From IMG/VR virus record IMGVR_UViG_3300028666_000039, positions 1 through 57,206 of that record: a DNA stretch of 57,206 nucleotides. One strand, written 5' to 3'. Origin of the DNA: a virus. The notes under the pieces are model-generated. The model worked only from the letters and a program-made list of their open reading frames with translations. It had not been told where the DNA came from and did not search any database. Numbering within the stretch: position 1 is the stretch's first letter; each line of letters begins with the position of its first letter. The position numbers and the translations under genes are program-made. This document shows positions 1-57,206 of the stretch, piece after piece.

Positions 1-145
1 CCGTTGCGCGGCGTTGCCCTTGCATTCAATTCTCAAATTTCTTATCTTTGTATCCTCTAGAAAGGGGGTTTCAAATGAAAGCGCTGTGTGCGTTATCAAT
101 AATTCTACTCCTTGGCGGTTGCAGTAAAAGGGACGGAATCGTCGG
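1..145. repeat. Terminal direct repeat, left copy
   Basis: Identical to 57062-57206 except position 127 (A here, G at 57188). The repeat cuts through the lipoprotein gene, so it is best explained as the overlap of a circular molecule read past its origin, not as a physiological phage end. The mismatch changes Lys to Arg in the lipoprotein and suggests two variants in the sampled population. Confidence 0.9.
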
Positions 146-485
146 GCCGCCCGACACGCCAATCGTGAAATCGGCAAAAGCAGAAACGACATGGGTTCAA
201 ACAACTACATGGATGTATTCGTCGTCAAGATGGTTTGATTGGATTTCAGTCGAGACAGATAATTCCGGGATGGACACGAGCTACTCCAAGTCACTCCCGA
301 AGGCCCTGAAAGTCGTGAATCACTCAGATCGAGATACGGCTTATTATATCGGCGATGTTGTAGGATATTACTCGGCAGACAGAAAGCACTTCGTCAACTA
401 CTACGCGAAGGTATACTTTGCAGATACGGCCTACACAAATCGCTTCGGACTGTCAATGTCTCTCACCGTATACGCGGGTTACTGA
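75..485 (+). CDS. Small lipoprotein
   Basis: A 136-residue protein with a classical lipoprotein signal: MKALCALSI, a hydrophobic stretch, then the lipobox LGGC with the acylated Cys near residue 16. The mature part is rich in Tyr, Ser and Thr and has no motif I recognise. The ATG at 75 is chosen over an in-frame TTG at 48 because AGAAAGGGGG lies just upstream. It stands alone between the second recombinase region (across the circle junction) and the attP-like site, the usual place for lysogenic conversion genes. A role at the host cell surface such as superinfection exclusion is an inference from location only. Confidence 0.75.
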   Translation: MKALCALSIILLLGGCSKRDGIVGPPDTPIVKSAKAETTWVQTTTWMYSSSRWFDWISVETDNSGMDTSYSKSLPKALKVVNHSDRDTAYYIGDVVGYYSADRKHFVNYYAKVYFADTAYTNRFGLSMSLTVYAGY

Positions 486-493
486 AATGAGGA

Positions 494-513
494 TTGTGCC
501 TAAATTGTGCCTA
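494..513. repeat. Direct repeat near attP, copy 1 (possible integrase arm site)
   Basis: TTGTGCCTAAATTGTGCCTA, itself a tandem pair of TGTGCCTA units. It is followed after two bases by CTTGCA, as is copy 2. Short direct repeats near an attP core are typical arm-type integrase sites; that role is inferred. Confidence 0.6.
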
Positions 514-564
514 GCCTTGCAGCCGCTACGTGCGGTTTCGTGCTGACAAGTGTCGATATTTGCG

Positions 565-583
565 TGTGCCTAAATTGTGCCTA
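565..583. repeat. Direct repeat near attP, copy 2
   Basis: TGTGCCTAAATTGTGCCTA, identical over 19 bases to copies 1 and 3 and in the same orientation. It lies 70 bp before the tRNA-like core. Confidence 0.6.
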
Positions 584-635
584 AACTTGCAAAAATAGAT
601 CAAAAAAGAGGTTCAATGAAAAGATAATCTGCGAA

Positions 636-652
636 ATTGAATCAGATTCAAT
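636..652. promoter_or_regulatory. Short inverted repeat abutting the tRNA-like core
   Basis: ATTGAAT-CAG-ATTCAAT, with 7-bp arms and a 3-bp spacer. It ends one base before the first base of the tRNA-Lys half, so it may belong to the recombination site or be a binding site for a directionality factor. This is inferred from position. Confidence 0.35.
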
Positions 653-690
653 GCACCCATGGCTCAATTGGTAGAGCAACTGACTCTTAA
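653..690 (+). other. attP: attP-like core: 5' half of tRNA-Lys(CUU)
   Basis: The sequence reads as a tRNA 5' half: acceptor strand GCACCCA, TG, D-arm GCTC-AATTGGTA-GAGC, A, anticodon strand ACTGA and anticodon loop CTCTTAA (anticodon CTT). At base 691 tRNA identity stops: the next bases GCACT do not pair with the anticodon strand, and no T-arm follows. Ending at the anticodon loop, beside an integrase gene and flanked by repeats, this fits an attP core for integration into a host tRNA-Lys gene. It would supply the 5' half of the restored tRNA, whereas the 3' half is the more common arrangement. Confidence 0.75.
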
Positions 691-714
691 GCACTGTGAA
701 AAAAGAGTAGTAAT

Positions 715-753
715 AAAAAAGCCCCTAGAATGCTAATGTTCTAGGGGTTTTTT
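715..753. terminator. Bidirectional rho-independent terminator
   Basis: An A-tract at 715-720, stem CCCCTAGAA (722-730) with TTCTAGGGG (739-747), and a T-tract at 748-753. It can end the leftward integrase transcript and any rightward transcript from the lipoprotein side. Confidence 0.9.
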
Positions 754-761
754 CGTTTGTT

Positions 762-777
762 CGCGCACCGTTGCGCG
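762..777. repeat. Palindrome family A copy (CGCGCACCGTTGCGCG)
   Basis: Intergenic, between the terminator and the integrase 3' end, five bases before repeat copy 3 of the attP region. Confidence 0.85.
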
Positions 778-781
778 GCGC

Positions 782-800
782 TGTGCCTAAATTGTGCCTA
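782..800. repeat. Direct repeat near attP, copy 3
   Basis: TGTGCCTAAATTGTGCCTA, on the other side of the tRNA-like core from copies 1 and 2. The integrase stop codon (798-800, minus strand) lies inside it. Confidence 0.6.
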
Positions 801-1928
801 CTTTGGTAAAAGTCTGAGGTTCGCAGTTTTCGGTGGCGTTGCCTTTTCCTGTGAGTCGAGAATCGCTTGTCGCTCCTTTAATCTCAGCAACGCGGCTTCG
901 TCTGCCGCATCCTGCTTGCCCTTGATATTATCGACATCGAACCAAGCGTAGTATTTCATCGTCGTCGCCAGGTCTTTGTGATGTGCTAGAAAGTGAACGT
1001 CTGACTGAGAGTATTGCTTGTCTCTTATGAGCCGCGAGACGTAAGTCTTCTTAAATGTGTGGACGGAAAAATCATCCTTTCTTGGAGCGCCTTTCGGAGT
1101 GACGAGGCCAATCGACCGCAACACCTTTATGAATTCGTGATCGAGAGAGTTCTTTAACTGGTACCCGAAGACGTAGGGTGAGTAGGCTTTCGGAAGCCCT
1201 TTCATAAACGACATGAGGGCCGCTCTGAGCGGGTAAGGCTGCCAACGTCCGCCTTTTTGATTGTGGTGACGGATAATGCCAGCGTCGAAGTCAACCAAGT
1301 CCCATGTTAGCTGACAGCTTTCGTCTAGCCTAAACCCCGTCAGCAAAAGGAACTGACATTGATCTCTTAACTTGGGATTGCAGGCTGCGAGAATTTTGTC
1401 GACCTGCTCATCCGTGAAGACTACGATGGGGCGGTCCTCGGGCTGAAAGTCGACCTTTCTAAAGGGGTTCTTCGGAAGTCTGTCTGTGTCGACCGCCCAG
1501 CCAAAGAGCGCCTTAAGCATCCGCAAATAGATTGCCGTATTCTGATCTCCCTCCTCTTCCCGCATCCTGTCTCTCAAGTCGAAAATGTCGTGCTTGGTAA
1601 CCGATCCGATTGACAAGTCTCCGGCATAGTCGACAAACTTCTTTACGGCGAGAGAATAAAAGGATAGGGTGGAGGCTTTTTTATTTCTGCCCTCTTCCTT
1701 CTGAAACTGACTCCATAGTTCGTTGACCGTCTCTTTCGTTTTCGACATCCGGGAGACGACTCCGATTGGGTCGATAGCGAGATCGGCTTCGATCTTCTTC
1801 TGAGTCATCCTAGCCTGATTGCGTCCCTCTCGATCATCTTTTAGGTCTAGGCTCTTGCGAACCTCTTTACCGCCAACAGTGTAAAACTTGATCCACAGTA
1901 TTCCGTTACGCGAATAGATGCTTGCCAT
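798..1928 (-). CDS. int: Tyrosine recombinase (phage integrase)
   Basis: A 376-residue site-specific recombinase with an N-terminal arm-binding region, a SAM-like core-binding domain (about residues 65-150) and a catalytic domain. Catalytic positions seen are Arg200 in TGFRLDE, Lys225, His290, His317 and Tyr326 in TTMKYY. The second arginine of the HxxR motif is Lys293 (HTFKKTY), a variation that may affect catalysis. It is the last gene of a leftward unit behind two HTH regulators, and the attP-like site lies directly beyond its 3' end. It presumably catalyses integration into, and with an excisionase excision from, the host tRNA-Lys gene. There is no other leftward gene downstream. Confidence 0.92.
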   Translation of the reverse strand: MASIYSRNGILWIKFYTVGGKEVRKSLDLKDDREGRNQARMTQKKIEADLAIDPIGVVSRMSKTKETVNELWSQFQKEEGRNKKASTLSFYSLAVKKFVDYAGDLSIGSVTKHDIFDLRDRMREEEGDQNTAIYLRMLKALFGWAVDTDRLPKNPFRKVDFQPEDRPIVVFTDEQVDKILAACNPKLRDQCQFLLLTGFRLDESCQLTWDLVDFDAGIIRHHNQKGGRWQPYPLRAALMSFMKGLPKAYSPYVFGYQLKNSLDHEFIKVLRSIGLVTPKGAPRKDDFSVHTFKKTYVSRLIRDKQYSQSDVHFLAHHKDLATTMKYYAWFDVDNIKGKQDAADEAALLRLKERQAILDSQEKATPPKTANLRLLPK

Positions 1929-1930
1929 AA

Positions 1931-2353
1931 TTAGTCACCAAACCCATAAGTTTTTCGATCTCTCCAGTATTCTTCTATCAACGAAGCGTCTTCGCCGCAA
2001 TACCGGAAGAATTGTTCAAATTTGCCCCTCAGAAGTTTCTCGTCCTTCGCTAACTGATAGCCGAACAGGGTCTCAAAACTGCTTTTGAAGTTCTCCCAAA
2101 AGCGCTGAGTCCGCGTCGAGTACCTGTTTTCGGTATCTCCGTGCGCTTGAAATAAGTCCGGCAACGGCACGCCAAGAGCTTTCGCGATCTGCGAAACATT
2201 CCCCAATGTCACATTTCTGTTGGGATCATTAATCACGGCGCTCAGTGTCGCAAAGTGAATCTGGCTGCGATCAGCCAGGTCCTGTTGCGTCATTCCTAAG
2301 CGATTCCGGTAATACTCGATGTTTTTAGCTAAGACGACCTTCTCTTGGAACAT
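1931..2353 (-). CDS. XRE-family HTH regulator
   Basis: A 140-residue protein with an N-terminal helix-turn-helix of the XRE/Cro-CI type (about residues 8-65; core GMTQQDLADRSQIHFATLSAVI, given here as GMTQQDLADRSQ then IHFATLSAVI). The C-terminal half is rich in aromatic and charged residues and unassigned. It is separated by 3 bases from the upstream regulator and 2 from the integrase, so the three are one leftward operon. It probably controls lysogeny genes; whether it or its neighbour is the main repressor cannot be told. Confidence 0.8.
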   Translation of the reverse strand: MFQEKVVLAKNIEYYRNRLGMTQQDLADRSQIHFATLSAVINDPNRNVTLGNVSQIAKALGVPLPDLFQAHGDTENRYSTRTQRFWENFKSSFETLFGYQLAKDEKLLRGKFEQFFRYCGEDASLIEEYWRDRKTYGFGD

Positions 2354-2356
2354 GAT

Positions 2357-2665
2357 CTACGCCTCCTTCTTGGATGGAATTGCCGACTGAATTACTTCGA
2401 TAACCTTTTCTAGTTCTGAAATCCTCTTTCGGAGCGCCTCGGCATCGTCAACTGGAGTCGTGTCTCCGGTGAGTAGCCAGTTTATGTTGCAGCCAGCCTC
2501 TCGAAATCTCTTTAGAACTTCGTAACCAGGATGGCGTTTCCCGCCTAAATACTGGGATAAATTGGAGTATGTCATACCGAGCCTTTCGGCTGCCTGGGTT
2601 GCACTCTTAAAATTTGAGTCGACCCACTCCCTCATACGCTCAACCACCGGGTCTACGTTTTTCAT
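2357..2665 (-). CDS. HTH repressor, CI-like
   Basis: A 102-residue protein with an HTH domain (about residues 15-60, AAERLGMTYSNLSQYLGGKR) followed by NINWLLTGD. That motif is common in CI-like repressors of phages from Bacteroidota and relatives. Residues 75-95 form a short predicted coiled coil (ALRKRISELEKVIEVIQ), likely a dimerisation helix. It is the first leftward gene, diverging from the early rightward operon across a 186-bp control region, the standard place for the lysogeny repressor. There is no peptidase domain, so induction by RecA-stimulated self-cleavage is not expected. Confidence 0.8.
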   Translation of the reverse strand: MKNVDPVVERMREWVDSNFKSATQAAERLGMTYSNLSQYLGGKRHPGYEVLKRFREAGCNINWLLTGDTTPVDDAEALRKRISELEKVIEVIQSAIPSKKEA

Positions 2666-2721
2666 ATTTCCTTCTTTCTGGTGGAGAAAGTGTATCGGCC
2701 ATAATGAACTAAAAATAACTA

Positions 2722-2750
2722 TTGACTTTATACAATCATTTGATTATATT
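2722..2750 (+). promoter_or_regulatory. Rightward early promoter
   Basis: TTGACT (2722-2727), 17 bp, TATATT (2745-2750). The 18 bp at 2719-2736 (CTATTGACTTTATACAAT) recur exactly at the 32.86-kb promoter, so the two may share a repressor. The near-palindrome ACAATCATTTGATTATATTGT (written here as ACAAT-11 bp-ATTGT, 2732-2752) overlaps the spacer and -10 and is a candidate operator. Confidence 0.75.
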
Positions 2751-2851
2751 GTAAGTGTTGGAAATGAACAGATGATTGCAAAACATTTACAACAAACTCA
2801 AAAACAACACTATGAATATAGCATCGAAACATTTGAAAGTCAATAGCGATA

Positions 2852-3082
2852 ATGTTAAATAGCGAAAATAATATACGCGGAGAAGACGAGGAATTGCTGA
2901 CGATTTCACGGGTTGCCGCTCTGATGGGGGTTGATCGAAGTTGGGCTTCACGGAAAATTAATAACGGCGAGATACCATCCATCCCTGTAGGATCGCAGCG
3001 ACGCGTACCGAGGTGGGCGCTTAAAGAGTGGCAACAGGGCGAGACGAAAAGGGTTTTAGCTCTTGCGGGTAACTTGGTGTGA
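2852..3082 (+). CDS. Excisionase-like MerR/HTH_17 DNA-binding protein
   Basis: A 76-residue protein whose core LLTISRVAALMGVDRSWASR, then KINNGEIPSIPVGSQRRV, is the winged-helix pattern of excisionase-family and MerR-like small DNA-binding proteins (helix-turn-helix, then a wing ending in a basic strand before a final helix KEWQQG). It is the first gene of the rightward early operon, opposite the repressor, so it could act as a Cro-like regulator or as the excision factor for the leftward integrase. Which one cannot be decided from the sequence. Confidence 0.7.
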   Translation: MLNSENNIRGEDEELLTISRVAALMGVDRSWASRKINNGEIPSIPVGSQRRVPRWALKEWQQGETKRVLALAGNLV

Positions 3083-3209
3083 CATGCTTGAAATCAGGGC
3101 GATTACATACCTTGTAGACCATTTCAAGAAATAACAACAATTACAAAATCAAAACCTCCAAAATGTGCAAAAAACTGATATATATACTAAGTGGGGAGAC
3201 TCCTTGGTA

Positions 3210-3401
3210 ATGGACTTCATCGTTGAATACCGCGATTCTGACCAAAAGCTAAGAACGAAAGTCGTTTCTAGTGCATCGGAAGCGGCCATCCCTATAAAAC
3301 TGCATAAACTCGACCGGCGATTTAATCAAATCGTCCACATAACCCAGGTAGACTCTCCTGCGGTCCCAACTATCCACATCGAAAATGAAAGAGTAGTGTA
3401 A
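3210..3401 (+). CDS. Hypothetical 63-residue protein
   Basis: Starts at ATG 3210 with GGGGAG 11 bases upstream; an in-frame GTG at 3165 would add 15 residues but has no clear ribosome-binding site. The sequence is mixed alpha/beta (MDFIVEYRDSDQKLRTKVV) with no motif I recognise. Its stop codon overlaps the start of the RecB-type nuclease (TAATG), so the two are translationally coupled. The 127 bp before it contain an inverted repeat, CTTGAAAT (3087-3094) with ATTTCAAG (3121-3128). Confidence 0.6.
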   Translation: MDFIVEYRDSDQKLRTKVVSSASEAAIPIKLHKLDRRFNQIVHITQVDSPAVPTIHIENERVV

Positions 3402-4567
3402 TGGCAAAAACAGCGCAGGCGGTATATGTGCCGCAATGGTATGAAAACGCCTCTATCCTCAATCGAGTAATAGCCTACACGGTTGGTCGTCGCAAGCTGA
3501 CGGAGTTCGCTCAACTGAACGATCTCGTAGAGCATCCAGAGAAGTATAGCTATCTCTATGCGGACTATCAAGAGTCACTTCTCAATCAAATCAGTCCGAA
3601 CAATCCAGTAACAAACGAGTTCTTTGATTCCAGATTCTATCGAATCGGCAATCGGTGGATGGAATCGAATACGACGGTACTTTGGGCCTACCCAGCGCCC
3701 GGACTCGTGCAGTTCATCGGCAATGTCGGCGGAGAACAAGCCGAACTAAAAAAGATCATCGCCGGAGACAGAGGTACGAAGGTTCACGATGCACTTCAAC
3801 GGAATCGACCTGTCAACCGAGCAGAGTTCGCAGATGATGAGTGGCTTCTCCTTATGAATGCGAAAGCGTTCAACGACGAAGAGAAACCGGAACTCATACT
3901 CAATGAAGAGGCGGTTTGGGACATCGAGAGAGGGTATGCTGGTCGCATAGACCGAGTTATCTCAATGCGTGGCGGCAAGGTCACGCTTATCGACTTCAAG
4001 ACCGGCCACGTAGGGCGCGAGGCATGGCTACAGCTTGCCGCGAACAAGAACTCAATCCAGAAGACGAAGGGATTGTTCATCGAATCGTGGGGCATTCTGT
4101 CGCTTAATGCCAAGACGAAGGCGGGATGGAAATACTACTGCATCGAGGAGCGTTCAGACGTGAAGGACGAGGGACTCACCAACGAACAAGCCTTTGAAAA
4201 AGACATGATTGTCTTCGATGCCGTTCATACGGTTTGGAGAGATGCCTTCAAGTCATTGAAGCCGAAGCATTTCCCATACGCGCCGCCCGACACGCTGAAT
4301 CTGATGATACCTGTGAAGCTTACTGCCGATTTAACGAAAGACGGAAACGAACCACTTCCAGTGATCGGAGAGAATGCTGACAGGGCCATTCAGTCGTCTT
4401 CGGTCGCCGAAACCGAGAAGGCTGTCGCAGAACACGAAACGAGTCATCCTGTGAATACAACATTAGAAGAGACGAACACCACGGTGAAAAATGTTGAGGA
4501 TGCGCCTCCGGCGAAGAAACAAAGACGTTCGCGCACTGTTGCGCGGGAATCCGAGAGCGCAAAATGA
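3401..4567 (+). CDS. PD-(D/E)XK exonuclease, RecB-nuclease family
   Basis: A 388-residue protein with the RecB/Cas4-type nuclease motifs in order: GTKVHDAL (His129), GRIDR (Asp184), LIDFKTG (Asp198, Lys200) and QLAA (Gln211). The preceding TTVLWAYPAPGL block is typical of phage members. It probably resects DNA ends in phage recombination or replication, and its neighbours are an SSB-like protein and an SNF2-type helicase. After about residue 300 the protein becomes a low-complexity charged tail rich in Glu and Thr. A family A palindrome (4530-4545) is read through in frame in that tail. The gene overlaps the next by 4 bases. Confidence 0.85.
   Translation: MAKTAQAVYVPQWYENASILNRVIAYTVGRRKLTEFAQLNDLVEHPEKYSYLYADYQESLLNQISPNNPVTNEFFDSRFYRIGNRWMESNTTVLWAYPAPGLVQFIGNVGGEQAELKKIIAGDRGTKVHDALQRNRPVNRAEFADDEWLLLMNAKAFNDEEKPELILNEEAVWDIERGYAGRIDRVISMRGGKVTLIDFKTGHVGREAWLQLAANKNSIQKTKGLFIESWGILSLNAKTKAGWKYYCIEERSDVKDEGLTNEQAFEKDMIVFDAVHTVWRDAFKSLKPKHFPYAPPDTLNLMIPVKLTADLTKDGNEPLPVIGENADRAIQSSSVAETEKAVAEHETSHPVNTTLEETNTTVKNVEDAPPAKKQRRSRTVARESESAK
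4530..4545. repeat. Palindrome family A copy (CGCGCACTGTTGCGCG)
   Basis: Inside the last codons of the nuclease gene (encoding about RTVAR) but 18 nt before the next ATG at 4564, so it keeps the spacing to a downstream start seen for the intergenic copies. Confidence 0.85.
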
Positions 4568-4803
4568 CAACCACTGCACTCTCAATTAGCGCCGTCCTCT
4601 TCACGGCAGCAGAAATCGGCTTTGCCTATTTCTCACCGTCCAGCAGTCAAGATATAGTCCTTCTTCGGACAAAGGCGAGGGCATTGAACTCAATCGGTAT
4701 CGAATGCGAAAGATGTGTAACGTGCGGACACACGGACAAATGTCTCACTGAGGCAAAACTATCACTCCAACAACATCTAGGGAAAATTTCTAATGGGTCT
4801 TGA
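4564..4803 (+). CDS. Hypothetical Cys-rich small protein
   Basis: A 79-residue protein. The first 24 residues are hydrophobic enough for a membrane segment or buried helix. Four cysteines (48, 51, 54, 60; CxxCxxCx5C) near the C-terminus could bind a metal ion. It begins in an ATGA overlap with the nuclease gene and ends inside the start of the SSB-like gene, so it belongs to the same tightly packed operon. No family recognised. Confidence 0.6.
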   Translation: MTTTALSISAVLFTAAEIGFAYFSPSSSQDIVLLRTKARALNSIGIECERCVTCGHTDKCLTEAKLSLQQHLGKISNGS

Positions 4804-5335
4804 ACAGCGTCAAGATTTACTCTTTCTGAATGTTTCATGTGGCAACCTCATCAACAAGGACAAGGGTTTAAAGGGCGCGGCTTATACCGGCAGACTCACG
4901 AAGATCGAGCGCGTCGAGGATGAATTCGAGGGCAAGCCGTCCCCGAAGATCAAGATAAGGATGCAGGACGTTGGCGGCGAAGTCGCCTCTATCGGATTCA
5001 CACTCAAGGGGTATTTCACCCTTGAATTCTTCCAGCGCATTGGCGCAATCAACCTCGCCAAGCCCTTCACGTTAAGCGTCTACTGTAGCAAGACGAACGA
5101 AAAGATTTCCTACTGCTCTCTTCGCCAGGACGGAAAGAAGATCGAACCGGACAAGAAATTTCCTGAACCTGCAAAGGTGAAGGTCGACGATGCACTCGTC
5201 ACGGACTGGTCGCCTATGACAGCCGCCGTTGGCAAAATGATTGCGGAAATCACAGAGAAGCTCACTCCCCTCGTCAGCGCGGCAGAGTCAGCGCCGCTTG
5301 ACTCACCCGCAAAAGAAGACGATTTACCCTTCTAA
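4793..5335 (+). CDS. ssb: SSB-like single-stranded DNA-binding protein
   Basis: A 180-residue protein. The last residues, KEDDLPF, match the acidic-DDLPF type tip by which bacterial SSB proteins recruit repair and replication partners. The body (about 25-120) is beta-strand rich (YTGRLTKIERVEDEF, KIKIRMQDVGGE) as expected of an OB fold, but it is not a plain copy of bacterial SSB. A linker of about 55 residues precedes the tip. Its place between a RecB-type nuclease and an SNF2 helicase supports a role in phage recombination or replication. Confidence 0.7.
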   Translation: MGLEQRQDLLFLNVSCGNLINKDKGLKGAAYTGRLTKIERVEDEFEGKPSPKIKIRMQDVGGEVASIGFTLKGYFTLEFFQRIGAINLAKPFTLSVYCSKTNEKISYCSLRQDGKKIEPDKKFPEPAKVKVDDALVTDWSPMTAAVGKMIAEITEKLTPLVSAAESAPLDSPAKEDDLPF

Positions 5336-5370
5336 CTAGCAACTCATTCACCCTACCTCATCCAAAGAAG

Positions 5371-5397
5371 GCGCTCCCGGCAACCTGCCGGGGGCGC
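5371..5397 (+). other. GC-rich intergenic hairpin
   Basis: GCGCTCCCGGCA-ACC-TGCCGGGGGCGC forms a 12-bp stem with one mismatch. No T-tract follows, so it is more likely an RNA-stability or processing element than an intrinsic terminator. It lies between the SSB-like gene and the helicase gene. Confidence 0.6.
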
Positions 5398-5430
5398 ATC
5401 GAAGGATTACGCTTATCTTAATCGAGGCGC

Positions 5431-6981
5431 ATGAAAACAATTACTGCGGACGACCGCAATTTCATTATTACGTTCGATTTTGAACGTGAGCTTGTATCTG
5501 CCGTAAAGACTCTACCAATGGCAAGGTTTGAAGGGAAGACGAAATCATGGAGCGTTCCACTTATCTATCGGGATCAAATAAAGAAATTCACGGCTGACTA
5601 CTTTTTCAATCTGACAGACGAAGCCTGTGATAGACTCACTTCGCCAGCAATTAAGGCCACCCTGGTTCAGATTCCAGATCTTGATTCACCGCTTCCGAAC
5701 GGACAAACCTTGTTCGGACATCAGAAATTCGGCATCAGATTCTTAATTGATAAGGTTAGGGCAATACTCGCAGACGACATGGGCCTTGGAAAGACACGAC
5801 AAGCACTTATCGCTGCTAAGGCATTCGGGATCCGCATCGTCGTAGTTGCACCCGTTTCCCTGCAAGAGAATTGGCGACGAGAGGCAATGATGGTCAACGC
5901 CAAGATCGAAGTCTTCTCTTGGGATAAAATGCCCCAGTTCTTTTCAGAACCATTCGTCTTCATACCCGACGAAGCTCACTATGCTCAATCGGGAAGTAGG
6001 TCGCAACGTGGAAAGAAGTTTTTAGAGATAGCCCTTGACCAAAACTGCCAAGCGGTCTTCTGTTTGACGGGTACACCACTTAAGAATGGCAAGCCGATCA
6101 ACCTCATGCCGCTCTTGCAGGCCGTAAGACATCCGATTGTTGGCAATGTCGGCCACTACCAAAAGAGATATTGCGACGCTAAGGCTACTCGATTTTGTCG
6201 CTGGGACGTTAGCGGGGCTACGAATCTGAAAGAGCTTCACCAACTCATCGGCGATACGATGCTGCGCAGGACAAAGAAAGAATGTCTCGACTTGCCGTCA
6301 AAGTTGAGGGTCTACCGGGAAGTCGAATGGTCTGACGAGGACAGGAAATCTTACGATGCGAAGTTCAAACAGCTTCAAAGCGAGTACCGGGAAAGAGTCA
6401 GAAAGGGACTAGTCAGCGAGGAATCGGAGGCGCTAGTTACGGTCGGCCATCTGAGGCAGGCCGCCAGTGTAGCAAAAATCAGAACCGCAGTCGAAATAGC
6501 CCAGGAATTACTCGAACAAGGACAGCCCGTCGTCATCTTTACTGCGTTCAAAGACTCCGCAAGGTATATCAAACAACAGTTCGAGGACAACGCGGTTCTA
6601 TTGACCGGAGAAGTGCTCCCCGAGAAGCGACAGCCGCTAGTAGATGCTTTTCAAGATGGGGTTGTTAATGTCTTCGTAGCCACCGTCGGCGCGGGCGGTG
6701 TCGGGATTACCTTGACGCGCTCACACAACGTAATTTTGGTAGATCGACCTTGGACACCGGGAGACACCGATCAGGCGGAAGATCGACTGAATAGGATCGG
6801 CCAAAACAATCAGGTTACGTCGATATGGCTACAGGCGAACGACATCGACAAGGCCGTAGACTCAATAATCGAAGCAAAGGAAGACACAATCGAACTCGTC
6901 CTTAATGGCAAGCGAAAGCGCATAGCAAGGACATCAACCCAACGACAAATATCGCAGGTAATAGCCGAAATGGTATTCTAA
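5431..6981 (+). CDS. SNF2/DEAD-like helicase, SMARCAL1-type
   Basis: A 516-residue superfamily 2 DNA translocase. Motif I is DDMGLGKT (115-122), motif II DEAH (180-183), motif III LTGTP (about 209-213), and the C-terminal lobe ends with the AEDRLNRIGQ motif VI. The N-terminal 60 residues (FDFERELVSAVKTLPMARFEG then KTKSWSVP) resemble the HARP-like module of SMARCAL1-type annealing helicases. It likely remodels or anneals DNA during replication-recombination. The start is backed by GAGG upstream. A family B palindrome lies 14 nt inside the gene (5445-5458), encoding part of ITADDRNF. Confidence 0.88.
   Translation: MKTITADDRNFIITFDFERELVSAVKTLPMARFEGKTKSWSVPLIYRDQIKKFTADYFFNLTDEACDRLTSPAIKATLVQIPDLDSPLPNGQTLFGHQKFGIRFLIDKVRAILADDMGLGKTRQALIAAKAFGIRIVVVAPVSLQENWRREAMMVNAKIEVFSWDKMPQFFSEPFVFIPDEAHYAQSGSRSQRGKKFLEIALDQNCQAVFCLTGTPLKNGKPINLMPLLQAVRHPIVGNVGHYQKRYCDAKATRFCRWDVSGATNLKELHQLIGDTMLRRTKKECLDLPSKLRVYREVEWSDEDRKSYDAKFKQLQSEYRERVRKGLVSEESEALVTVGHLRQAASVAKIRTAVEIAQELLEQGQPVVIFTAFKDSARYIKQQFEDNAVLLTGEVLPEKRQPLVDAFQDGVVNVFVATVGAGGVGITLTRSHNVILVDRPWTPGDTDQAEDRLNRIGQNNQVTSIWLQANDIDKAVDSIIEAKEDTIELVLNGKRKRIARTSTQRQISQVIAEMVF
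5445..5458. repeat. Palindrome family B copy (TGCGGACGACCGCA)
   Basis: Within codons 5-10 of the helicase gene, close enough to the start to form an mRNA hairpin in the ribosome-binding region. Confidence 0.8.
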
Positions 6982-7926
6982 ATGGATAATGGCTGGATTA
7001 AACAGTATCGCAAGATAAAGGAAAAGGGGTGGTATAAGAAGTCCCAATACGTTCATCTTTGGGATCACTTATGCCTGTCCGTGAACCACAAGGCAGCAGA
7101 GTTTTTAATGAATGGCAAGATAGTTCACGTCGAGGCCGGGCAGTTTGTTACGGGCAGAAAGAGGATTTCAGAGGAAACCGGAATTCCAGAAAGCACTATT
7201 GAAGACATCTTAAAAGTGTTTGAAACTGAACATCAAATCCAACAACAGAAAACTCGAAAATTCCGGTTTATTACAGTGGTAAACTGGAAAAAATACCAAT
7301 GCTCCGACAGCACTTCCGACGACAAAGCAACGACTGAGCAACAACTGGCCGACACAAACAAGAATGATAAGAAGGATAAGAATGAGAAGAAGAAAAGAAA
7401 AGATAATAGCTCTGAGGCTATCGCCTCAGACTCCAAATTTCATACACCTTTATTATTAGGTGAACCCTTGAAAGATTCTAAAGAAGAAACGGGTACGGCC
7501 GGGGAACGTGCTATGACCGTCGCCGAACTCGCCGACAGTTATCGGCTGCGTTGGAACAACTTCGTCGACTATGCGAATAATCGGAAGGGTTCAAAACTAT
7601 CAAGAGTTATGATAATAAGCGGCAAGGCTGCTACCTGTATATCGAAAAGGGCTGAACGGTCAGACTTTGATTTCAGCGAGATATGTCACAAAATTCTACG
7701 TTCAAATTTCCTCTTAGGACTTACAGAAAACCCCGAGGAGGGAAGAGGTAAGAACTGGAAGGGCGCTACGTTCGACTGGATATTCCTTTCGCCTCATAAC
7801 TGGGCGAAGATATTGAACGGGAATTACGACGATAGTCCCGAGCCATTAGAACCCTCCGCGACAGGTGAAGCGTCAAGTGATCTCTTTGAGCAAGCAGCCA
7901 AAGCCCTCTCCATTCCGAGGGATTGA
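6982..7926 (+). CDS. Replication initiator-like protein (DnaD-type N-terminus)
   Basis: A 314-residue protein. The N-terminal about 105 residues (GWIKQYRKIKEKGWYKK, HVEAGQFVTGRKRISEETGI, STIEDILKVFE) are the winged-helix module found at the start of many phage replication initiators. A very charged Lys/Asp/Asn linker follows (about 115-150), then a C-terminal domain with KGATFDWIFLSPHNWAKIL, similar to the helicase-loader-like part of such proteins. It starts directly at the stop of the helicase gene (TAAATG) and precedes the DnaB-type helicase, as expected of an initiator or loader. Confidence 0.78.
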   Translation: MDNGWIKQYRKIKEKGWYKKSQYVHLWDHLCLSVNHKAAEFLMNGKIVHVEAGQFVTGRKRISEETGIPESTIEDILKVFETEHQIQQQKTRKFRFITVVNWKKYQCSDSTSDDKATTEQQLADTNKNDKKDKNEKKKRKDNSSEAIASDSKFHTPLLLGEPLKDSKEETGTAGERAMTVAELADSYRLRWNNFVDYANNRKGSKLSRVMIISGKAATCISKRAERSDFDFSEICHKILRSNFLLGLTENPEEGRGKNWKGATFDWIFLSPHNWAKILNGNYDDSPEPLEPSATGEASSDLFEQAAKALSIPRD

Positions 7927-7939
7927 TATTTTTTTGTCC

Positions 7940-7953
7940 AAGCGGTACCGCTT
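7940..7953. promoter_or_regulatory. Perfect 14-bp palindrome upstream of the DnaB-type gene
   Basis: AAGCGGTACCGCTT, perfectly self-complementary, sits in the 54-bp gap before the helicase gene, with an AAAGGAAATA ribosome-binding site after it. It may be an operator; a run of T precedes rather than follows it, so it could instead act as a terminator on the other strand. Confidence 0.5.
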
Positions 7954-7980
7954 AAATGCGATAAGTATTGAAAGGAAATA

Positions 7981-9357
7981 ATGCCAGGATATACAGCAGA
8001 GGAATATGAGCAAAGGTTACTGGGAAGAGTGCTCTGTGAGCCTACTATTTTCCCCGATGTCTATGCGGTTATTCGCACCGAGGCCATCTTCTCGGTAAAA
8101 AGACATCAGGTCGTTTACAAGGCGATGTGCGACAGTTACTTCAAAAAACAATGCGATCCAGACTCAATCGCTGTAGCACAGACAATGCCCAAAGAATCAT
8201 CTGATCCGGTTTACCTGAGCGAACTGTCGATACTCGGCTCAAAGAATATGACCGAAATAGGGACGCTTGCGAAGATGGTTTTAGAGCAGCATCTCGTTCG
8301 CGCGGTGAACGCGGTCTCCCGAGATATGCAACGGCGAGTAGCGGAAGGCGAAGAGATCTTAGACATCGCAGAGCAATTCAATGAGTCGATGGCCGAAGTC
8401 TACGGACAACTTCCACAGACCTCCACGTTGGATATGAACGAGGTAGTTGATAAGACGATGGAACTTATCGACATGCTTCAATCGCCCGAAACGGCGCTCA
8501 TAACGACCGGGCTTACATCGGTAGATGCGAGTATCGGTGGTTTCATCCCTGGAAATGTGATCGTAGTTGGTGCGAAGAGAAAGACAGGAAAGACGACGTT
8601 CGCCTTAAAAGTCAGTTTTCACAACGCCACAACGAGACAGATTCCGACACTCATTTTTTCGCGTGAGATGACGATAGCGGAACTTGGCGTAAGGCAGGCT
8701 TTTATCGACGCTAAACTCGATTTCAGCAAGTTTATTCGTCGGGAACTACTCAATTCAGAGACAAAAGAGCTATCGGATGCGCTTTCTCGGTTTAGAAAGT
8801 TGCCGATTCATATTAACGACACACTATCAAGTATTACCGACATCATTTTCGAGACAAAGAGAATGGTGAGGAAAAAGGGTGTGCAGTTGGTGATGATCGA
8901 CTACATACAGCTCATCGAAGCCAGCGCTAGTAAACGGACCGACCGAGAAGAGTATATCGCAAGCATTTCTCGGGCGCTTAAGCGACTCGCGAAAGAACTC
9001 AAGATCGTGATTATCGTCCTGGCTCAGTTGAATGAGGATAATAAGTCGCGGGAAAGTAGAGCTATTGAACAGGACGCAGACAAACTCATCTATCTCGACT
9101 CACGAGAGGATGCAAAGGATATGAGCGCCCAGGCCATGAAGAAACTCGGCATAACGAGTTCAGACCTTACAGCCGAAGAAGATGCGGACGTCCGCACTAT
9201 CTTCGTTAAGATAGTGCAGCGATTCGGCGGCTCAGGTAAGTTCGGAGATGTCAAGATCAGTGTAGACAAACATTACGGCGGCCTTATCGACTATGTGCCT
9301 CCGGGAAAACTGAATCCGAAGTCGAAAGATGACCCGGACGACAAAAAACCATTCTAA
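7981..9357 (+). CDS. dnaB: Replicative DNA helicase, DnaB family
   Basis: A 458-residue RecA-fold hexameric helicase. The N-terminal domain (1-150) has the YEQRLLGRVLCEP opening typical of DnaB. The motor domain has Walker A GAKRKTGKTT (197-206) and Walker B-like VMIDYIQLIE (about 300-310). LAQLNEDNKSRESRAIEQDA is the usual motif with the glutamine sensor. It drives fork unwinding and probably meets the initiator encoded just upstream. A perfect family B palindrome (TGCGGACGTCCGCA, 9183-9196) lies in a surface-like acidic stretch (EDADVRTIF). Confidence 0.93.
   Translation: MPGYTAEEYEQRLLGRVLCEPTIFPDVYAVIRTEAIFSVKRHQVVYKAMCDSYFKKQCDPDSIAVAQTMPKESSDPVYLSELSILGSKNMTEIGTLAKMVLEQHLVRAVNAVSRDMQRRVAEGEEILDIAEQFNESMAEVYGQLPQTSTLDMNEVVDKTMELIDMLQSPETALITTGLTSVDASIGGFIPGNVIVVGAKRKTGKTTFALKVSFHNATTRQIPTLIFSREMTIAELGVRQAFIDAKLDFSKFIRRELLNSETKELSDALSRFRKLPIHINDTLSSITDIIFETKRMVRKKGVQLVMIDYIQLIEASASKRTDREEYIASISRALKRLAKELKIVIIVLAQLNEDNKSRESRAIEQDADKLIYLDSREDAKDMSAQAMKKLGITSSDLTAEEDADVRTIFVKIVQRFGGSGKFGDVKISVDKHYGGLIDYVPPGKLNPKSKDDPDDKKPF
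9183..9196. repeat. Palindrome family B copy (TGCGGACGTCCGCA, perfect)
   Basis: Coding copy inside the DnaB-type helicase gene; the only fully symmetric member of this family. Confidence 0.75.
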
Positions 9358-9366
9358 GGAGTAAAC

Positions 9367-9762
9367 TTGAAAGCAACACTCATCACACGAGAAGCACGGG
9401 TAGGTGTCGAAGATTCACTTGAGACACAACTCGGATTTAGGATCGTCGGAGAGGGAAGTATGCGATTCGTTCGCGTCTCCGGCATAGCAAAAGGACGGAT
9501 GCTAGTCCGACCTGCGCACACGGAAGAGACGAGGCTTTGGGACGCGCTTGTAAAGGCTCGAAGAGCATTGCTACCACAGCTTAAAGGCAGGGTCGGCTTC
9601 CAGGTTGAGGGATTCCTTACCGGATATGTCGACAAGAACAATAACGAACTTCACATTCGAGACAGTTTTCACGAGAAATATCTCGACGCGCTCAAAAATT
9701 CAGACATCGACGACTTGAATCCAATTCGAGTATTGATCGTCGCCGTTACTGATATACCGTGA
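9367..9762 (+). CDS. Hypothetical protein, 131 residues
   Basis: Begins at TTG 9367 with AAGGAG correctly spaced upstream; no better start exists. It has no motif I recognise; it is strand-rich with several basic residues in the middle (RPAHTEETRLWDALVKARRA). It lies 9 bp after the helicase gene and overlaps the VRR-NUC gene by 4 bases, so a role in replication or recombination is likely from context only. Confidence 0.65.
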   Translation: MKATLITREARVGVEDSLETQLGFRIVGEGSMRFVRVSGIAKGRMLVRPAHTEETRLWDALVKARRALLPQLKGRVGFQVEGFLTGYVDKNNNELHIRDSFHEKYLDALKNSDIDDLNPIRVLIVAVTDIP

Positions 9763-10145
9763 GACTTGCAGCAAGGGTAGACGAAAATCAGGTCGAGATC
9801 ACGCGCGGCTTATCGAAGTTGCCCGGAATTGGTTACTGGGTAACTTCGATGCTCGGCAAGGGTTTTCCTGACCTCATCGTCGCGCACCGTTGCGCGAACT
9901 ACTTCTTCGAGATTAAGAACCCGAAACAGCCCCCGTCGAAAAGGAAGCTTACGCCGGATGAACAAGAATTCCACGACACTTGGCCTGGACAGGTCGCAGT
10001 TGTCGAAACACTCTCTGAAATACTTAAAATCATAGGATATGTCAATGTCACTGAGCAACAAAACAGCGAAAGAGCGGGCGAATCTGTATTACGCAATCGA
10101 ACGATACCGAGAAGAAGTCGGATGCCCTCAGATCGAAGCGTATGA
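9759..10145 (+). CDS. VRR-NUC-type endonuclease
   Basis: A 128-residue protein, GTG start overlapping the previous stop. Motifs of the VRR-NUC nuclease fold are present: DENQVEITRGL, then KGFPDLIV (catalytic Asp), then YFFEIKNPKQPPSKRKLTPD (catalytic Glu-x-Lys, written EIK). These small phage enzymes are thought to act on branched DNA or junctions. A family A palindrome (9881-9896) encodes AHRCAN exactly between the PDL and EIK motifs, in the turn between two catalytic strands. After about residue 95 the protein leaves the family consensus and overlaps the next gene by 107 bases, so its C-terminus may be extended. Confidence 0.8.
   Translation: MRLAARVDENQVEITRGLSKLPGIGYWVTSMLGKGFPDLIVAHRCANYFFEIKNPKQPPSKRKLTPDEQEFHDTWPGQVAVVETLSEILKIIGYVNVTEQQNSERAGESVLRNRTIPRRSRMPSDRSV
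9881..9896. repeat. Palindrome family A copy (CGCGCACCGTTGCGCG)
   Basis: Coding copy, read in frame as AHRCA in the VRR-NUC-type nuclease. Confidence 0.85.
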
Positions 10146-10566
10146 GTATTGCGAAGCGCATGCTTTAGAGATTTACAAACGACCCATTTTCGTGACCTAC
10201 ACAGACTTCAAGAACTTCAAGAAGAACAATCCGAAAGTCGTCGAGGACGTGCAGGAACGAATTCATCCTACCCCACCTACTCCAATTTCCGGCGAAATCA
10301 AAGAGATTTTCGCGATTCTTGGCAAAAACATATCCTCCATTGAGGAGATGTGCAAAGAAGAAGGCTTGACGATTCTCGACAAAGAGAACAATACACTCGA
10401 AGCAGATGAAATGATCCGCTTTGCCAACGACATCGTTAAGGCTTACCAGGGACACCTGCCGCAAGCTGTCGCGGGAGATCTGTCGGCGCGTCTCAAAAAA
10501 TTGAATAAGGGCAAAGATGGTCACGAAAGAGAACGAAATTGGAAATCCCGACGGGCGGCCCGGTAA
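10039..10566 (+). CDS. Hypothetical protein between replication and packaging genes
   Basis: A 175-residue, mostly helical, charged protein with a basic C-terminal tail (RERNWKSRRAAR). Two ATGs (10039, 10045) are possible. It overlaps the nuclease gene by 107 bases and the terminase small subunit by 50, an unusually dense arrangement. No family recognised; a DNA-binding role next to terminase is possible. Confidence 0.6.
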   Translation: MSMSLSNKTAKERANLYYAIERYREEVGCPQIEAYEYCEAHALEIYKRPIFVTYTDFKNFKKNNPKVVEDVQERIHPTPPTPISGEIKEIFAILGKNISSIEEMCKEEGLTILDKENNTLEADEMIRFANDIVKAYQGHLPQAVAGDLSARLKKLNKGKDGHERERNWKSRRAAR

Positions 10567-11197
10567 ATACGCTCAAGTAATCAGAGAGAAACACCGGCGC
10601 TTCATTGCTCAGTGTTTCGTCCACGGTTACAATATACCGGACGCGATGAAGATGCTGAGTCGCGAGTATGGTCTTGAGGTCACTTATAGCTCTGTCAAGC
10701 ATTGGTACGTAGTGCTTGCTACTCACGGCCCGGCTCTCTACGCATACTTCCCGATGGGAACGGAAGTTAATCTTGAAACTGTAGCGAAAGCTCTCGCAGA
10801 GTTAAAGCCAAAGGCAAAGCAGTGGGTGGGGATGTTCCATGATTACGTCGCGGAACTCCGCAAAATAGAAGACGATCCTAATCATGGCATCCCCTACGCT
10901 GACAAGCGAAAGCGGGCGTTAAAGCTTTCTCAGAACATCGACGAACTCGACAAGGAAAAACTGACCGCAAAAGGCTCTTACCCGACCTCACGGAACGAGG
11001 ACGGTGTGATGACTTTTGAGAAGTTTGAGATCAAAAACAAGGATCACGGAGAACAACGGAAGACGATTGACGCTCTTGGCGGTCTCGTCGACGGAGTAAC
11101 GTCTTCTCAGGTCATCGTCAACATTATTGACCATTCCAACGATCCAGATGGAAATCCCCCAGACGGGGAGCAGAAGCCCGGTGAGGACGGAAAGTAA
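10517..11197 (+). CDS. terS: Terminase small subunit (probable)
   Basis: A 226-residue protein immediately before the large terminase. The N-terminus carries the PDGRPGKYAQ opening and a helix-turn-helix-like stretch (IPDAMKMLSREYGLEVTYSS then VKHWYV) typical of small terminases that recognise phage DNA. A helical middle (residues 95-150) could form the oligomerisation core. The acidic, proline-rich tail (NDPDGNPPDGEQKPGED) may contact the large subunit. Identification rests on gene order and the HTH. Confidence 0.7.
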   Translation: MVTKENEIGNPDGRPGKYAQVIREKHRRFIAQCFVHGYNIPDAMKMLSREYGLEVTYSSVKHWYVVLATHGPALYAYFPMGTEVNLETVAKALAELKPKAKQWVGMFHDYVAELRKIEDDPNHGIPYADKRKRALKLSQNIDELDKEKLTAKGSYPTSRNEDGVMTFEKFEIKNKDHGEQRKTIDALGGLVDGVTSSQVIVNIIDHSNDPDGNPPDGEQKPGEDGK

Positions 11198-11200
11198 CGA

Positions 11201-12544
11201 TTGAAGATTAATCTCTTCGAGGACTTCCGTCCTCATCCCGGGCAATTAAGGGTAATGCGTTCCAGGAGTCGATTTAGGAATATCGTTGCTGGCCGACGAT
11301 GGGGCAAGGATTACGTCGGCGCTAGGGAGTTCATCGGCAAGGCGTTCAAGGAAGACTACCCGGCTGTCGCCCATGTCAAGATGCCGACAGGGAGATTCGT
11401 AAAATACTCGAAACCCCTTCTTCACTACTGGGCCGTAGCTCCTGATTATCCGATAGGAAAAATTCAGCAACGCGAAATCTTTTCGATCTTTCCTCCCGAG
11501 TTTCAGTCGAGCGAGGCGCACTTCTCTTACGACGACAATAAAAAGGAACTGCGACTCTTCGGCAATAGGATTCTGATCGAATTCAAGTCTGCCGATAGAC
11601 CCGACTCTCTTGTCGGCGTGGGTTTGAACGGTGTCTACTGCACGGAGTTCGCTCGTTTCAAAGAGTCTGCTTGGAGTGCGAACATTCGCCCGACGCTCAC
11701 AGACAAGTTGGGCTGGGGAATCTTTACAACGACACCATTGCCGAAAAAGTGGTTCCTCGACTTCATCGACATGGGGAATCCGAAGCACGAGAAATATCAT
11801 CCTGCGCACGAGAACTTCTACGGTAGGACGTTAGACAACATTCGGCTGCCACACATTCTCGAAGAGGTCGAGGTCGCACGTAAGACCCTTCCAGAGAAGT
11901 GGTTTCGCCGCGAATACGAAGCATCGCTAGAATGCTTCGAGGGCCAGGTCTACGAAGAGCTCAGCCTCCCGATTCATTGCCCCGATGAATTCCCGGACAA
12001 TGTAAGATACGACATGGTTATCGCCGGGGTTGACTGGGGGTTCGCAAAGCCAGGAGTCATACTCGTCATCGGTGTCAAGAATCGCCCGAACAATCAAGTC
12101 CCTAAGTTTTATGTCTTGGATGAGATATACGAAAAAGGGGTGATGATTACTGGGAAAGACGATTCTTGGGTGAAGCGGGCATGGATACTCAAATCAGTCT
12201 ACGAGATTAAAGCATTCTACTGCGACACGGCTGAACCTGGCTACATACAGGCATTCCGAGATGCAGGTCTACCGGCGTTCTTCGCCGACAAGACGGTAAG
12301 CGACGGAATTCAGTCAGTCGCTACAGTCCTGCACATCTCCGGGCTAGACAAAGAAACCTCGCTTCTAATCAACAAGGCAAAATGCCTCAATCTTCCTCGT
12401 GAGCTTCTCCAGTATCAGTATGACGAAGACGAGAAGCCTCTGGACGAAGACGATCACACTTGCGACGCTCTGCGCTACGCAATTCATACTCACTTGAAAT
12501 ATGGTGGAGTCACGCAGTATCTACGGACTTCCTCGGACAGATAA
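11201..12544 (+). CDS. terL: Terminase large subunit
   Basis: A 447-residue packaging ATPase-nuclease. Walker A is AGRRWGKD (30-37), Walker B-like GVYCTEFA (about 144-151). The RNase H-like nuclease domain has GVDWGFA (first Asp) and HTCDALRYA near the C-terminus (last Asp), with YCDTAEPGY in between. The start is TTG 11201, 4 bases after the small-subunit stop, with GAGGACGGA upstream. It powers DNA translocation into the prohead and cuts the concatemer. No packaging site could be identified by eye. Confidence 0.93.
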   Translation: MKINLFEDFRPHPGQLRVMRSRSRFRNIVAGRRWGKDYVGAREFIGKAFKEDYPAVAHVKMPTGRFVKYSKPLLHYWAVAPDYPIGKIQQREIFSIFPPEFQSSEAHFSYDDNKKELRLFGNRILIEFKSADRPDSLVGVGLNGVYCTEFARFKESAWSANIRPTLTDKLGWGIFTTTPLPKKWFLDFIDMGNPKHEKYHPAHENFYGRTLDNIRLPHILEEVEVARKTLPEKWFRREYEASLECFEGQVYEELSLPIHCPDEFPDNVRYDMVIAGVDWGFAKPGVILVIGVKNRPNNQVPKFYVLDEIYEKGVMITGKDDSWVKRAWILKSVYEIKAFYCDTAEPGYIQAFRDAGLPAFFADKTVSDGIQSVATVLHISGLDKETSLLINKAKCLNLPRELLQYQYDEDEKPLDEDDHTCDALRYAIHTHLKYGGVTQYLRTSSDR

Positions 12545-12546
12545 CT

Positions 12547-14079
12547 ATGAGAAACGATTTACCCATAATCGACATTTATCCCTTCCTCTTCAAGAAGAGA
12601 GTGCCGACGAATCTCGACCGCATCTCAATTTCCTTGAACTGGGTACCCGACGAACACCAGCGAAGACTCGACGCTTACACGGTGCTCTCTGCCTATACGG
12701 CGAACCTCTCAAGCGTGGTCAGGAACATCAAGGAAGAGGACAATAAGGAATTCGGAGATGCGAACTTTGTGTGTGGCGCTCTCGCCTCTTCGCTGATCGG
12801 CGACGACATACGTATCGTCGCTCCGAAATATCCCGAGATCGAGACCTTCTTTAACGACTGGGCCTCGGATGAACTCTTCTTTGCTGAGGTAGCGGCAAAC
12901 GAATACAAGGCCAGCAATCTTGGAGATGAAGTCTACAGGCTTAGTTGGTCAAAAGACAAAAATCGCGTCAAGGTTACATCGTTTGACCCTGGCTTTTGGT
13001 TTCCACAAAACTTAGGAAAGGCAAATGAAGAACACTACATCGCCTGGGAAGAACTCAACCCAGCCAACGACGAAACAGAAATCTACGTCCAGCACTACTA
13101 TCGTGAGAAAAGCGGGAAGGGACGACCTGTCATTCGATTTACCGCCGGGTGGTACAAAAAGGGAAGGAAACCTTCCTTCGCAGACCTCGCCCTTGTTCGT
13201 TATGAAAGAGACGAAGCCAACCGAGAACTTCACAATGTTGACCTCGGAATCGACTTCTTCCCAATAGTCTACATCCCGAACATCTACAGACAGGGATATG
13301 ATTTTGGGGAATCTGACTTGACGGGCGTGTGGCAGGTTTTGGACTCGTTGACGAATACATACACAGACCAATCCAAGAATACTGATTTCATGGGACTGGT
13401 TCAGATGTATGTTGAACTCGCGACGTTCGACAAGATTCCAATCCTGACGGATGGCACAAAAAAGATTCAGATGGGAGAGGGCAACGTCATTCCCGGTAAG
13501 GCCGGGATAGTCGACAACTCAACCATCAACAAGGCTCTCACCGATCACCAGCACGAGCTTGAGACGAAGCTCTACACAAACACGATGCTCGGCTCTCTCG
13601 GGACTGGCGCGAAGACTGGCAGCGGCGATCGCACCACGGGAATCTTTATGATGAAGGGTGGCCCGCTCGAACGGTTTATCTGGACGAAGCGGTTGATGCG
13701 GCAGCCGAAGTATGACAGGCTGCTCAAGTTCGTCGCACGATTTACGCTTCTCTTCGGAGATCCCGACAGCAAGAAGCTCTTCAAGGGCCGTGGAAAGACG
13801 GATTTAACCAAGGTCGCTCACATTCAATTCGGGAACATACTCCCGATTGACCAGACGGCGCTCATCGACAACGTGCAGAAGATAATAACAGTTCTTTCAG
13901 ATAACGACCTGAAAGACAATCTGAAAGAGGCGGGTCTCGTGATAAACGAAGACATCGAACGGCAACCTATTCAGGCCGCTCCCGTCACTCCTGCCGTTCC
14001 GACCACGACAGAGTCTCCCGTAAAGCCTGGAATTGTATCAAAGCAAACGAAACAACAAAAAACAGTACAAGGAGCATAG
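12547..14079 (+). CDS. Portal protein
   Basis: A 510-residue protein following terminase. The ATG at 12547 is chosen because the frame extends upstream into terminase without a start signal. Features fit the SPP1/HK97-type portal: LDAYTVLSAYTANLSSVV, an acidic-aromatic middle, FFPIVYIPNIYRQGYDFGESDL, and the glycine-rich GSLGTGAKTGSGDRT segment. The C-terminal 40 residues are Pro/Thr/Lys-rich. It forms the dodecameric ring at the capsid vertex, docks terminase and is the head-tail gateway. Confidence 0.85.
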   Translation: MRNDLPIIDIYPFLFKKRVPTNLDRISISLNWVPDEHQRRLDAYTVLSAYTANLSSVVRNIKEEDNKEFGDANFVCGALASSLIGDDIRIVAPKYPEIETFFNDWASDELFFAEVAANEYKASNLGDEVYRLSWSKDKNRVKVTSFDPGFWFPQNLGKANEEHYIAWEELNPANDETEIYVQHYYREKSGKGRPVIRFTAGWYKKGRKPSFADLALVRYERDEANRELHNVDLGIDFFPIVYIPNIYRQGYDFGESDLTGVWQVLDSLTNTYTDQSKNTDFMGLVQMYVELATFDKIPILTDGTKKIQMGEGNVIPGKAGIVDNSTINKALTDHQHELETKLYTNTMLGSLGTGAKTGSGDRTTGIFMMKGGPLERFIWTKRLMRQPKYDRLLKFVARFTLLFGDPDSKKLFKGRGKTDLTKVAHIQFGNILPIDQTALIDNVQKIITVLSDNDLKDNLKEAGLVINEDIERQPIQAAPVTPAVPTTTESPVKPGIVSKQTKQQKTVQGA

Positions 14080-14085
14080 CAGACA

Positions 14086-14652
14086 ATGGTTGTAAAAGGT
14101 GCAGACGGCAAGGACATCGAGATTGCTGACGAGCTTGTCACGAACGGTGCAAAGATTCTCGCCGATCTCAAGATCGCACAGCAAGCAGCGACAGACCTCG
14201 CCGCACTCAAGAAAAAGATCGCCGACGACAAAGAGGCAAGTGAAACTGCTGCCAAGGTAGCGAAAGGGCAATACGAAACCCTTACTGCTGAGGCACAGAA
14301 GAAGGCCGACCAACTCGCCGCCGATCAAAAAGCGTTCGCCATCAACAAGGCGCTGACGATTGAATCCCTCAAAGCGAAGATCAAGAAAGAAAGCTATCTG
14401 AGCCTGATCGACCACTCGGAACTTGAATTCGACAAAGATGGCAACGTGACGAACGCGGACAAAGTAATGGAGAAGTTTGTAAAGGCTAACCCCGATCTCT
14501 TCGGAGAAGATTCGACTGAGCCGTCAACTGGCAGTGACAGAACTCCAAAATCAAAGGCTGGCGACAAGACGTTCGTTCAGAAACAAATTGACAAGCAAGA
14601 AGCAAAAAGAAAACCTCGCTTTCCGGCTGGCTGGCCGACAGACCAAAAGTAA
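14086..14652 (+). CDS. Scaffolding protein (probable)
   Basis: A 188-residue, highly charged, Ala/Lys/Glu-rich coiled-coil protein (about residues 20-110) between portal and capsid genes, the usual place and composition of a capsid assembly scaffold. The C-terminal part is a basic segment (QKQIDKQEAKRKPRFPAGW) of the kind that contacts the capsid protein in other scaffolds. No protease motif is seen. Confidence 0.7.
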   Translation: MVVKGADGKDIEIADELVTNGAKILADLKIAQQAATDLAALKKKIADDKEASETAAKVAKGQYETLTAEAQKKADQLAADQKAFAINKALTIESLKAKIKKESYLSLIDHSELEFDKDGNVTNADKVMEKFVKANPDLFGEDSTEPSTGSDRTPKSKAGDKTFVQKQIDKQEAKRKPRFPAGWPTDQK

Positions 14653-14691
14653 GCGAGACATCACCAATCACCAACAAGGAGATATAACATA

Positions 14692-15084
14692 GTGCAACAC
14701 GACTTCCAACCCAAAGAGCACAGCTACGCGCCAATCCCGAACATCCTGTTCAATGAGCATCAGGTGTTCAAGCCGGAAGGTGTAACGCTTGACGCTTCGC
14801 TGTTCGCCGCAGACCCGTTGGGGAACAAGAATGTTCCTGTCGGGCAGTTCATCGCGAAGATTACCGCGACTGGCCTCTACGGTCCCTACGACGCGGGTAC
14901 GACCCAAGCACCCAAGACGAACGGACAAGAAAAGGCTGCGGGAATCCTGACATACGCCGTCGACCTGACGTACGGAAACAACCTCGGCAACTGCCTCATT
15001 CACGGCTTCGTGAAGACTGCATTGCTTCCGGTTGCGCCGACTGCGGATGTCATCGCAGCGCTTCCGCTGATCTGCTTCCTCTAA
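14692..15084 (+). CDS. Head decoration protein (probable)
   Basis: A 130-residue protein starting at GTG 14692 behind AAGGAGAT. It lies just before the major capsid gene. It has the small beta-rich make-up of lambda gpD-type decoration proteins, and a PVGQFIAKITATGLYGPYD segment followed by GILTYAVDL and GNCLIHGFVKT, which resembles that family. It would bind the expanded shell and stabilise it. Confidence 0.65.
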   Translation: MQHDFQPKEHSYAPIPNILFNEHQVFKPEGVTLDASLFAADPLGNKNVPVGQFIAKITATGLYGPYDAGTTQAPKTNGQEKAAGILTYAVDLTYGNNLGNCLIHGFVKTALLPVAPTADVIAALPLICFL

Positions 15085-15174
15085 GCAGGATTTTTTTTGC
15101 CTCGTCTCATCGCATAGATACGAGGTCTCATAGTTTTCAAATTCACGATTCTCTTATCCATCCATAAGGAAACA

Positions 15175-16218
15175 ATGGACACAGTAAAAACGATCTTTGA
15201 TTTCATCGACAACAAAGAAATCCTGAGCTATGCTCGGACGTTGAAGACCGACAGTTACTTCGGCTTCTCTCTCTTCCCGATCAAGCAGGTGTCGGAAATC
15301 AATTACGAATACATCAAGGGCAGCTACGGTCAGAAGGCAAACATCATGGCCGAAGTCGTTGCCTACGAGTCCAGTTCGCCGGTTGTCGGTCGCGACGGTC
15401 TCGTGAAGGTCAGTGGCAAATTGCCCCCGATCAAACAGAAGTCCCGTATCGGAGAGCAGGAGATAATCAAACTCTTCTCGCCCCGGTCAATCCTCGAACG
15501 CGAGGAAGCAAAGTCGCAGTTATACAACGACGTTGCGGATCGCGTTGACGGCGTTTACTCGCGGTTGAATCGAATCATCTGCGACTCGCTGGCCTACGGC
15601 TCTGTGACGTTCACAGGCGAAGGCGTGAAGTTGAAAGTCGACTGGAACGTTCCTCAGACGCACAAGACGAGTGTTGCAAAGTCGTGGAGCGACAACACCT
15701 CTGACCCGATCAGCGACATTCAGGCAGCCGTGCAGACGATCATCGACGACACAGGCGTTCACCCGAATCGTGGTATCACGTCGTCCATGGCGATTACATA
15801 TCTCCTGCGGAACGAGACACTGAAATCGGCGATCTTCGGTTCTGCGAACACAGCCCGAAACCTGACCTCAGCAATGGTGAACGAATACCTCGTCTCACTT
15901 GGATTGCCCGCTCTCTACGCATTCGACGAAGTTGTGCGGCGCGTGGATCCCGCGAATCAGGCAGTGATTACGGAGAGATACTTCCCGCAGACGCAGTTGA
16001 CGATGTTCAACAGCAATGAAACGCTGGGTGAAACATTGATTGGCCCGACCGCAGAAGGCATCGTCGGAGTCGGCACAGAGGAAGCCCCTGGAATTTGGGC
16101 CGAAATCATGCAGACGAAAGACCCGGTGAACATCTATACAATGGCAACCGCAGTCGGCTTCCCGACCTTCCCTGGCTCGGAAGCAGTTGCAATGATGAAC
16201 CTGGTGAAACAACAGTAA
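15175..16218 (+). CDS. Major capsid protein (gpE-like)
   Basis: A 347-residue protein with the pattern of the lambda gpE-type capsid family: FGFSLFPIKQVSEINYEYIKG near the start (given here as FGFSLFPIKQ and EINYEYIKG), EREEAKSQLYNDVADRVDGV, and the closing NPVNIYTMATAVGFPTFPG-like region (here DPVNIYTMATAVGFPTFPG). It follows scaffold and decoration genes in standard order. AAGGAAACA precedes the ATG. There is no N-terminal cleavage segment typical of HK97. Confidence 0.88.
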   Translation: MDTVKTIFDFIDNKEILSYARTLKTDSYFGFSLFPIKQVSEINYEYIKGSYGQKANIMAEVVAYESSSPVVGRDGLVKVSGKLPPIKQKSRIGEQEIIKLFSPRSILEREEAKSQLYNDVADRVDGVYSRLNRIICDSLAYGSVTFTGEGVKLKVDWNVPQTHKTSVAKSWSDNTSDPISDIQAAVQTIIDDTGVHPNRGITSSMAITYLLRNETLKSAIFGSANTARNLTSAMVNEYLVSLGLPALYAFDEVVRRVDPANQAVITERYFPQTQLTMFNSNETLGETLIGPTAEGIVGVGTEEAPGIWAEIMQTKDPVNIYTMATAVGFPTFPGSEAVAMMNLVKQQ

Positions 16219-16221
16219 CGG

Positions 16222-16557
16222 ATGCTAACAGCCGACGACATAAAGACGAAAAGTAGCAAGGAGGGGGTGAAAGCCCTCTCCCCGCTACAACTGCAAGCCA
16301 CGGTCGACACTTGCTATGCCATACTAGACGGGATAGGGCTAAGTCCTCAAGCTCCTGGATATGTCAGAATAAGAGACCAGGCGACAGTCGCATTGTTTGA
16401 ATGGTACGTCGGCAATCCTTCCATGCTTGCATCGTTTCAGCAAGGTCGATGGATTGAAGCATACAACGCTGGCATACCGCCCGCCATTCAAATGATGGTA
16501 CGGCCGATCCTCGGTTCACCTTTCGCGAAGATGGAGACACGGAGGAGAGAGAGATGA
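16222..16557 (+). CDS. Head-tail connector (adaptor-like) protein
   Basis: A 111-residue helical protein directly after the capsid gene; its ATG is 3 bases past the capsid stop. Length, helix content (ALSPLQLQATVDTCYAILDG) and position fit the gp6-type adaptor that binds beneath the portal. The basic end RRRER overlaps the next start by 4 bases. Identification is by position and size. Confidence 0.55.
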   Translation: MLTADDIKTKSSKEGVKALSPLQLQATVDTCYAILDGIGLSPQAPGYVRIRDQATVALFEWYVGNPSMLASFQQGRWIEAYNAGIPPAIQMMVRPILGSPFAKMETRRRER

Positions 16558-16901
16558 AATACTTGCGATGCAAACGCAAGTCTTCTACTCAGAGCGAACT
16601 AACTGGAGTGATTCAAGAAACACCGACGAACCTTTGGGACTTATGGGTCAACCTCTTACCTGTCGACGATCCGTTTCTAGGACACGAGACAGTATTGCCG
16701 ACGCAGACAGAAAAGAGAAAGCGGGCAATGTTCACGAGTCTTGACCCTAGTCTCGATATTCAAGAAGGCGACACAGTAGTTGAGTTGGTCATAGGAGACG
16801 ATGGAATTACTTATGTCGAATCGACTCAGGAGTGGTTTGTCGGCGGAGTCAATAACTGGTCGCGTTCGGTAGAAGTCTTACTGCGCGAGAACGTGGATTA
16901 A
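16554..16901 (+). CDS. Head-tail joining protein (stopper-like)
   Basis: A 115-residue beta-rich protein (TSLDPSLDIQEGDTVVEL, WFVGGVNNWSRSVEVLL) in the position of a phage head completion/stopper protein. Assigned by gene order and fold impression only. Confidence 0.5.
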   Translation: MKYLRCKRKSSTQSELTGVIQETPTNLWDLWVNLLPVDDPFLGHETVLPTQTEKRKRAMFTSLDPSLDIQEGDTVVELVIGDDGITYVESTQEWFVGGVNNWSRSVEVLLRENVD

Positions 16902-16904
16902 ACT

Positions 16905-17321
16905 ATGGACGCGGGTTACAAGATACAGTCAGCGGTTTGGCAGGCGCTTAACGACGATCCTGAATTATTGAGCCTTGTAAAAGGAGTTTGGGTGCAGGAC
17001 GGGAAACCCTTGAAAGGGGGCTACCCACACATATTACTGCACATCAGGTCTGCGGCGAAAAGCGCCTCCATACCGAAGTTGCAAACGGTCTTTGTTGAGA
17101 TCGTCGCTCGAAGTAAGTCCCCCGATGGAGAAGGCACGGAGTTGGAGAAAATATGCACTCGGGTTGACGACATGCTTGACGAACAATACTTCGCGAATGG
17201 CGACTATGGAGGGAAGCTGAGACGTGCGGGTCTACCGATTCCGAACGGACTCTTCGACGTAACTCAACAGGACTATTTCAAAACGTGGCGATACAAGGCC
17301 AACGTGAAACAATTCACTTAG
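16905..17321 (+). CDS. Tail completion/terminator-like protein
   Basis: A 138-residue protein beginning with a helix (AGYKIQSAVWQALNDDPELL) followed by HILLHIRSAAKSAS and a long strand (LQTVFVEIVARSKSP), the arrangement of tail terminator proteins such as the DUF3168 type. It lies between head joining genes and the tail tube gene, where such a protein is expected to cap the tail. Confidence 0.6.
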   Translation: MDAGYKIQSAVWQALNDDPELLSLVKGVWVQDGKPLKGGYPHILLHIRSAAKSASIPKLQTVFVEIVARSKSPDGEGTELEKICTRVDDMLDEQYFANGDYGGKLRRAGLPIPNGLFDVTQQDYFKTWRYKANVKQFT

Positions 17322-17333
17322 GAAAGGATTTTG

Positions 17334-17933
17334 ATGAATCAAGTAACTCAGGATTACGGAACTGGTCAGAAAGCCAAAGAAATTATCATGGCCGGGGGAA
17401 ACCTCGAATATGCTTCCCTTGTGGCTTCCGGTGACGTAACGGCGGCGGCCTTCACTAGCCTTGGCTACACAGCCTCGGACGCGGGCGGGACGCTTTCCGA
17501 CAAACCCCCAACCTTCAAAGAAGTGAAGGTCACGGGAATGAATGATCCGATAAAACGAAAAGCCGGAGATCGAGACGTGCAGTTCAAGGTCATCCTTTCG
17601 CAAGCGACGATCAAGAACTTGATGATCGCCTCGGGTGGCGCGGACACTGACTGGAACGTCGCAGGATATTTCCTCGGCGGAAAATCCCAGGATGCGCCTC
17701 TTCGGACGTGGCGCTACACCGTGCAGAACGACGACGACAATACTCAGGATCAGCGCTGCTATATACCCGCAGGGCGTGTGATTGACGCTGTCGAAGTCAA
17801 ATACTCCGACAGCGACGCGGTTGGACTTGCGCTGACAATCAAGGCATACGAAATCACTGGCGCAGTAATTCTTGGCGCTGCCGGACCGTCGCTTATCGGA
17901 TTCCGATACGCAATGCAAGCTGGCACATTCTAA
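17334..17933 (+). CDS. Major tail (tube) protein 1
   Basis: A 199-residue protein starting at ATG 17334 behind GGAAAGG. It is a close paralogue of the next gene: both open with TQDYGT and NLEYA and share GMNDPxKRKAxDRDVQFK, GKSQDxPxRxWR, VQNDDDNTQDQR and VIDAVExKYxDxDAVGLALT. The beta-rich composition and place after the tail terminator fit a tail tube subunit. The two copies may be assembled as a mixed tube or one may be minor. Confidence 0.75.
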   Translation: MNQVTQDYGTGQKAKEIIMAGGNLEYASLVASGDVTAAAFTSLGYTASDAGGTLSDKPPTFKEVKVTGMNDPIKRKAGDRDVQFKVILSQATIKNLMIASGGADTDWNVAGYFLGGKSQDAPLRTWRYTVQNDDDNTQDQRCYIPAGRVIDAVEVKYSDSDAVGLALTIKAYEITGAVILGAAGPSLIGFRYAMQAGTF

Positions 17934-17946
17934 CTAGGAGAACCGA

Positions 17947-18849
17947 ATGGTTCAAACAACCCAAGACTACGGTACCAATAATAAGGGCAAGGAAATCATC
18001 CTTGCCGGTGGCAACCTGGAATACGCCGGTCTGATTGCGACCGAACTCAACCTCCAGATCACTGAGGCGGGAGACGTAAGTAACCAGTTGTCGAACTGGG
18101 CGTTGAGCGGCTTGAACCTGACGAATCAGAACGGCGGCATTCTCTACTGGACGTTGAAACAGGTCTCAGGCGTAACAACGCTCAGTCTCTACAAGGAATC
18201 AGCGCATACGAACCTTGTCGCGGCTGGCTCGATTCAGTCCAGCACGGGAGTCATTCACTTGCTTACGCAGAACGCAAGTGGAATCTCGGGCGCGGCCACT
18301 GTCGCCTACACGATAGACGACTTAGACGCTCCGAATCAACTCTCCTTCGCGACGATACCTACCGCCCCCGCATGGTTAGGTGTCGGATATACAGCGCCGG
18401 ACACAGGCGGAACGCTGACCGACAAAGCTCCTTCGTTCAAAGAAATGAGGGTCACGGGAATGAATGATCCCGTGAAGCGCAAGGCGATGGACAGAGATGT
18501 TCAGTTTAAGATTGTCCTGAGCCAAGCGACCCTTGCCAATATGAACCTGGCGACAGGCGGTAACGATGCGACTGACGTAGCTGTGTCCTACTTCCTTGGT
18601 GGAAAGTCTCAGGACTCTCCAATGCGCTCGTGGCGGTTTACCGTGCAGAACGATGACGACAATACGCAAGATCAGCGCCTCATCATCCCGCGCGGCCAGG
18701 TCATTGACGCAGTCGAGGCGAAGTATGCGGACGGCGATGCAGTTGGACTTGCCTTGACAATCAAGGCATACGAAGCGCCCTCGGGCGTTACGTTCAATGG
18801 CGTGAGCCTCCAAGGCTTCCGTTATCTGATCTCCGCAGCTTCTTACTAG
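17947..18849 (+). CDS. Major tail (tube) protein 2 with an inserted domain
   Basis: A 300-residue paralogue of the preceding protein. After the shared first 33 residues it carries an insert of about 100 residues (ATELNLQITEAGDVSNQLSN to DLDAPNQLSFATIPTAP), then resumes homology at GYTAPDTGGTLTDKAP. The insert is Ser/Thr/Asn-rich and strand-like, suggesting a surface domain on the tube comparable in idea to Ig-like additions on other tail proteins. A strong terminator follows, as often behind highly expressed tail tube genes. Confidence 0.75.
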   Translation: MVQTTQDYGTNNKGKEIILAGGNLEYAGLIATELNLQITEAGDVSNQLSNWALSGLNLTNQNGGILYWTLKQVSGVTTLSLYKESAHTNLVAAGSIQSSTGVIHLLTQNASGISGAATVAYTIDDLDAPNQLSFATIPTAPAWLGVGYTAPDTGGTLTDKAPSFKEMRVTGMNDPVKRKAMDRDVQFKIVLSQATLANMNLATGGNDATDVAVSYFLGGKSQDSPMRSWRFTVQNDDDNTQDQRLIIPRGQVIDAVEAKYADGDAVGLALTIKAYEAPSGVTFNGVSLQGFRYLISAASY

Positions 18850-18872
18850 TCACACCGATCACACACTTCAAA

Positions 18873-18907
18873 GAGGCGGTCAGTCGACCGACCGCCTCGA
18901 TTCTTTT
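18873..18907 (+). terminator. Rho-independent terminator after the tail tube genes
   Basis: Stem GAGGCGGTC (18873-18881) with GACCGCCTC (18890-18898), 8-nt loop, then GATTCTTTT. It would attenuate transcription between the abundant tube proteins and the lower-level tail assembly genes. Confidence 0.8.
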
Positions 18908-18927
18908 ACCAATCCCATAGGAAAACA

Positions 18928-19452
18928 ATGGTAGAAACCAGTCCAAGCGGGCAATCGTCCGCAACGTACCAACTTGTCGATGACTCGAAAGTCTATCAAC
19001 GGGTTCTCGTAGCTGGCCAAGAAGTCGAAATCATTCGCCTCTTAGCCGGTGTCTTCAATCAGCTTCTCTCGTCTGGAAAAAAGATTGAAAATCTCGACCC
19101 AACGAATCTCGTCAACCTGCTCTCAGGTGATGCGTTGGCCAATTTCTTCGGTGTCGTTCTCATTAAAGAGAAAGAGACAGCAATGTCGCTCGCTCACGTC
19201 AAAGACTTCGTTGCAAGAGGCAGAGAATTCCTCTTCGGAATGCAAAACGGAGATGAAGAGAGCGTGTTGGTCGATTTTTTTCAATTAAACAAGCCGAAAA
19301 TCGCGACTCTTTTAAGCCGGTTCGGAATCGAGATCGACGACTTGACCAAAACTCTCTCCACAATGTTGAACGAAGCCTTACCAGGGTTGCAGAGTTCTTC
19401 GCCCACAGATGGGGTCAAGACCCAAGAACTGTCCTCTGGGGTTACACTGTAG
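18928..19452 (+). CDS. Tail assembly chaperone, short form
   Basis: A 174-residue acidic protein (VDDSKVYQRVLVAGQEVEII then RLLAGVFNQLL at the start) located between the tail tube and tape measure genes, the usual position of gpG-type chaperones. A second frame, -1 relative to this one, is open from 19257 and ends at 19574, so a longer product by ribosomal frameshift is likely. The chaperone would coat the tape measure protein during tail assembly. Confidence 0.7.
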   Translation: MVETSPSGQSSATYQLVDDSKVYQRVLVAGQEVEIIRLLAGVFNQLLSSGKKIENLDPTNLVNLLSGDALANFFGVVLIKEKETAMSLAHVKDFVARGREFLFGMQNGDEESVLVDFFQLNKPKIATLLSRFGIEIDDLTKTLSTMLNEALPGLQSSSPTDGVKTQELSSGVTL

Positions 19453-19574
19453 GCGAGTTCAATAAGTTCGTCACCATCTTGAACGAAGAGAACAAGAAAG
19501 ACAAAAACACTGGATCGGCAGAGCAAATATCGGTTCAGGATTTCCTCAAAAATCAATCGGTGATGTTGGGATAA
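19257..19574 (+). CDS. Tail assembly chaperone extension by -1 frameshift
   Basis: This frame has no start of its own but reads a protein-like stretch VAEFFAHRWGQDPRTVLW then GYTVGEFNKFVTIL, close to the second-domain pattern of gpGT chaperones (leucine or Phe-rich, RxVLWxxTxxEF). The best slippery site in the shared window is T-TTT-TTT at 19275-19281 (codons GAT TTT TTT CAA). Slippage there would give a fusion of about 215 residues ending at the TAA that overlaps the next ATG. The exact slip position is not proven. Confidence 0.6.
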   Translation, partial: RERVGRFFSIKQAENRDSFKPVRNRDRRLDQNSLHNVERSLTRVAEFFAHRWGQDPRTVLWGYTVGEFNKFVTILNEENKKDKNTGSAEQISVQDFLKNQSVMLG

Positions 19575-19885
19575 TGGAAACACTTTTATACGCTTTCGTA
19601 GCCGCTGTGTTCGGTGCGCTTCTCGGCATCATCGGCTACATGATTAAGGAACGATTCAAAGAGCAGCAAGCGAAGATAGTTGCCCTAGAAACAAGGCACG
19701 AGGGGAACGTGATCGAAATGGGCGCAATTAAGTCCAACTACCTCACGCGATTCGCCGACGTGAAGGCGGACATCGAAAGGATTCGCGGCGGCCTCATTAT
19801 GGTCGAGTCAAACATCATTCAGGTTGTTGGCAAAGAGATTGGCGACCTCAAGACGACCATCATCCAAATTCAAGGAGACAGATGA
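19574..19885 (+). CDS. Membrane-anchored small protein, holin- or XhlA-like
   Basis: A 103-residue protein with one N-terminal membrane helix (LLYAFVAAVFGALLGIIGYM) and a long amphipathic/coiled-coil remainder (ERFKEQQAKIVALETRH, FADVKADIERIRGG). It is followed by a metallophosphatase and a lytic transglycosylase, so a lysis role (holin, or a spanin-like or XhlA-like protein) is reasonable. Its location inside the tail gene cluster is unusual. Starts in a TAATG overlap with the frameshift product. Confidence 0.5.
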   Translation: METLLYAFVAAVFGALLGIIGYMIKERFKEQQAKIVALETRHEGNVIEMGAIKSNYLTRFADVKADIERIRGGLIMVESNIIQVVGKEIGDLKTTIIQIQGDR

Positions 19886-20616
19886 ATAAAATCTTAATTG
19901 GGATGGTGTTCGGAGACTTACACAGCCCTTGGCAAGACAATCTGATGGTAAGACTCGCGCGGAAGGTTATCGACGACCTCAAGCCAAAGCAGATAGTCCT
20001 AGTCGGAGATCAACTCAACTTCGCTGCCTACTCGTCGCACGGCGCAAGAAAGAACGAAGTGCCTAATGAGAATGTGAAGAAGGACTTCAAGGCTTGCGAG
20101 GAAGTCCTCGATCAACTCTTCGGCGGTGTCAAGGCCGAACTGGTTTGGATGGACGGCAATCACGATGCCTGGCAGGACGACTACTTCACTGACAACCCGG
20201 CGTTCTACGACGAATCTATCCATCGCTACAATCGCCTCAAACTGAAAGAGAGGGGTTTCAAGAAGATCGTTCCGTTTAAAGGGGTTTTCAAATCGGGAAA
20301 ACTTCACTTCACGCACGGTTGGAGGGCCGGTGTCAATGCAGTTAGAACGCATCTCGTGAATGACTACAAGGCCAGCTTCGTTATGGGCCATATTCACAAA
20401 TCAGACACGGCAACAAGCTCCAACATTCAAGGCAACATCATTCAAGGCTATTCTGTGGGTTGCATGTCGAAACTCGATTTCAGGTATGCGGCGCAACCCA
20501 CATCGAATCACGGGTTTGGAATCTATTACATCCTACCCAATGGAAATTTCAGTTTCCATAACATCGTCGCAATCAACAGATCATTCATTTATCAAGGACA
20601 ACTTTACACGCCATGA
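19882..20616 (+). CDS. Calcineurin-like metallophosphoesterase
   Basis: A 244-residue enzyme with the metal-binding motifs in order: GDLH (11-14), VGDQLN (41-46), GNHD (92-95), HGW (145-147) and GHIH (169-172). The usual second Asp of GDxxD is Asn46 here. Substrate unknown; phage members may act on nucleotides, phosphoproteins or RNA ends. It overlaps genes on both sides by 4 bases, between the membrane protein and the transglycosylase. Confidence 0.85.
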   Translation: MNKILIGMVFGDLHSPWQDNLMVRLARKVIDDLKPKQIVLVGDQLNFAAYSSHGARKNEVPNENVKKDFKACEEVLDQLFGGVKAELVWMDGNHDAWQDDYFTDNPAFYDESIHRYNRLKLKERGFKKIVPFKGVFKSGKLHFTHGWRAGVNAVRTHLVNDYKASFVMGHIHKSDTATSSNIQGNIIQGYSVGCMSKLDFRYAAQPTSNHGFGIYYILPNGNFSFHNIVAINRSFIYQGQLYTP

Positions 20617-21284
20617 TAAAACACAAGTTAATACGGCGATTGCTTCTGATTGCGTTACTCTTCATGCCCCTAGGGATGGCGTTGCCTGGGGAGACAGCAG
20701 CGAAGAAAATCAGTGACGAGCTCGCCGTAGGGAAATATGCGACACTCTTTCAAGAGACATCGACAAAGTATCACATGGATTGGAGGGTTATCGCGTCAAT
20801 CGCACTTCGAGAGTCGCGTTGCAATCCGCACGTTAAACCCTTGAAAGAAAAGGCATGGATTTATTATACGGATAGGCACGGCAAAGCCCTGCACATTAAA
20901 GGACACGGTGTTGCCGATATACAAGCCCAGGCAGAAGCTATCCTTGGCGGTGACGAATTTGAATTTCAGACACACGCTCACGGCATCACACAACTCGTCG
21001 GCAGTGTCTTGCGGGAGTTAGGGTATACTAAGAAATATCCACCCGTGACGGTCGAGGAACAGATCTACTACACCGACCTCCACTTAACTCGACTCATTCA
21101 ATCCTTTACAGCTAAATACAATCGCCCGCCGAATCCAGTTCAAATCTTTGCTCTCTACAACGGAGGCTATCTGTCAGTCACAGAGTTCGGAGTTCAACCC
21201 TGGGTCGAAGCATACGCGGTTCATGCGATGCTCTACTACTACAAGGTCGAACTCATGCAATCAATTTACACACCGATCCAATGA
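20613..21284 (+). CDS. Secreted lytic transglycosylase (endolysin candidate)
   Basis: A 223-residue protein with an N-terminal signal or signal-anchor (KHKLIRRLLLIALLFMPLGM). The SLT-type catalytic motif ALRESRC has the catalytic Glu at 67, followed by the HGITQLVGS block (about 123-131) and FALYNGGY (about 175-182). It cleaves peptidoglycan glycan strands. Being exported, it may act in lysis or as a virion-associated wall enzyme at entry; its place inside the tail region allows either. Confidence 0.8.
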   Translation: MIKHKLIRRLLLIALLFMPLGMALPGETAAKKISDELAVGKYATLFQETSTKYHMDWRVIASIALRESRCNPHVKPLKEKAWIYYTDRHGKALHIKGHGVADIQAQAEAILGGDEFEFQTHAHGITQLVGSVLRELGYTKKYPPVTVEEQIYYTDLHLTRLIQSFTAKYNRPPNPVQIFALYNGGYLSVTEFGVQPWVEAYAVHAMLYYYKVELMQSIYTPIQ

Positions 21285-21291
21285 GGGTTTA

Positions 21292-21936
21292 ATGCTAGTC
21301 TATGTTTCAGGAAAATACTCAGCGTCGACAAAAGAAGGAATTGCTGCAAATATCAAAGCAGCCGAAGAGGTTGCTCGTTATTTATGGTCATGCGGACACG
21401 CGGTAATATGTCCACACACGAACACAGCCTTCTTTGACGATATCCCAGGAGTCGGCTATGAATCCTTCATTCGGGGAGACCTTCAAATCGTTCGACGTTG
21501 TGACGCTATGGTGATGGTGCCCGGATGGGAGACAAGTCGCGGAGCTAACAGGGAACGTGACTACGCAATCGAACTTGGGATTCCTGTCCATCAATATCCA
21601 TGCGTCTTAGAACTTCATCCGGTAGAAGTTCGCTGCCCGGTGCAAGTACAGGCGTTTATGGAACAACTGATGCTCCAGTATCGAACCCATCTCAAGAAAA
21701 ATAAAGACTATTCACCCGCAAACATCGCCGGGACCGGAGAGATCGGACTTGTCACAAGACTTTGGGATAAGATGGCTCGTCTTATGTCGCTTACCGGTTT
21801 CAAAATTACGATCACAGAGAGCGAGTTCACTCAGCCTCAGACCCCGGAGAATGAAAGTATCGAAGATACTTTTCTTGACCTCTCAAATTACGGCATCATC
21901 GCGAAACTCTATCACAATGGAAAGTGGGGCAAGTAG
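21292..21936 (+). CDS. DUF4406-Nmad1 (DUF1599) fusion, nucleotide-modification associated
   Basis: A 214-residue two-domain protein. Residues 1-105 (LVYVSGKYSA, ICPHTNTAFFDD, RGDLQIVRRCDAMVMVPGW, SRGANRERDYA) match the nucleoside 2-deoxyribosyltransferase-like DUF4406 fold. Residues 140-214 (GTGEIGLVTRLWDKMARL then SIEDTFLDLSNYGIIAKL) match DUF1599, named Nmad1 for its association with modified nucleotides. ATG 21292 is chosen; the frame runs upstream into the transglycosylase. It may hydrolyse or sense nucleotides in a base-modification or salvage path. Its place between lysis and tail genes suggests a moron-type acquisition. Confidence 0.75.
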   Translation: MLVYVSGKYSASTKEGIAANIKAAEEVARYLWSCGHAVICPHTNTAFFDDIPGVGYESFIRGDLQIVRRCDAMVMVPGWETSRGANRERDYAIELGIPVHQYPCVLELHPVEVRCPVQVQAFMEQLMLQYRTHLKKNKDYSPANIAGTGEIGLVTRLWDKMARLMSLTGFKITITESEFTQPQTPENESIEDTFLDLSNYGIIAKLYHNGKWGK

Positions 21937-22476
21937 ATGCAAATACAATTCGGCGGCGGGACATTATTCATCAACCAGGCCGATTATACCTACAGTAGCG
22001 TAGGGACATTTACTTCTGTTGGTGGCACGGACAAAGAAAATGGCGGAGTCATGCGAATCGGTCAGCCGCGAATCAAACAGGTATTCACGGAGAACGACAA
22101 AGACGAACCTTCGGCGCAATGGACTGAAGGAAGGGACGTATATTTCGACGTGACGCTGGCAGAAATGACGCTGACCAACTTCGCACTTTCTCTTGGCATC
22201 AACCCGAATCAGATCGGCTCTGACGGAACGTCGACATTTCTCAATGTCGCTGGAACGGAAGCAATCGTTTACTTCCCGGCGATCTATCAAGTCCTTCAAG
22301 ACGGACAAACAAACAAGTACTACTGGCTCACTCTCCCGGTATGCGAGATTCTTAACGCTGTCGAGATAGGGTTCAAAGACCTTGAGCCAGTTCAGTTGAA
22401 ACTCTCTCTCAAGGCGCATAAGGCGACCACAGGAACGCTTGCGGGGATGAAGTTTCAAATCAAGGCGGACAAGTAA
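21937..22476 (+). CDS. Tail tube paralogue 3 (minor)
   Basis: A 179-residue protein with a recognisable echo of the two tube proteins: an internal MTLTNFALSLGINPN matching the SQATxxNxxxASGG block, and EILNAVEIGFKDLEPVQLKL then SLKAH matching VIDAVExKYxDxDAVGLALTIKAYE. Divergence is high. Sitting just before the tape measure operon part, it may form a special ring at the tail tip or neck. The start ATG follows the previous TAG directly. Confidence 0.6.
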   Translation: MQIQFGGGTLFINQADYTYSSVGTFTSVGGTDKENGGVMRIGQPRIKQVFTENDKDEPSAQWTEGRDVYFDVTLAEMTLTNFALSLGINPNQIGSDGTSTFLNVAGTEAIVYFPAIYQVLQDGQTNKYYWLTLPVCEILNAVEIGFKDLEPVQLKLSLKAHKATTGTLAGMKFQIKADK

Positions 22477-22973
22477 TGTCAAGAGTAGGTTACGAGACTC
22501 ATTTCCCCGAAGTGATCGCGGCTATCGAGAACGGCGCACAGCGCGGCCTCGCCCGCATCGCTTCGGAATTAGCAGAGCAGGCTCGACGAAGCGGTTCGTA
22601 TAACGATCGGACCATGAGTCTGCGGACTTTGATTACCCCGAACATTGAACGCTCAGAAGATGAGCCGGAGAATCAATATCCCTTCGTCATGGTACCCTAT
22701 TTCGACGAATTCTTTAACGAAGAGATGATGGGTAAGCGATTCTTGCCCCCGGAAGACTTCTTTATCCCCAAAGTAGAAGCTGAGGGCGCAGAAGTCACCG
22801 CCAGAGTTTCCGCTCTTATGCCTTACGCTGCTGCCGTAGAGTCAAGAGGTTACGATGTCCTCTCTCACGTTTTTACTGGATTTATTTCCAATCCACAACA
22901 ATACTTTTCTGAAATACAAGACGAGATAGCACGAAACGAAGTCGCTTCGTCGCTAACCGTCAGACAAGGTTAA
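22476..22973 (+). CDS. Minor structural protein, HK97 gp10-like
   Basis: A 165-residue protein whose N-terminus (AIENGAQRGLARIASELAEQ AR, then SLRTLI) and central LMPYAAAVESRGYDVLS pattern resemble HK97 gp10-type neck or tail-joining proteins: a helix, a region beginning with a loss of order, then a PYAxxVE motif. It overlaps the previous gene by one base and precedes the tape measure gene by 2 bases. Confidence 0.55.
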   Translation: MSRVGYETHFPEVIAAIENGAQRGLARIASELAEQARRSGSYNDRTMSLRTLITPNIERSEDEPENQYPFVMVPYFDEFFNEEMMGKRFLPPEDFFIPKVEAEGAEVTARVSALMPYAAAVESRGYDVLSHVFTGFISNPQQYFSEIQDEIARNEVASSLTVRQG

Positions 22974-22975
22974 TT

Positions 22976-25900
22976 ATGCCAGGTGTAGGTGCAATGGGTG
23001 GTCAGAATTTAGGACGCATCTTCTTTGAGATGTCCATCGTGGACAATGGAAGATTCAACAACGTTCTAAGGCAGGCTCACGAACGACTCGACGCTGTTAA
23101 TGCGAAACTTGGCATCACTTCGTCCTCTTCTGAGAACGTAGTCAGGTCTCAGGGCGCAATCGCAAAAGAACTAGAAGCGACCAATGCTAAACTGGCTCTC
23201 GCTGAGAAGGCTCACAAGTCACTTTCGGACTCGGTAAAGCTATCTGCTGAGAAAAGCGACGCTGCATGGGCGCACTCTACAGCGAACCTCGAAGTCGAGA
23301 TCAAGAAGCAAAAGGACATGCTTGCCCAGTTGCAGCTCCGCTACGATGCGATGAATGCAAACAAGCAGGCATCGCTCTCGGGGGTTGTGTTGGCTGGGCA
23401 GATCGGTAAGACGATCAATAATAAGAATTACGCCGAAGAAAGGCTGGCACTCCTCGGGCCAAATCCTCCCGGTGTTTCTGCCGTCGATGCAGAACGGATA
23501 GAGCAGGCGGATGCGAAAGTCCAGCAATTACGCTCATCCCAAAGCGCTCTGCAAGCTGAAATGGCCGCTTCTGTAGTAGCTGCCGGAGTTGAAGCCGCAG
23601 AGACCGTCGATGTTGTCGGAAATCAGATCGTAGCTGCCGGTATTAAGCTCGACATGCTTTCGATGAAAGCTCAGTCGTTTGGCAGAACGTTCATGTTCCA
23701 GTGGTCATTAGTCGCCGGGGTAATAACTGGCTTCATTGAGAAAATGGCCATCGACTTCGATAAGAACATGGGCGAAGTTCGACGCACGACTCAGATGACG
23801 CGCGACGAAATAAGCGGACTGGGCGACGACTTCCTGAGAATGTCGAAAGACTCTCCTATGGCGAATGCCGCCAACGGTCTCGCCGAGATCGCGGCGGTAG
23901 CGGGGGCTTCCGGGGTCAAGGGACGCGATGAACTGGGTAAGTTCTCGGACTCAATTCTGCGGCTGACCGCAGTATCAGACGGCCTTGATGAAAAAGAGAC
24001 CGCCAAAAAGATGATCGAGATAACGAGGGCCTTCGGCGACTCGACAGACAAGATCGACCGATATGGCGATGTGATCTCTCGCGTGGCGAATGAGTCTTCG
24101 GCTTCATACGAAGACGTTATCAACTTCATTCAGATTTCCTCGGGTGCTGCGCAGGCGCTACACATCTCCTTTGGAGAAGTAGCATCCCTTGGATCGGCTC
24201 TCGTTGGCTTAGGCATTCCGGCTCAAAAGGCTGGCACCGCTCTTACGAATCTGTTTACGAAGATGCTCACTGAGCCGCAGGTTTTCGCCGCTCAGATGGG
24301 GATTTCGACAGCTAAGTTCGAGCAGTCAGTAAAAGACAATGCTGTAGGGGCATTGATAAGCTGGCTCGAAACCATGAAGAACGTCCACGACGAGTTTGAA
24401 CTCGGCAAGGACTTCGACGAGCTTGGAATTAAAGGGGTTCGGACGGGAGCAGTATTGCTCAAGTTAAAGAGCGAAGGTCTCGAACCGTTACAGAGGATGC
24501 TGGGTATCGTTCAAGACACGATGACAAATGGCGGGTACGTTACCGACCAGTATAATGTCAAAGCTCAAACGATGTCGGGTCAGATGTCGGAGGCGGCCAA
24601 CCAAGGCAAGGAGTTAGCGATACGCATGGGTTCTGATTTATTCCCCGTGCTTAAGACCTTCCTCACGATCTTCGAGGAAATCTTTGCGGCTCTCCGTGAG
24701 GCAGGACCACTGAAAGATATCGTTCTTGCTATGGCGATGATGACGACTCTAGCCGGTCCTCTTGCACTCGTCTTTGGAAACCTCGGACGATTCGTTTCCG
24801 GGTGGATAGTAAAGATAGGAGAAGCAAGAATAGCAGTCGCGGCTTACAACGCTCAACAGATTGAAATGGGATATACGAGCGTAGCGGTTGGCGGCCAGGT
24901 CAAAACGGCAATGGCATCCATCGGAACGGCTAATCTCTGGATTGCCGGTATCGTGGTTGCAATGATCGCATTGACGAGTGTAATGGCTATGTATTCCGAA
25001 GCGAATTACAAGGCTAAGGAGCGGCAGGAAGCACTTAATGACGAGTTGAAAACGACCTTGCAACATCGGAGAGATGAAAAAGAGCAAGTCGTTCAAATAC
25101 TCGAATCAATGAAGCCGTTGGCTGAGAAACAGCAACGGTCGAAAGAGGAACAAGCGCAGTTTAATAAGTATGCAGACAATCTCAATCGGTTAGCTCCTGA
25201 CTATATCGACAAGAACAAGCTCTACGGCGATTCACTTAAATATATCGCCGACAAAGCAATCGAAGCAAAGAAGGGATTGAATGACGCTTCGGAGGCAGTA
25301 GCCGAACTCGACCGAAGAACTCAGATCGGCAAGTTGAACACGCAGATGCCTCTTACGCAGGCGGATATGAGTGCGGCCTTCGATGCAATTAAGGCAGAGC
25401 AATTAAACAGGTCGACATTCTCGCCAGCAGTCGAAAGTGTTCGTTCGCAGACCGGTTTCTACGGTGAGGTTAATACTGCCGGGACGCAAGCAGCGAAAGG
25501 GAAGTTAGATAGCGCTCACACGCTTCTCGACGATCAATGGCAGAAGTTACACGCACTTCAACTTCAACTCGAAGATCAACATGCAAAAGACCCGGCGAAT
25601 CAACTGGTCGCGAATGAATTAGACAGGGTTAAGTCTGACCTCGACACAGTTGAAAAGCTCGATGCCCTAGTCGTAAAGCATAATCAGGAATGGCAACAGA
25701 AATGGCAACTTGACCATCCGGCAAGTGCTAGCGGCAACGCCAATAGTTCGGGATCCGGTTCCGGAACCACTCGTGTCACACTGAAAGACCTCCAAGAAGA
25801 GTTCGACGCTCAGAAAGTCTTGAATGATGGAATTCGACAGGCGATCAAGGACAAGCAGGACGCTGTAGCGGCTGAGGGTGACAAAACAACGGCGAAGGAG

Positions 25901-27205
25901 AAGAAGAACGAACTCCAAACCTACTACGACAGTATCGCTGGAACAATCGACGAGAGAAATGCCGCGATGGATGCGATTCTTGCGAAGGTTAGGGCGTTTG
26001 CGGCCAGGGAATACGGAAACACAAAGACAATCGACGAACTGACCAAGAACATCATCAACAACAAGAACAAGGCCCTTACCTCTACCTCAATAGCTATACT
26101 AGGCTTCATACATGACGTTGATGGTAGCAGGATTCACGACCCAAGCGCACATATTAACGCGCCCCCGGACGAATCGGCGTTTAATCGACTCAAGACGCAG
26201 TTGCAACTCTATCAATCCTTGCTCGACGACTTCAATGCGAAGTATCGGACAAAGAAGGATGAGGCGACCGACAAAGGACTGCTTTCCGACTTTCTGATCG
26301 GCGACGGCGTGAAGATGAAGCAAGATATTCTGGATATGAAAGCGGCTGTAATTAAAACGCTCCAGGATATTATCGCCGAACTCGTCAAAGATTCTCCCGA
26401 GGCTGCTGCGTTGTGGTCGAAGATCAACGGAACGACCGACGCGAAAGGTTATGAGAAGTTTGCTCAAGCGATTCTCTCTAGTACAAGTCTTACAGGTGAA
26501 CAACAAAAAGAGATAGCCTTAGCACTCGCTCAACTCTCCAAAGCTCAAGGTGTAATTCCGAACGATAACGCTTCAAAGAAAGACCAGAATCCATATAAAG
26601 TATTCGCTGAAAACGTGAATCAGATGGGTCTGACCAACCGAAACACGCTAAACAATATGCAGCAGGGTTGGAATCGGTTAAACTCCGCAATCGTTGGAAT
26701 GGCCTTCGGCACGAAGACCACACTTAAACAGATATGGCAGGGTATAGCTCAGGACTTCTTAAAAGATGTGCTTGACGAAATTTACAAGAAATACCTCGCT
26801 AAGGGGTTGGTTGGACTCGTTGGAACACTTTTCGGCGACTCGTCGGGGATGACTAAGATCGGGACAGATATTCTGTCGGGCGGAGGAGATGACAGCACTC
26901 TTCACGGCGATTTCATGGTGAGGAAAAACGGCAGCATTACATCGTTCTCTCCTGACGACAACGTTATCGGGTTTAAGCACGTCACCGATCTAATTGGAAG
27001 TATTCTACCTAGCGTGGCGAGTTCAAATTTCTCGACGATGCCATCATCGAACATCTCGGTAGGTTCTCCGAGCGTAAGGGTAGATAGCAAACCGCCTGAT
27101 GTTCACGTTCACATAGATCACGTTATGGATGGACAGAAGTTTCAACAAAAGACAGTTCCACGATATAATTATAGCACAGCGGGAAGGAAGTTGAGGAATG
27201 GTTAA
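22976..27205 (+). CDS. Tape measure protein
   Basis: A 1409-residue protein, the longest in the window. Residues 20-215 are coiled coil; about 220-520 match the TP901-type tape measure core (MAIDFDKNMGEVRRTTQMT, VANESSASYEDVINFIQ, FGEVASLGSALVGLGIPAQK). Hydrophobic segments lie at about 583-605 (VLAMAMMTTLAGPLALVFG) and 660-680 (LWIAGIVVAMIALTSVMAM). A Ser/Gly linker (about residues 920-932) splits two coiled-coil regions. Such proteins set tail length; at about 1.5 angstrom per residue this predicts a tail near 200 nm. Confidence 0.92.
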   Translation: MPGVGAMGGQNLGRIFFEMSIVDNGRFNNVLRQAHERLDAVNAKLGITSSSSENVVRSQGAIAKELEATNAKLALAEKAHKSLSDSVKLSAEKSDAAWAHSTANLEVEIKKQKDMLAQLQLRYDAMNANKQASLSGVVLAGQIGKTINNKNYAEERLALLGPNPPGVSAVDAERIEQADAKVQQLRSSQSALQAEMAASVVAAGVEAAETVDVVGNQIVAAGIKLDMLSMKAQSFGRTFMFQWSLVAGVITGFIEKMAIDFDKNMGEVRRTTQMTRDEISGLGDDFLRMSKDSPMANAANGLAEIAAVAGASGVKGRDELGKFSDSILRLTAVSDGLDEKETAKKMIEITRAFGDSTDKIDRYGDVISRVANESSASYEDVINFIQISSGAAQALHISFGEVASLGSALVGLGIPAQKAGTALTNLFTKMLTEPQVFAAQMGISTAKFEQSVKDNAVGALISWLETMKNVHDEFELGKDFDELGIKGVRTGAVLLKLKSEGLEPLQRMLGIVQDTMTNGGYVTDQYNVKAQTMSGQMSEAANQGKELAIRMGSDLFPVLKTFLTIFEEIFAALREAGPLKDIVLAMAMMTTLAGPLALVFGNLGRFVSGWIVKIGEARIAVAAYNAQQIEMGYTSVAVGGQVKTAMASIGTANLWIAGIVVAMIALTSVMAMYSEANYKAKERQEALNDELKTTLQHRRDEKEQVVQILESMKPLAEKQQRSKEEQAQFNKYADNLNRLAPDYIDKNKLYGDSLKYIADKAIEAKKGLNDASEAVAELDRRTQIGKLNTQMPLTQADMSAAFDAIKAEQLNRSTFSPAVESVRSQTGFYGEVNTAGTQAAKGKLDSAHTLLDDQWQKLHALQLQLEDQHAKDPANQLVANELDRVKSDLDTVEKLDALVVKHNQEWQQKWQLDHPASASGNANSSGSGSGTTRVTLKDLQEEFDAQKVLNDGIRQAIKDKQDAVAAEGDKTTAKEKKNELQTYYDSIAGTIDERNAAMDAILAKVRAFAAREYGNTKTIDELTKNIINNKNKALTSTSIAILGFIHDVDGSRIHDPSAHINAPPDESAFNRLKTQLQLYQSLLDDFNAKYRTKKDEATDKGLLSDFLIGDGVKMKQDILDMKAAVIKTLQDIIAELVKDSPEAAALWSKINGTTDAKGYEKFAQAILSSTSLTGEQQKEIALALAQLSKAQGVIPNDNASKKDQNPYKVFAENVNQMGLTNRNTLNNMQQGWNRLNSAIVGMAFGTKTTLKQIWQGIAQDFLKDVLDEIYKKYLAKGLVGLVGTLFGDSSGMTKIGTDILSGGGDDSTLHGDFMVRKNGSITSFSPDDNVIGFKHVTDLIGSILPSVASSNFSTMPSSNISVGSPSVRVDSKPPDVHVHIDHVMDGQKFQQKTVPRYNYSTAGRKLRNG

Positions 27206-28595
27206 TATTGCAATTAACGGTCAAGACTTTTCTAAATACCTTCAAACTGTTGAGATTCAGCGCGACGCAGAAGACACCGATAACGATAATGTTATCGGTG
27301 TCGCAACGATTAAAATATCTGATATCGACGGAGCGGTATCAGATATTCTTTCACTTCCACTGCCAGGCAAACCGGATCGTATTGCGGTTGAACAGTCCGT
27401 AACAATCTCCAAGAATGGAGACCCTTTATTTACGGGTAGGTTCGATCTTGGCAATATTGACTCAGACTATTTCGATAATGACAACTTTCAAGATTCTCGA
27501 AGTTTAACTTTGCAGGCAAATGACAACCTGAAAGATGTCGCTGAAACTTGGGACGAGAATAAACCTTACCCGCTTCCATACTTCTACGATAAATTCAAAA
27601 TATCCAGTCAGACTAACTTCGTACCCGCACCCGCAGACGCTATGCGAGGAGGTTATCTTATGCCTCTTCAAGCATTCTTAATGTTGTCTACTAGGGTGCC
27701 CACTTATATTGAAACGTCCTCGGATGGAACGGTTAGGACGCGGCTGACTAGCCTTCAGACATTCTTCCATCCCGCGTCACTCGACTTACCCGTGACTCAG
27801 TTTCCCTTGATAAACGTTACGCAGGCGCAGTCACTATACCTCGACTATGGGGCATGGTTGTTGAACAGTGGCGTCTCGAAAGTTCGCACAGTAGGCCCTT
27901 CGCGTGGAAATAATATCCCAGACTATTCGAGTGTGTCGGTATTGGACTTGGTAACTGCGATCTGCGAATTCCGTGACGGGAGAGTGCTCTGCCTCCCTAA
28001 TGGCAACTTGATTTATGCAGAGAAATGGCAACCGACCCCACTAGGGACACTCCTTCCGACTGCGGTTATAGACACATACACGACGCTCGGAGTATACACT
28101 TTTCCAACCAAGACGTATCTGGGCTACCCAAACTACAATCCTTGGCGTAGCACTCAATATTCTCCTGGATATTACAGCACTGGCACTGTGCCTGGGAATG
28201 TTGGTTGTGTAGATTCACAACCCCTTAATACTGGAAGAATGATTGATCTGACTCGCGGCATATTCGCAGCTAATCCCGGTGGTTTATTCTGTAGCGGATC
28301 GGAAATTCTTGGAAACGCGGGTCATTATCAGGACATCGGCTGGGAGTTTAACTTTGCAGGCGTAGAACAGTTCCCCTCCGACAGCGCTCGCGCGATCAGT
28401 TTAGTGAAGGCCATGTGTCAACAGGTGCCGACCCGATTCAAGATTCTTACGTCGGGTTACAATTATTTTCCACTACAACAAGCTATTCTATCTGGAAAAA
28501 ACTACACAATAACATCGACAACCATCAGACCAATAGAAGACGAAGCGGAATTGATAGTCGAAGCGCAAAATCAGTATCTACTAACAGGACAATAG
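27198..28595 (+). CDS. Distal tail or hub protein
   Basis: A 465-residue beta-rich protein overlapping the tape measure stop. The N-terminus (VNIAINGQDFSKYLQTVEIQ then RDAEDTDNDNVIGVATIKI) resembles baseplate hub or distal-tail proteins. The C-terminal third repeats Tyr/Pro/Gly-rich segments (FPTKTYLGYPNYNPW). Position after the tape measure fits a tail-tip component. Two strong inverted repeats lie in its first 50 codons (27273-27302 and 27314-27347). Confidence 0.6.
   Translation: MVNIAINGQDFSKYLQTVEIQRDAEDTDNDNVIGVATIKISDIDGAVSDILSLPLPGKPDRIAVEQSVTISKNGDPLFTGRFDLGNIDSDYFDNDNFQDSRSLTLQANDNLKDVAETWDENKPYPLPYFYDKFKISSQTNFVPAPADAMRGGYLMPLQAFLMLSTRVPTYIETSSDGTVRTRLTSLQTFFHPASLDLPVTQFPLINVTQAQSLYLDYGAWLLNSGVSKVRTVGPSRGNNIPDYSSVSVLDLVTAICEFRDGRVLCLPNGNLIYAEKWQPTPLGTLLPTAVIDTYTTLGVYTFPTKTYLGYPNYNPWRSTQYSPGYYSTGTVPGNVGCVDSQPLNTGRMIDLTRGIFAANPGGLFCSGSEILGNAGHYQDIGWEFNFAGVEQFPSDSARAISLVKAMCQQVPTRFKILTSGYNYFPLQQAILSGKNYTITSTTIRPIEDEAELIVEAQNQYLLTGQ
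27273..27302. repeat. Inverted repeat inside the tail hub gene, 12-bp arms
   Basis: GACACCGATAAC (27273-27284), 6-nt spacer, GTTATCGGTGTC (27291-27302), arms perfectly complementary, in coding sequence (DTDNDNVIGV). Confidence 0.85.
27314..27347. repeat. Second inverted repeat inside the tail hub gene, 11-bp arms
   Basis: AATATCTGATA (27314-27324), 12-nt spacer, TATCAGATATT (27337-27347), starting 11 bases after the first inverted repeat. Confidence 0.85.
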
Positions 28596-28602
28596 AAAAA
28601 AC

Positions 28603-29169
28603 ATGATAATTAACGGACAAGGGAAACCGAGACTCATTGTTTTGAACTCGCTCAACCCTAACATGACTAATCCGGTTGCTGTTATCAACTTGCCGTACTG
28701 TAACAAGCTAACGGAAACCTTTACGCCGGTCGTCATACTACACAAAGTCCAAGGCGGAAAGTTAGTGCTTGAGTGCGGTTTCGATTATGTCTGCAAACTT
28801 GACTACTCGGACTTGATCGACGGACAAGACTTACTCAATCTTCAACCGGCACTCACTTTCTCTACGCCGAACGGCACAAATCTTGGGACGCAGCTCGTTC
28901 TAATTCCAAGACTCGACTGTTTCGGAAGAAACTTCAACGTGTGTTTGGCCGACGAAATGAGCCTCTCTTCGGTTTTCGCGAACGGATCGAATGTTGGACA
29001 CGGCGATTTCATTCTAACGTTTACGGGACTCGATAGACTGGGCACCGTTCCAATGAAGCGTAGTGGTTTTTGGTCGAACTACGGAGGACGCACAAGAGTA
29101 AATGATGTTCTCTGGAAGGGGCTTGGTTACGGATTTAATGCTGGGTTCATACCTACCGGACCGGCGTAA
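28603..29169 (+). CDS. Tail-associated protein, unrecognised
   Basis: A 188-residue beta-rich protein (VVILHKVQGGKLVLECGFDY, then GHGDFILTFTGLDRLGTVPM) in the tail tip region, 7 bases after the hub gene. Six cysteines are spread through it without a zinc motif. Probably a tail-tip subunit; no family recognised. Confidence 0.6.
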   Translation: MIINGQGKPRLIVLNSLNPNMTNPVAVINLPYCNKLTETFTPVVILHKVQGGKLVLECGFDYVCKLDYSDLIDGQDLLNLQPALTFSTPNGTNLGTQLVLIPRLDCFGRNFNVCLADEMSLSSVFANGSNVGHGDFILTFTGLDRLGTVPMKRSGFWSNYGGRTRVNDVLWKGLGYGFNAGFIPTGPA

Positions 29170-29198
29170 TTTAACTAAACAAGGAGCAAAAGAATATA

Positions 29199-30008
29199 GT
29201 GGCAGGATTAAAAGTTCTCAATTTCTTAACATTCTTCGATGAAGGGGATGACGTAGGTGCTGGATCGAAAGACTACGCTTCGCAGTTGGCGGCTGGGACG
29301 GGCTTCAATCAGAACCTAGCGCAAATTACTCGGAAGTTCGCGCTTCTCTTCTCGACGGTCGCGGGCGCACTAACCGACGTATTGAACGCGAATATCATCG
29401 GTGCGACTCAGATCGCGAATGATGCGGTGACGAAAGACAAGGTTGACGCGACGGTCGCGGGATCGGGCCTCAAGCAGAACGCTGACGGCTCCCTCTCTCC
29501 AAACGTCGACGGAACAACGATCACGGTCAATGCAAGCAATCAATTACAGGGAGTTGCGGTAGCGGGAAGTTACCTCATCTACGCCGACGACGCTTTGTCG
29601 AGCAACGGATTCAGTGATGTTGGCGGAGTATTAGACTATGGAAGGATTGCCCCGACGGCTTACGAGTATTGCCAAAGTGATTTGGCGAGGCCGAAGATCG
29701 GCACGACCTTCCTTTTTACTCCCGGCATCCACAATCTCGTTCTTACGTGCAACTTAAGAGCGGAGTGGGCAGGCGGAACGGCGACTGTATCGCTGACGGT
29801 GTACGACACGTACAACAACGTTCAGGTTGCGTCGGGAGTGTTGTCGACTACTACAATAGGGTATGCAAGTTACCCGGACAAAACCCTTACCGTCCCACTT
29901 ACGAACTTAGTAAGTGGAAAGGCATACAGGATTGCAATCGTGCTTTATGGCACAAGCACCACTAATTGCGCTTTCATGCAAAACGTATCAATCACGGCAA
30001 CCCCATGA
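29199..30008 (+). CDS. Tail fibre-like protein
   Basis: A 269-residue protein starting at GTG behind CAAGGAG. The Ala/Asn/Thr/Gly-rich composition, the segment ATQIANDAVTKDKVDATVAG typical of phage fibre and tail-spike linkers, and a C-terminal beta domain (TVSLTVYDTYNNVQVASGVL) fit an adsorption or fibre protein. It overlaps the larger fibre gene by 4 bases. Confidence 0.65.
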   Translation: MAGLKVLNFLTFFDEGDDVGAGSKDYASQLAAGTGFNQNLAQITRKFALLFSTVAGALTDVLNANIIGATQIANDAVTKDKVDATVAGSGLKQNADGSLSPNVDGTTITVNASNQLQGVAVAGSYLIYADDALSSNGFSDVGGVLDYGRIAPTAYEYCQSDLARPKIGTTFLFTPGIHNLVLTCNLRAEWAGGTATVSLTVYDTYNNVQVASGVLSTTTIGYASYPDKTLTVPLTNLVSGKAYRIAIVLYGTSTTNCAFMQNVSITATP

Positions 30009-32806
30009 CCCCACTTATAGGCGAAGATAGTATAGGATGGTTAGAAAACAACTACGGTCTTCTCCTTGCTGGCGCTCAGGCGGAAAACTCACCATTCATC
30101 GGATTCAACAAAGATTCGGGTAGGTTCGTTGTTGGAACTTGGGACGACCCAAATTCTCTTTCCATAGCCCACATAGCCACAGAGATACATAGGAATGTTT
30201 TCGGGCCGACTCAACTGTTTTTGAATGGACTTGAGATTGGCGGAGGGCCGAATCGAGTCACAGTCAACGCATCCCCAGTGACTCCTTATTCCATTACGCT
30301 CCCTGTTGCACAGGGAGCGGCTGGAACTGTGATAAGTAATGACGGCGCTGGAAATCTTTCTTGGGTGGTCGCGGCGAAAGGTCTTGTCGGTCTTGGGAAC
30401 GTAGAGAATACGGCACTCTCTACGTGGGCAGGGACTACCAATCTCACAACGCTCGGCGCGGCAACGGCTACATCGCTAACAAGCAATGGAATTTTTGGCG
30501 TTCTAGGGAGAAGCGACTTACAGTTCGGTAATGCCGACCTAGCAACTGGATTGCGTTGGGTAATAAAGACGAACACGGTTGCTGAGACAGGAAGTAATGC
30601 GGGATCCAATCTTGAGATTATACGCAGAAGCGACACTGGGACGAATCTCGGGACGACGGTTACGGTAAACCGTTCAAGTGGTGACGTTCTTCTAGCTACC
30701 ACTCTGCATGTCACAGGAAACACGACTTTTAGTGCAAGATTAATACAGACCGGCGCGGCGGGATCGAGTAAGGACTACTCAATCCAAACGAGCGGTATTA
30801 ATAGGTGGACGATTGGCGCTGACGCAACGGCGGAAAGTGGAAGTGATGCTGGAACCAATTACTATATAGCTTCTCGACACGATGATGGCTCTGCCAACCT
30901 CAACGTTTTAAGCATTCTTAGGTCGACAGGTGCGGCGACGTTCATCAGCTCTCTCTCATGCCAAGCACTTTCATCTACAACGATCTCATCTCAGACAATT
31001 ACCCCTACGACGACAGATACATACGATCTAGGAAGTTCGAGTAAATGGTGGAGGCAGCAATTCGTTTCTCAGATTAACGCAACAGTCTTTGCAAGGCAGA
31101 CTCAATCCTTAATGGGCGGGTGGCTTACAGTTGGAAAGGATGAGGGAGTCATGCCTGCTGTAGCTGCCACAGATACACAGATTGACTTTGGGAAGGCGAT
31201 GACTGTTGGCGATTTCATCGTTATTAAGGGCGCATCCTCTACCGGGGCGCTCGTGGTCGAGTATATGCAGATCGGCACACTGGTTTCTGGAACACTCTAC
31301 AATGTAACAAGAGATAAAGCCGGAACATACGGAACGAAACCAGCTTACTCGAATGGAACGCCCTATCTGGTACTTGGAGCGAATGGAAGCGGACGGATTG
31401 AAATGAACGCTTATGACACTCCCAGGATTTCAATCTTCAAACAGGGCGCAACCTACGATGGACAGACGGAGGTTTTGAGAATCGGAGATCTCAACGGACT
31501 CGCAGGGATAGTAGTAGAAGACTATGGAGTTTACATCGGGTCGGTTGGGAACAGTCTCGTTTATGACTCGAACGCCGGTACGCTTACCCTTTCGGGAGCA
31601 TTAAACGCAGCCACAGGATCATTCTCGGGAACGGTTACAGCAACGGCAGGCGCAATCGGCGGATTGACTTTAAGTTCCTCGACGCTCATGGCTGGTTCAG
31701 CCGGAACTCATAGTGCGGGTCAGGGTTATCTATCGCTAAACTCTTCCGCAACTCAGCCCGTCTTTGTTGTTGGGTGGTCAGATGGAAGTTTCGGAGCAAA
31801 TGCAGGAAATAACTTCATCACCATCGGTGCTACGTCGTATCTCTACGCTGTCAGTGGACAGTTCGACGTCACGGGATGGGATACCAGTGGAGGCGGCATA
31901 GCTGTAAACGTCAACGGAGCGGGCATCTTCTTTGCGGGAGCGAGAAACACTTCCAAGGGAATCGTCTACGGCGGTACGATCGCAGGATGGAATTTCGACA
32001 ATGCCTGTATCTGGACGGGAACGAAACAAACTGCCGACACCTATTCCGCAACCGGTATTACTATCGCGGCGAGTGGCGCGATCTATGCGAGTCAGTTCTA
32101 CGTTGGCGTGGGTGGTGATGCTCACTTTAGAGGGGCCGTAGAAAGCGCTACAATTACAGGCGGGACAATCAGGACCGCCTCGTCAGGAACGCGAATAGAG
32201 CTTAACTCAGGCGCGAACTCGATTGATATTTATGCGCTCGCCACAATGGTCGCGACCATCTATGGACAAAAACAGGGTACCGATTACTGGCTTTTGATGG
32301 ATTTCTCGCATGCTCAGGCCATAACGATTACGAATAACGCGCCACTAAATCTAAGCGGCGGCATTGCAGTCGGCACATCGGCAGCAATAGGAACTTCCTT
32401 GAGCGTTGGCACAACTATCACTTCTTACAACGGAGTCTCAACGGCAGGACTTGGAACCGCTCCGATTATCTACAACAATTACACTACCTCCGCTGCATCA
32501 ATCAGCTCTACGAATATCACCAATACAAACGTCGCCGGTGTTTACAGGGTATCCGTGATTCTCACCTACCATGCGACAGTTGGAACGGCGGGAACGGTTA
32601 CATGCACGGTAAACTGGACGGATGACGGTGGAACGATTCTCGAAACTTCGTCCGCCTTGACTGTCTCGGGCATCAACGTCGTCGAAAAGACATTCTTCAT
32701 TCGACACAAGGCTACCTCTTCGGCATACATCCACTGGCTCACTACAATCGGCGGTTCAAACACCAATCAGTATAACATCCAAGTAACCTGTGAGCGACTA
32801 GTATAA
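30005..32806 (+). CDS. Large tail fibre or receptor-binding protein
   Basis: A 933-residue Gly/Ser/Thr-rich protein, starting at ATG 30005 in an ATGA overlap. It contains repeated fibre-like units (TTLGAATATSLTSNGIFG, LQFGNADLATGLRWVI, TTTDTYDLGSSSKWWRQQF). The last of these, YDLGSSSKWWRQ, matches the G-S/D-S-x-xWxxx motif found at repeats of many phage fibre proteins. A C-terminal beta domain (about 840-933) may bind the receptor. It is the last gene of the structural operon; no chaperone for it is obvious. Confidence 0.75.
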   Translation: MTPLIGEDSIGWLENNYGLLLAGAQAENSPFIGFNKDSGRFVVGTWDDPNSLSIAHIATEIHRNVFGPTQLFLNGLEIGGGPNRVTVNASPVTPYSITLPVAQGAAGTVISNDGAGNLSWVVAAKGLVGLGNVENTALSTWAGTTNLTTLGAATATSLTSNGIFGVLGRSDLQFGNADLATGLRWVIKTNTVAETGSNAGSNLEIIRRSDTGTNLGTTVTVNRSSGDVLLATTLHVTGNTTFSARLIQTGAAGSSKDYSIQTSGINRWTIGADATAESGSDAGTNYYIASRHDDGSANLNVLSILRSTGAATFISSLSCQALSSTTISSQTITPTTTDTYDLGSSSKWWRQQFVSQINATVFARQTQSLMGGWLTVGKDEGVMPAVAATDTQIDFGKAMTVGDFIVIKGASSTGALVVEYMQIGTLVSGTLYNVTRDKAGTYGTKPAYSNGTPYLVLGANGSGRIEMNAYDTPRISIFKQGATYDGQTEVLRIGDLNGLAGIVVEDYGVYIGSVGNSLVYDSNAGTLTLSGALNAATGSFSGTVTATAGAIGGLTLSSSTLMAGSAGTHSAGQGYLSLNSSATQPVFVVGWSDGSFGANAGNNFITIGATSYLYAVSGQFDVTGWDTSGGGIAVNVNGAGIFFAGARNTSKGIVYGGTIAGWNFDNACIWTGTKQTADTYSATGITIAASGAIYASQFYVGVGGDAHFRGAVESATITGGTIRTASSGTRIELNSGANSIDIYALATMVATIYGQKQGTDYWLLMDFSHAQAITITNNAPLNLSGGIAVGTSAAIGTSLSVGTTITSYNGVSTAGLGTAPIIYNNYTTSAASISSTNITNTNVAGVYRVSVILTYHATVGTAGTVTCTVNWTDDGGTILETSSALTVSGINVVEKTFFIRHKATSSAYIHWLTTIGGSNTNQYNIQVTCERLV

Positions 32807-32812
32807 TAGACC

Positions 32813-32850
32813 GTTGCGGGCGATTGCAAAATAATGCGGTCGTCCGCAAC
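32813..32850. other. Inverted repeat at the end of the structural operon
   Basis: GTTGCGG (32813-32819) pairs with CCGCAAC (32844-32850); the inner part is a family B palindrome. It lies just past the fibre gene stop and before a promoter. Termination is possible but no clear T-tract follows. Confidence 0.45.
32835..32848. repeat. Palindrome family B copy (TGCGGTCGTCCGCA)
   Basis: Intergenic, ending 10 bases before the -35 box of the 32.86-kb promoter, a position suited to a regulator. Confidence 0.8.
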
Positions 32851-32857
32851 TTTCCTA

Positions 32858-32886
32858 TTGACTTTATACAATAATTATCGTATATT
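32858..32886 (+). promoter_or_regulatory. Promoter of the second rightward operon
   Basis: TTGACT (32858-32863), 17 bp, TATATT (32881-32886). The 18 bases 32855-32872 equal those of the early promoter at 2719-2736. TATCGTAT (32876-32883), half of the palindrome at 40518-40535, overlaps the -10 box. Confidence 0.75.
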
Positions 32887-32941
32887 AACTATGTCGAAAG
32901 AATAAAAGCTATATTCACCCAAAACATACAGGAATCCCCGC

Positions 32942-33397
32942 ATGACGAAGAAAATGACATACCCCGAACTCAAGATCGTAACCGAAGCTCTTTCACTCCT
33001 GGGCGCTCTCCCAAACAAGCCCAATGGTTATGCGATCACAAAAAACCTCACAGAATTCAATCGCACCATCAGAGATACAGACAAGATCGCGAGGATTCTC
33101 GGCCAGGATGCAGTCGATAAGGACGAAGTGGGAAATCCGAAGCAATACAAGACGTTCGTCATCGTCGAGGGCAAAGCAGTTGAGCAGGAGATTACGAAGA
33201 TCAGCGACCCAAAGACGCTCGCCAACTACAACAAGGAAGTCAAGAAGTTGAACGAGGACGTTCACGAAGTCAAGATTCATCAGATGCTCTACAACGACTT
33301 CGAGGAATACGAGAAGAAAAACGGCATCGACTCCAACATCATGGCTGAACTCTACGGAGTCGTTATCGTCGACAAGATCGAAGACGCGGTGGCGTAG
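32942..33397 (+). CDS. Hypothetical protein, first of the second operon
   Basis: A 151-residue helical, charged protein (LKIVTEALSLLGALPNKPN then GYAITKNLTEFNRTIRD) similar in feel to small phage DUF1617-type proteins of tail-lysis regions. It is the first gene after the promoter at 32858, with a 55-nt leader. Stop and next start overlap (TAGTG). Function unknown. Confidence 0.6.
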   Translation: MTKKMTYPELKIVTEALSLLGALPNKPNGYAITKNLTEFNRTIRDTDKIARILGQDAVDKDEVGNPKQYKTFVIVEGKAVEQEITKISDPKTLANYNKEVKKLNEDVHEVKIHQMLYNDFEEYEKKNGIDSNIMAELYGVVIVDKIEDAVA

Positions 33398-33948
33398 TGC
33401 CTAGCACGTTCAAAGGTTTTCTCTACTACTTTACTTTCGTCGCTGTCGTGATCGTTATCTACCTTCTTGTCTGCAAGATCGCAGACGATTCCCCGGCGGC
33501 AAGGTCTCGACACCTCCTATCCTCAGACACCACGAGTAGTCAGGACTCGACGAAACCGAAAGTTATACTAAGCACTGTGAAGATTCCTGGCGTGACGGTT
33601 AAAGCTGAGACCAAGCCCGACACAATGAAAAGATACGTCGACTCACTCATCGCCAGGGCGAAGAAGGCCGACACACTCGAAGCTCTTATGCGTCACACGG
33701 CTGCACCCTACAGAGTGGCCTACGAAGATACTAACATAAGAGCAGTTGTCTACTGTGAACCAATAACTCACAGCGCTCGATTCGACACACTACTCATCAA
33801 GCCGATTCACTACGTCGAGAAGACCGTCACAAACACTGTCGAGGTGGAGAAACCCGTCCCTTGGTACGACACGCCAACTGCGGTAGTCTTTGAAACGCTG
33901 GGAGCGGTATATCTGATCTCACAAGCCTCCAAGGGACTTCGTGAGTAG
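33397..33948 (+). CDS. Membrane protein, possible spanin- or lysis-related
   Basis: A 183-residue protein with GTG start. One clear N-terminal membrane helix (LYYFTFVAVVIVIYLLVCKI), a soluble middle, and a weaker hydrophobic C-terminal stretch (TAVVFETLGAVYLISQA). Following the tail fibre operon, such a protein could take part in lysis, but no holin or spanin motif is seen. Confidence 0.6.
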   Translation: MPSTFKGFLYYFTFVAVVIVIYLLVCKIADDSPAARSRHLLSSDTTSSQDSTKPKVILSTVKIPGVTVKAETKPDTMKRYVDSLIARAKKADTLEALMRHTAAPYRVAYEDTNIRAVVYCEPITHSARFDTLLIKPIHYVEKTVTNTVEVEKPVPWYDTPTAVVFETLGAVYLISQASKGLRE

Positions 33949-34243
33949 TTGCTTCAAAGAGAAAATCCCCCGAGACAAAAAATACTTGTCATGGATTCGC
34001 ACACTCCCTTGCTGTGTTCGCAGTGCCGACTGTTCGGGACCGGTAGCGCCGCATCACACAGCAAGGGCGTTCGGAGGATTAAAGGGAAGTGACTACTCGT
34101 GCGTTCCGATCTGTTTTCATCATCACAACCTAGTGCAATACTACCAATGGAAGTTCAAGGACAGGTTTCACTTTATACCCGACGAGGACTATGCAAAAGA
34201 CAAATACTTTACCCGTTACAACGACCAGCGACAACTTCTTTAA
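33941..34243 (+). CDS. HNH-type nuclease, Ref/DUF968-like
   Basis: A 100-residue protein with the spacing of the Ref/YbcO (DUF968) HNH family: WIRTLPCCV, then APHHTARAFGGLKGSDYSCV (note H and PH), then PICFHHHNLVQ. Cys and His residues are placed for a bound metal ion. Ref is a RecA-dependent nuclease in phage P1; here a recombination or repair role is inferred. GTG start overlaps the previous gene by 8 bases. Confidence 0.7.
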   Translation: MSSCFKEKIPRDKKYLSWIRTLPCCVRSADCSGPVAPHHTARAFGGLKGSDYSCVPICFHHHNLVQYYQWKFKDRFHFIPDEDYAKDKYFTRYNDQRQLL

Positions 34244-34823
34244 TGGGCTGACACAGCTCCACGCGAACGCAGAGGTTTTTCGGAAGACGCTAGAGAGTTA
34301 CGACGACGATCAGCTCAACGTGATCTTCCACGGCCTCGAAGACGCTACGTCGGTGGCATGGATGCTACAGGCCGACATCATAGCCAATCTTCACTCAAGG
34401 GGGCGATACGGGGATAACGTCATAAAGGGAATCTCTCAATTTCTCAAAGTCCCAGAGAGGCGCATCTACGAACTCTATCAGATTCACAAGGAGATTCTTT
34501 CGCAGAGTCCCGAAGTGCGAGATCTTCCACTTGAGAAGTCGCACTTCGTCAATGCGCTAAGAGCGAAAAAATACGGCCAAGACCCGGTACATGTGCTAGA
34601 GAGTGCTGCTGACGATCTCTTGGGCGCGAATGCGATGCGACGAAAGATCGAGGCAAGGCCGCGAGTGACAGACACAACATTCTACGAACTCACCAAGTCC
34701 CGGCCCGACTGTAAGAGCGAGGACTTGAAACAAATTCAATACTTCTCCCCGTCTGCAAGGATAGTTGAATACGATGGCACAAACTACCTTGAAGTGTTCG
34801 GAAAAGAAATTTCACAAAACTAA
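34191..34823 (+). CDS. Hypothetical helical protein
   Basis: A 210-residue protein starting at ATG 34191 behind GACGAGG and overlapping the nuclease gene by 53 bases. It has a central region (AWMLQADIIANLHSRGRYGD, VPERRIYELYQIHKEIL) with a helix-turn-helix feel, and could bind DNA. No family recognised. Confidence 0.6.
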   Translation: MQKTNTLPVTTTSDNFFNGLTQLHANAEVFRKTLESYDDDQLNVIFHGLEDATSVAWMLQADIIANLHSRGRYGDNVIKGISQFLKVPERRIYELYQIHKEILSQSPEVRDLPLEKSHFVNALRAKKYGQDPVHVLESAADDLLGANAMRRKIEARPRVTDTTFYELTKSRPDCKSEDLKQIQYFSPSARIVEYDGTNYLEVFGKEISQN

Positions 34824-34832
34824 GGACTATCC

Positions 34833-35513
34833 ATGAAACAATGGTTTCGCAGTTTCTACCTCGCTACCCGTGAAGACCTTGTTACGTTCATCACTCTCGC
34901 GGCCTGCGTTCTCTTTACGATGTCGCTGTTCTTCAATCCGTTTATCGGAGTCTTCGATAAGCTGCTAATCACGATTCTCTGTCTCACGGTTTTGCATCTC
35001 AGAGGAATGGGGTTGCAGATTCAGTCTCACGAATACTTTGGCTTCCATCTTCTCGCTGTCAATAATTCGTATGCGATCTTGCTGGGCTGGCTGACTATAG
35101 CGCTCACGACGAAAGAGACATACGAAGGAATTTCGGACGCGCTTCGTTTCCGCAAGGAGAATGTCGCGCACTGTTGCGCGGCTTTTGGGTCAATAGCTGT
35201 TGACGAGTGCGGTTTCGTAGGAATCATTATGCACAATGGAGTGCGAATGGTGGCGGAATATGATGGCACCACGGTCAGTCCTGGCTTCCAGGGCATCCAG
35301 TTGTTCAACGATAAGGGGCCGTATCTGACACACGCCTTCAATAAGAAGGGCGCACGCATCTCAAGAATTATGCACGTCAGGGCCGGTCAACGCTGGGTGA
35401 GCAACAGGCCGAAGGTCATTGGCAGCGTCCGAGTAGGCCAGCTTCCGTTCGTGATGCCCTTCTCTGAGTCGTGGCCATTAATTCGCAAGGCGCTCATTGA
35501 TAGTCAGTGGTAA
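34833..35513 (+). CDS. Membrane protein with two or three transmembrane helices
   Basis: A 226-residue protein. Hydrophobic segments at about 17-37 (DLVTFITLAACVLFTMSLFF), 41-58 and 74-92 (NSYAILLGWLTIALTT), then a soluble C-terminal domain of about 120 residues (GFVGIIMHNGVRMVAEYDGT). A family A palindrome is read in frame as AHCCA between the membrane part and the soluble domain (35165-35180). Function unknown. It overlaps the methyltransferase gene by 17 bases. Confidence 0.6.
   Translation: MKQWFRSFYLATREDLVTFITLAACVLFTMSLFFNPFIGVFDKLLITILCLTVLHLRGMGLQIQSHEYFGFHLLAVNNSYAILLGWLTIALTTKETYEGISDALRFRKENVAHCCAAFGSIAVDECGFVGIIMHNGVRMVAEYDGTTVSPGFQGIQLFNDKGPYLTHAFNKKGARISRIMHVRAGQRWVSNRPKVIGSVRVGQLPFVMPFSESWPLIRKALIDSQW
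35165..35180. repeat. Palindrome family A copy (CGCGCACTGTTGCGCG)
   Basis: Coding copy at the domain junction of the membrane protein gene, encoding AHCCA. Confidence 0.85.
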
Positions 35514-36717
35514 TAGCCTCGACTACCTTCCGACTCACCCCGAGAAAAGTGTCCAGCTATGCGTGACGAGTCCGCCTTACTTTCAACTCCGCAATTACGG
35601 AACACCCCCGGTTAGGTTCGGAGGCGATCCTAATTGTGGACATAGGTGGCACCAATCAAAAGCTACCCTGCTGCACGACAATAGAAACGCTCTCCACGGG
35701 AAGCAGGATGCAGTTATCGGAGAGCGCGGGCAGACGCATATCAATTCAAAGACGTTACTCTTTTCCTCAACCTGCGAGATATGTGGGATGTGGGAAGGGC
35801 AACTCGGACTAGAACCCACTGTCGATATGTTCGTCGAGCACTTACTTCAAATCTTCAAAGGAGTGAAACGAGTACTCAGGGATGATGGAGTCCTCTTCGT
35901 GAACATGGGGGACTCCTACGGCAATGGTCGGAAGGGGATGGCGAATAAATCGCTTCTCATGGTACCCGAACGATTCGCGATAGCGATGTGCGACGACGGA
36001 TGGACGCTCAGGAATAAGATCGTTTGGGCTAAACAGGAATACAATGGCAAAGACAACAAAGTCTACGGCAAGGCGTTACCGAGTTCTGCAACCGACAGGC
36101 TCTCGTCAGCATGGGAAGTCATTTACTTCTTCTCAAAGACTAGTCGATGCAAGTCGCGAATCGGGAACGTTGGTTTACCTTACACCGAAGAGACGGTCGG
36201 CAGGATCAATCGGGCTTTCAAGCTCATCGAAAAGACTGGCGCTGCTTGTACCGACGATAATAAAAGCGAGTGGGATAAACCTTGTGAAACTGGGAGCGAT
36301 GGATTAAGACATCGAGTCTATTCCAAGTTTCTGAAAGACAAAGCGCCGCTAGAGATGGTGAGAAAGCAAAGACGGAAGTTACCCGATCTATGGAGAATCA
36401 ACACACAGTCGTTTCGTGGCGCACACTACGCGACATATCCGCCGCTCTTGCCATTGCTGCCAATCCTAATGTTCACCGATCCGGGCGATGTCGTTCTAGA
36501 CCCGTTCGCCGGTTCCGGAACCACTCTTAAGGTGACTGATTCACTGAAAAGAGTCCCGTTGGGGATTGAAATTGGAGAAGCAAATGTGGAGATCATTAAC
36601 CATAGAATGAGAGAGGATGCTGAGACGCATTTCATCAGAAACATCGTCAAGGATTCCTTCCCCGATGTCTACGCGGAGCTTTTTCCGGCTGATTCTGTCC
36701 AGTTGAGTTGTCTATGA
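35497..36717 (+). CDS. DNA methyltransferase (N4/N6 amino type)
   Basis: A 406-residue enzyme with catalytic motif IV TSPPY near residues 24-28 and SAM-binding motif I FAGSGTT at about 338-344, i.e. the IV-before-I order of beta-class amino methyltransferases. SPPY is common in N4-cytosine and some N6-adenine enzymes. A Cys/His insert (PNCGHRWH then CEICGMW) looks like a zinc finger. TTG 35497 gives the normal start of the family (IVSGNSLDYL). No partner restriction gene is seen, so it is probably an orphan enzyme for anti-restriction or regulation. Confidence 0.88.
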   Translation: MIVSGNSLDYLPTHPEKSVQLCVTSPPYFQLRNYGTPPVRFGGDPNCGHRWHQSKATLLHDNRNALHGKQDAVIGERGQTHINSKTLLFSSTCEICGMWEGQLGLEPTVDMFVEHLLQIFKGVKRVLRDDGVLFVNMGDSYGNGRKGMANKSLLMVPERFAIAMCDDGWTLRNKIVWAKQEYNGKDNKVYGKALPSSATDRLSSAWEVIYFFSKTSRCKSRIGNVGLPYTEETVGRINRAFKLIEKTGAACTDDNKSEWDKPCETGSDGLRHRVYSKFLKDKAPLEMVRKQRRKLPDLWRINTQSFRGAHYATYPPLLPLLPILMFTDPGDVVLDPFAGSGTTLKVTDSLKRVPLGIEIGEANVEIINHRMREDAETHFIRNIVKDSFPDVYAELFPADSVQLSCL

Positions 36718-37541
36718 GGCAACCACTCACCATTAACACGCCTCGCGACGAGAAACACACACAGAAACTCGTGAGGATGTCGGATCACGTGACGCTTGGA
36801 TATGTCGCGCGGTCGTTTATCGCGGCCAAGCGCCGGTCCGGAGCTAAGCCGGGTTACAGGAAGAAGCTGAAACAGTCACTCGACATTCTCAAGCCGCTCT
36901 GGAACGAGCCGATTAAGGAATTGGGGCAGAGAAACATAAGAGTCTGCCTCGAAGATCAGGTTAAGCGAGTAAGTTGGGGGACATACGTCCGGCGAAGTCA
37001 TATCCTGGCCGACTTCTTCGAGTTCGCTAAGGGTAAATCCTTAGTTCTCTACAATTTTGTAAGGGCACAGCCTTACGAACGGAGCGAGCGGTTGAGATTC
37101 TTCACGAGGGGGCAACTAGACCTGATTTTTAGAGCACTTCCACAGGGAAGGCTCAGAGACGCTTGCCTGATAATTTATCACACGGGAGCGAAGACCGTCG
37201 AATTGAGACATATCAAGGGAACGCGGTCGATGTTTGGCTCGACTATATTCTTAGACAGGCGTTCGCTTCCATGCCCGGCGCATCTTCTCAGCATGGTTGA
37301 GCGGTACACGAGATACAATCCACGCCGGATCCCGCGCGAGTTCAAGGAGTTCATGTCGAAGATGGAGTTCGCCGGAGATTTAAGCTACTTACGGAATTCA
37401 CACTTTATGCGGCTCTACGTGAACGATACGCCGCACGAGATCATTTCAAAAATTCACGACGTAAAGATGGTCGAGAACAAGTTCCACTTCATGTCACCAT
37501 CGAGTTACCGTCCCAACACCGACTTCACGGATTACCTATAA
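36714..37541 (+). CDS. Degenerate tyrosine recombinase-like protein
   Basis: A 275-residue protein laid out like a tyrosine recombinase: SAM-like N-terminal domain (about 28-110), then FFTRGQLDLIFRAL and IIYHTGAKTVELRHIK, which align with the first catalytic block but carry Lys160 where Arg is expected. H230-FM-R233 could be the HxxR box and His248 the next histidine. The position nine residues on, where the nucleophilic Tyr belongs, is Phe257. If this alignment holds the protein binds DNA but cannot cut it. It overlaps the methyltransferase gene by ATGA. Confidence 0.55.
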   Translation: MRQPLTINTPRDEKHTQKLVRMSDHVTLGYVARSFIAAKRRSGAKPGYRKKLKQSLDILKPLWNEPIKELGQRNIRVCLEDQVKRVSWGTYVRRSHILADFFEFAKGKSLVLYNFVRAQPYERSERLRFFTRGQLDLIFRALPQGRLRDACLIIYHTGAKTVELRHIKGTRSMFGSTIFLDRRSLPCPAHLLSMVERYTRYNPRRIPREFKEFMSKMEFAGDLSYLRNSHFMRLYVNDTPHEIISKIHDVKMVENKFHFMSPSSYRPNTDFTDYL

Positions 37542-37549
37542 GGAATTGA

Positions 37550-37771
37550 ATGGGAACAGATCCAAGGAAAGAGACAGCAAGTGTCACGGAAGAAACTGGT
37601 TGCATTGACCAGGTGAAAGGCATCGTCGAATACATCGAGAATCACGTCAACGATCTCACGGTACCGCTGAGTCACCGAATGGAAGTTGTCAGACTTCTCA
37701 GCGACGGAGTAGTCAGAATGACTGGCGTTTTAGTTCAACACGCCGAACTATTGAACGCGAGTCCAAATTGA
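37550..37771 (+). CDS. Hypothetical protein, 73 residues
   Basis: A small helical protein (IDQVKGIVEYIENHVNDL, MEVVRLLSDGVVRMTGVLV) with an AAGGAATTGA ribosome-binding region before the ATG. It overlaps the next gene by 4 bases. No family recognised. Confidence 0.55.
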   Translation: MGTDPRKETASVTEETGCIDQVKGIVEYIENHVNDLTVPLSHRMEVVRLLSDGVVRMTGVLVQHAELLNASPN

Positions 37772-37989
37772 CAAAGAAAGAAGACGCGATCAAGGCTACC
37801 AGGCTCTTAATTGAGGGCTGTGCTATTCATCCGAGCTACAGAGCAAAAAAAGCTCCCAGGACTGAATGCCGGGACTGTGCTGCGGTATGGAAAGCAGCTT
37901 TAACGGTGATGTCATACGCCGACGAAAAGAAGTTCAGGAGACCCAATACTATTGAAGCGAATCCTAATCCTGCTGTGGAAGCTAGATAA
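37768..37989 (+). CDS. Hypothetical Cys-containing protein, 73 residues
   Basis: TTG start in an overlap with the preceding stop. The residues CAIHP and CRDCAAVW suggest a small metal-binding unit. No family recognised. Confidence 0.5.
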   Translation: MTKKEDAIKATRLLIEGCAIHPSYRAKKAPRTECRDCAAVWKAALTVMSYADEKKFRRPNTIEANPNPAVEAR

Positions 37990-38191
37990 TTTTCAGTTCT
38001 TGCAGTTCCGGCGAATGCTCGACGTTTACGTCAAGAGACTTTACGATCTGCGGGACGTTCCCGATCGGACCACTCAACTGGGCTACATACTACCGCGAAT
38101 TCACGCAGACCTGCTTTCCTACATTCAACGAGAAGAGGAAAGAGCGAAGAACCCAAACCATTTCATAACGGAGACAAAGAAGAAGAAATGA
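37952..38191 (+). CDS. Hypothetical basic protein, 79 residues
   Basis: TTG start; overlaps the gene before by 38 bases and the next by 4. Helical, basic C-terminal tail (ITETKKKK). The start could lie further downstream (ATG 38015, in RRMLDVYVK), which would remove the long overlap. Confidence 0.45.
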   Translation: MKRILILLWKLDNFQFLQFRRMLDVYVKRLYDLRDVPDRTTQLGYILPRIHADLLSYIQREEERAKNPNHFITETKKKK

Positions 38192-38649
38192 CTCGGACAC
38201 AAGTAACCAATAGGGAGATCGGAGCGGCAATAGACTCAGCGGTTAAGGTCTTTGCCGGGATAACGGACAATGCAATTCACGGCGACTGTCACGGTTCTAT
38301 TTCGCAGAGCATGCTCTCTGTCGAGAACGCGGTAAGAATGAACAGTAGAACCCTTCTCGGATCAGAGTTGCTCGAACTCGCGATAAGATGCCTCTTCGCT
38401 GTCAAGGCGATCTCAGGAATGAAGCAGGGAGCAGTTTCCGCGACCCTCAATCTCAAGATGTATGGAACTCTGAGCAAGAAGGGGTTTGGCGCGTTCGCCT
38501 CGTCGCACGAGATACTCGGTGTGATAACCGAGGAATACAAGGAATACACAGAAGCGTTCAGCGAGAACGTAGATGCTATCATCTCTGAGCTTTACGACAT
38601 AGCGGTGGTAGCGGTCTTCGGAGTAGCGTCACTCAATTACTTGGACTGA
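38188..38649 (+). CDS. MazG-like nucleotide pyrophosphohydrolase fold
   Basis: A 153-residue helical protein. The second half (ASSHEILGVITEEYKEYTEA, then SELYDIAVVAVFGV) follows the MazG/DUF550 pattern: a helix with ExxE-type acidic pair (EEYKE) followed by a second helix with ELxDxA. Such proteins hydrolyse nucleoside triphosphates or modified nucleotides in housecleaning. It may connect with the ASCH and Nmad1 proteins of this phage. Confidence 0.6.
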   Translation: MTRTQVTNREIGAAIDSAVKVFAGITDNAIHGDCHGSISQSMLSVENAVRMNSRTLLGSELLELAIRCLFAVKAISGMKQGAVSATLNLKMYGTLSKKGFGAFASSHEILGVITEEYKEYTEAFSENVDAIISELYDIAVVAVFGVASLNYLD

Positions 38650-38906
38650 TGACTATGACGGACGAATTCACTCGCGAATACATGAGCGTTCCGCCGCCGC
38701 CTATGGCGATGACCGAGAAGCAGAAAGAACGAATCGACAGCATGGACTTCGAGACAATGCTGGGCCTCTGGCGCTTCGCCAAGGACGGCGATCCGATGTT
38801 CCAAGGAGGGACTGGGATTTACTTCAAAGAAGAGATGGGAAGGAAAGACCATGCGCTACCTCCGGGCGAACACGCGCGAATTTCAAAAAAAATAGCATGG
38901 CGATAA
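38649..38906 (+). CDS. Hypothetical protein, 85 residues
   Basis: Starts at ATG 38649 (or 38655) in a TGATG overlap. Contains PPPPMAMTEKQKERIDSMDF and a FETMLGLWRFAKDGDPMFQG segment; no family recognised. Confidence 0.5.
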   Translation: MTMTDEFTREYMSVPPPPMAMTEKQKERIDSMDFETMLGLWRFAKDGDPMFQGGTGIYFKEEMGRKDHALPPGEHARISKKIAWR

Positions 38907-39211
38907 TGAACTACACAGAAAGCGCAAAGAAGGAAGTCCGCGCAATGTGGGAGGTAAGTAAGCCGTTGATCGACGAGCCGATCTTCCCGAGGAACGCCTG
39001 TCTCTATAAGCTAACCGAGTCGGAAGTCATCGCCCTGCGAAAGAGGATCGAGCACCTGGCAAGCGTTCAAGAAATACATCCGCCCAGCGAAGCTAGGTAT
39101 GAACCCGCTTACAGGATGTGCCCGAAATGCCAAGAAGAATTCAATATGTATGGCGGGTGTAAATGCAACGGCTATACGACAGGATTAGCGGAAAGCGTTC
39201 CAAGTCTATGA
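38897..39211 (+). CDS. Hypothetical protein with a C-terminal zinc-ribbon-like motif
   Basis: A 104-residue protein; residues 75-95 (MCPKCQEEFNMYGGCKCNG) place four cysteines as CxxC and CxC. The N-terminal part is helical. Overlaps its neighbours by 10 and 4 bases. Confidence 0.55.
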   Translation: MAIMNYTESAKKEVRAMWEVSKPLIDEPIFPRNACLYKLTESEVIALRKRIEHLASVQEIHPPSEARYEPAYRMCPKCQEEFNMYGGCKCNGYTTGLAESVPSL

Positions 39212-39639
39212 AGGTCATTACTCTTTGGCAGCCCTGGGCGACGTGGGTTATGCTAGGATGGAAGACTATCGAGACGCGAACGCATAATCGGTTTAAGTGT
39301 CTCGCCGGTCAGACGATTGGGATTCATGCAGCGAAAAAGTATGATGCGAACGCCGCTTCTTGGGCTACTCCTTGGATGAGTGATGACGAAATGCTTTGGT
39401 ATACTCGTCTTGACTATTCAGAGGGAGTACTGCTCGGCACGGTCGATGTAGTTTGTGCAGGAAAACTCAGTGGCGTGGATTCGTGGAATGCTATGATCGA
39501 CTGCAACGAATCTACTTATGCGAGATATGGGTTACGCCTCAGAAACCCTGTCATATTCAATATACCAATCCCAGTCAAGGGCAAGCAGGGAATATGGACT
39601 TACGAAATAGAAGGGAAACTATGCAAGAAGTCACACTAG
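39208..39639 (+). CDS. ASCH/PUA-like domain protein
   Basis: A 143-residue protein that opens with VITLWQPWATWVMLGWKTIE and continues TRTHNR and GIHAAKK, the diagnostic pattern of ASCH domains (PUA superfamily). These small phage proteins bind RNA or modified nucleotides; some are nucleases. The ATG at 39208 overlaps the previous stop and is preferred to an in-frame ATG at 39163. Confidence 0.8.
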   Translation: MKVITLWQPWATWVMLGWKTIETRTHNRFKCLAGQTIGIHAAKKYDANAASWATPWMSDDEMLWYTRLDYSEGVLLGTVDVVCAGKLSGVDSWNAMIDCNESTYARYGLRLRNPVIFNIPIPVKGKQGIWTYEIEGKLCKKSH

Positions 39640-39887
39640 ATGTCAAAGTGAAAGAGGGCGGAAGGTGTTGGGTTCGGAACTATCGAAGAAAGGGCAAACC
39701 CTGGGAAACTGGGACGGTGAAGATAGTGACAGCCACAATCTACAATGATAACTCGTACCGACTTTCGTATTATGTGAAGTTGGTTCGTGTGTCCGAGCCT
39801 CGGCGGAGAAACGGCCGCGAGATTCACAACCTGTATCTGACTGTGAACCATCGGGACATCGAACCATTCCAGCCGGAGGTGCGATGA
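39621..39887 (+). CDS. Hypothetical protein, 88 residues
   Basis: ATG 39621 has AGAAGGGA upstream and begins inside the ASCH gene; the frame is open further upstream but without start signals. Beta-strand rich and basic (VKEGGRCWVRNYRRKGKPWE), possibly a small nucleic-acid-binding fold. No family recognised. Confidence 0.5.
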   Translation: MQEVTLDVKVKEGGRCWVRNYRRKGKPWETGTVKIVTATIYNDNSYRLSYYVKLVRVSEPRRRNGREIHNLYLTVNHRDIEPFQPEVR

Positions 39888-40081
39888 AGGACACCGTAGA
39901 AATGCGTCGGAAGCTGTTCAATCACCTTTGCGACGAGCACGATCTCGTGCTTTTCGACTCGGAGTTGGACGAAATCATCCGAATTGTCATGGGTGAACCT
40001 AAGCAAAGTCTTCTCTCTCGATTTATGGAATGGGTGAGATCGCTCGATATTTACGTTCCAACGTTCCCTGTGTTTGAATGA
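39884..40081 (+). CDS. Hypothetical protein, 65 residues, end of the second operon
   Basis: A small helical protein (MRRKLFNHLCDEHDLVLF, SRFMEWVRSL) overlapping its predecessor by 4 bases. A terminator follows within 50 bases, so it closes the operon that began at 32.94 kb. Confidence 0.55.
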   Translation: MKDTVEMRRKLFNHLCDEHDLVLFDSELDEIIRIVMGEPKQSLLSRFMEWVRSLDIYVPTFPVFE

Positions 40082-40130
40082 ACGAACTCAACCTTCTAGC
40101 GTTATAGGCTCGGGTAAAGTCCTGGGCATC

Positions 40131-40165
40131 GCCCCTGGCGTAGATTCTTACGTCGGGGGCTTTTT
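40131..40165 (+). terminator. Rho-independent terminator of the second rightward operon
   Basis: Stem GCCCCTGGCGTA (40131-40142) with TACGTCGGGGGC (40149-40160), two G-T pairs, loop GATTCT, then TTTTT (40161-40165). Confidence 0.88.
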
Positions 40166-40169
40166 GTTG

Positions 40170-40198
40170 TTGACAAAAGGCATTCATCTCCCTATATT
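40170..40198 (+). promoter_or_regulatory. Consensus promoter after the terminator
   Basis: TTGACA (40170-40175), 17 bp, TATATT (40193-40198). It begins five bases after the T-tract of the preceding terminator and faces a second terminator about 90 bp on. Confidence 0.75.
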
Positions 40199-40204
40199 GC
40201 GATG

Positions 40205-40285
40205 TCGTGAAAGGTGGAGGCTGGTTACTTGCACCTATGAATTCATCGACAATTCCCCGGTAGCTCCCCGCTCCGGGGTTTTTAT
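40205..40285 (+). ncRNA. Candidate small RNA (about 80 nt)
   Basis: The interval runs from the predicted start point of the 40170 promoter to a terminator: CCCCGG (40255-40260) with CCGGGG (40273-40278), or the shorter CCCCG-CTC-CGGGG (40266-40278), followed by TTTTTATTTT. There is no convincing ORF (the ATG at 40238 gives 8 codons without a proper ribosome-binding site). The two alternative stems could make it a switchable leader, but no gene follows for 800 bp, so a free small RNA is more likely. Its sequence matches no RNA family I know. Confidence 0.5.
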
Positions 40286-40517
40286 TTTCATCAAACTTTG
40301 TGGTAAAAGTCGATCGCACCACACATCCTTGATAAGCCTAAAACGTCCCCTTCGTTTTCAAGGGTTTACGAACGTCCGTTTTCTGAATTTGCGATATGAG
40401 CGACGATAATTTCTAGACCATCCAATCTACCATTCCCCTCCGAGATCGTATTAATACGCCCCATCCTTGGCGCAATGCCTACCCATTATAGCATAGAATC
40501 TATCTCGCTGATAGTCT

Positions 40518-40535
40518 ATACGATACTTATCGTAT
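40518..40535. repeat. 18-bp palindrome ATACGATA-CT-TATCGTAT
   Basis: Perfect 8-bp arms. The half-site TATCGTAT also overlaps the -10 box of the promoter at 32.88 kb. Confidence 0.7.
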
Positions 40536-40573
40536 CTACGACGAAATAGGTCGGGATTAAAAAATCAAATGAT

Positions 40574-40587
40574 TGCGGTTTTCCGCA
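40574..40587. repeat. Palindrome family B copy (TGCGGTTTTCCGCA)
   Basis: Noncoding copy with a TTTT centre in place of the usual WCGW. Confidence 0.7.
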
Positions 40588-40712
40588 TTATTCAATTTTC
40601 AGACCCCGGATTTTGGCCGATATTCAGTTTGGGAGTCTGATCTAGCGATAGGGGAGGACCGAACCTGGCGACCCCCTTCCCCCCGGGCACTTCCTAAAAA
40701 ATACCCTTGTTT

Positions 40713-40745
40713 TCACTTGTGATAATATAAGATTATCACAAGTGA
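40713..40745. repeat. Large inverted repeat with 14-bp arms
   Basis: TCACTTGTGATAAT (40713-40726), spacer ATAAG, ATTATCACAAGTGA (40732-40745), arms perfectly complementary. The half-site ATTATCACAAG recurs at 54721-54731 at the start of a promoter transcript. Confidence 0.9.
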
Positions 40746-40908
40746 GTAGTATTTTTCGGGTCTTGTCACCTATGTTTTGAGGTATTTTTTTATTGTTACC
40801 TATGTATATATATTTTTTTATTGTTTTTTTTCGCACACTTCCCGTCTCCTTTTTTCATTGCTTATTTCCGCAAAGTATCGCTTTTGTTTTATCTTTACTG
40901 CATACGTT

Positions 40909-40924
40909 CGCGCAACAGTGCGCG
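40909..40924. repeat. Palindrome family A copy (CGCGCAACAGTGCGCG)
   Basis: Noncoding copy, about 90 bp before the promoter at 41015. Confidence 0.85.
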
Positions 40925-41014
40925 GACATTGATTCACTGCTAAAAAATAAAGCTTAGTTCATTGTAACTCATTAGATAATCATAGCTTAGAAACTATAAA
41001 TATAGTGATGATAT

Positions 41015-41043
41015 TTGACAAAGTGCTATCCATTGATTATATT
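41015..41043 (+). promoter_or_regulatory. Consensus promoter for the 41.1-42.1 kb unit
   Basis: TTGACA (41015-41020), 17 bp, TATATT (41038-41043), about 38 nt before the ATG at 41081. Confidence 0.8.
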
Positions 41044-41080
41044 ATACATGTAATTAATGAACAAACAAACGAGAGTATTT

Positions 41081-41257
41081 ATGAATAAGATCATAGTCTT
41101 GAGAGAAAAGAGAAGTCTTGGACGTTGTTTCCTCTCTGTAGTTAATAACCGTCAAGCTAAAATGCTTAGGGACTTGACAGGAAAGGAAACCTTGGACTAT
41201 CGGGACATAGCGGGCTTGATTCCACAAGGTTTCCTTTTCGTGATAGATAGTAACTAA
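41081..41257 (+). CDS. Hypothetical basic protein, 58 residues
   Basis: ATG 41081 follows CGAGAG; an in-frame ATG at 41057 would add 8 residues. Basic, compact sequence (VLREKRSLGRCFLSVVNNRQ AK, then DYRDIAGLIPQGFLFVID). First gene of a two-gene unit with its own promoter beside the possible origin, so a small regulator is plausible. No family recognised. Confidence 0.6.
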   Translation: MNKIIVLREKRSLGRCFLSVVNNRQAKMLRDLTGKETLDYRDIAGLIPQGFLFVIDSN

Positions 41258-41303
41258 ATAACGCTACAAAAACAAACAAAAACCAATATAAGGGATTATC
41301 ACT

Positions 41304-42065
41304 ATGAAAGCAGTCGAATTGTCGCCAGAGGTAATGAAAAGTATGAATGATCTTCGTGCTGAATATACCGCAAAGTCTTTCGTTTTCAATTCCTCAGTGT
41401 TCAAAGGTATGTATGAGCTGGGAGAAATTGCAAACAAGGCAAAGTCTATCGGATCAAAAGAGTTCAAAGAGTTTTTAGCGGGCAAGCTGAATGAAGGGGC
41501 GGTAAATAATCAAATTCTTGTATACAAGGGCTTTTTAGAAGACGTGACAAAACAGGGGCTTGAGGTCGTTTCCGGCATTCTCAAAGAATCGGATTATACG
41601 AAAATTCTCGAAGTCGCAAGAATGCGGGCAAAAAGCGATACAATAAAGCCCGTCGAGGCTGTGCAAGCATTGCAAGTGCTCTCTCTTCCGGCGATTCAAG
41701 TCATACGCAAGTCTTTAGACGGTTCGGAAAATGCCGGTATTGCTTCGGCGGTCAAGGCCGGTGACTATGAAAAAGTAAAGACCGACAGCACCGCAGTTGT
41801 TGAGGTCCGGCGGGCGAATGCGCAAGAATCGAAAGACAAAATTGAATCGGCGGCGGCGGCATCGACGACGAACGCAAGCGAAAACGAAAACTTGCAAAAG
41901 TTGCTTGCGCAAGCTGAAAAAGAACGGGACTTTTTCCGTGACACAGTACGCGTTCTCTTGAGAAATGCGGAGTTTGTCGAATTGCCCGCATACAAGGCTC
42001 AAAACCACTTAGACTTTGCAAAGTTCATCGTGAACGCTATGAAGAAACAGACCGCAAAGGTTTAA
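41304..42065 (+). CDS. Hypothetical coiled-coil protein, 253 residues
   Basis: A helical protein with a likely helix-rich N-terminal half (VMKSMNDLRAEYTAKSFVFN), an Ala/Glu-rich middle, and a coiled coil at about 195-215 (NENLQKLLAQAEKERDFFRD). It lacks motifs of ParA, ParB or known initiators. It is closed by a terminator directly after its stop. Because it is transcribed alone with a small basic protein from a promoter at the edge of the repeat region, a DNA-binding role at that region is a fair guess. Confidence 0.6.
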   Translation: MKAVELSPEVMKSMNDLRAEYTAKSFVFNSSVFKGMYELGEIANKAKSIGSKEFKEFLAGKLNEGAVNNQILVYKGFLEDVTKQGLEVVSGILKESDYTKILEVARMRAKSDTIKPVEAVQALQVLSLPAIQVIRKSLDGSENAGIASAVKAGDYEKVKTDSTAVVEVRRANAQESKDKIESAAAASTTNASENENLQKLLAQAEKERDFFRDTVRVLLRNAEFVELPAYKAQNHLDFAKFIVNAMKKQTAKV

Positions 42066-42099
42066 CCCGCTCAACATCCTCGCTCCAATACTTCTTTAG

Positions 42100-42125
42100 A
42101 AGCCCGTGAAAACGGGCTTTTTTAT
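42100..42125 (+). terminator. Rho-independent terminator
   Basis: AAGCCCGT-GAAA-ACGGGCTT followed by TTTTATT: a GNRA-type tetraloop, 8-bp stem and T-tract right behind the 253-residue gene. Confidence 0.9.
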
Positions 42126-42392
42126 TGCCCTTTTCTGTAGCTATTCCAGCCCTTTTTAGACCCTCTCTCGAATGCTTTCCTCTCGTGCTCGATCTTTCCG
42201 CATTGTAACAAGCTCGATCAGAGTTCACGCCGGGGGCCAGTTTTTGATTCCTTATGGCGATTCATTTTGGCTGGCGGCTCGGCTCTCATCCTTTGGTACA
42301 GGCCCGTGCTCAGTTCAAGGAAATGGCCGATTTTTGATCCCTAATCGCAAACTAAACCTGGGTGCAATCGAATGATTCTTGAGTGCAATCTA
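42126..42392. other. Gene-free leader region with degenerate direct repeats
   Basis: No gene seen. Two 21-bp blocks, 42235-42255 (GGCCAGTTTTTGATTCCTTAT) and 42325-42345 (GGCCGATTTTTGATCCCTAAT), shown here only by their shared core TTTTTGAT, lie 90 bp apart with four mismatches. GGGTGCAATC and GAGTGCAATC also lie side by side (about 42360-42390), directly before the promoter. Confidence 0.5.
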
Positions 42393-42421
42393 TTGACAAA
42401 CGGCCTACCATGTATTATATT
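42393..42421 (+). promoter_or_regulatory. Consensus promoter of the accessory operon
   Basis: TTGACA (42393-42398), 17 bp, TATATT (42416-42421). The 42.5-54.3 kb genes all run away from it without another clear promoter or terminator until 54.6 kb. Confidence 0.8.
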
Positions 42422-42464
42422 ATATATACGCTAAAACGAGAAAATAAGCGATGTTTCACTAACT

Positions 42465-42480
42465 CGCGCAACAGTGCGCG
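42465..42480. repeat. Palindrome family A copy (CGCGCAACAGTGCGCG)
   Basis: In the leader of the accessory operon, 20 nt before ATG 42501; context TAACT-palindrome-GAAAGGAGGG. Confidence 0.88.
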
Positions 42481-42500
42481 GAAAGGAGGGAGGTATAGAC

Positions 42501-42884
42501 ATGAAAAAACCACTCTTCCAGCAGCTTTCAAGCGCTATCTGCGCATATCAGAATTGCATCGAGAGTAACAACACTCTATGGGAGGAGAAACACTTAGAGA
42601 GGATTCACAAGATAGAGAAAGAGCTTCCGAGCGGCAGCGGAATTGACATGGGAACTCTCATTGCCTTAGATGAGAGCACGTCCGAGCGAATCGTCTTCAC
42701 GACTGCATACCATCACATGAGAGAGAACGGAATGTATGACGGCTGGACTGAGCACAGGATCATATTAACGCCAAGTCTGCAATTCCAGTATAGCCTTAGA
42801 ATAACCGGAAGAGACCGAAACGGGATAAAGGACTATTTGCATGTAATCTTCTCGGAAGCCATTGAGCAAGAAATAGAATTTTAA
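42501..42884 (+). CDS. Hypothetical protein, 127 residues
   Basis: ATG 42501 behind a very strong GGAAAGGAGGGAGG. Helix-rich N-terminus (QQLSSAICAYQNCIES) and a beta-rich second half (RIILTPSLQFQYSLRITGRD). First gene of the accessory operon. No family recognised. Confidence 0.65.
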   Translation: MKKPLFQQLSSAICAYQNCIESNNTLWEEKHLERIHKIEKELPSGSGIDMGTLIALDESTSERIVFTTAYHHMRENGMYDGWTEHRIILTPSLQFQYSLRITGRDRNGIKDYLHVIFSEAIEQEIEF

Positions 42885-42913
42885 ACTATTCCACCACAGA
42901 CACACCCACAACC

Positions 42914-42929
42914 CGCGCAACGGTGCGCG
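42914..42929. repeat. Palindrome family A copy (CGCGCAACGGTGCGCG)
   Basis: Intergenic, 29 bases after one stop and 32 bases before the next ATG. Confidence 0.88.
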
Positions 42930-42961
42930 GCAACCTTCAACGATCAACCTACGGAGCAAAT

Positions 42962-43267
42962 ATGCAGACCTTCCAACCTACATGCACAGCAAAGAGCTTC
43001 AATGCTGTAGCAGTTCACGCAGTCGGCGGCGCTCGGCACAGACGACTGCAAGCGTACCTAAGCATCGTAATCACAAACCGCGAAACAGGCCAGCAGAAGA
43101 TCGTCAAGAATCGTCAGGGCAAGCCGGTAGTGGCGACGGTCGAAGCCAACTCGATCATTCAACTCGACCATATCCTTCGTGGTTACTTCGGCAACGGTGA
43201 CGTTGACGCGATCATCCAGTCCATCGAAAAGCTCGACGAGTTCGAGGGAGTTCCTTATGTCAACTGA
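42962..43267 (+). CDS. Hypothetical basic protein, 101 residues
   Basis: ATG 42962, with GGAGCAAAT upstream. Basic strand-rich N-terminal half (GGARHRRLQAYLSIVITNRE) and acidic C-terminal helix (VDAIIQSIEKLDEF). No family recognised. Confidence 0.6.
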   Translation: MQTFQPTCTAKSFNAVAVHAVGGARHRRLQAYLSIVITNRETGQQKIVKNRQGKPVVATVEANSIIQLDHILRGYFGNGDVDAIIQSIEKLDEFEGVPYVN

Positions 43268-43457
43268 CACGATAAAACGGCAAAAGACCTGCCGATGGTG
43301 CAGGGTTAGAAGTATATGTGGAAAGACTTCCCCTGATTCCGGTCGATATACTTGCACTCGGAAAAGGGGTCACAGGGGTTTTCACCGTGCCTGCGGCAAT
43401 ACCTCAAATAATCACCCGATAACAATATGGAAGGAGGGCGAAACATCATGCCGATAA
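43257..43457 (+). CDS. Small zinc-finger-like protein, 66 residues
   Basis: ATG 43257 overlaps the preceding gene by 11 bases. Cys12, Cys15, Cys21, Cys33, His39, His43 and Cys46 suggest one or two bound zinc ions; the chain is strongly basic (GRYTCTRKRGHRGFHRACG). A nucleic-acid-binding role is possible. Confidence 0.55.
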   Translation: MSTDTIKRQKTCRWCRVRSICGKTSPDSGRYTCTRKRGHRGFHRACGNTSNNHPITIWKEGETSCR

Positions 43458-43873
43458 ATCCAACAACCTGCGCCGACATCGTTAAGATGCTTCGGGACGG
43501 CAAGGCTGTAGCGTTCAATCGACCGCTTACGCCTGCCGAAATAGCGGTGGCCTCTGCGGACAGCAAATATGTCTACGGACTGCGCCACGACGAAGGCGAT
43601 TTATCGCTTCCTATTATGGTCGCGCCGTGCGTAGTCTTCAATAGGTACGGAGTTCTCGTCACAGATGAACTAATTCACTTTCCTGACGGGGACGATCAGG
43701 CAATTCCACTCACCGAGCGGGCGGCCCAAACCATCGACTATTTCGCCGATCACAACTTCCAGTACCAGGACTTAGGCCAATGCTCGGGTTGCTGTGAACG
43801 TTGCATCTTTATTTCCGAGTGCTGGACGGAAGAAAATGAAATGCAACCCTGGAAAACCGGGGAGGCTGTATGA
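43448..43873 (+). CDS. Hypothetical Cys-rich protein, 141 residues
   Basis: ATG 43448 chosen because AAGGAGGG lies just upstream. The C-terminal part (CSGCCERCIFISECW) clusters five cysteines. The N-terminal half (ADIVKMLRDGKAVAFNRPL) has no motif I know. Confidence 0.55.
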   Translation: MPINPTTCADIVKMLRDGKAVAFNRPLTPAEIAVASADSKYVYGLRHDEGDLSLPIMVAPCVVFNRYGVLVTDELIHFPDGDDQAIPLTERAAQTIDYFADHNFQYQDLGQCSGCCERCIFISECWTEENEMQPWKTGEAV

Positions 43874-44100
43874 ATGGAATAACTATCAACAGACGGCATA
43901 CGAGAATGCTCTTGCTCGATAGCGATAACTCTATCCACACTGCTTGCGATTACGATGGTAGAACTTTCTCCGATAGAGAGGCGACGAACCTTTCCAACTA
44001 TAACCAACTCAGTAAAATCGGGTCGGTTAGGCATTGGACATTGCCAAGTGGCCATTCGGGTTTTTTCGTGCTTCAACCGCATCTCCTGGAGGCCGTATGA
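43870..44100 (+). CDS. Hypothetical protein, 76 residues
   Basis: A small beta-rich protein (RRHTRMLLLDSDNSIHTA then HWTLPSGHSGFFVLQPH), overlapping both neighbours by 4 bases. No family recognised. Confidence 0.55.
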   Translation: MNGITINRRHTRMLLLDSDNSIHTACDYDGRTFSDREATNLSNYNQLSKIGSVRHWTLPSGHSGFFVLQPHLLEAV

Positions 44101-44594
44101 CTGCTCAATTTCAACCCATAACGTCTACGCCTCAGCGCGTAAGTTATTCGAGACTCGCATTGCGCACAGTGGTATGGAAGTTTCGAGAGGTAGAGGACGT
44201 TCCGATTACATTCAAACGCGAACCGATTCGCTGTCCTGCCGACCTCTTCGTAAACTATAGGTTCATGTTTGACGATGAAACAGTGGAAAAGTTCGTCGTC
44301 TTTGCACTGAACTCGGGAAATGTCGTGCAAGTCGCTGAAACGATCAGCACTGGACTCCTAAATACGTCCCTTACCCATCCACGAGAAGTTTTCCGGTATG
44401 CGGTCGTCAACAGCGCGGCGTCGATTATCTTGGCGCACAATCACCCGTCAGGCAACCCTGAACCGAGTCAGGAAGACATCCATATCACCAAACAACTCAC
44501 AGAGGCTGGAAGAATTCTTGGTATCCCGGTCCACGACCATATAATTTTCACAAAGGGCGGGTTTATATCGTTCGCAGAAAGGGAATTGCTATGA
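44097..44594 (+). CDS. radC: RadC-like JAB-domain protein
   Basis: A 165-residue protein with the RadC metalloprotease-like signature: ETISTGLLNTSLTHPREVFR, then SIILAHNHPSGNPEPSQEDI (His-x-His-Pro-Ser-Gly with the downstream Asp) and DHIIFTKGGFISFAERELL. The N-terminal HhH domain of cellular RadC is missing. RadC-like proteins are frequent in mobile elements, often beside anti-restriction genes; their reaction is still unclear. ATG 44097 overlaps the previous stop. Confidence 0.85.
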   Translation: MTAQFQPITSTPQRVSYSRLALRTVVWKFREVEDVPITFKREPIRCPADLFVNYRFMFDDETVEKFVVFALNSGNVVQVAETISTGLLNTSLTHPREVFRYAVVNSAASIILAHNHPSGNPEPSQEDIHITKQLTEAGRILGIPVHDHIIFTKGGFISFAERELL

Positions 44595-44776
44595 AACCAT
44601 TCCAATTTATCGGCTGGCAACATCATAAGAAGGGCTACGGCGAAACATTCTTTCCGATGTTCAACATCTTCGACACTGCAAGTCCTCTCTGCGGCTCAAC
44701 GGTATCATTCCGAACTCTCGTTTCGCTGGGCTACTTAATGCGTGGCGGGCCGGTCAAGAAAGGGGCGACGAATTGA
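44591..44776 (+). CDS. Hypothetical protein, 61 residues
   Basis: Overlaps RadC and the next gene by 4 bases each. Aromatic-rich (KPFQFIGWQHHKKGYGETFF). No family recognised. Confidence 0.5.
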   Translation: MKPFQFIGWQHHKKGYGETFFPMFNIFDTASPLCGSTVSFRTLVSLGYLMRGGPVKKGATN

Positions 44777-45126
44777 ACGACGAACCCATCCTAATTGGCC
44801 CAGGAGGTCTCGGTTCTGGAACCACAATCATTGAAGACGAACATCATCCAGTAATTAAAATCGAGACTCGCGACGACATCTCTCGGCGGACTTCGGCTCA
44901 GGCGCGACGATCAACCTCAATACTTCCGCTTCTCTTGGGCATAGCGTCGCTCGGCGGCGGCATTGACGCTCTCGCTGGCATGGGCTGGCCGCATATTCCA
45001 GAACGTCGCCAAGCCAGGAAATGCCATCTTCCGGGATGCGAGGAATGGACAACTCACAACGGCGGCTTTTGCTGTGCAGAACACTGTATCGCATACCGAC
45101 GACTCAATAAGTCACTAAAAACATAA
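44773..45126 (+). CDS. Hypothetical protein with C-terminal Cys/His cluster
   Basis: A 117-residue protein, TTG start in the preceding stop. One hydrophobic segment (LPLLLGIASLGGGIDALAGM, about 52-71) and a C-terminal CHLPGCEEWTTHNGGFCCAE then HC cluster that may bind zinc. It ends 6 bases before the tmRNA. Confidence 0.5.
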   Translation: MNDEPILIGPGGLGSGTTIIEDEHHPVIKIETRDDISRRTSAQARRSTSILPLLLGIASLGGGIDALAGMGWPHIPERRQARKCHLPGCEEWTTHNGGFCCAEHCIAYRRLNKSLKT

Positions 45127-45132
45127 AGGTTT

Positions 45133-45518
45133 GGGGCTGAATTGGTTTCGATTGGTGTCTCAGTTATAGGATGCACGTAGAGAAGGTCACTCTTAAAACC
45201 AAAAACACATAACTGCCGAAAAATCGGACAGCTACGTTGACGAAAACGGTTTCCTCGTGTTCGCCGACGAAGAACTCAAATTGGCTGCATAAGCTCGTTT
45301 GACGAAGCGCCCTGACAATACCCTTCGATTAACCAAGAGTCAGGTGGTGGAGGTCGCGGAAAACGGAGATGGTCACGCACCGTTAAAAGTGTGACTAAGA
45401 GTGCCGGGCATTGGCTTGACTCCATCCGACGCGCTCGAAGGCTATAAGTCAGGCTAAACGTGTGAACGAGTTCTATCGCGAAAACATCAAGACCGGGGTT
45501 CGAGTCCCCGCAGCTCCA
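45133..45518 (+). ncRNA. ssrA: tmRNA (phage-encoded)
   Basis: A 386-nt RNA. The 5' end GGGGCTG pairs with the 3' end CAGCTCC, including the G3-U pair conserved in tmRNA. The T-arm CGGGG-TTCGAGT-CCCCG (45494-45510) is canonical; CCA is not encoded. The 5' GGGGCUGAAUUGGUUUCGAU matches tmRNA consensus. After CATAACT the resume codon GCC (45215) opens a 25-codon tag ending DEELKLAA and TAA (45290-45292). The LAA end is the ClpXP degron. It rescues stalled ribosomes and marks the product; in a phage it could help free ribosomes late in infection. It sits between protein genes of the operon, so it must be processed out. Confidence 0.9.
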
Positions 45519-45546
45519 CAGGAATAAACTAACATCAATCAAACAT

Positions 45547-45560
45547 TGCGGACGACCGCA
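45547..45560. repeat. Palindrome family B copy (TGCGGACGACCGCA)
   Basis: Between the tmRNA and the next gene, 16 bases before a family A copy; the only place where both families meet. Confidence 0.85.
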
Positions 45561-45576
45561 CAATCGAAAATTAACT

Positions 45577-45592
45577 CGCGCACCGTTGCGCG
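45577..45592. repeat. Palindrome family A copy (CGCGCACCGTTGCGCG)
   Basis: 11 nt before ATG 45604; context TTAACT-palindrome-GCAAGGAAATC. Confidence 0.88.
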
Positions 45593-45603
45593 GCAAGGAA
45601 ATC

Positions 45604-45918
45604 ATGCACACAGCAAAAGAGAATATCACTGCACTCCCTGAGTTCTGCTACGGTCGGCTACTTGCTGACAATAGTCTCATCGGAATTCACGCAGGAGAAG
45701 CTGGCTATCGCCGAAAGGTCAATCACCCTCTCCCCGACTCAGTCCATCAACAAAGCAAGGATGAGGTAGAGGCATTCATCGACGAGCAAAACAAGGCGCT
45801 CGGAGTAACCAAGGGGCAGCGCGAAGCAATGGAGATCGGTTCAATGTTTGGCTGGGAGGTGGCTGGCGCTGATCCGTTGAACTACAATGACGATGGAACG
45901 CGGAAGGTGGTGTCGTGA
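45604..45918 (+). CDS. Hypothetical protein, 104 residues
   Basis: ATG 45604, ribosome-binding site CAAGGAA. Contains a helical acidic middle (QQSKDEVEAFIDEQNKALG) and a MEIGSMFGWEVAG segment. No family recognised. GTG of the next gene overlaps its stop. Confidence 0.6.
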   Translation: MHTAKENITALPEFCYGRLLADNSLIGIHAGEAGYRRKVNHPLPDSVHQQSKDEVEAFIDEQNKALGVTKGQREAMEIGSMFGWEVAGADPLNYNDDGTRKVVS

Positions 45919-46436
45919 ACAGAACCGAGGCGATCCAAAAGAAGAATGAATTGTTGGCAATTATCTACTGGCACAATCGCGGCACGTTCCCGAAAGACAA
46001 CATCGAGGAAGTTAAGCGTGAATGCAAAGAGATATTGCATAAACTCATCCACAACGAATACCCGAAACAAGTGAACGAGCGCGGCAACTTTATCGAAAGG
46101 GGATTCAAGCCCAACACCGAGCGCTACTACTACGACTTCGAGAAACTGAAACGTGTCGACGGCTGGGAGCAATACGACACAAGGCAGGATGCCTGGTATT
46201 TCGGCGTATGGGTGAATACGACACGCAGAGAGATATTCACATTCGCTGAGGGCGACACAACCCTCGTGACTTGCCCCACACTCGAAAGTTTTCGAGCGGA
46301 ACTGGCGGAAATGGAGAAGTTCTACGGTCCGCCTCCTCCGGCGTTCATCGCTTGCGACGGCATCGGACTTGCAAATGGGAAGATCGTTCCCGAAGGCAAT
46401 GTCACACTATTCTTCGACAAAAGACCAACAGCCTAA
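45915..46436 (+). CDS. Hypothetical protein, 173 residues
   Basis: GTG start. Helical N-terminus (EAIQKKNELLAIIYWHNRG), then a beta-rich part with aromatic residues (DAWYFGVWVNTTRREIFTFA) and a FYGPPPPAF stretch. No family recognised. Confidence 0.6.
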   Translation: MNRTEAIQKKNELLAIIYWHNRGTFPKDNIEEVKRECKEILHKLIHNEYPKQVNERGNFIERGFKPNTERYYYDFEKLKRVDGWEQYDTRQDAWYFGVWVNTTRREIFTFAEGDTTLVTCPTLESFRAELAEMEKFYGPPPPAFIACDGIGLANGKIVPEGNVTLFFDKRPTA

Positions 46437-46449
46437 AAAGGAGTAGAAA

Positions 46450-47166
46450 ATGCTATCCCAACCCTCTCGTAGAATTATCGTTGTCGACAAAGACTACGAC
46501 ATTGCCGTTGACAATGGAGATCACTTCGTAGTCGAAATCGGTTTCACAAAAAACCATCGAAGCGCTCACTTCACGCATCCCAATATAGCTCGGACGCTGG
46601 AGAGGATTCTGGAATTCAAGCACTATCATAACGACGGAAGCAAACACTGGGAGCAGAAGAAGGGCGGCTCTCACTACTTCGTCGTTCCGCAGAAGTTCGT
46701 CGAGTTTCCTCTCGAAAAGGGGTATTCGTATGTCGCTGCAATAATTAACGGCGAGAGGATTGTCTTCAACGTCTCGGGTGGTACAAGTGAAAAGGGATGG
46801 CGCGACTGGGTTGGAATTAAGGTCAGCACATGCGTCAATCAAAATATCAAGACGTTACAAGCTATCGCTGCGGTATCGGTCAGAGGGACGACACATGAAC
46901 CGATTAAGACCAATGAGGAACTGGAAGAAGAATTCTATGTAACACACAGGAACCACTACCTCGTCAACTCGGCTTGGGGCGACTGGCAAAAAGGAGTACC
47001 AGAAGGAATGGTCGGAGTAGTTGCGAAGATTGGCGGACATAGGGGAGACCCTGCGACCGGCGAGAAGTGGTTCTTCGTTCCAAAGGCTGAGTATGACGAG
47101 CGGCAACATCAATTCGTTGTCGATCCGACCCGCCACCAAGAAACAACTGACTTCGTTCACACTTAA
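46450..47166 (+). CDS. Hypothetical protein, 238 residues
   Basis: ATG 46450 with AAAAAGGAG upstream. Mixed fold with aromatic-rich strands (GSHYFVVPQKFVEFPLEKGY, then WGDWQKGVPEGMVGVVAKIG). Many His and Trp residues, no recognised motif. One of the larger unknowns of the accessory operon. Confidence 0.65.
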   Translation: MLSQPSRRIIVVDKDYDIAVDNGDHFVVEIGFTKNHRSAHFTHPNIARTLERILEFKHYHNDGSKHWEQKKGGSHYFVVPQKFVEFPLEKGYSYVAAIINGERIVFNVSGGTSEKGWRDWVGIKVSTCVNQNIKTLQAIAAVSVRGTTHEPIKTNEELEEEFYVTHRNHYLVNSAWGDWQKGVPEGMVGVVAKIGGHRGDPATGEKWFFVPKAEYDERQHQFVVDPTRHQETTDFVHT

Positions 47167-47168
47167 TC

Positions 47169-47184
47169 CGCGCAACGGTGCGCG
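47169..47184. repeat. Palindrome family A copy (CGCGCAACGGTGCGCG)
   Basis: Begins 3 bases after the stop codon at 47166 and ends 19 nt before ATG 47204. Confidence 0.88.
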
Positions 47185-47203
47185 ACTAGAAAGGAAAACC
47201 GAT

Positions 47204-47386
47204 ATGTCAAATTCACAGATTTACTTCGCAAGAGAACTCGCAACAGAGCTTTCTTATTCAAGCGAAGCCGCAAGGATGCACAAGTTCTCTCACTTCGTCC
47301 ACGTTGTTCGGGAAAGACTCGATGCGGCTGTGTGTCCTCAGCGCGTTGTTGTCGCGGCCTACTACAAATTCATCTCACTGGTGTAA
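47204..47386 (+). CDS. Hypothetical protein, 60 residues
   Basis: ATG 47204, ribosome-binding site GAAAGGA. Helical (ARELATELSYSSEAARMHKF). Two bases separate its stop from the next GTG. No family recognised. Confidence 0.55.
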   Translation: MSNSQIYFARELATELSYSSEAARMHKFSHFVHVVRERLDAAVCPQRVVVAAYYKFISLV

Positions 47387-47388
47387 CC

Positions 47389-47742
47389 GTGAACTCAGTA
47401 GAACTGCTACAATTTCAACTCGACGTGCTTTGCCGTGAGGCGGTTTGTGCAATTCAAAAAGAGGTCATGCGCCTTACAGGGGAGACAGACTTAATCGACC
47501 GCTTTATCGACCTGAGGTGCGACGGGTACGATATAACAAAGGAACTCGACAGAACTGGTGTAGTTATCGTCGGCGTAAGCGCCCTTGAAGTCATCGTTTT
47601 GAACGTGAATGATGATGAATATACGACCCCCATTACTATGCTCACCATCGAAGAACAACTTCTCACACTCAAAGCCTTGGAGGTCATAGAACCTCGCAAA
47701 CTCAAACTCCGATTAGGGGAAGGAGTGAATGAGTATGCCTAA
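47389..47742 (+). CDS. Hypothetical acidic protein, 117 residues
   Basis: GTG 47389 directly after the previous stop; the frame is open upstream but lacks a better start. Helices VELLQFQLDVLCREAVCAIQ and EQLLTLKALEVIEPRKL flank a beta-hairpin-like centre (VVIVGVSALEVIVLNV). No family recognised. Confidence 0.55.
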   Translation: MNSVELLQFQLDVLCREAVCAIQKEVMRLTGETDLIDRFIDLRCDGYDITKELDRTGVVIVGVSALEVIVLNVNDDEYTTPITMLTIEEQLLTLKALEVIEPRKLKLRLGEGVNEYA

Positions 47743-48217
47743 AATATCTCCAGAAGAAGAGGCGCGAATCAAGGCCAATGCTGTGAAGATGTGCGGAGAC
47801 AATAAACTGCCGAACCGTTACTGGGTTTCGGCTCATGCAGACTACCTCACCAATAAGGCCAACTATAGGAGTAAGCAGAGCAACTGTTACGACTGGGCGG
47901 GCGACACCTACAAAGACCTTCCCGAAAAATATAGGATGCTCGGCGAGTTCCGAAAGTTTGAGGACGCTCTCAAGTGCGCCAACGAATTCCTTGAAAGCGG
48001 AGGAGTTCCGTCTCCCGAAGACACCTGGGACGACTTTCATTCGATTCAGATTGAAGACCGTTTGACTGGAACGCTTTGGGAGGCGGTGTGGTCGGAGTGT
48101 CATCGACGCTTCGGAGATAAAAAACGCTTCCACAAGGTCAGTTTTGACTTTGAGATGCGTGACGACACCAGGTATACCCGCGAGGAAATGAAAAAGCGCG
48201 GCGCTCAATTTATCTAA
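47729..48217 (+). CDS. Hypothetical protein, 162 residues
   Basis: ATG 47729 or 47735, both served by AAGGAG. Polar helical protein (SPEEEARIKANAVKMCGDNK, FRKFEDALKCANEFLES) with HRRFGDKKRFHK near the end. Overlaps its predecessor by 14 bases. Confidence 0.6.
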   Translation: MSMPKISPEEEARIKANAVKMCGDNKLPNRYWVSAHADYLTNKANYRSKQSNCYDWAGDTYKDLPEKYRMLGEFRKFEDALKCANEFLESGGVPSPEDTWDDFHSIQIEDRLTGTLWEAVWSECHRRFGDKKRFHKVSFDFEMRDDTRYTREEMKKRGAQFI

Positions 48218-48218
48218 T

Positions 48219-48232
48219 TGCGGACGACCGCA
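48219..48232. repeat. Palindrome family B copy (TGCGGACGACCGCA)
   Basis: Begins 2 bases after the stop at 48217 and ends 13 nt before ATG 48246, followed by GAAAGGAAGT: the same stop-hairpin-ribosome-site layout as family A copies. Confidence 0.88.
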
Positions 48233-48245
48233 GAAAGGAAGTCAT

Positions 48246-48521
48246 ATGAGCAACCAAGCACGTAGGATTGTGAAAATAGTTCACGCCAGGCAAGTTTCGT
48301 TTGCAGCGCAAGGCAAGGTAGGTCAGCGACTACTGAACGACAGCCAACTCAACTTGGACGGCGGAGGATATGTGACTATTCAAGTTGACGATATCGAGGA
48401 ATTCCTCGCCGGTGAAAGAAGTCAGATTCAGTATGACCCCGACGAGATAGCGGCGCTTACTGCCGACGTTAAAGCCGCTCGCAAGCGCGGGGACGATTCC
48501 ATTGATTACGATATTTTCTGA
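48246..48521 (+). CDS. Hypothetical protein, 91 residues
   Basis: N-terminal half basic (MSNQARRIVKIVHARQVSFA), C-terminal half acidic and helical (YDPDEIAALTADVKAARKRG). No family recognised. Confidence 0.6.
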   Translation: MSNQARRIVKIVHARQVSFAAQGKVGQRLLNDSQLNLDGGGYVTIQVDDIEEFLAGERSQIQYDPDEIAALTADVKAARKRGDDSIDYDIF

Positions 48522-48529
48522 GGCCGGTC

Positions 48530-48778
48530 ATGGTGAAACTTATCATCGAATCGCGCGGCGGAGTAATTCATAGCATATACAAGTCGATGCTCGACGAAGA
48601 AGTCCAAGTCTTCGTTCTGGATTACGCAACTCTCGACGCTGGAACTCCGCCTGCAAGCGTCCTTCATCCACTTCCAATAACTGACGTTATATTGCCCGAC
48701 ATAACAACGTTACTCGTCAAGAAACTTCGGGACTATCAACCAAAAAGGAGCAAAGGTAATGGTGCGAATTCTCATTGA
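48530..48778 (+). CDS. Hypothetical protein, tandem paralogue A
   Basis: An 82-residue protein related to the next one: MVKLIIESRGGVIHS versus MVRILIEVSGGVVTN, then DEEVQVFVLDY versus REEVQVHVIDH, and a shared PxPxTxV end. The pattern suggests a small beta-sheet domain. It overlaps its paralogue by 20 bases. Function unknown. Confidence 0.6.
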   Translation: MVKLIIESRGGVIHSIYKSMLDEEVQVFVLDYATLDAGTPPASVLHPLPITDVILPDITTLLVKKLRDYQPKRSKGNGANSH

Positions 48779-48968
48779 AGTAAGCGGTGGAGTGGTGACA
48801 AACGTCATCGTTCCAGTTCGAGAAGAAGTGCAAGTCCACGTTATAGATCACGACGATATCAGCATCGGCGAACAAGACCCAGCAGATATGATTAAGCCGT
48901 TTCCGGTAACGGTCGTGGCGGACGTGCAGAAGGAACTCTTCAGGATCGCAGGGGAAGCCGTCGCATGA
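48759..48968 (+). CDS. Hypothetical protein, tandem paralogue B
   Basis: A 69-residue paralogue of the preceding protein; AAAAGGAGCAAAG precedes its ATG inside the upstream gene. Together they look like a recent local duplication followed by divergence. Confidence 0.6.
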   Translation: MVRILIEVSGGVVTNVIVPVREEVQVHVIDHDDISIGEQDPADMIKPFPVTVVADVQKELFRIAGEAVA

Positions 48969-49210
48969 CGTTCTCTATAATCGCGAAGCTATTTGGCCGT
49001 GACCGCCAATATATCTCGGAGGCCAAAGTCTCTTTTGGGGCGATGAATTTTGGGAATGCTCTAAGAATGATCGACGACGAAGAACTCAACCAACGCGGAA
49101 GGGAGTTGAGGATGGACTTCGACAAGTCAACGCTCAAGATGTGCGAAGATGCTCCGCCAGTCCGAGGGGCATACCAAGTAGAAATACTGCCAACGAAAAA
49201 AGCTCGCTAA
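48965..49210 (+). CDS. Hypothetical protein, 81 residues
   Basis: ATG overlaps the previous stop by 4 bases. Amphipathic and charged (MIDDEELNQRGRELRMDFDK); no family recognised. Its stop is followed after 2 bases by a family A palindrome. Confidence 0.55.
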   Translation: MTFSIIAKLFGRDRQYISEAKVSFGAMNFGNALRMIDDEELNQRGRELRMDFDKSTLKMCEDAPPVRGAYQVEILPTKKAR

Positions 49211-49212
49211 CT

Positions 49213-49228
49213 CGCGCAACGGTGCGCG
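49213..49228. repeat. Palindrome family A copy (CGCGCAACGGTGCGCG)
   Basis: Context TAACT-palindrome-GAAAGGAAGTT, ending 11 nt before ATG 49240. Confidence 0.9.
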
Positions 49229-49239
49229 GAAAGGAAGTT

Positions 49240-49647
49240 ATGTCATTAGCAACATGGAAAACAGAATTCTATCCGGTCGATGCAAATACGAAAATGACGA
49301 GACACAAAGCAGTTCAGCACTCACTTTTGAAGTGGACTGGACTCCTGCCAAAGAATCTCGCCAAACACAACCTCTATTCGGTCAATCATTCGATACGGGA
49401 AGACTGGTCTGACCAATTCATGATCGACGCTCATTCGTGCGCTCTCTGCCAACTCAGCATAGGACAGCACTGTGATAAGTGTCCACTACAAAAAGTAAGA
49501 GGCGGTGTCGATTGCGATGACCGACGTAAGACGGAAGTAATTGCGCCGTACCTCGTATTTACAACCTGCAAGAACCCGAAACCAATGATTAAGTGGCTCA
49601 GAAAAGCGCTTATCCTAACTCAACCACGAAAGCGAGTGAAGTCGTGA
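49240..49647 (+). CDS. Hypothetical zinc-binding protein, 135 residues
   Basis: ATG 49240 behind GGAAAGGAAG. Cys67, Cys70, Cys78, Cys81 (CALCQLSIGQHCDKC) and Cys92 form a treble-clef-like or ribbon motif. The C-terminal tail is basic (MIKWLRKALILTQPRKRVKS). Probably binds nucleic acid; no family recognised. Confidence 0.6.
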   Translation: MSLATWKTEFYPVDANTKMTRHKAVQHSLLKWTGLLPKNLAKHNLYSVNHSIREDWSDQFMIDAHSCALCQLSIGQHCDKCPLQKVRGGVDCDDRRKTEVIAPYLVFTTCKNPKPMIKWLRKALILTQPRKRVKS

Positions 49648-50255
49648 ATGACATCGACAAATACACCCAACAAGTAGGACTCGCTCTTGGTCCGGAGTGG
49701 CAGTTTGAAGAGAAGGAAGAGAAGGGCGATCACTGGGGATGCCTCCACACGAAGGAGCTTAACCTCAGCGTTTATGGGTCGCGGGATCCACAGAAATATA
49801 ATCTCCATCTCAGCCTCAACAATGAGCTGAACGAACACAGACCATGCGCCGCGACTCAGTATGCCGATATCGGCGTAGCGAGGACGAAAACGCCTCAACA
49901 GGTCGCGGGCGAAGTTAGAAGGCGACTTCTACCGCAGATGGAGGAAACTGTTCGAAAGTCCGTTCTCAATCTTATCGAGTTCAACCAGGCGAGAAAGAAT
50001 GCAGACCGGATTGCGCTCTTACTCAAAGAGGCGTTGCCCACTCTGAAAATCGACGAGCGAAATGAAAAACTCTCGGACTCTTCGCTCTCCATGCCATACG
50101 ATTCCAAGATAACGCTCGACATAGACGTTAATGGGCATGCGAAAGCTCGTCAGGTTGAAATCAAGGTCGGACGGGTCTCGACAGAAATGGCAGTCGCCAT
50201 TCTCAAAGCTATCGGTACGATCGGACTACAAGTAGGAGAAGACGATGAAGATTAA
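49644..50255 (+). CDS. Hypothetical protein, 203 residues
   Basis: GTG start overlapping the previous stop. N-terminal half with aromatic and basic residues (YNLHLSLNNELNEHRPCAAT), a central helix (GEVRRRLLPQMEETVRKSVL) and an acidic end (GEDDED). Resembles small phage proteins of unknown function; no family recognised. Confidence 0.6.
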   Translation: MNDIDKYTQQVGLALGPEWQFEEKEEKGDHWGCLHTKELNLSVYGSRDPQKYNLHLSLNNELNEHRPCAATQYADIGVARTKTPQQVAGEVRRRLLPQMEETVRKSVLNLIEFNQARKNADRIALLLKEALPTLKIDERNEKLSDSSLSMPYDSKITLDIDVNGHAKARQVEIKVGRVSTEMAVAILKAIGTIGLQVGEDDED

Positions 50256-50475
50256 TGTATGCGACCCATGCCTCATTGAAGGATTTATAGTGCCTACTCA
50301 AAGGCGGCTTAAACTGCGACAGGGCGGTATGTCTGTGTCGGTTGATTGCTGCCCGAGACACGCGGACGAATTAAGGAAGAAGAGTGTCGGCGCGGAAGAG
50401 ATGGCACAGATTACGCACAATGCGTTTATCTCCGCTATTGATATCGACGGAAAGACATTTATTAGAAAAATGTAA
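50245..50475 (+). CDS. Hypothetical Cys-rich protein, 76 residues
   Basis: CDPC near the start and CCPRH in the middle suggest a single zinc site; the rest is helical (ADELRKKSVGAEEMAQITHN). Overlaps the preceding gene by 11 bases. Confidence 0.55.
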   Translation: MKINVCDPCLIEGFIVPTQRRLKLRQGGMSVSVDCCPRHADELRKKSVGAEEMAQITHNAFISAIDIDGKTFIRKM

Positions 50476-50477
50476 CT

Positions 50478-50493
50478 CGCGCAACGTTGCGCG
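50478..50493. repeat. Palindrome family A copy (CGCGCAACGTTGCGCG, perfect)
   Basis: The fully symmetric member, two bases after a stop codon (TAACT) and 29 nt before ATG 50523. Confidence 0.9.
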
Positions 50494-50522
50494 GCAACAA
50501 ACAAAAAGGAAACCTTACGACT

Positions 50523-53500
50523 ATGGAAACGAAAGGACAGAAAGTCACCGAGAAATTACTGGAGAGTATCGGTGACGCTACTACGAATATCAATCTCCAA
50601 AAGGGGCTGCAACAATACTATACGCCTCAGAGGTTCGCTGAGTTTCTGTGCAAAGTCTTTGCAGATCAAAGTTCTGGACATCTTAGCGTCCTCGACATCA
50701 CTTGCGGTGCAGGTTCGCTTTTACTTCCATTCACGGCTCGCAACGTAACGAATCGAACTTGGAACGGCAAGGAATATGAGACGGAAGAAATGCCAGCAAA
50801 CGAGGTCTACGGTGTGGAGCTGGACAAGGAAAATATTCCAGGGAAAGAAGTCCCTGGCAACTTTCTACATGCAGACTTCACTCAGTTCTACAAATACCTC
50901 AAAGCGGTTCAATTTGAAGCGGACATATTCGCACTCAATCCGCCGTTCGGATTAAGTTGGGACGTTTCGGAGGATGTTCCGAAGAACTCAGTCGAAGCAA
51001 CGATGGCAATGGCTTATGAACTCAGTCACCAATATAGCGGTGGCTATATCATCATGTCAGCCAGGAATGCAGAGATCATAACGGAAAGCCATCCCGAGTT
51101 ACTTGAGAAGGTCTTCTTTCGACTCAACGTCAAGGGACTTTTCAAACCGTTCTCAGATGTCGATAGTGTAGTCCTCTTCTTTGGAAAAAACTGCCGACAC
51201 TATCGCGACAGAGTTTTTGATATCGACTTTCAAACGGCCAAGGATAGCGAATACGACACGATCATAAAAGATATTTCCCATGTCACATACTACGACGTTT
51301 CAGTCACTAGTCGTTCGTCATTAGCTGAACGTCGTCAAAACAGACAACTTTGGCTGGCTGCTGTTGACCGATACAAACAGGACAAGGGAGCGCGTAAACA
51401 GAAGTTCTCCGTCGAGTTAAGAGGCGGAAAGCTGCGGTGTGCTTTCACGCTCTATGAGGAATTTACACTCGCCAAGCAGTTGAAGGGCGACGAAATATCT
51501 GTGTTCCGGCAGATGAATGGAGTAGCGCCGACGTATTTCAGTTTCAACTCCATCGCTCGACGAACCCTCATGCTTCTGCTGGCCAAAGGCATGACGATTC
51601 AACCTGCGGCGAAAGCGGCAATCGACAAGGGACTCCAAGACTCTGCATTTCTCAATGCGCCATTCTACGACCTCAAGCCTCAGCAGCGATTGGGATGGTT
51701 GAACGATCTTACTCAAATCAAATGCGTAAAGGGCGGCGACTGGCGCGGCATTACCTACGTCCAGGATACGATGTATGAGATATGGACGACTAGTAAGGTA
51801 ATGAGCACCTATTACGGCAAAGAAGATAAAGAGGGCGAGTTCCAGAAGCAGCAACGAGTCCTCCACGTTACGATCGGACCGGCTGAGTTCGACGAATCGC
51901 CGGACGACATCGCGTTCCTAATAAAACACTTCGACGTTCCGAACCCCTCAAACGTGCGAGACTTAAAGCCCGAACTTTATGCGGTCGTCCGCAAAATCAT
52001 TGAGTCGCCGGTATTCGCTTCATTCACTCTGACGGCCTTCCAGGTAGAAGACCTGTCTCGCGCCTGCATGAAAGACGCTTTCGTCCTGGCATGGGAGCAG
52101 GGTACCGGAAAGACGCGCGGCATAATTGTTTGGGGTATGGTAAAAGCGATTCTGGAAAACAACAAGTTAGTCGCCGACATCGTAGCCGGAAAAGACGTTA
52201 CGCTGAAGCACGTCGTCAAGGCGATCAGGAAACGATTTCTCGTCGTGATGCCGAAGAATATCATGGGACAGTGGCAAAAGTTCCTAACTGACAACGGAAT
52301 CAACGCTACGGTGCTAAGCGACGTGATTCAGGCGAACAAACTGCGCAGGACACACGCCAGCGAACTCGAATTCTACATAACTGACTACGGAATCATCAAG
52401 TCGAGCCGGAGATTCCCAAATCAGTCGCCTTGCGAAGTTCAGAGGGTGTCGGAGTTCTATCTCGACAACTATCTGAAACTGGAATCGAGCGAGACGTTTT
52501 GGGAGAAGAAGAATCACACGCAGACGAAGCAGTGGCAGGACTATCTTGAAATCAGACGAATGCAACTCTTCCCGTCATCCTGCAAAGAGTTCTGTCCGAA
52601 ATGCAAAACCGTAAAGGGCGAGGGATGGAACGGGTACGCTTGCAAGAAGTGTTCCACGAATACCTACGGGAAGCGATTCAAGGGCATGGCCTACGTTCTT
52701 AAGCATGTCTTTGACATCATCGCCCTGGACGAATCGGAACGAATCAAGAACAAAGATACATTGGTCGGCAGAGCGATCTTGGGAATGAGGGCAAAGTATA
52801 AATGCTGTTCATCCGGGACACCGATCAAGGCATACATTCGAGATATGTATTCGGTAATGCACTGGGTTCTCGGCAACGCATCGCCGCGATTCCCCTACGA
52901 CTACGCCAATGGAGGCATGGACAAGTTCCTGACCGACTACGGCGTATGGGAAACTCGAATGGAGGACCGCAGAAAAGGACTCGCGAAATCCTCTCCCAAG
53001 CTCTTGCCGGAGATCAGCAACTTGGCTCTTTGGTGGAAGCTGTTCTTTCCGGCTGCGATTCGTCGTCGCCAGGAAGAAATCGACGAGGAATTCGTGAATA
53101 TCAAGTTCCACTATACGGCCGTACCGTTCGCCAAGAAGCAACATGCGCTCTATCAGTGGTGGATTGCGAACTTCGCTCAGTGGTACAAAGAGAATCGAAA
53201 CGAGGAGGCTAGTGGAAATCCGTCCCCCTACGATCTCATCAAAGGATTGTTGTGGAAGATGCGATTCACGGCTACCAACCCGGACTCGAAGAATCTTTGG
53301 GCGCACAATGGCTTAGGCTCGGGATCCAATTTCACTCCGAAAAACCTGGCAATCATAAAACAGGTCTCGGAGCTACTGAAAGACGGTAGACGGATTGTCG
53401 TGTTCTCGGCATTGAAAGACGAATGCGCCTTCTTGGACATCGTTCTCAATCAGGCCGGAGTCAAGTCGGAAGTTGTCAACGGCGACATTCCGCCTCTTAA

Positions 53501-54056
53501 ACAAGGCGAGAAGGTGTTGAAGTTTCAACAAGGCAAGCTCGACGTGCTGATCTGCGGCATCGACGCTATGAAGTCAGGCCACGATATTAGCGAAGCGAGT
53601 GCGGCAGTTGTCTGCGACTTCCCGTGGAATTCTTCTGACTTCCGACAAGCCGTTAAGAGAATTCATCGCAAGTCATCCAAGCGCGACGTGGACGTATTTG
53701 TGGTCTACACCGCAGCCAGCGTTGACGAGCGCATGAAAGACCTAGTTGAGAAAAAAGGCGCTATGTCGGACATCGCAATCGACGGAGAGCTTATTTCGCA
53801 GGACAGCGAAGACCTTGATTTCGTGAAGATATTGAAAGAGACAATCGAACTCTTCAAGAAGTCAGAGACCGGCGCAGATGAGCTTGAGATCGAGCGCGAA
53901 GCCCGAAAAGAACTAGAATCGCTAGGCATAGCGCTGGCAGGTATTCGCAATCGACCACTTCCAGTTATCGAAGGAGACGGCGACGAAACATGGAGAGACA
54001 TTCCAGACGACATCCTCGACGGTTTCTTGGAAGCACTAGACAGGGAGGCTGCGTAA
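50523..54056 (+). CDS. DNA methyltransferase - SNF2-type helicase fusion
   Basis: A 1177-residue two-part protein. Residues 1-290 are an adenine-type DNA methyltransferase: motif I DITCGAGSLLLPF (58-70), motif IV NPPF (about 139-142), preceded by YYTPQRFAEFL as in type I and type IIG enzymes. About 500-1010 is an SF2 translocase: EQGTGKT (524-530), DESE in place of DEAH (736-739), SGTPI, and the C-lobe QAVKRIHRKSS. Four cysteines (about 690-710, CPKC and CKKC) form a zinc ribbon between motor motifs. The build resembles P1 DarB-type anti-restriction proteins. A family B palindrome is in its coding part (51980-51993). Confidence 0.85.
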   Translation: METKGQKVTEKLLESIGDATTNINLQKGLQQYYTPQRFAEFLCKVFADQSSGHLSVLDITCGAGSLLLPFTARNVTNRTWNGKEYETEEMPANEVYGVELDKENIPGKEVPGNFLHADFTQFYKYLKAVQFEADIFALNPPFGLSWDVSEDVPKNSVEATMAMAYELSHQYSGGYIIMSARNAEIITESHPELLEKVFFRLNVKGLFKPFSDVDSVVLFFGKNCRHYRDRVFDIDFQTAKDSEYDTIIKDISHVTYYDVSVTSRSSLAERRQNRQLWLAAVDRYKQDKGARKQKFSVELRGGKLRCAFTLYEEFTLAKQLKGDEISVFRQMNGVAPTYFSFNSIARRTLMLLLAKGMTIQPAAKAAIDKGLQDSAFLNAPFYDLKPQQRLGWLNDLTQIKCVKGGDWRGITYVQDTMYEIWTTSKVMSTYYGKEDKEGEFQKQQRVLHVTIGPAEFDESPDDIAFLIKHFDVPNPSNVRDLKPELYAVVRKIIESPVFASFTLTAFQVEDLSRACMKDAFVLAWEQGTGKTRGIIVWGMVKAILENNKLVADIVAGKDVTLKHVVKAIRKRFLVVMPKNIMGQWQKFLTDNGINATVLSDVIQANKLRRTHASELEFYITDYGIIKSSRRFPNQSPCEVQRVSEFYLDNYLKLESSETFWEKKNHTQTKQWQDYLEIRRMQLFPSSCKEFCPKCKTVKGEGWNGYACKKCSTNTYGKRFKGMAYVLKHVFDIIALDESERIKNKDTLVGRAILGMRAKYKCCSSGTPIKAYIRDMYSVMHWVLGNASPRFPYDYANGGMDKFLTDYGVWETRMEDRRKGLAKSSPKLLPEISNLALWWKLFFPAAIRRRQEEIDEEFVNIKFHYTAVPFAKKQHALYQWWIANFAQWYKENRNEEASGNPSPYDLIKGLLWKMRFTATNPDSKNLWAHNGLGSGSNFTPKNLAIIKQVSELLKDGRRIVVFSALKDECAFLDIVLNQAGVKSEVVNGDIPPLKQGEKVLKFQQGKLDVLICGIDAMKSGHDISEASAAVVCDFPWNSSDFRQAVKRIHRKSSKRDVDVFVVYTAASVDERMKDLVEKKGAMSDIAIDGELISQDSEDLDFVKILKETIELFKKSETGADELEIEREARKELESLGIALAGIRNRPLPVIEGDGDETWRDIPDDILDGFLEALDREAA
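51980..51993. repeat. Palindrome family B copy (TGCGGTCGTCCGCA)
   Basis: Coding copy (within YAVVRKI) between the methyltransferase and helicase parts of the fusion. Confidence 0.75.
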
Positions 54057-54277
54057 TGGGAGTCGATGCGGTGGTATTGCGAAATCCGACTCAGACGTTT
54101 GCCGAAGTAGAACTGCGGTCGGGCAAGGCTGTTGTATTGGCCTTTGCCCTGCCCGCAGAGGGGAATGACTGGCAACAAAGAGTTAGGACAGCGTTAGGGA
54201 GATCATATCCAAGAAAGTTCCTGCGGTCGATCAAATTCAGACAAGGAACCTTCCATCCAATCACCCCCGGCGCGTAA
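54056..54277 (+). CDS. Hypothetical protein, 73 residues
   Basis: ATG 54056 shares a base with the fusion gene stop. Basic second half (RVRTALGRSYPRKFLRSIKF). The stop lies inside a family A palindrome. No family recognised. Confidence 0.55.
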   Translation: MGVDAVVLRNPTQTFAEVELRSGKAVVLAFALPAEGNDWQQRVRTALGRSYPRKFLRSIKFRQGTFHPITPGA

Positions 54278-54286
54278 CGTTGCGCG
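54271..54286. repeat. Palindrome family A copy (CGCGTAACGTTGCGCG)
   Basis: Variant with CGCGT at one end; outer bases extend the stem (CCGG ... CCGG). The stop codon TAA of the preceding gene is in its left arm; 20 nt later a new ATG starts. Confidence 0.85.
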
Positions 54287-54306
54287 CCGGACATCGAAAG
54301 AGGAAA

Positions 54307-54585
54307 ATGGCAAAAAAGAGTAAACAGCCGCCAAGCCTACCACTGGACTTACAGTAACTTGCAGATGCAGTTAGAGGTCTCGCGGCTTATATTAAACAAG
54401 CGGCTTATATTAAACAATGGGGCAACAGCTATACTGCGGGCGCAAGTTATTCGGCTACCATTTTACTCGTATCACTAGCGGTTGACGCGAATACTGAAAC
54501 ATTAAAAATGACCCTTAGTCACGTAATGCACAAGGGGAAGATGGTTGGTGACTGGGAGGTCGTTGCTAGAAAGGTGTCGTCTTGA
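54307..54585 (+). pseudogene. Stop-interrupted small gene (pseudogene or readthrough)
   Basis: ATG 54307 behind AAGAGGAAA opens 16 codons (MAKKSKQPPSLPLDLQ), then TAA (54355-54357), then 75 further in-frame codons ending at TGA 54583. The whole frame reads as one protein-like sequence of about 92 residues (LADAVRGLAAYIKQ..., SATILLVSLAVDANTETLKM). A perfect 18-bp tandem repeat (54382-54417) duplicates AAYIKQ. A recent nonsense mutation is the simplest reading; regulated readthrough (TAA followed by C) is an alternative. Confidence 0.55.
54382..54417 (+). repeat. Tandem repeat, two 18-bp units
   Basis: GCGGCTTATATTAAACAA twice without change, in the frame of the interrupted gene, adding six residues. 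Confidence 0.95.
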
Positions 54586-54593
54586 AAAGAAAA

Positions 54594-54618
54594 GGGGGAC
54601 GGCAACCAACCGTCCCCC
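54594..54618. terminator. Strong hairpin closing the accessory operon
   Basis: GGGGGACGG (54594-54602), loop CAACCAA, CCGTCCCCC (54610-54618). A T-tract follows only on the minus strand (TTTTCTTTTC), but the 9-bp GC stem after the last gene fits an end of the rightward operon too. Confidence 0.65.
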
Positions 54619-54693
54619 GTATCGCAACAAACAAAAACCCATTTAAGGGCATTACAATATAGAAAATTCATCCGAATCACGCAATAGGTAGTA

Positions 54694-54723
54694 TTGACAA
54701 ACAGTAGCCCCAAGCAATACATT
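54694..54723 (+). promoter_or_regulatory. Promoter of the 54.7 kb unit
   Basis: TTGACA (54694-54699), 18 bp, TACATT (54718-54723). ATTATCACAAG (54721-54731), the half-site of the 40.7-kb inverted repeat, covers the end of the -10 and the start region. Confidence 0.65.
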
Positions 54724-54745
54724 ATCACAAGAAAGAAGTGGCGAT

Positions 54746-54910
54746 ATGGTAGATTGCTTATTTTTCACGTCGAAAGACTTCCCTTGTCCTTATCACGCCC
54801 TAATGCTATCGCAGGAACAGACAGATGCGTGGAGGCTGGCCATAAAAGCTGCTGAGAGGGTGCGGAGGTATCGACCAAGGACAATAGGGATTTCCGCTGA
54901 TGTGGTTTAG
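54746..54910 (+). CDS. Hypothetical small protein, 54 residues
   Basis: ATG 54746 behind AGAAGTGG, about 22 bases past the -10 box of its own promoter. Contains FFTSKDFPCPYHALMLSQEQ and a basic helix (AIKAAERVRRYRPRTIG). It is the only gene directly behind the promoter at 54694, which argues that it is real. No family recognised. Confidence 0.5.
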   Translation: MVDCLFFTSKDFPCPYHALMLSQEQTDAWRLAIKAAERVRRYRPRTIGISADVV

Positions 54911-54970
54911 TTCAAAAAATTTGCACGTTCACGATACACGAACACACACAATAAATGAACAAGGAGCGAT

Positions 54971-55264
54971 ATGAGTAAAGACTCATCGGTACGCGTTATC
55001 ATCAAAGTCCCAAAGTCTCACGAGATGCCGGAGCAACAAGTTCCGGGGCGAATTGTCGGAATGGCGCAGATATGGGGACCGGAAGGAAAACACAATTTGT
55101 TCGTTGTCGAACTCGACAGAGGACAATACACCGAAGACAGGAAACTCTTCGTCTCGCAAGTCGTGGTTGACTTCGACAATCTAATTCCCCCAGGAGATAG
55201 CGATGCAACAGACATTTCAGGCTTGTTGGCCGGACTTAACGGAGACGGAGGCGATATAGTCTAA
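54971..55264 (+). CDS. Hypothetical protein, 97 residues
   Basis: AAGGAGCGAT precedes the ATG. Beta-rich (PGRIVGMAQIWGPEGKHNLF then VVELDRGQYTEDRKLF) with an acidic Gly-rich end. Its stop overlaps the next start. No family recognised. Confidence 0.6.
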   Translation: MSKDSSVRVIIKVPKSHEMPEQQVPGRIVGMAQIWGPEGKHNLFVVELDRGQYTEDRKLFVSQVVVDFDNLIPPGDSDATDISGLLAGLNGDGGDIV

Positions 55265-55737
55265 TGACAGACGAGCAGGGAATGAAACTGGAGGGTGTCG
55301 ATAGGGCGATAGCTGAATTGGTTCGTCCGTCCCGACTAGGCTACTACAAGGAAGAAGTCATTCTATTGCTGCTCAAGAACCTTAGAGCGGCGATTGCAGA
55401 TAGTCCAATAGCGGAAGTAGGGCTTAAGAGGTTCGCTAGATTAGAGAGGCGGATAATGTCACTCCTTAATTCAGCGCCGGTAATTTTGGACGAATTCATC
55501 GACCAATTAGTCGGAATAGAAAATCTCGTTACGAGAATGCGCGGAATCAAACTCCATCAACACACTAAAACCAAACTGAGGAATTTCTATTATGGAAACC
55601 GAGATGCAGTCCATCCAGAACCCGACTGTCGCATCACAACCGAGCGAATCGGTAGCCGTGCAAGACACGACCTTTGCGGTATGGATGGAACAGTTGTCAT
55701 TGAACACGAGGAGGGCTTACCGAACAAACGTGCTTGA
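55264..55737 (+). CDS. Hypothetical protein overlapping the recombinase gene
   Basis: A 157-residue protein; the first 110 residues are helical (YKEEVILLLLKNLRAAIADS, IVRRIMSLL-like RLERRIMSLLN). The last 49 residues lie inside the recombinase gene in another frame and look atypical, so the end may be a later extension. Confidence 0.55.
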   Translation: MTDEQGMKLEGVDRAIAELVRPSRLGYYKEEVILLLLKNLRAAIADSPIAEVGLKRFARLERRIMSLLNSAPVILDEFIDQLVGIENLVTRMRGIKLHQHTKTKLRNFYYGNRDAVHPEPDCRITTERIGSRARHDLCGMDGTVVIEHEEGLPNKRA

Positions 55738-56563
55738 GTTCGCTCAATTCGCGGGAGTGTCGCCTGACCAACTCGCCTCTTTGCCGCACATGGAGCTTTT
55801 CAATAAGGCTCGCGCGTTCGCAAAGAGTATCGAGGGACAGTCATCGGCCACGATAGCGCGAAAGATGTCTGCGATTAGGAGCTATATCAACTTCCTGTGC
55901 AATATAGGAATCCTGAAAGCAAATCCACTCGACTTTGTCAAGGTTGGCAAAGTCCACAACGCAGAAAAGGAGTTCTTAAGCGACGAAGACGTTCAAAAGA
56001 TTATTTCGGCGATCAAGGTAGATACGTTGGTCGGAATGCGCAATCTACTCATAGTCCAGATGGTAACGGAACTCGGCTTGCGGCGGGCCGAAATAGCGAA
56101 CATGACTTACGGTAACTTACGAGAAGATGCGGCTGGCCGCAAAGTCCTCAAGTTCGTCGGCAAGCGCGAAAAGGAGCGGTCGCTTCCGATCTCACAAGAA
56201 CTCCTGGCAAACCTGGCAAAATATCGCGAGATGGCCGGGGTGACGGTTCTAAGCGACGACACGCCGCTTGCGCCCAACAGTCACGGCGAATGTTTGTGCG
56301 GGCAGTATATTTACGAAATGATCCAGAACTATGCCGACGCTGCCGGTGTGCATAAGAAGGTAACGCCTCACAGCTTTCGTCACTATGCGATCACGGACGC
56401 TGCAAAGGTTGAGGACAATATGCTTGCGCTTATGGAGTTCTCAGGTCATGCAAGTGTAGCAACATTGAAGCGATACACTCACTTTCGGGACACGGAAAAA
56501 GTTCAACAGATTCAAGACAAGCGGGCTGCAAAGTGCTCACCCGTCAACTTTCAAACAACTTAA
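55592..56563 (+). CDS. Tyrosine recombinase, Xer-like
   Basis: A 323-residue enzyme with all expected catalytic residues: Arg164 (LGLRRAE), Lys191, His260-x-x-Arg263 (HSFRH), His286 (SGH) and Tyr295 (LKRYTHF). The N-terminal domain (about 26-115) has the core-binding helices of XerC/D. It differs from the leftward integrase and lies on the other side of the attP-like site in the circle. It could resolve multimers, act at a second site, or be an alternative integrase. It begins 146 bases inside the preceding gene. Confidence 0.88.
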   Translation: METEMQSIQNPTVASQPSESVAVQDTTFAVWMEQLSLNTRRAYRTNVLEFAQFAGVSPDQLASLPHMELFNKARAFAKSIEGQSSATIARKMSAIRSYINFLCNIGILKANPLDFVKVGKVHNAEKEFLSDEDVQKIISAIKVDTLVGMRNLLIVQMVTELGLRRAEIANMTYGNLREDAAGRKVLKFVGKREKERSLPISQELLANLAKYREMAGVTVLSDDTPLAPNSHGECLCGQYIYEMIQNYADAAGVHKKVTPHSFRHYAITDAAKVEDNMLALMEFSGHASVATLKRYTHFRDTEKVQQIQDKRAAKCSPVNFQTT

Positions 56564-56574
56564 AAGGAAAATCC

Positions 56575-57036
56575 ATGCAAGGGAACGAAGTAGCCACGGT
56601 TCCGGAACCAGTCGCAACCAAAACAGATCAAGGAGTGCAGGTTCGGAAGATCGGCGTGACGTTTGAAAATGACGCACGTCTCGAAGTTATCGAACTGGAC
56701 AATGCGACGGTAGTTATCGCCAAAAGCGGACTCACAGTATACGCCGGAGCGAAGGGTCAAGTCGAACACGAAGTTGTGCTCGGAATGACATTCAACGAAA
56801 TCAGGTCGGGCGAGAAGATGGAGACCGGGAAGCCGCAATTCATCGAGTCCACTGGGTCGGACAGAACTAAGGCGTTCGACTATATGAAACTCCATAACGG
56901 CATCACTCTTTTGTTTCACAAAGACAGAATCGTCATTTCTACATCGTCACACAACACACTGACGGAAGTTCGCCCAGGGACGGGCATCGTAACTATCCCG
57001 ATCAAGGAAAAGTCGTCACTTATCACGCTTAACTAG
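56575..57036 (+). CDS. Hypothetical protein, 153 residues
   Basis: ATG 56575 behind AAAAGGAAAA. Beta-rich throughout (VRKIGVTFENDARLEVIELD, NGITLLFHKDRIVIST). It follows the recombinase gene by 11 bases and may be cotranscribed with it. No family recognised. Confidence 0.6.
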   Translation: MQGNEVATVPEPVATKTDQGVQVRKIGVTFENDARLEVIELDNATVVIAKSGLTVYAGAKGQVEHEVVLGMTFNEIRSGEKMETGKPQFIESTGSDRTKAFDYMKLHNGITLLFHKDRIVISTSSHNTLTEVRPGTGIVTIPIKEKSSLITLN

Positions 57037-57055
57037 CTGTCAGTGTGAGGGCTGC

Positions 57056-57071
57056 CGCGCACCGTTGCGCG
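57056..57071. repeat. Palindrome family A copy (CGCGCACCGTTGCGCG)
   Basis: Spans the left edge of the terminal repeat; bases 1-10 of the window are its truncated second appearance. It precedes the lipoprotein gene by 64 bases. Confidence 0.88.
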
Positions 57072-57206
57072 GCGTTGCCCTTGCATTCAATTCTCAAATT
57101 TCTTATCTTTGTATCCTCTAGAAAGGGGGTTTCAAATGAAAGCGCTGTGTGCGTTATCAATAATTCTACTCCTTGGCGGTTGCAGTAGAAGGGACGGAAT
57201 CGTCGG
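57062..57206. repeat. Terminal direct repeat, right copy
   Basis: Second reading of bases 1-145; carries G at 57188 where the left copy has A at 127. It contains the first 23 codons of the lipoprotein gene (from 57136), cut by the end of the window. Confidence 0.9.

Follow-up and report, generated by a model that had tools for sequence, protein, structure and literature searches.

The viral genome analyzed here carries a 16-bp palindrome, CGCGCA-N4-TGCGCG (hereafter family A), many times over, mainly in short gaps between accessory genes, and the question it raises is whether the element acts as RNA or as DNA. The original prediction described it as a single unit of upstream stop codon, hairpin and Shine-Dalgarno (SD) sequence, and also entertained a dispersed DNA operator and a mobile module. 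The sequence analyzed, referred to as the window, is the 57,206-base record IMGVR_UViG_3300028666_000039. Its termini form a 145-bp repeat (1-145 and 57062-57206, identical at 144 of the 145 positions), and the window accordingly represents a circle of 57,061 bp. The phage is tailed and temperate: a tyrosine integrase gene (798-1928) is followed by genes for two small HTH regulators (1931-2665) and by replication genes up to about 9.4 kb, the terminase gene is located at 11.2 kb, structural genes extend to about 33 kb, and the accessory region begins at 41 kb. The starts of small ORFs are our own simple calls, and the calls of small genes are imprecise.

The terminase of this phage has no match above about 28% identity among annotated phages. 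Alignments of the terminase, the portal, a 210-aa protein and the HTH proteins against a viral collection identified two relatives only, a close one, G001 (IMGVR 3300014496_000004, 48,566 bp; terminase 96% identical), and a distant one, G002 (3300014208_000048, 58,239 bp; terminase 61% identical); the comparison thus involves three phages, of which the window and G001 are close relatives. No related prophage was found in the genome collection scanned.

Besides the integrase gene, a second clear tyrosine recombinase gene is present at 55592-56563, and G002 encodes homologues of both; a third, weak candidate (36708-37541; Phage_int_M, E 0.002, below the cut-off) also has a homologue in G002. Near the 3' end of the integrase gene, the direct repeat TGTGCCTAAATTGTGCCTA occurs three times (495-521, 565-591 and 782-808) and possibly represents integrase arm sites or a part of the attachment region. 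Two tandem related genes (17463-17852 and 18385-18774), 74-75% identical over stretches of 146 and 186 nt, probably encode duplicated tail or structural proteins. The accessory region includes a tmRNA gene (45133-45519; Rfam RF00023, 92.9 bits; tag AEKSDSYVDENGFLVFADEELKLAA), in a segment that is missing from G001, and a gene (50523-54056) for a large N6-methylase and SNF2/helicase protein whose best plasmid relative (Rubrobacter) shows 27% identity over 94%.

Two palindrome families and their genomic placement

Family A is represented in the window by 12 exact copies, compared with 0.01 expected from dinucleotide shuffles, and the largest palindrome family in Markov-shuffled window genomes has 3 members. 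A further site at 54271, CGCGTAACGTTGCGCG, carries one mismatch and is embedded in a longer palindrome, CCGGCGCG...CGCGCCGG, so that the family consists of 12 full copies and one variant, not of the 13 full copies originally counted; the coordinates given for all of them were correct. A second palindrome, TGCGG-N4-CCGCA (family B), is common to all three phages, with nine copies in the window, seven in G001 and five in G002; several of the copies lie within coding sequence. Between the window and G001, 69 of 70 arm positions of family B are conserved, the single change being at 40574. The family A sites (no strand assigned) are the following:

762..777: flanked by a terminator-like hairpin and by the integrase gene (its 3' end); kept in G001 at 206
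4530..4545: in the 3'-terminal part of an exonuclease-like ORF; the downstream ORF overlaps and starts 18 nt further on; G001 3963
9881..9896: within coding sequence 9759-10145; kept in G001 at 7866
35165..35180: within coding sequence 34833-35513; G001 32351, arms kept, centre changed
40909..40924: about 90 bp upstream of promoter P41015; G001 38732
42465..42480: start 20 nt downstream, -35 of P42393 72 bp upstream; G001 40082, likewise 72 bp from the -35
42914..42929: start 32 nt downstream; G001 40404
45577..45592: 11 nt before a start, paired with the family B site 45547; segment missing from G001
47169..47184: stop codon 2 nt before, start 19 nt after; G001 43233
49213..49228: stop codon 2 nt before, start 11 nt after; gene and site both missing from G001
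50478..50493: stop 2 nt before, start of the N6-methylase/helicase gene 29 nt after; G001 45921
54271..54286: variant with one mismatch, in a longer palindrome; past the end of the G001 contig
57056..57071: across the circle junction

The family B sites (no strand assigned) are:

5445..5458: kept in G001
9183..9196: in a DnaB-like gene; kept in G001
23958..23971: in a 1409-codon ORF of the tail region (probable tape measure); kept in G001
32835..32848: immediately upstream of the -35 of a promoter-like sequence at 32858; kept in G001
40574..40587: family B-like, non-pyrimidine-purine centre, one arm base different in G001; probably incidental
45547..45560: paired with the family A site 45577
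48219..48232: flanked by a stop and an SD, start 13 nt downstream; G001 44278
51980..51993: in the methylase/helicase gene; G001 47423
56128..56141: in a tyrosine recombinase gene; past the end of G001

Two promoter-like sequences bear on the placement of family A:

41015..41043, plus strand: promoter-like TTGACA-17-TATATT (P41015), ahead of the gene 41304-42065
42393..42421, plus strand: promoter-like TTGACA-17-TATATT (P42393), with the same spacing to the family A site in G001

Nine of the 13 family A sites lie within 16 kb, from 40.9 to 57.1 kb, and three copies, all exact (4530, 9881 and 35165), are wholly contained in coding sequence; the site that straddles the circle junction was entered once in the counts. 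The paired B and A sites at 45547 and 45577 come directly after the tmRNA gene. The ATG that follows the variant site opens a 16-codon frame which ends in a stop, beyond which the same frame is open again over a longer distance (54307-54600), possibly a broken or recoded small gene.

Seven of the 13 sites (4530, 42465, 42914, 45577, 47169, 49213 and 50478) precede a start by 11-32 nt, which is the spacing originally predicted. The unit of stop, hairpin and SD, in contrast, is not general and was rejected as such: a true stop codon is found 2 nt before the palindrome only at 47169, 49213 and 50478, TAACT precedes 4 of the 13 copies, and the complete TAACT-palindrome-GMAAGGA arrangement is present in three (42465, 45577 and 49213). 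At two of these, the TAA terminates no upstream gene, being located in a promoter leader (42465) or after the tmRNA gene (45577). The presence of the element in nearly every intergenic gap over 25 bp also proved too strong a claim: with our simple gene calls, family A occupies 9 of the 16 such gaps beyond 40.8 kb, and A or B occupies 10 of them.

A consensus promoter lies in the 120 bp upstream of site 42465 alone, 72 bp away as measured from the start of the -35 in both the window and G001, and promoter scores are near background elsewhere. With promoters missing from the vicinity of most sites, their general function is unlikely to lie in the control of initiation, and a roadblock to elongation appears to be the simplest explanation. 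A classical CI operator was rejected, given that the predicted early promoter has no site: neither A nor B is found in the window between 2666 and 2851, at the predicted promoter 2722 beside the Cro/CI-type genes, the assignment of the early lytic promoter being itself deduced. There is no T-run directly 3' of any family A site, and a role as an intrinsic terminator or attenuator was rejected for want of a U-tract.

Conservation and replacement in the related phages

The close relative has nine family A sites, each of which matches one window site, one to one. Across these shared sites, the arms are identical at 108 of 108 positions, compared with 28 of 36 for the centres and 341 of 419 (81%) for the flanks (arms versus flanks, Fisher p 4e-9). 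Judged from this alignment, the arms of family A are under selection that is independent of the flanks. Of the four window sites without a counterpart, 45577 and 49213 belong to segments found in the window only, and 54271 and 57056 lie past the end of the G001 contig. The shuffles and the test of conservation refute an origin of family A by chance or as an effect of composition, with the excess of copies, the three-member maximum of the shuffles and the complete conservation of the arms all against it; the probability of such an origin is vanishingly small.

The gene 42481-42913, located between two family A sites, is replaced in G001 by an unrelated gene, and both breakpoints fall within 4 bp of the respective site. 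This exchange, along with the tyrosine recombinase genes at 798-1928 and 55592-56563, the second of them conserved in G002, speaks for a mobile module, that is, for palindromes that serve as short-homology or site-specific recombination sites through which accessory genes are swapped. However, a clean exchange of genes from site to site is seen at this one interval only; other insertions come with one site only (45577 and 49213), G001 retains none at the 49213 deletion, and the copies within coding sequence do not mark the limits of exchanged genes. Furthermore, the core sites of tyrosine recombinases require arms longer than 6 bp. We consider recombination a very improbable function, and the mobile module originally entertained finds no support in these comparisons.

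In the distant relative, there are zero copies of family A at up to 1 mismatch. A motif-free search revealed instead 13 copies, including variants, of an unrelated 16-bp palindrome, GTAGGCAYRTGCCTAC, which run from 1950 to 57976 of the G002 record. Ten of these 13 sites are located 10-19 nt before starts, with the SD mostly 0-1 nt after the palindrome, and the genes behind them mostly have no homologues in the window. Neither palindrome crosses over: the window type lacks GTAGGCAYRTGCCTAC, and G002 lacks the family A palindrome. Given that GTAGGCAYRTGCCTAC stands before starts in the genome from which family A is missing, the position has been kept and the sequence replaced. Absence of the motif from the syntenic gaps of relatives had been named in advance as counter-evidence; the motif is kept in G001 everywhere the gaps are shared but is missing from G002. 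The other palindrome in the same kind of position supports a change of specificity as opposed to an absent function.

Outside the lineage, GTAGGCAYRTGCCTAC and, among the matches listed, family B occur as isolated, probably chance copies, and no family A array is present in 34 other viral records, each of which contains a chance copy. If the palindromes were bound by a host transcription factor or nucleoid protein put to use by the phage, relatives that infect different hosts could differ completely in the sequence of their sites, as is seen with G002. This explanation is hard to reconcile with the unchanged family B and with a site set that is specific to the lineage, and we regard it as distinctly improbable.

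Family B sites are found just upstream of A-type sites in the window (45547/45577, 30 bp start to start) and, paired with GTAGGCAYRTGCCTAC, in G002 (44980/45010, 41508/41539 and 52328/52347; 30, 31 and 19 bp start to start, respectively). A two-key operator code across the accessory region could be envisaged, in which the reader of B is fixed in the lineage, the reader of A and its sites are replaced together, and the two proteins are bound side by side where an A and a B site lie about 30 bp from each other. We put this forward as a speculative and rather unlikely scheme; if true, it would amount to combinatorial, promoter-independent gating of genes with evolving self-recognition, of which no description in phages was found.

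DNA site or RNA hairpin, and the candidate readers

The sites possess dyad symmetry, with half-sites 10 bp apart, centre to centre, and this spacing fits HTH dimers, an established operator geometry. The centre of family A in the window is ACGG/ACAG in five sites, CCGT/CTGT in six and the symmetric ACGT in two; both orientations are thus present, as had been predicted, and no consistent orientation is apparent. The two central bases are pyrimidine-purine in 22 of 22 A sites, 20 of 21 B sites and 12 of 13 GTAGGCAYRTGCCTAC sites (54 of 56 in total), counts that include non-independent orthologous sites and become 9 of 9, 13 of 14 and 10 of 11, respectively, for distinct sequences. Such a step suits a flexible dyad centre. 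The arms show zero compensatory pair changes, and pair 6-11 is broken in 5 of the 13 GTAGGCAYRTGCCTAC sites. Finally, family A is found also upstream of a promoter (40909) and downstream of a gene end (762).

An RNA stem of 6 bp with a 4-nt loop, possibly bound by a phage protein, could alternatively control translation or mRNA stability from within leaders, beside the ribosome-binding site. That seven window sites and ten G002 sites, out of 13 in each, are located 10-32 nt before a start is compatible with this possibility, as is the presence of the hairpin in the minimum-energy fold at 9 of the 10 sites tested, and a role in translation would also account for the tight SD link in G002 (0-1 nt). 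However, the folding z-scores of the ten contexts range from -2.5 to +0.4 relative to shuffles, that is, are at best mildly better; the stem is invariant without compensation, in contrast to the free sequence and orientation of the loop, and is broken in the above 5 of 13 sites of G002. Copies in the middle of genes, ahead of a promoter and after a gene end also argue against an RNA element, as does the missing U-tract against an RNA terminator in particular. We therefore consider an RNA function unlikely, and the hairpin that was proposed as the functional unit is not borne out, its stems lacking covariation. The invariant arms, the pyrimidine-purine centre, the free orientation, the coding copies and the broken pairs in G002 jointly favour DNA sites of a dimeric protein over an RNA hairpin. 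The dispersed DNA operator, which the original prediction also offered, is accordingly the best reading of this phage-wide regulatory site family, which is specific to the lineage in that the 34 other records have no array.

Under this reading, the palindromes would be dispersed double-stranded DNA sites for a dimeric, sequence-specific and probably phage-encoded protein that reads two CGCGCA half-sites one helical turn apart. The protein is predicted to sit between genes and sometimes inside them, mainly in the accessory region (41-57 kb), where, once bound, it would probably form a roadblock to transcription elongation into individual genes, similar to that at stoperators; at 42465, the site might function as an ordinary operator just after P42393. 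In G002, the specificity of the protein would have switched to GTAGGCAYRTGCCTAC, and the sites would have switched along with it, and a second protein, of conserved specificity, would read family B and act beside the first at the paired sites. We infer the existence and nature of the protein, its roadblock action and its purpose, conceivably the silencing or timing of accessory genes; elongation block by a protein bound at family A sites is our best guess. Taken as a whole, with double-stranded DNA sites, dimeric protein, roadblock, changed specificity in G002 and a second protein on B, the proposal has in our judgment a marginally better than even chance of being correct.

Judged by how the phages have diverged, the reader of family A is expected to be similar in the window and G001 and different in G002, and the family B reader should be conserved. 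The following proteins are candidates:

1931..2353, minus strand: HTH_3 (Cro/CI-type) regulator, 140 aa, 94% identical in G001 and 38% in G002; candidate A binder
2357..2665, minus strand: second small HTH regulator, 102 aa, no G002 homologue found; candidate A reader
41304..42065, plus strand: 253-aa protein, the first larger accessory gene, 95% in G001; candidate by position only
34191..34823, plus strand: 210-aa protein, in all three phages (89%, 40-45%); candidate B binder by conservation only

At the position of the 253-aa protein, G002 encodes an unrelated-looking 262-aa protein, and no sequence similarity between the two was detected by BLASTP or hhalign; the predicted folds of both have a mean pLDDT of about 40 and are unreliable. 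The 210-aa protein has no convincing match in Pfam, PHROG or PDB.

Unplaced helical proteins near the sites, together with the dispersal of 16-bp palindromes on a 57-kb circle and their location away from promoters, could also be accommodated by ParB/KorB-like sites, on which a sliding or spreading protein loads for prophage partition or long-range silencing. Against such a function, zero matches to the ParA/ParB families were obtained with Pfam and PHROG among the proteins scanned, a subset of the ORFs that includes several proteins without an assigned family, the integrase genes favour integration over plasmid upkeep, and the link of the sites to gene starts is strong. We deem it quite improbable and retain the roadblock as the preferred interpretation.

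Comparison with known dispersed sites

In plasmid RK2, KorB operators are palindromic sites of a plasmid-encoded regulator that mediates long-range silencing (PMC11790492); they need a ParB-family protein, and none was recognised among the window proteins scanned. The L5 and Cluster A stoperators number 20-30 dispersed sites, mostly away from promoters, and are reported to act as elongation roadblocks, with a consensus that varies with the repressor between heteroimmune relatives (PMC6550527, PMC9283540). In G002, the palindrome consensus is different from that of the window, and the 140-aa HTH protein, a candidate binder only, is 38% identical there. Stoperators, however, are asymmetric, about 13 bp long and oriented with transcription, and include operators within promoters, among them the early lytic one (PMC6550527, PMC9283540), whereas family A is palindromic and unoriented, and the predicted early promoter here has no A site. 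Family A thus displays neither the asymmetric oriented site nor the early lytic promoter operator of the L5 type. In Cluster K, the SAS, 13 bp long, is an asymmetric and conserved motif located at the start, and the ESAS consists of 17-bp inverted repeats with a variable spacer, the consensus of which differs between subclusters (PMC3203893). Both are located just upstream of starts, as are many of the sites described here, and the change of the ESAS consensus between relatives is another similarity (PMC3203893); unlike the SAS, the SD region here is ordinary, GMAAGGA being present in 3 of 13 copies.

The closest parallels come from two other groups of phages. Cluster O mycobacteriophages carry more than 30 copies per genome of a 17-bp palindrome, TGTTCGG-N3-CCGAACA, one third of them in genes and most without a promoter, which are the predicted target of a dimeric DNA-binding protein (PMC4351075). 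As in the present case, the arms are invariant, the centre is variable, the sites are unoriented and mostly promoterless, and both intergenic and coding copies exist; unlike here, the sites show no close link to starts, nor are the phages clearly temperate (PMC4351075). The lineage described here differs further in the sequence itself, in having two partly paired families and in the greater density of sites before starts. In Cluster EG Microbacterium phages, the 18-bp inverted repeat GATCAACC-NN-GGTTGATC is present in 8-10 copies, typically 14-22 bp upstream of starts (PMC7302621). These repeats lie in short gaps at one genome end and are kept although the surrounding genes differ, likewise a feature of family A, but their sequence is constant among EG phages (PMC7302621), whereas in the present lineage the palindrome that G002 carries at such places is entirely different.

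The form of the repeat, its placement in short gaps of one genome arm, its maintenance among relatives (in G002 with a different sequence) and the absence of a link to promoters are all shared with Clusters O and EG. Therefore, although the original statement that no description of this sequence was known holds, the kind has been described (PMC4351075, PMC7302621), and the Cluster O, EG and ESAS precedents assign the element to a class that has been described without being explained. What is new is that two families coexist and are paired, and that one of the two has been completely replaced in a relative. The Cluster O and EG palindromes were reported in 2015 and 2020, respectively, with neither a binder nor a function assigned to them; the same architecture now appears in a lineage without a close relative in the annotated phage collection searched. 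Here, a pair of relatives whose palindromes differ at equivalent places, together with a few candidate DNA-binding proteins, among which one is expected to have changed along with the sites, provides a natural experiment.
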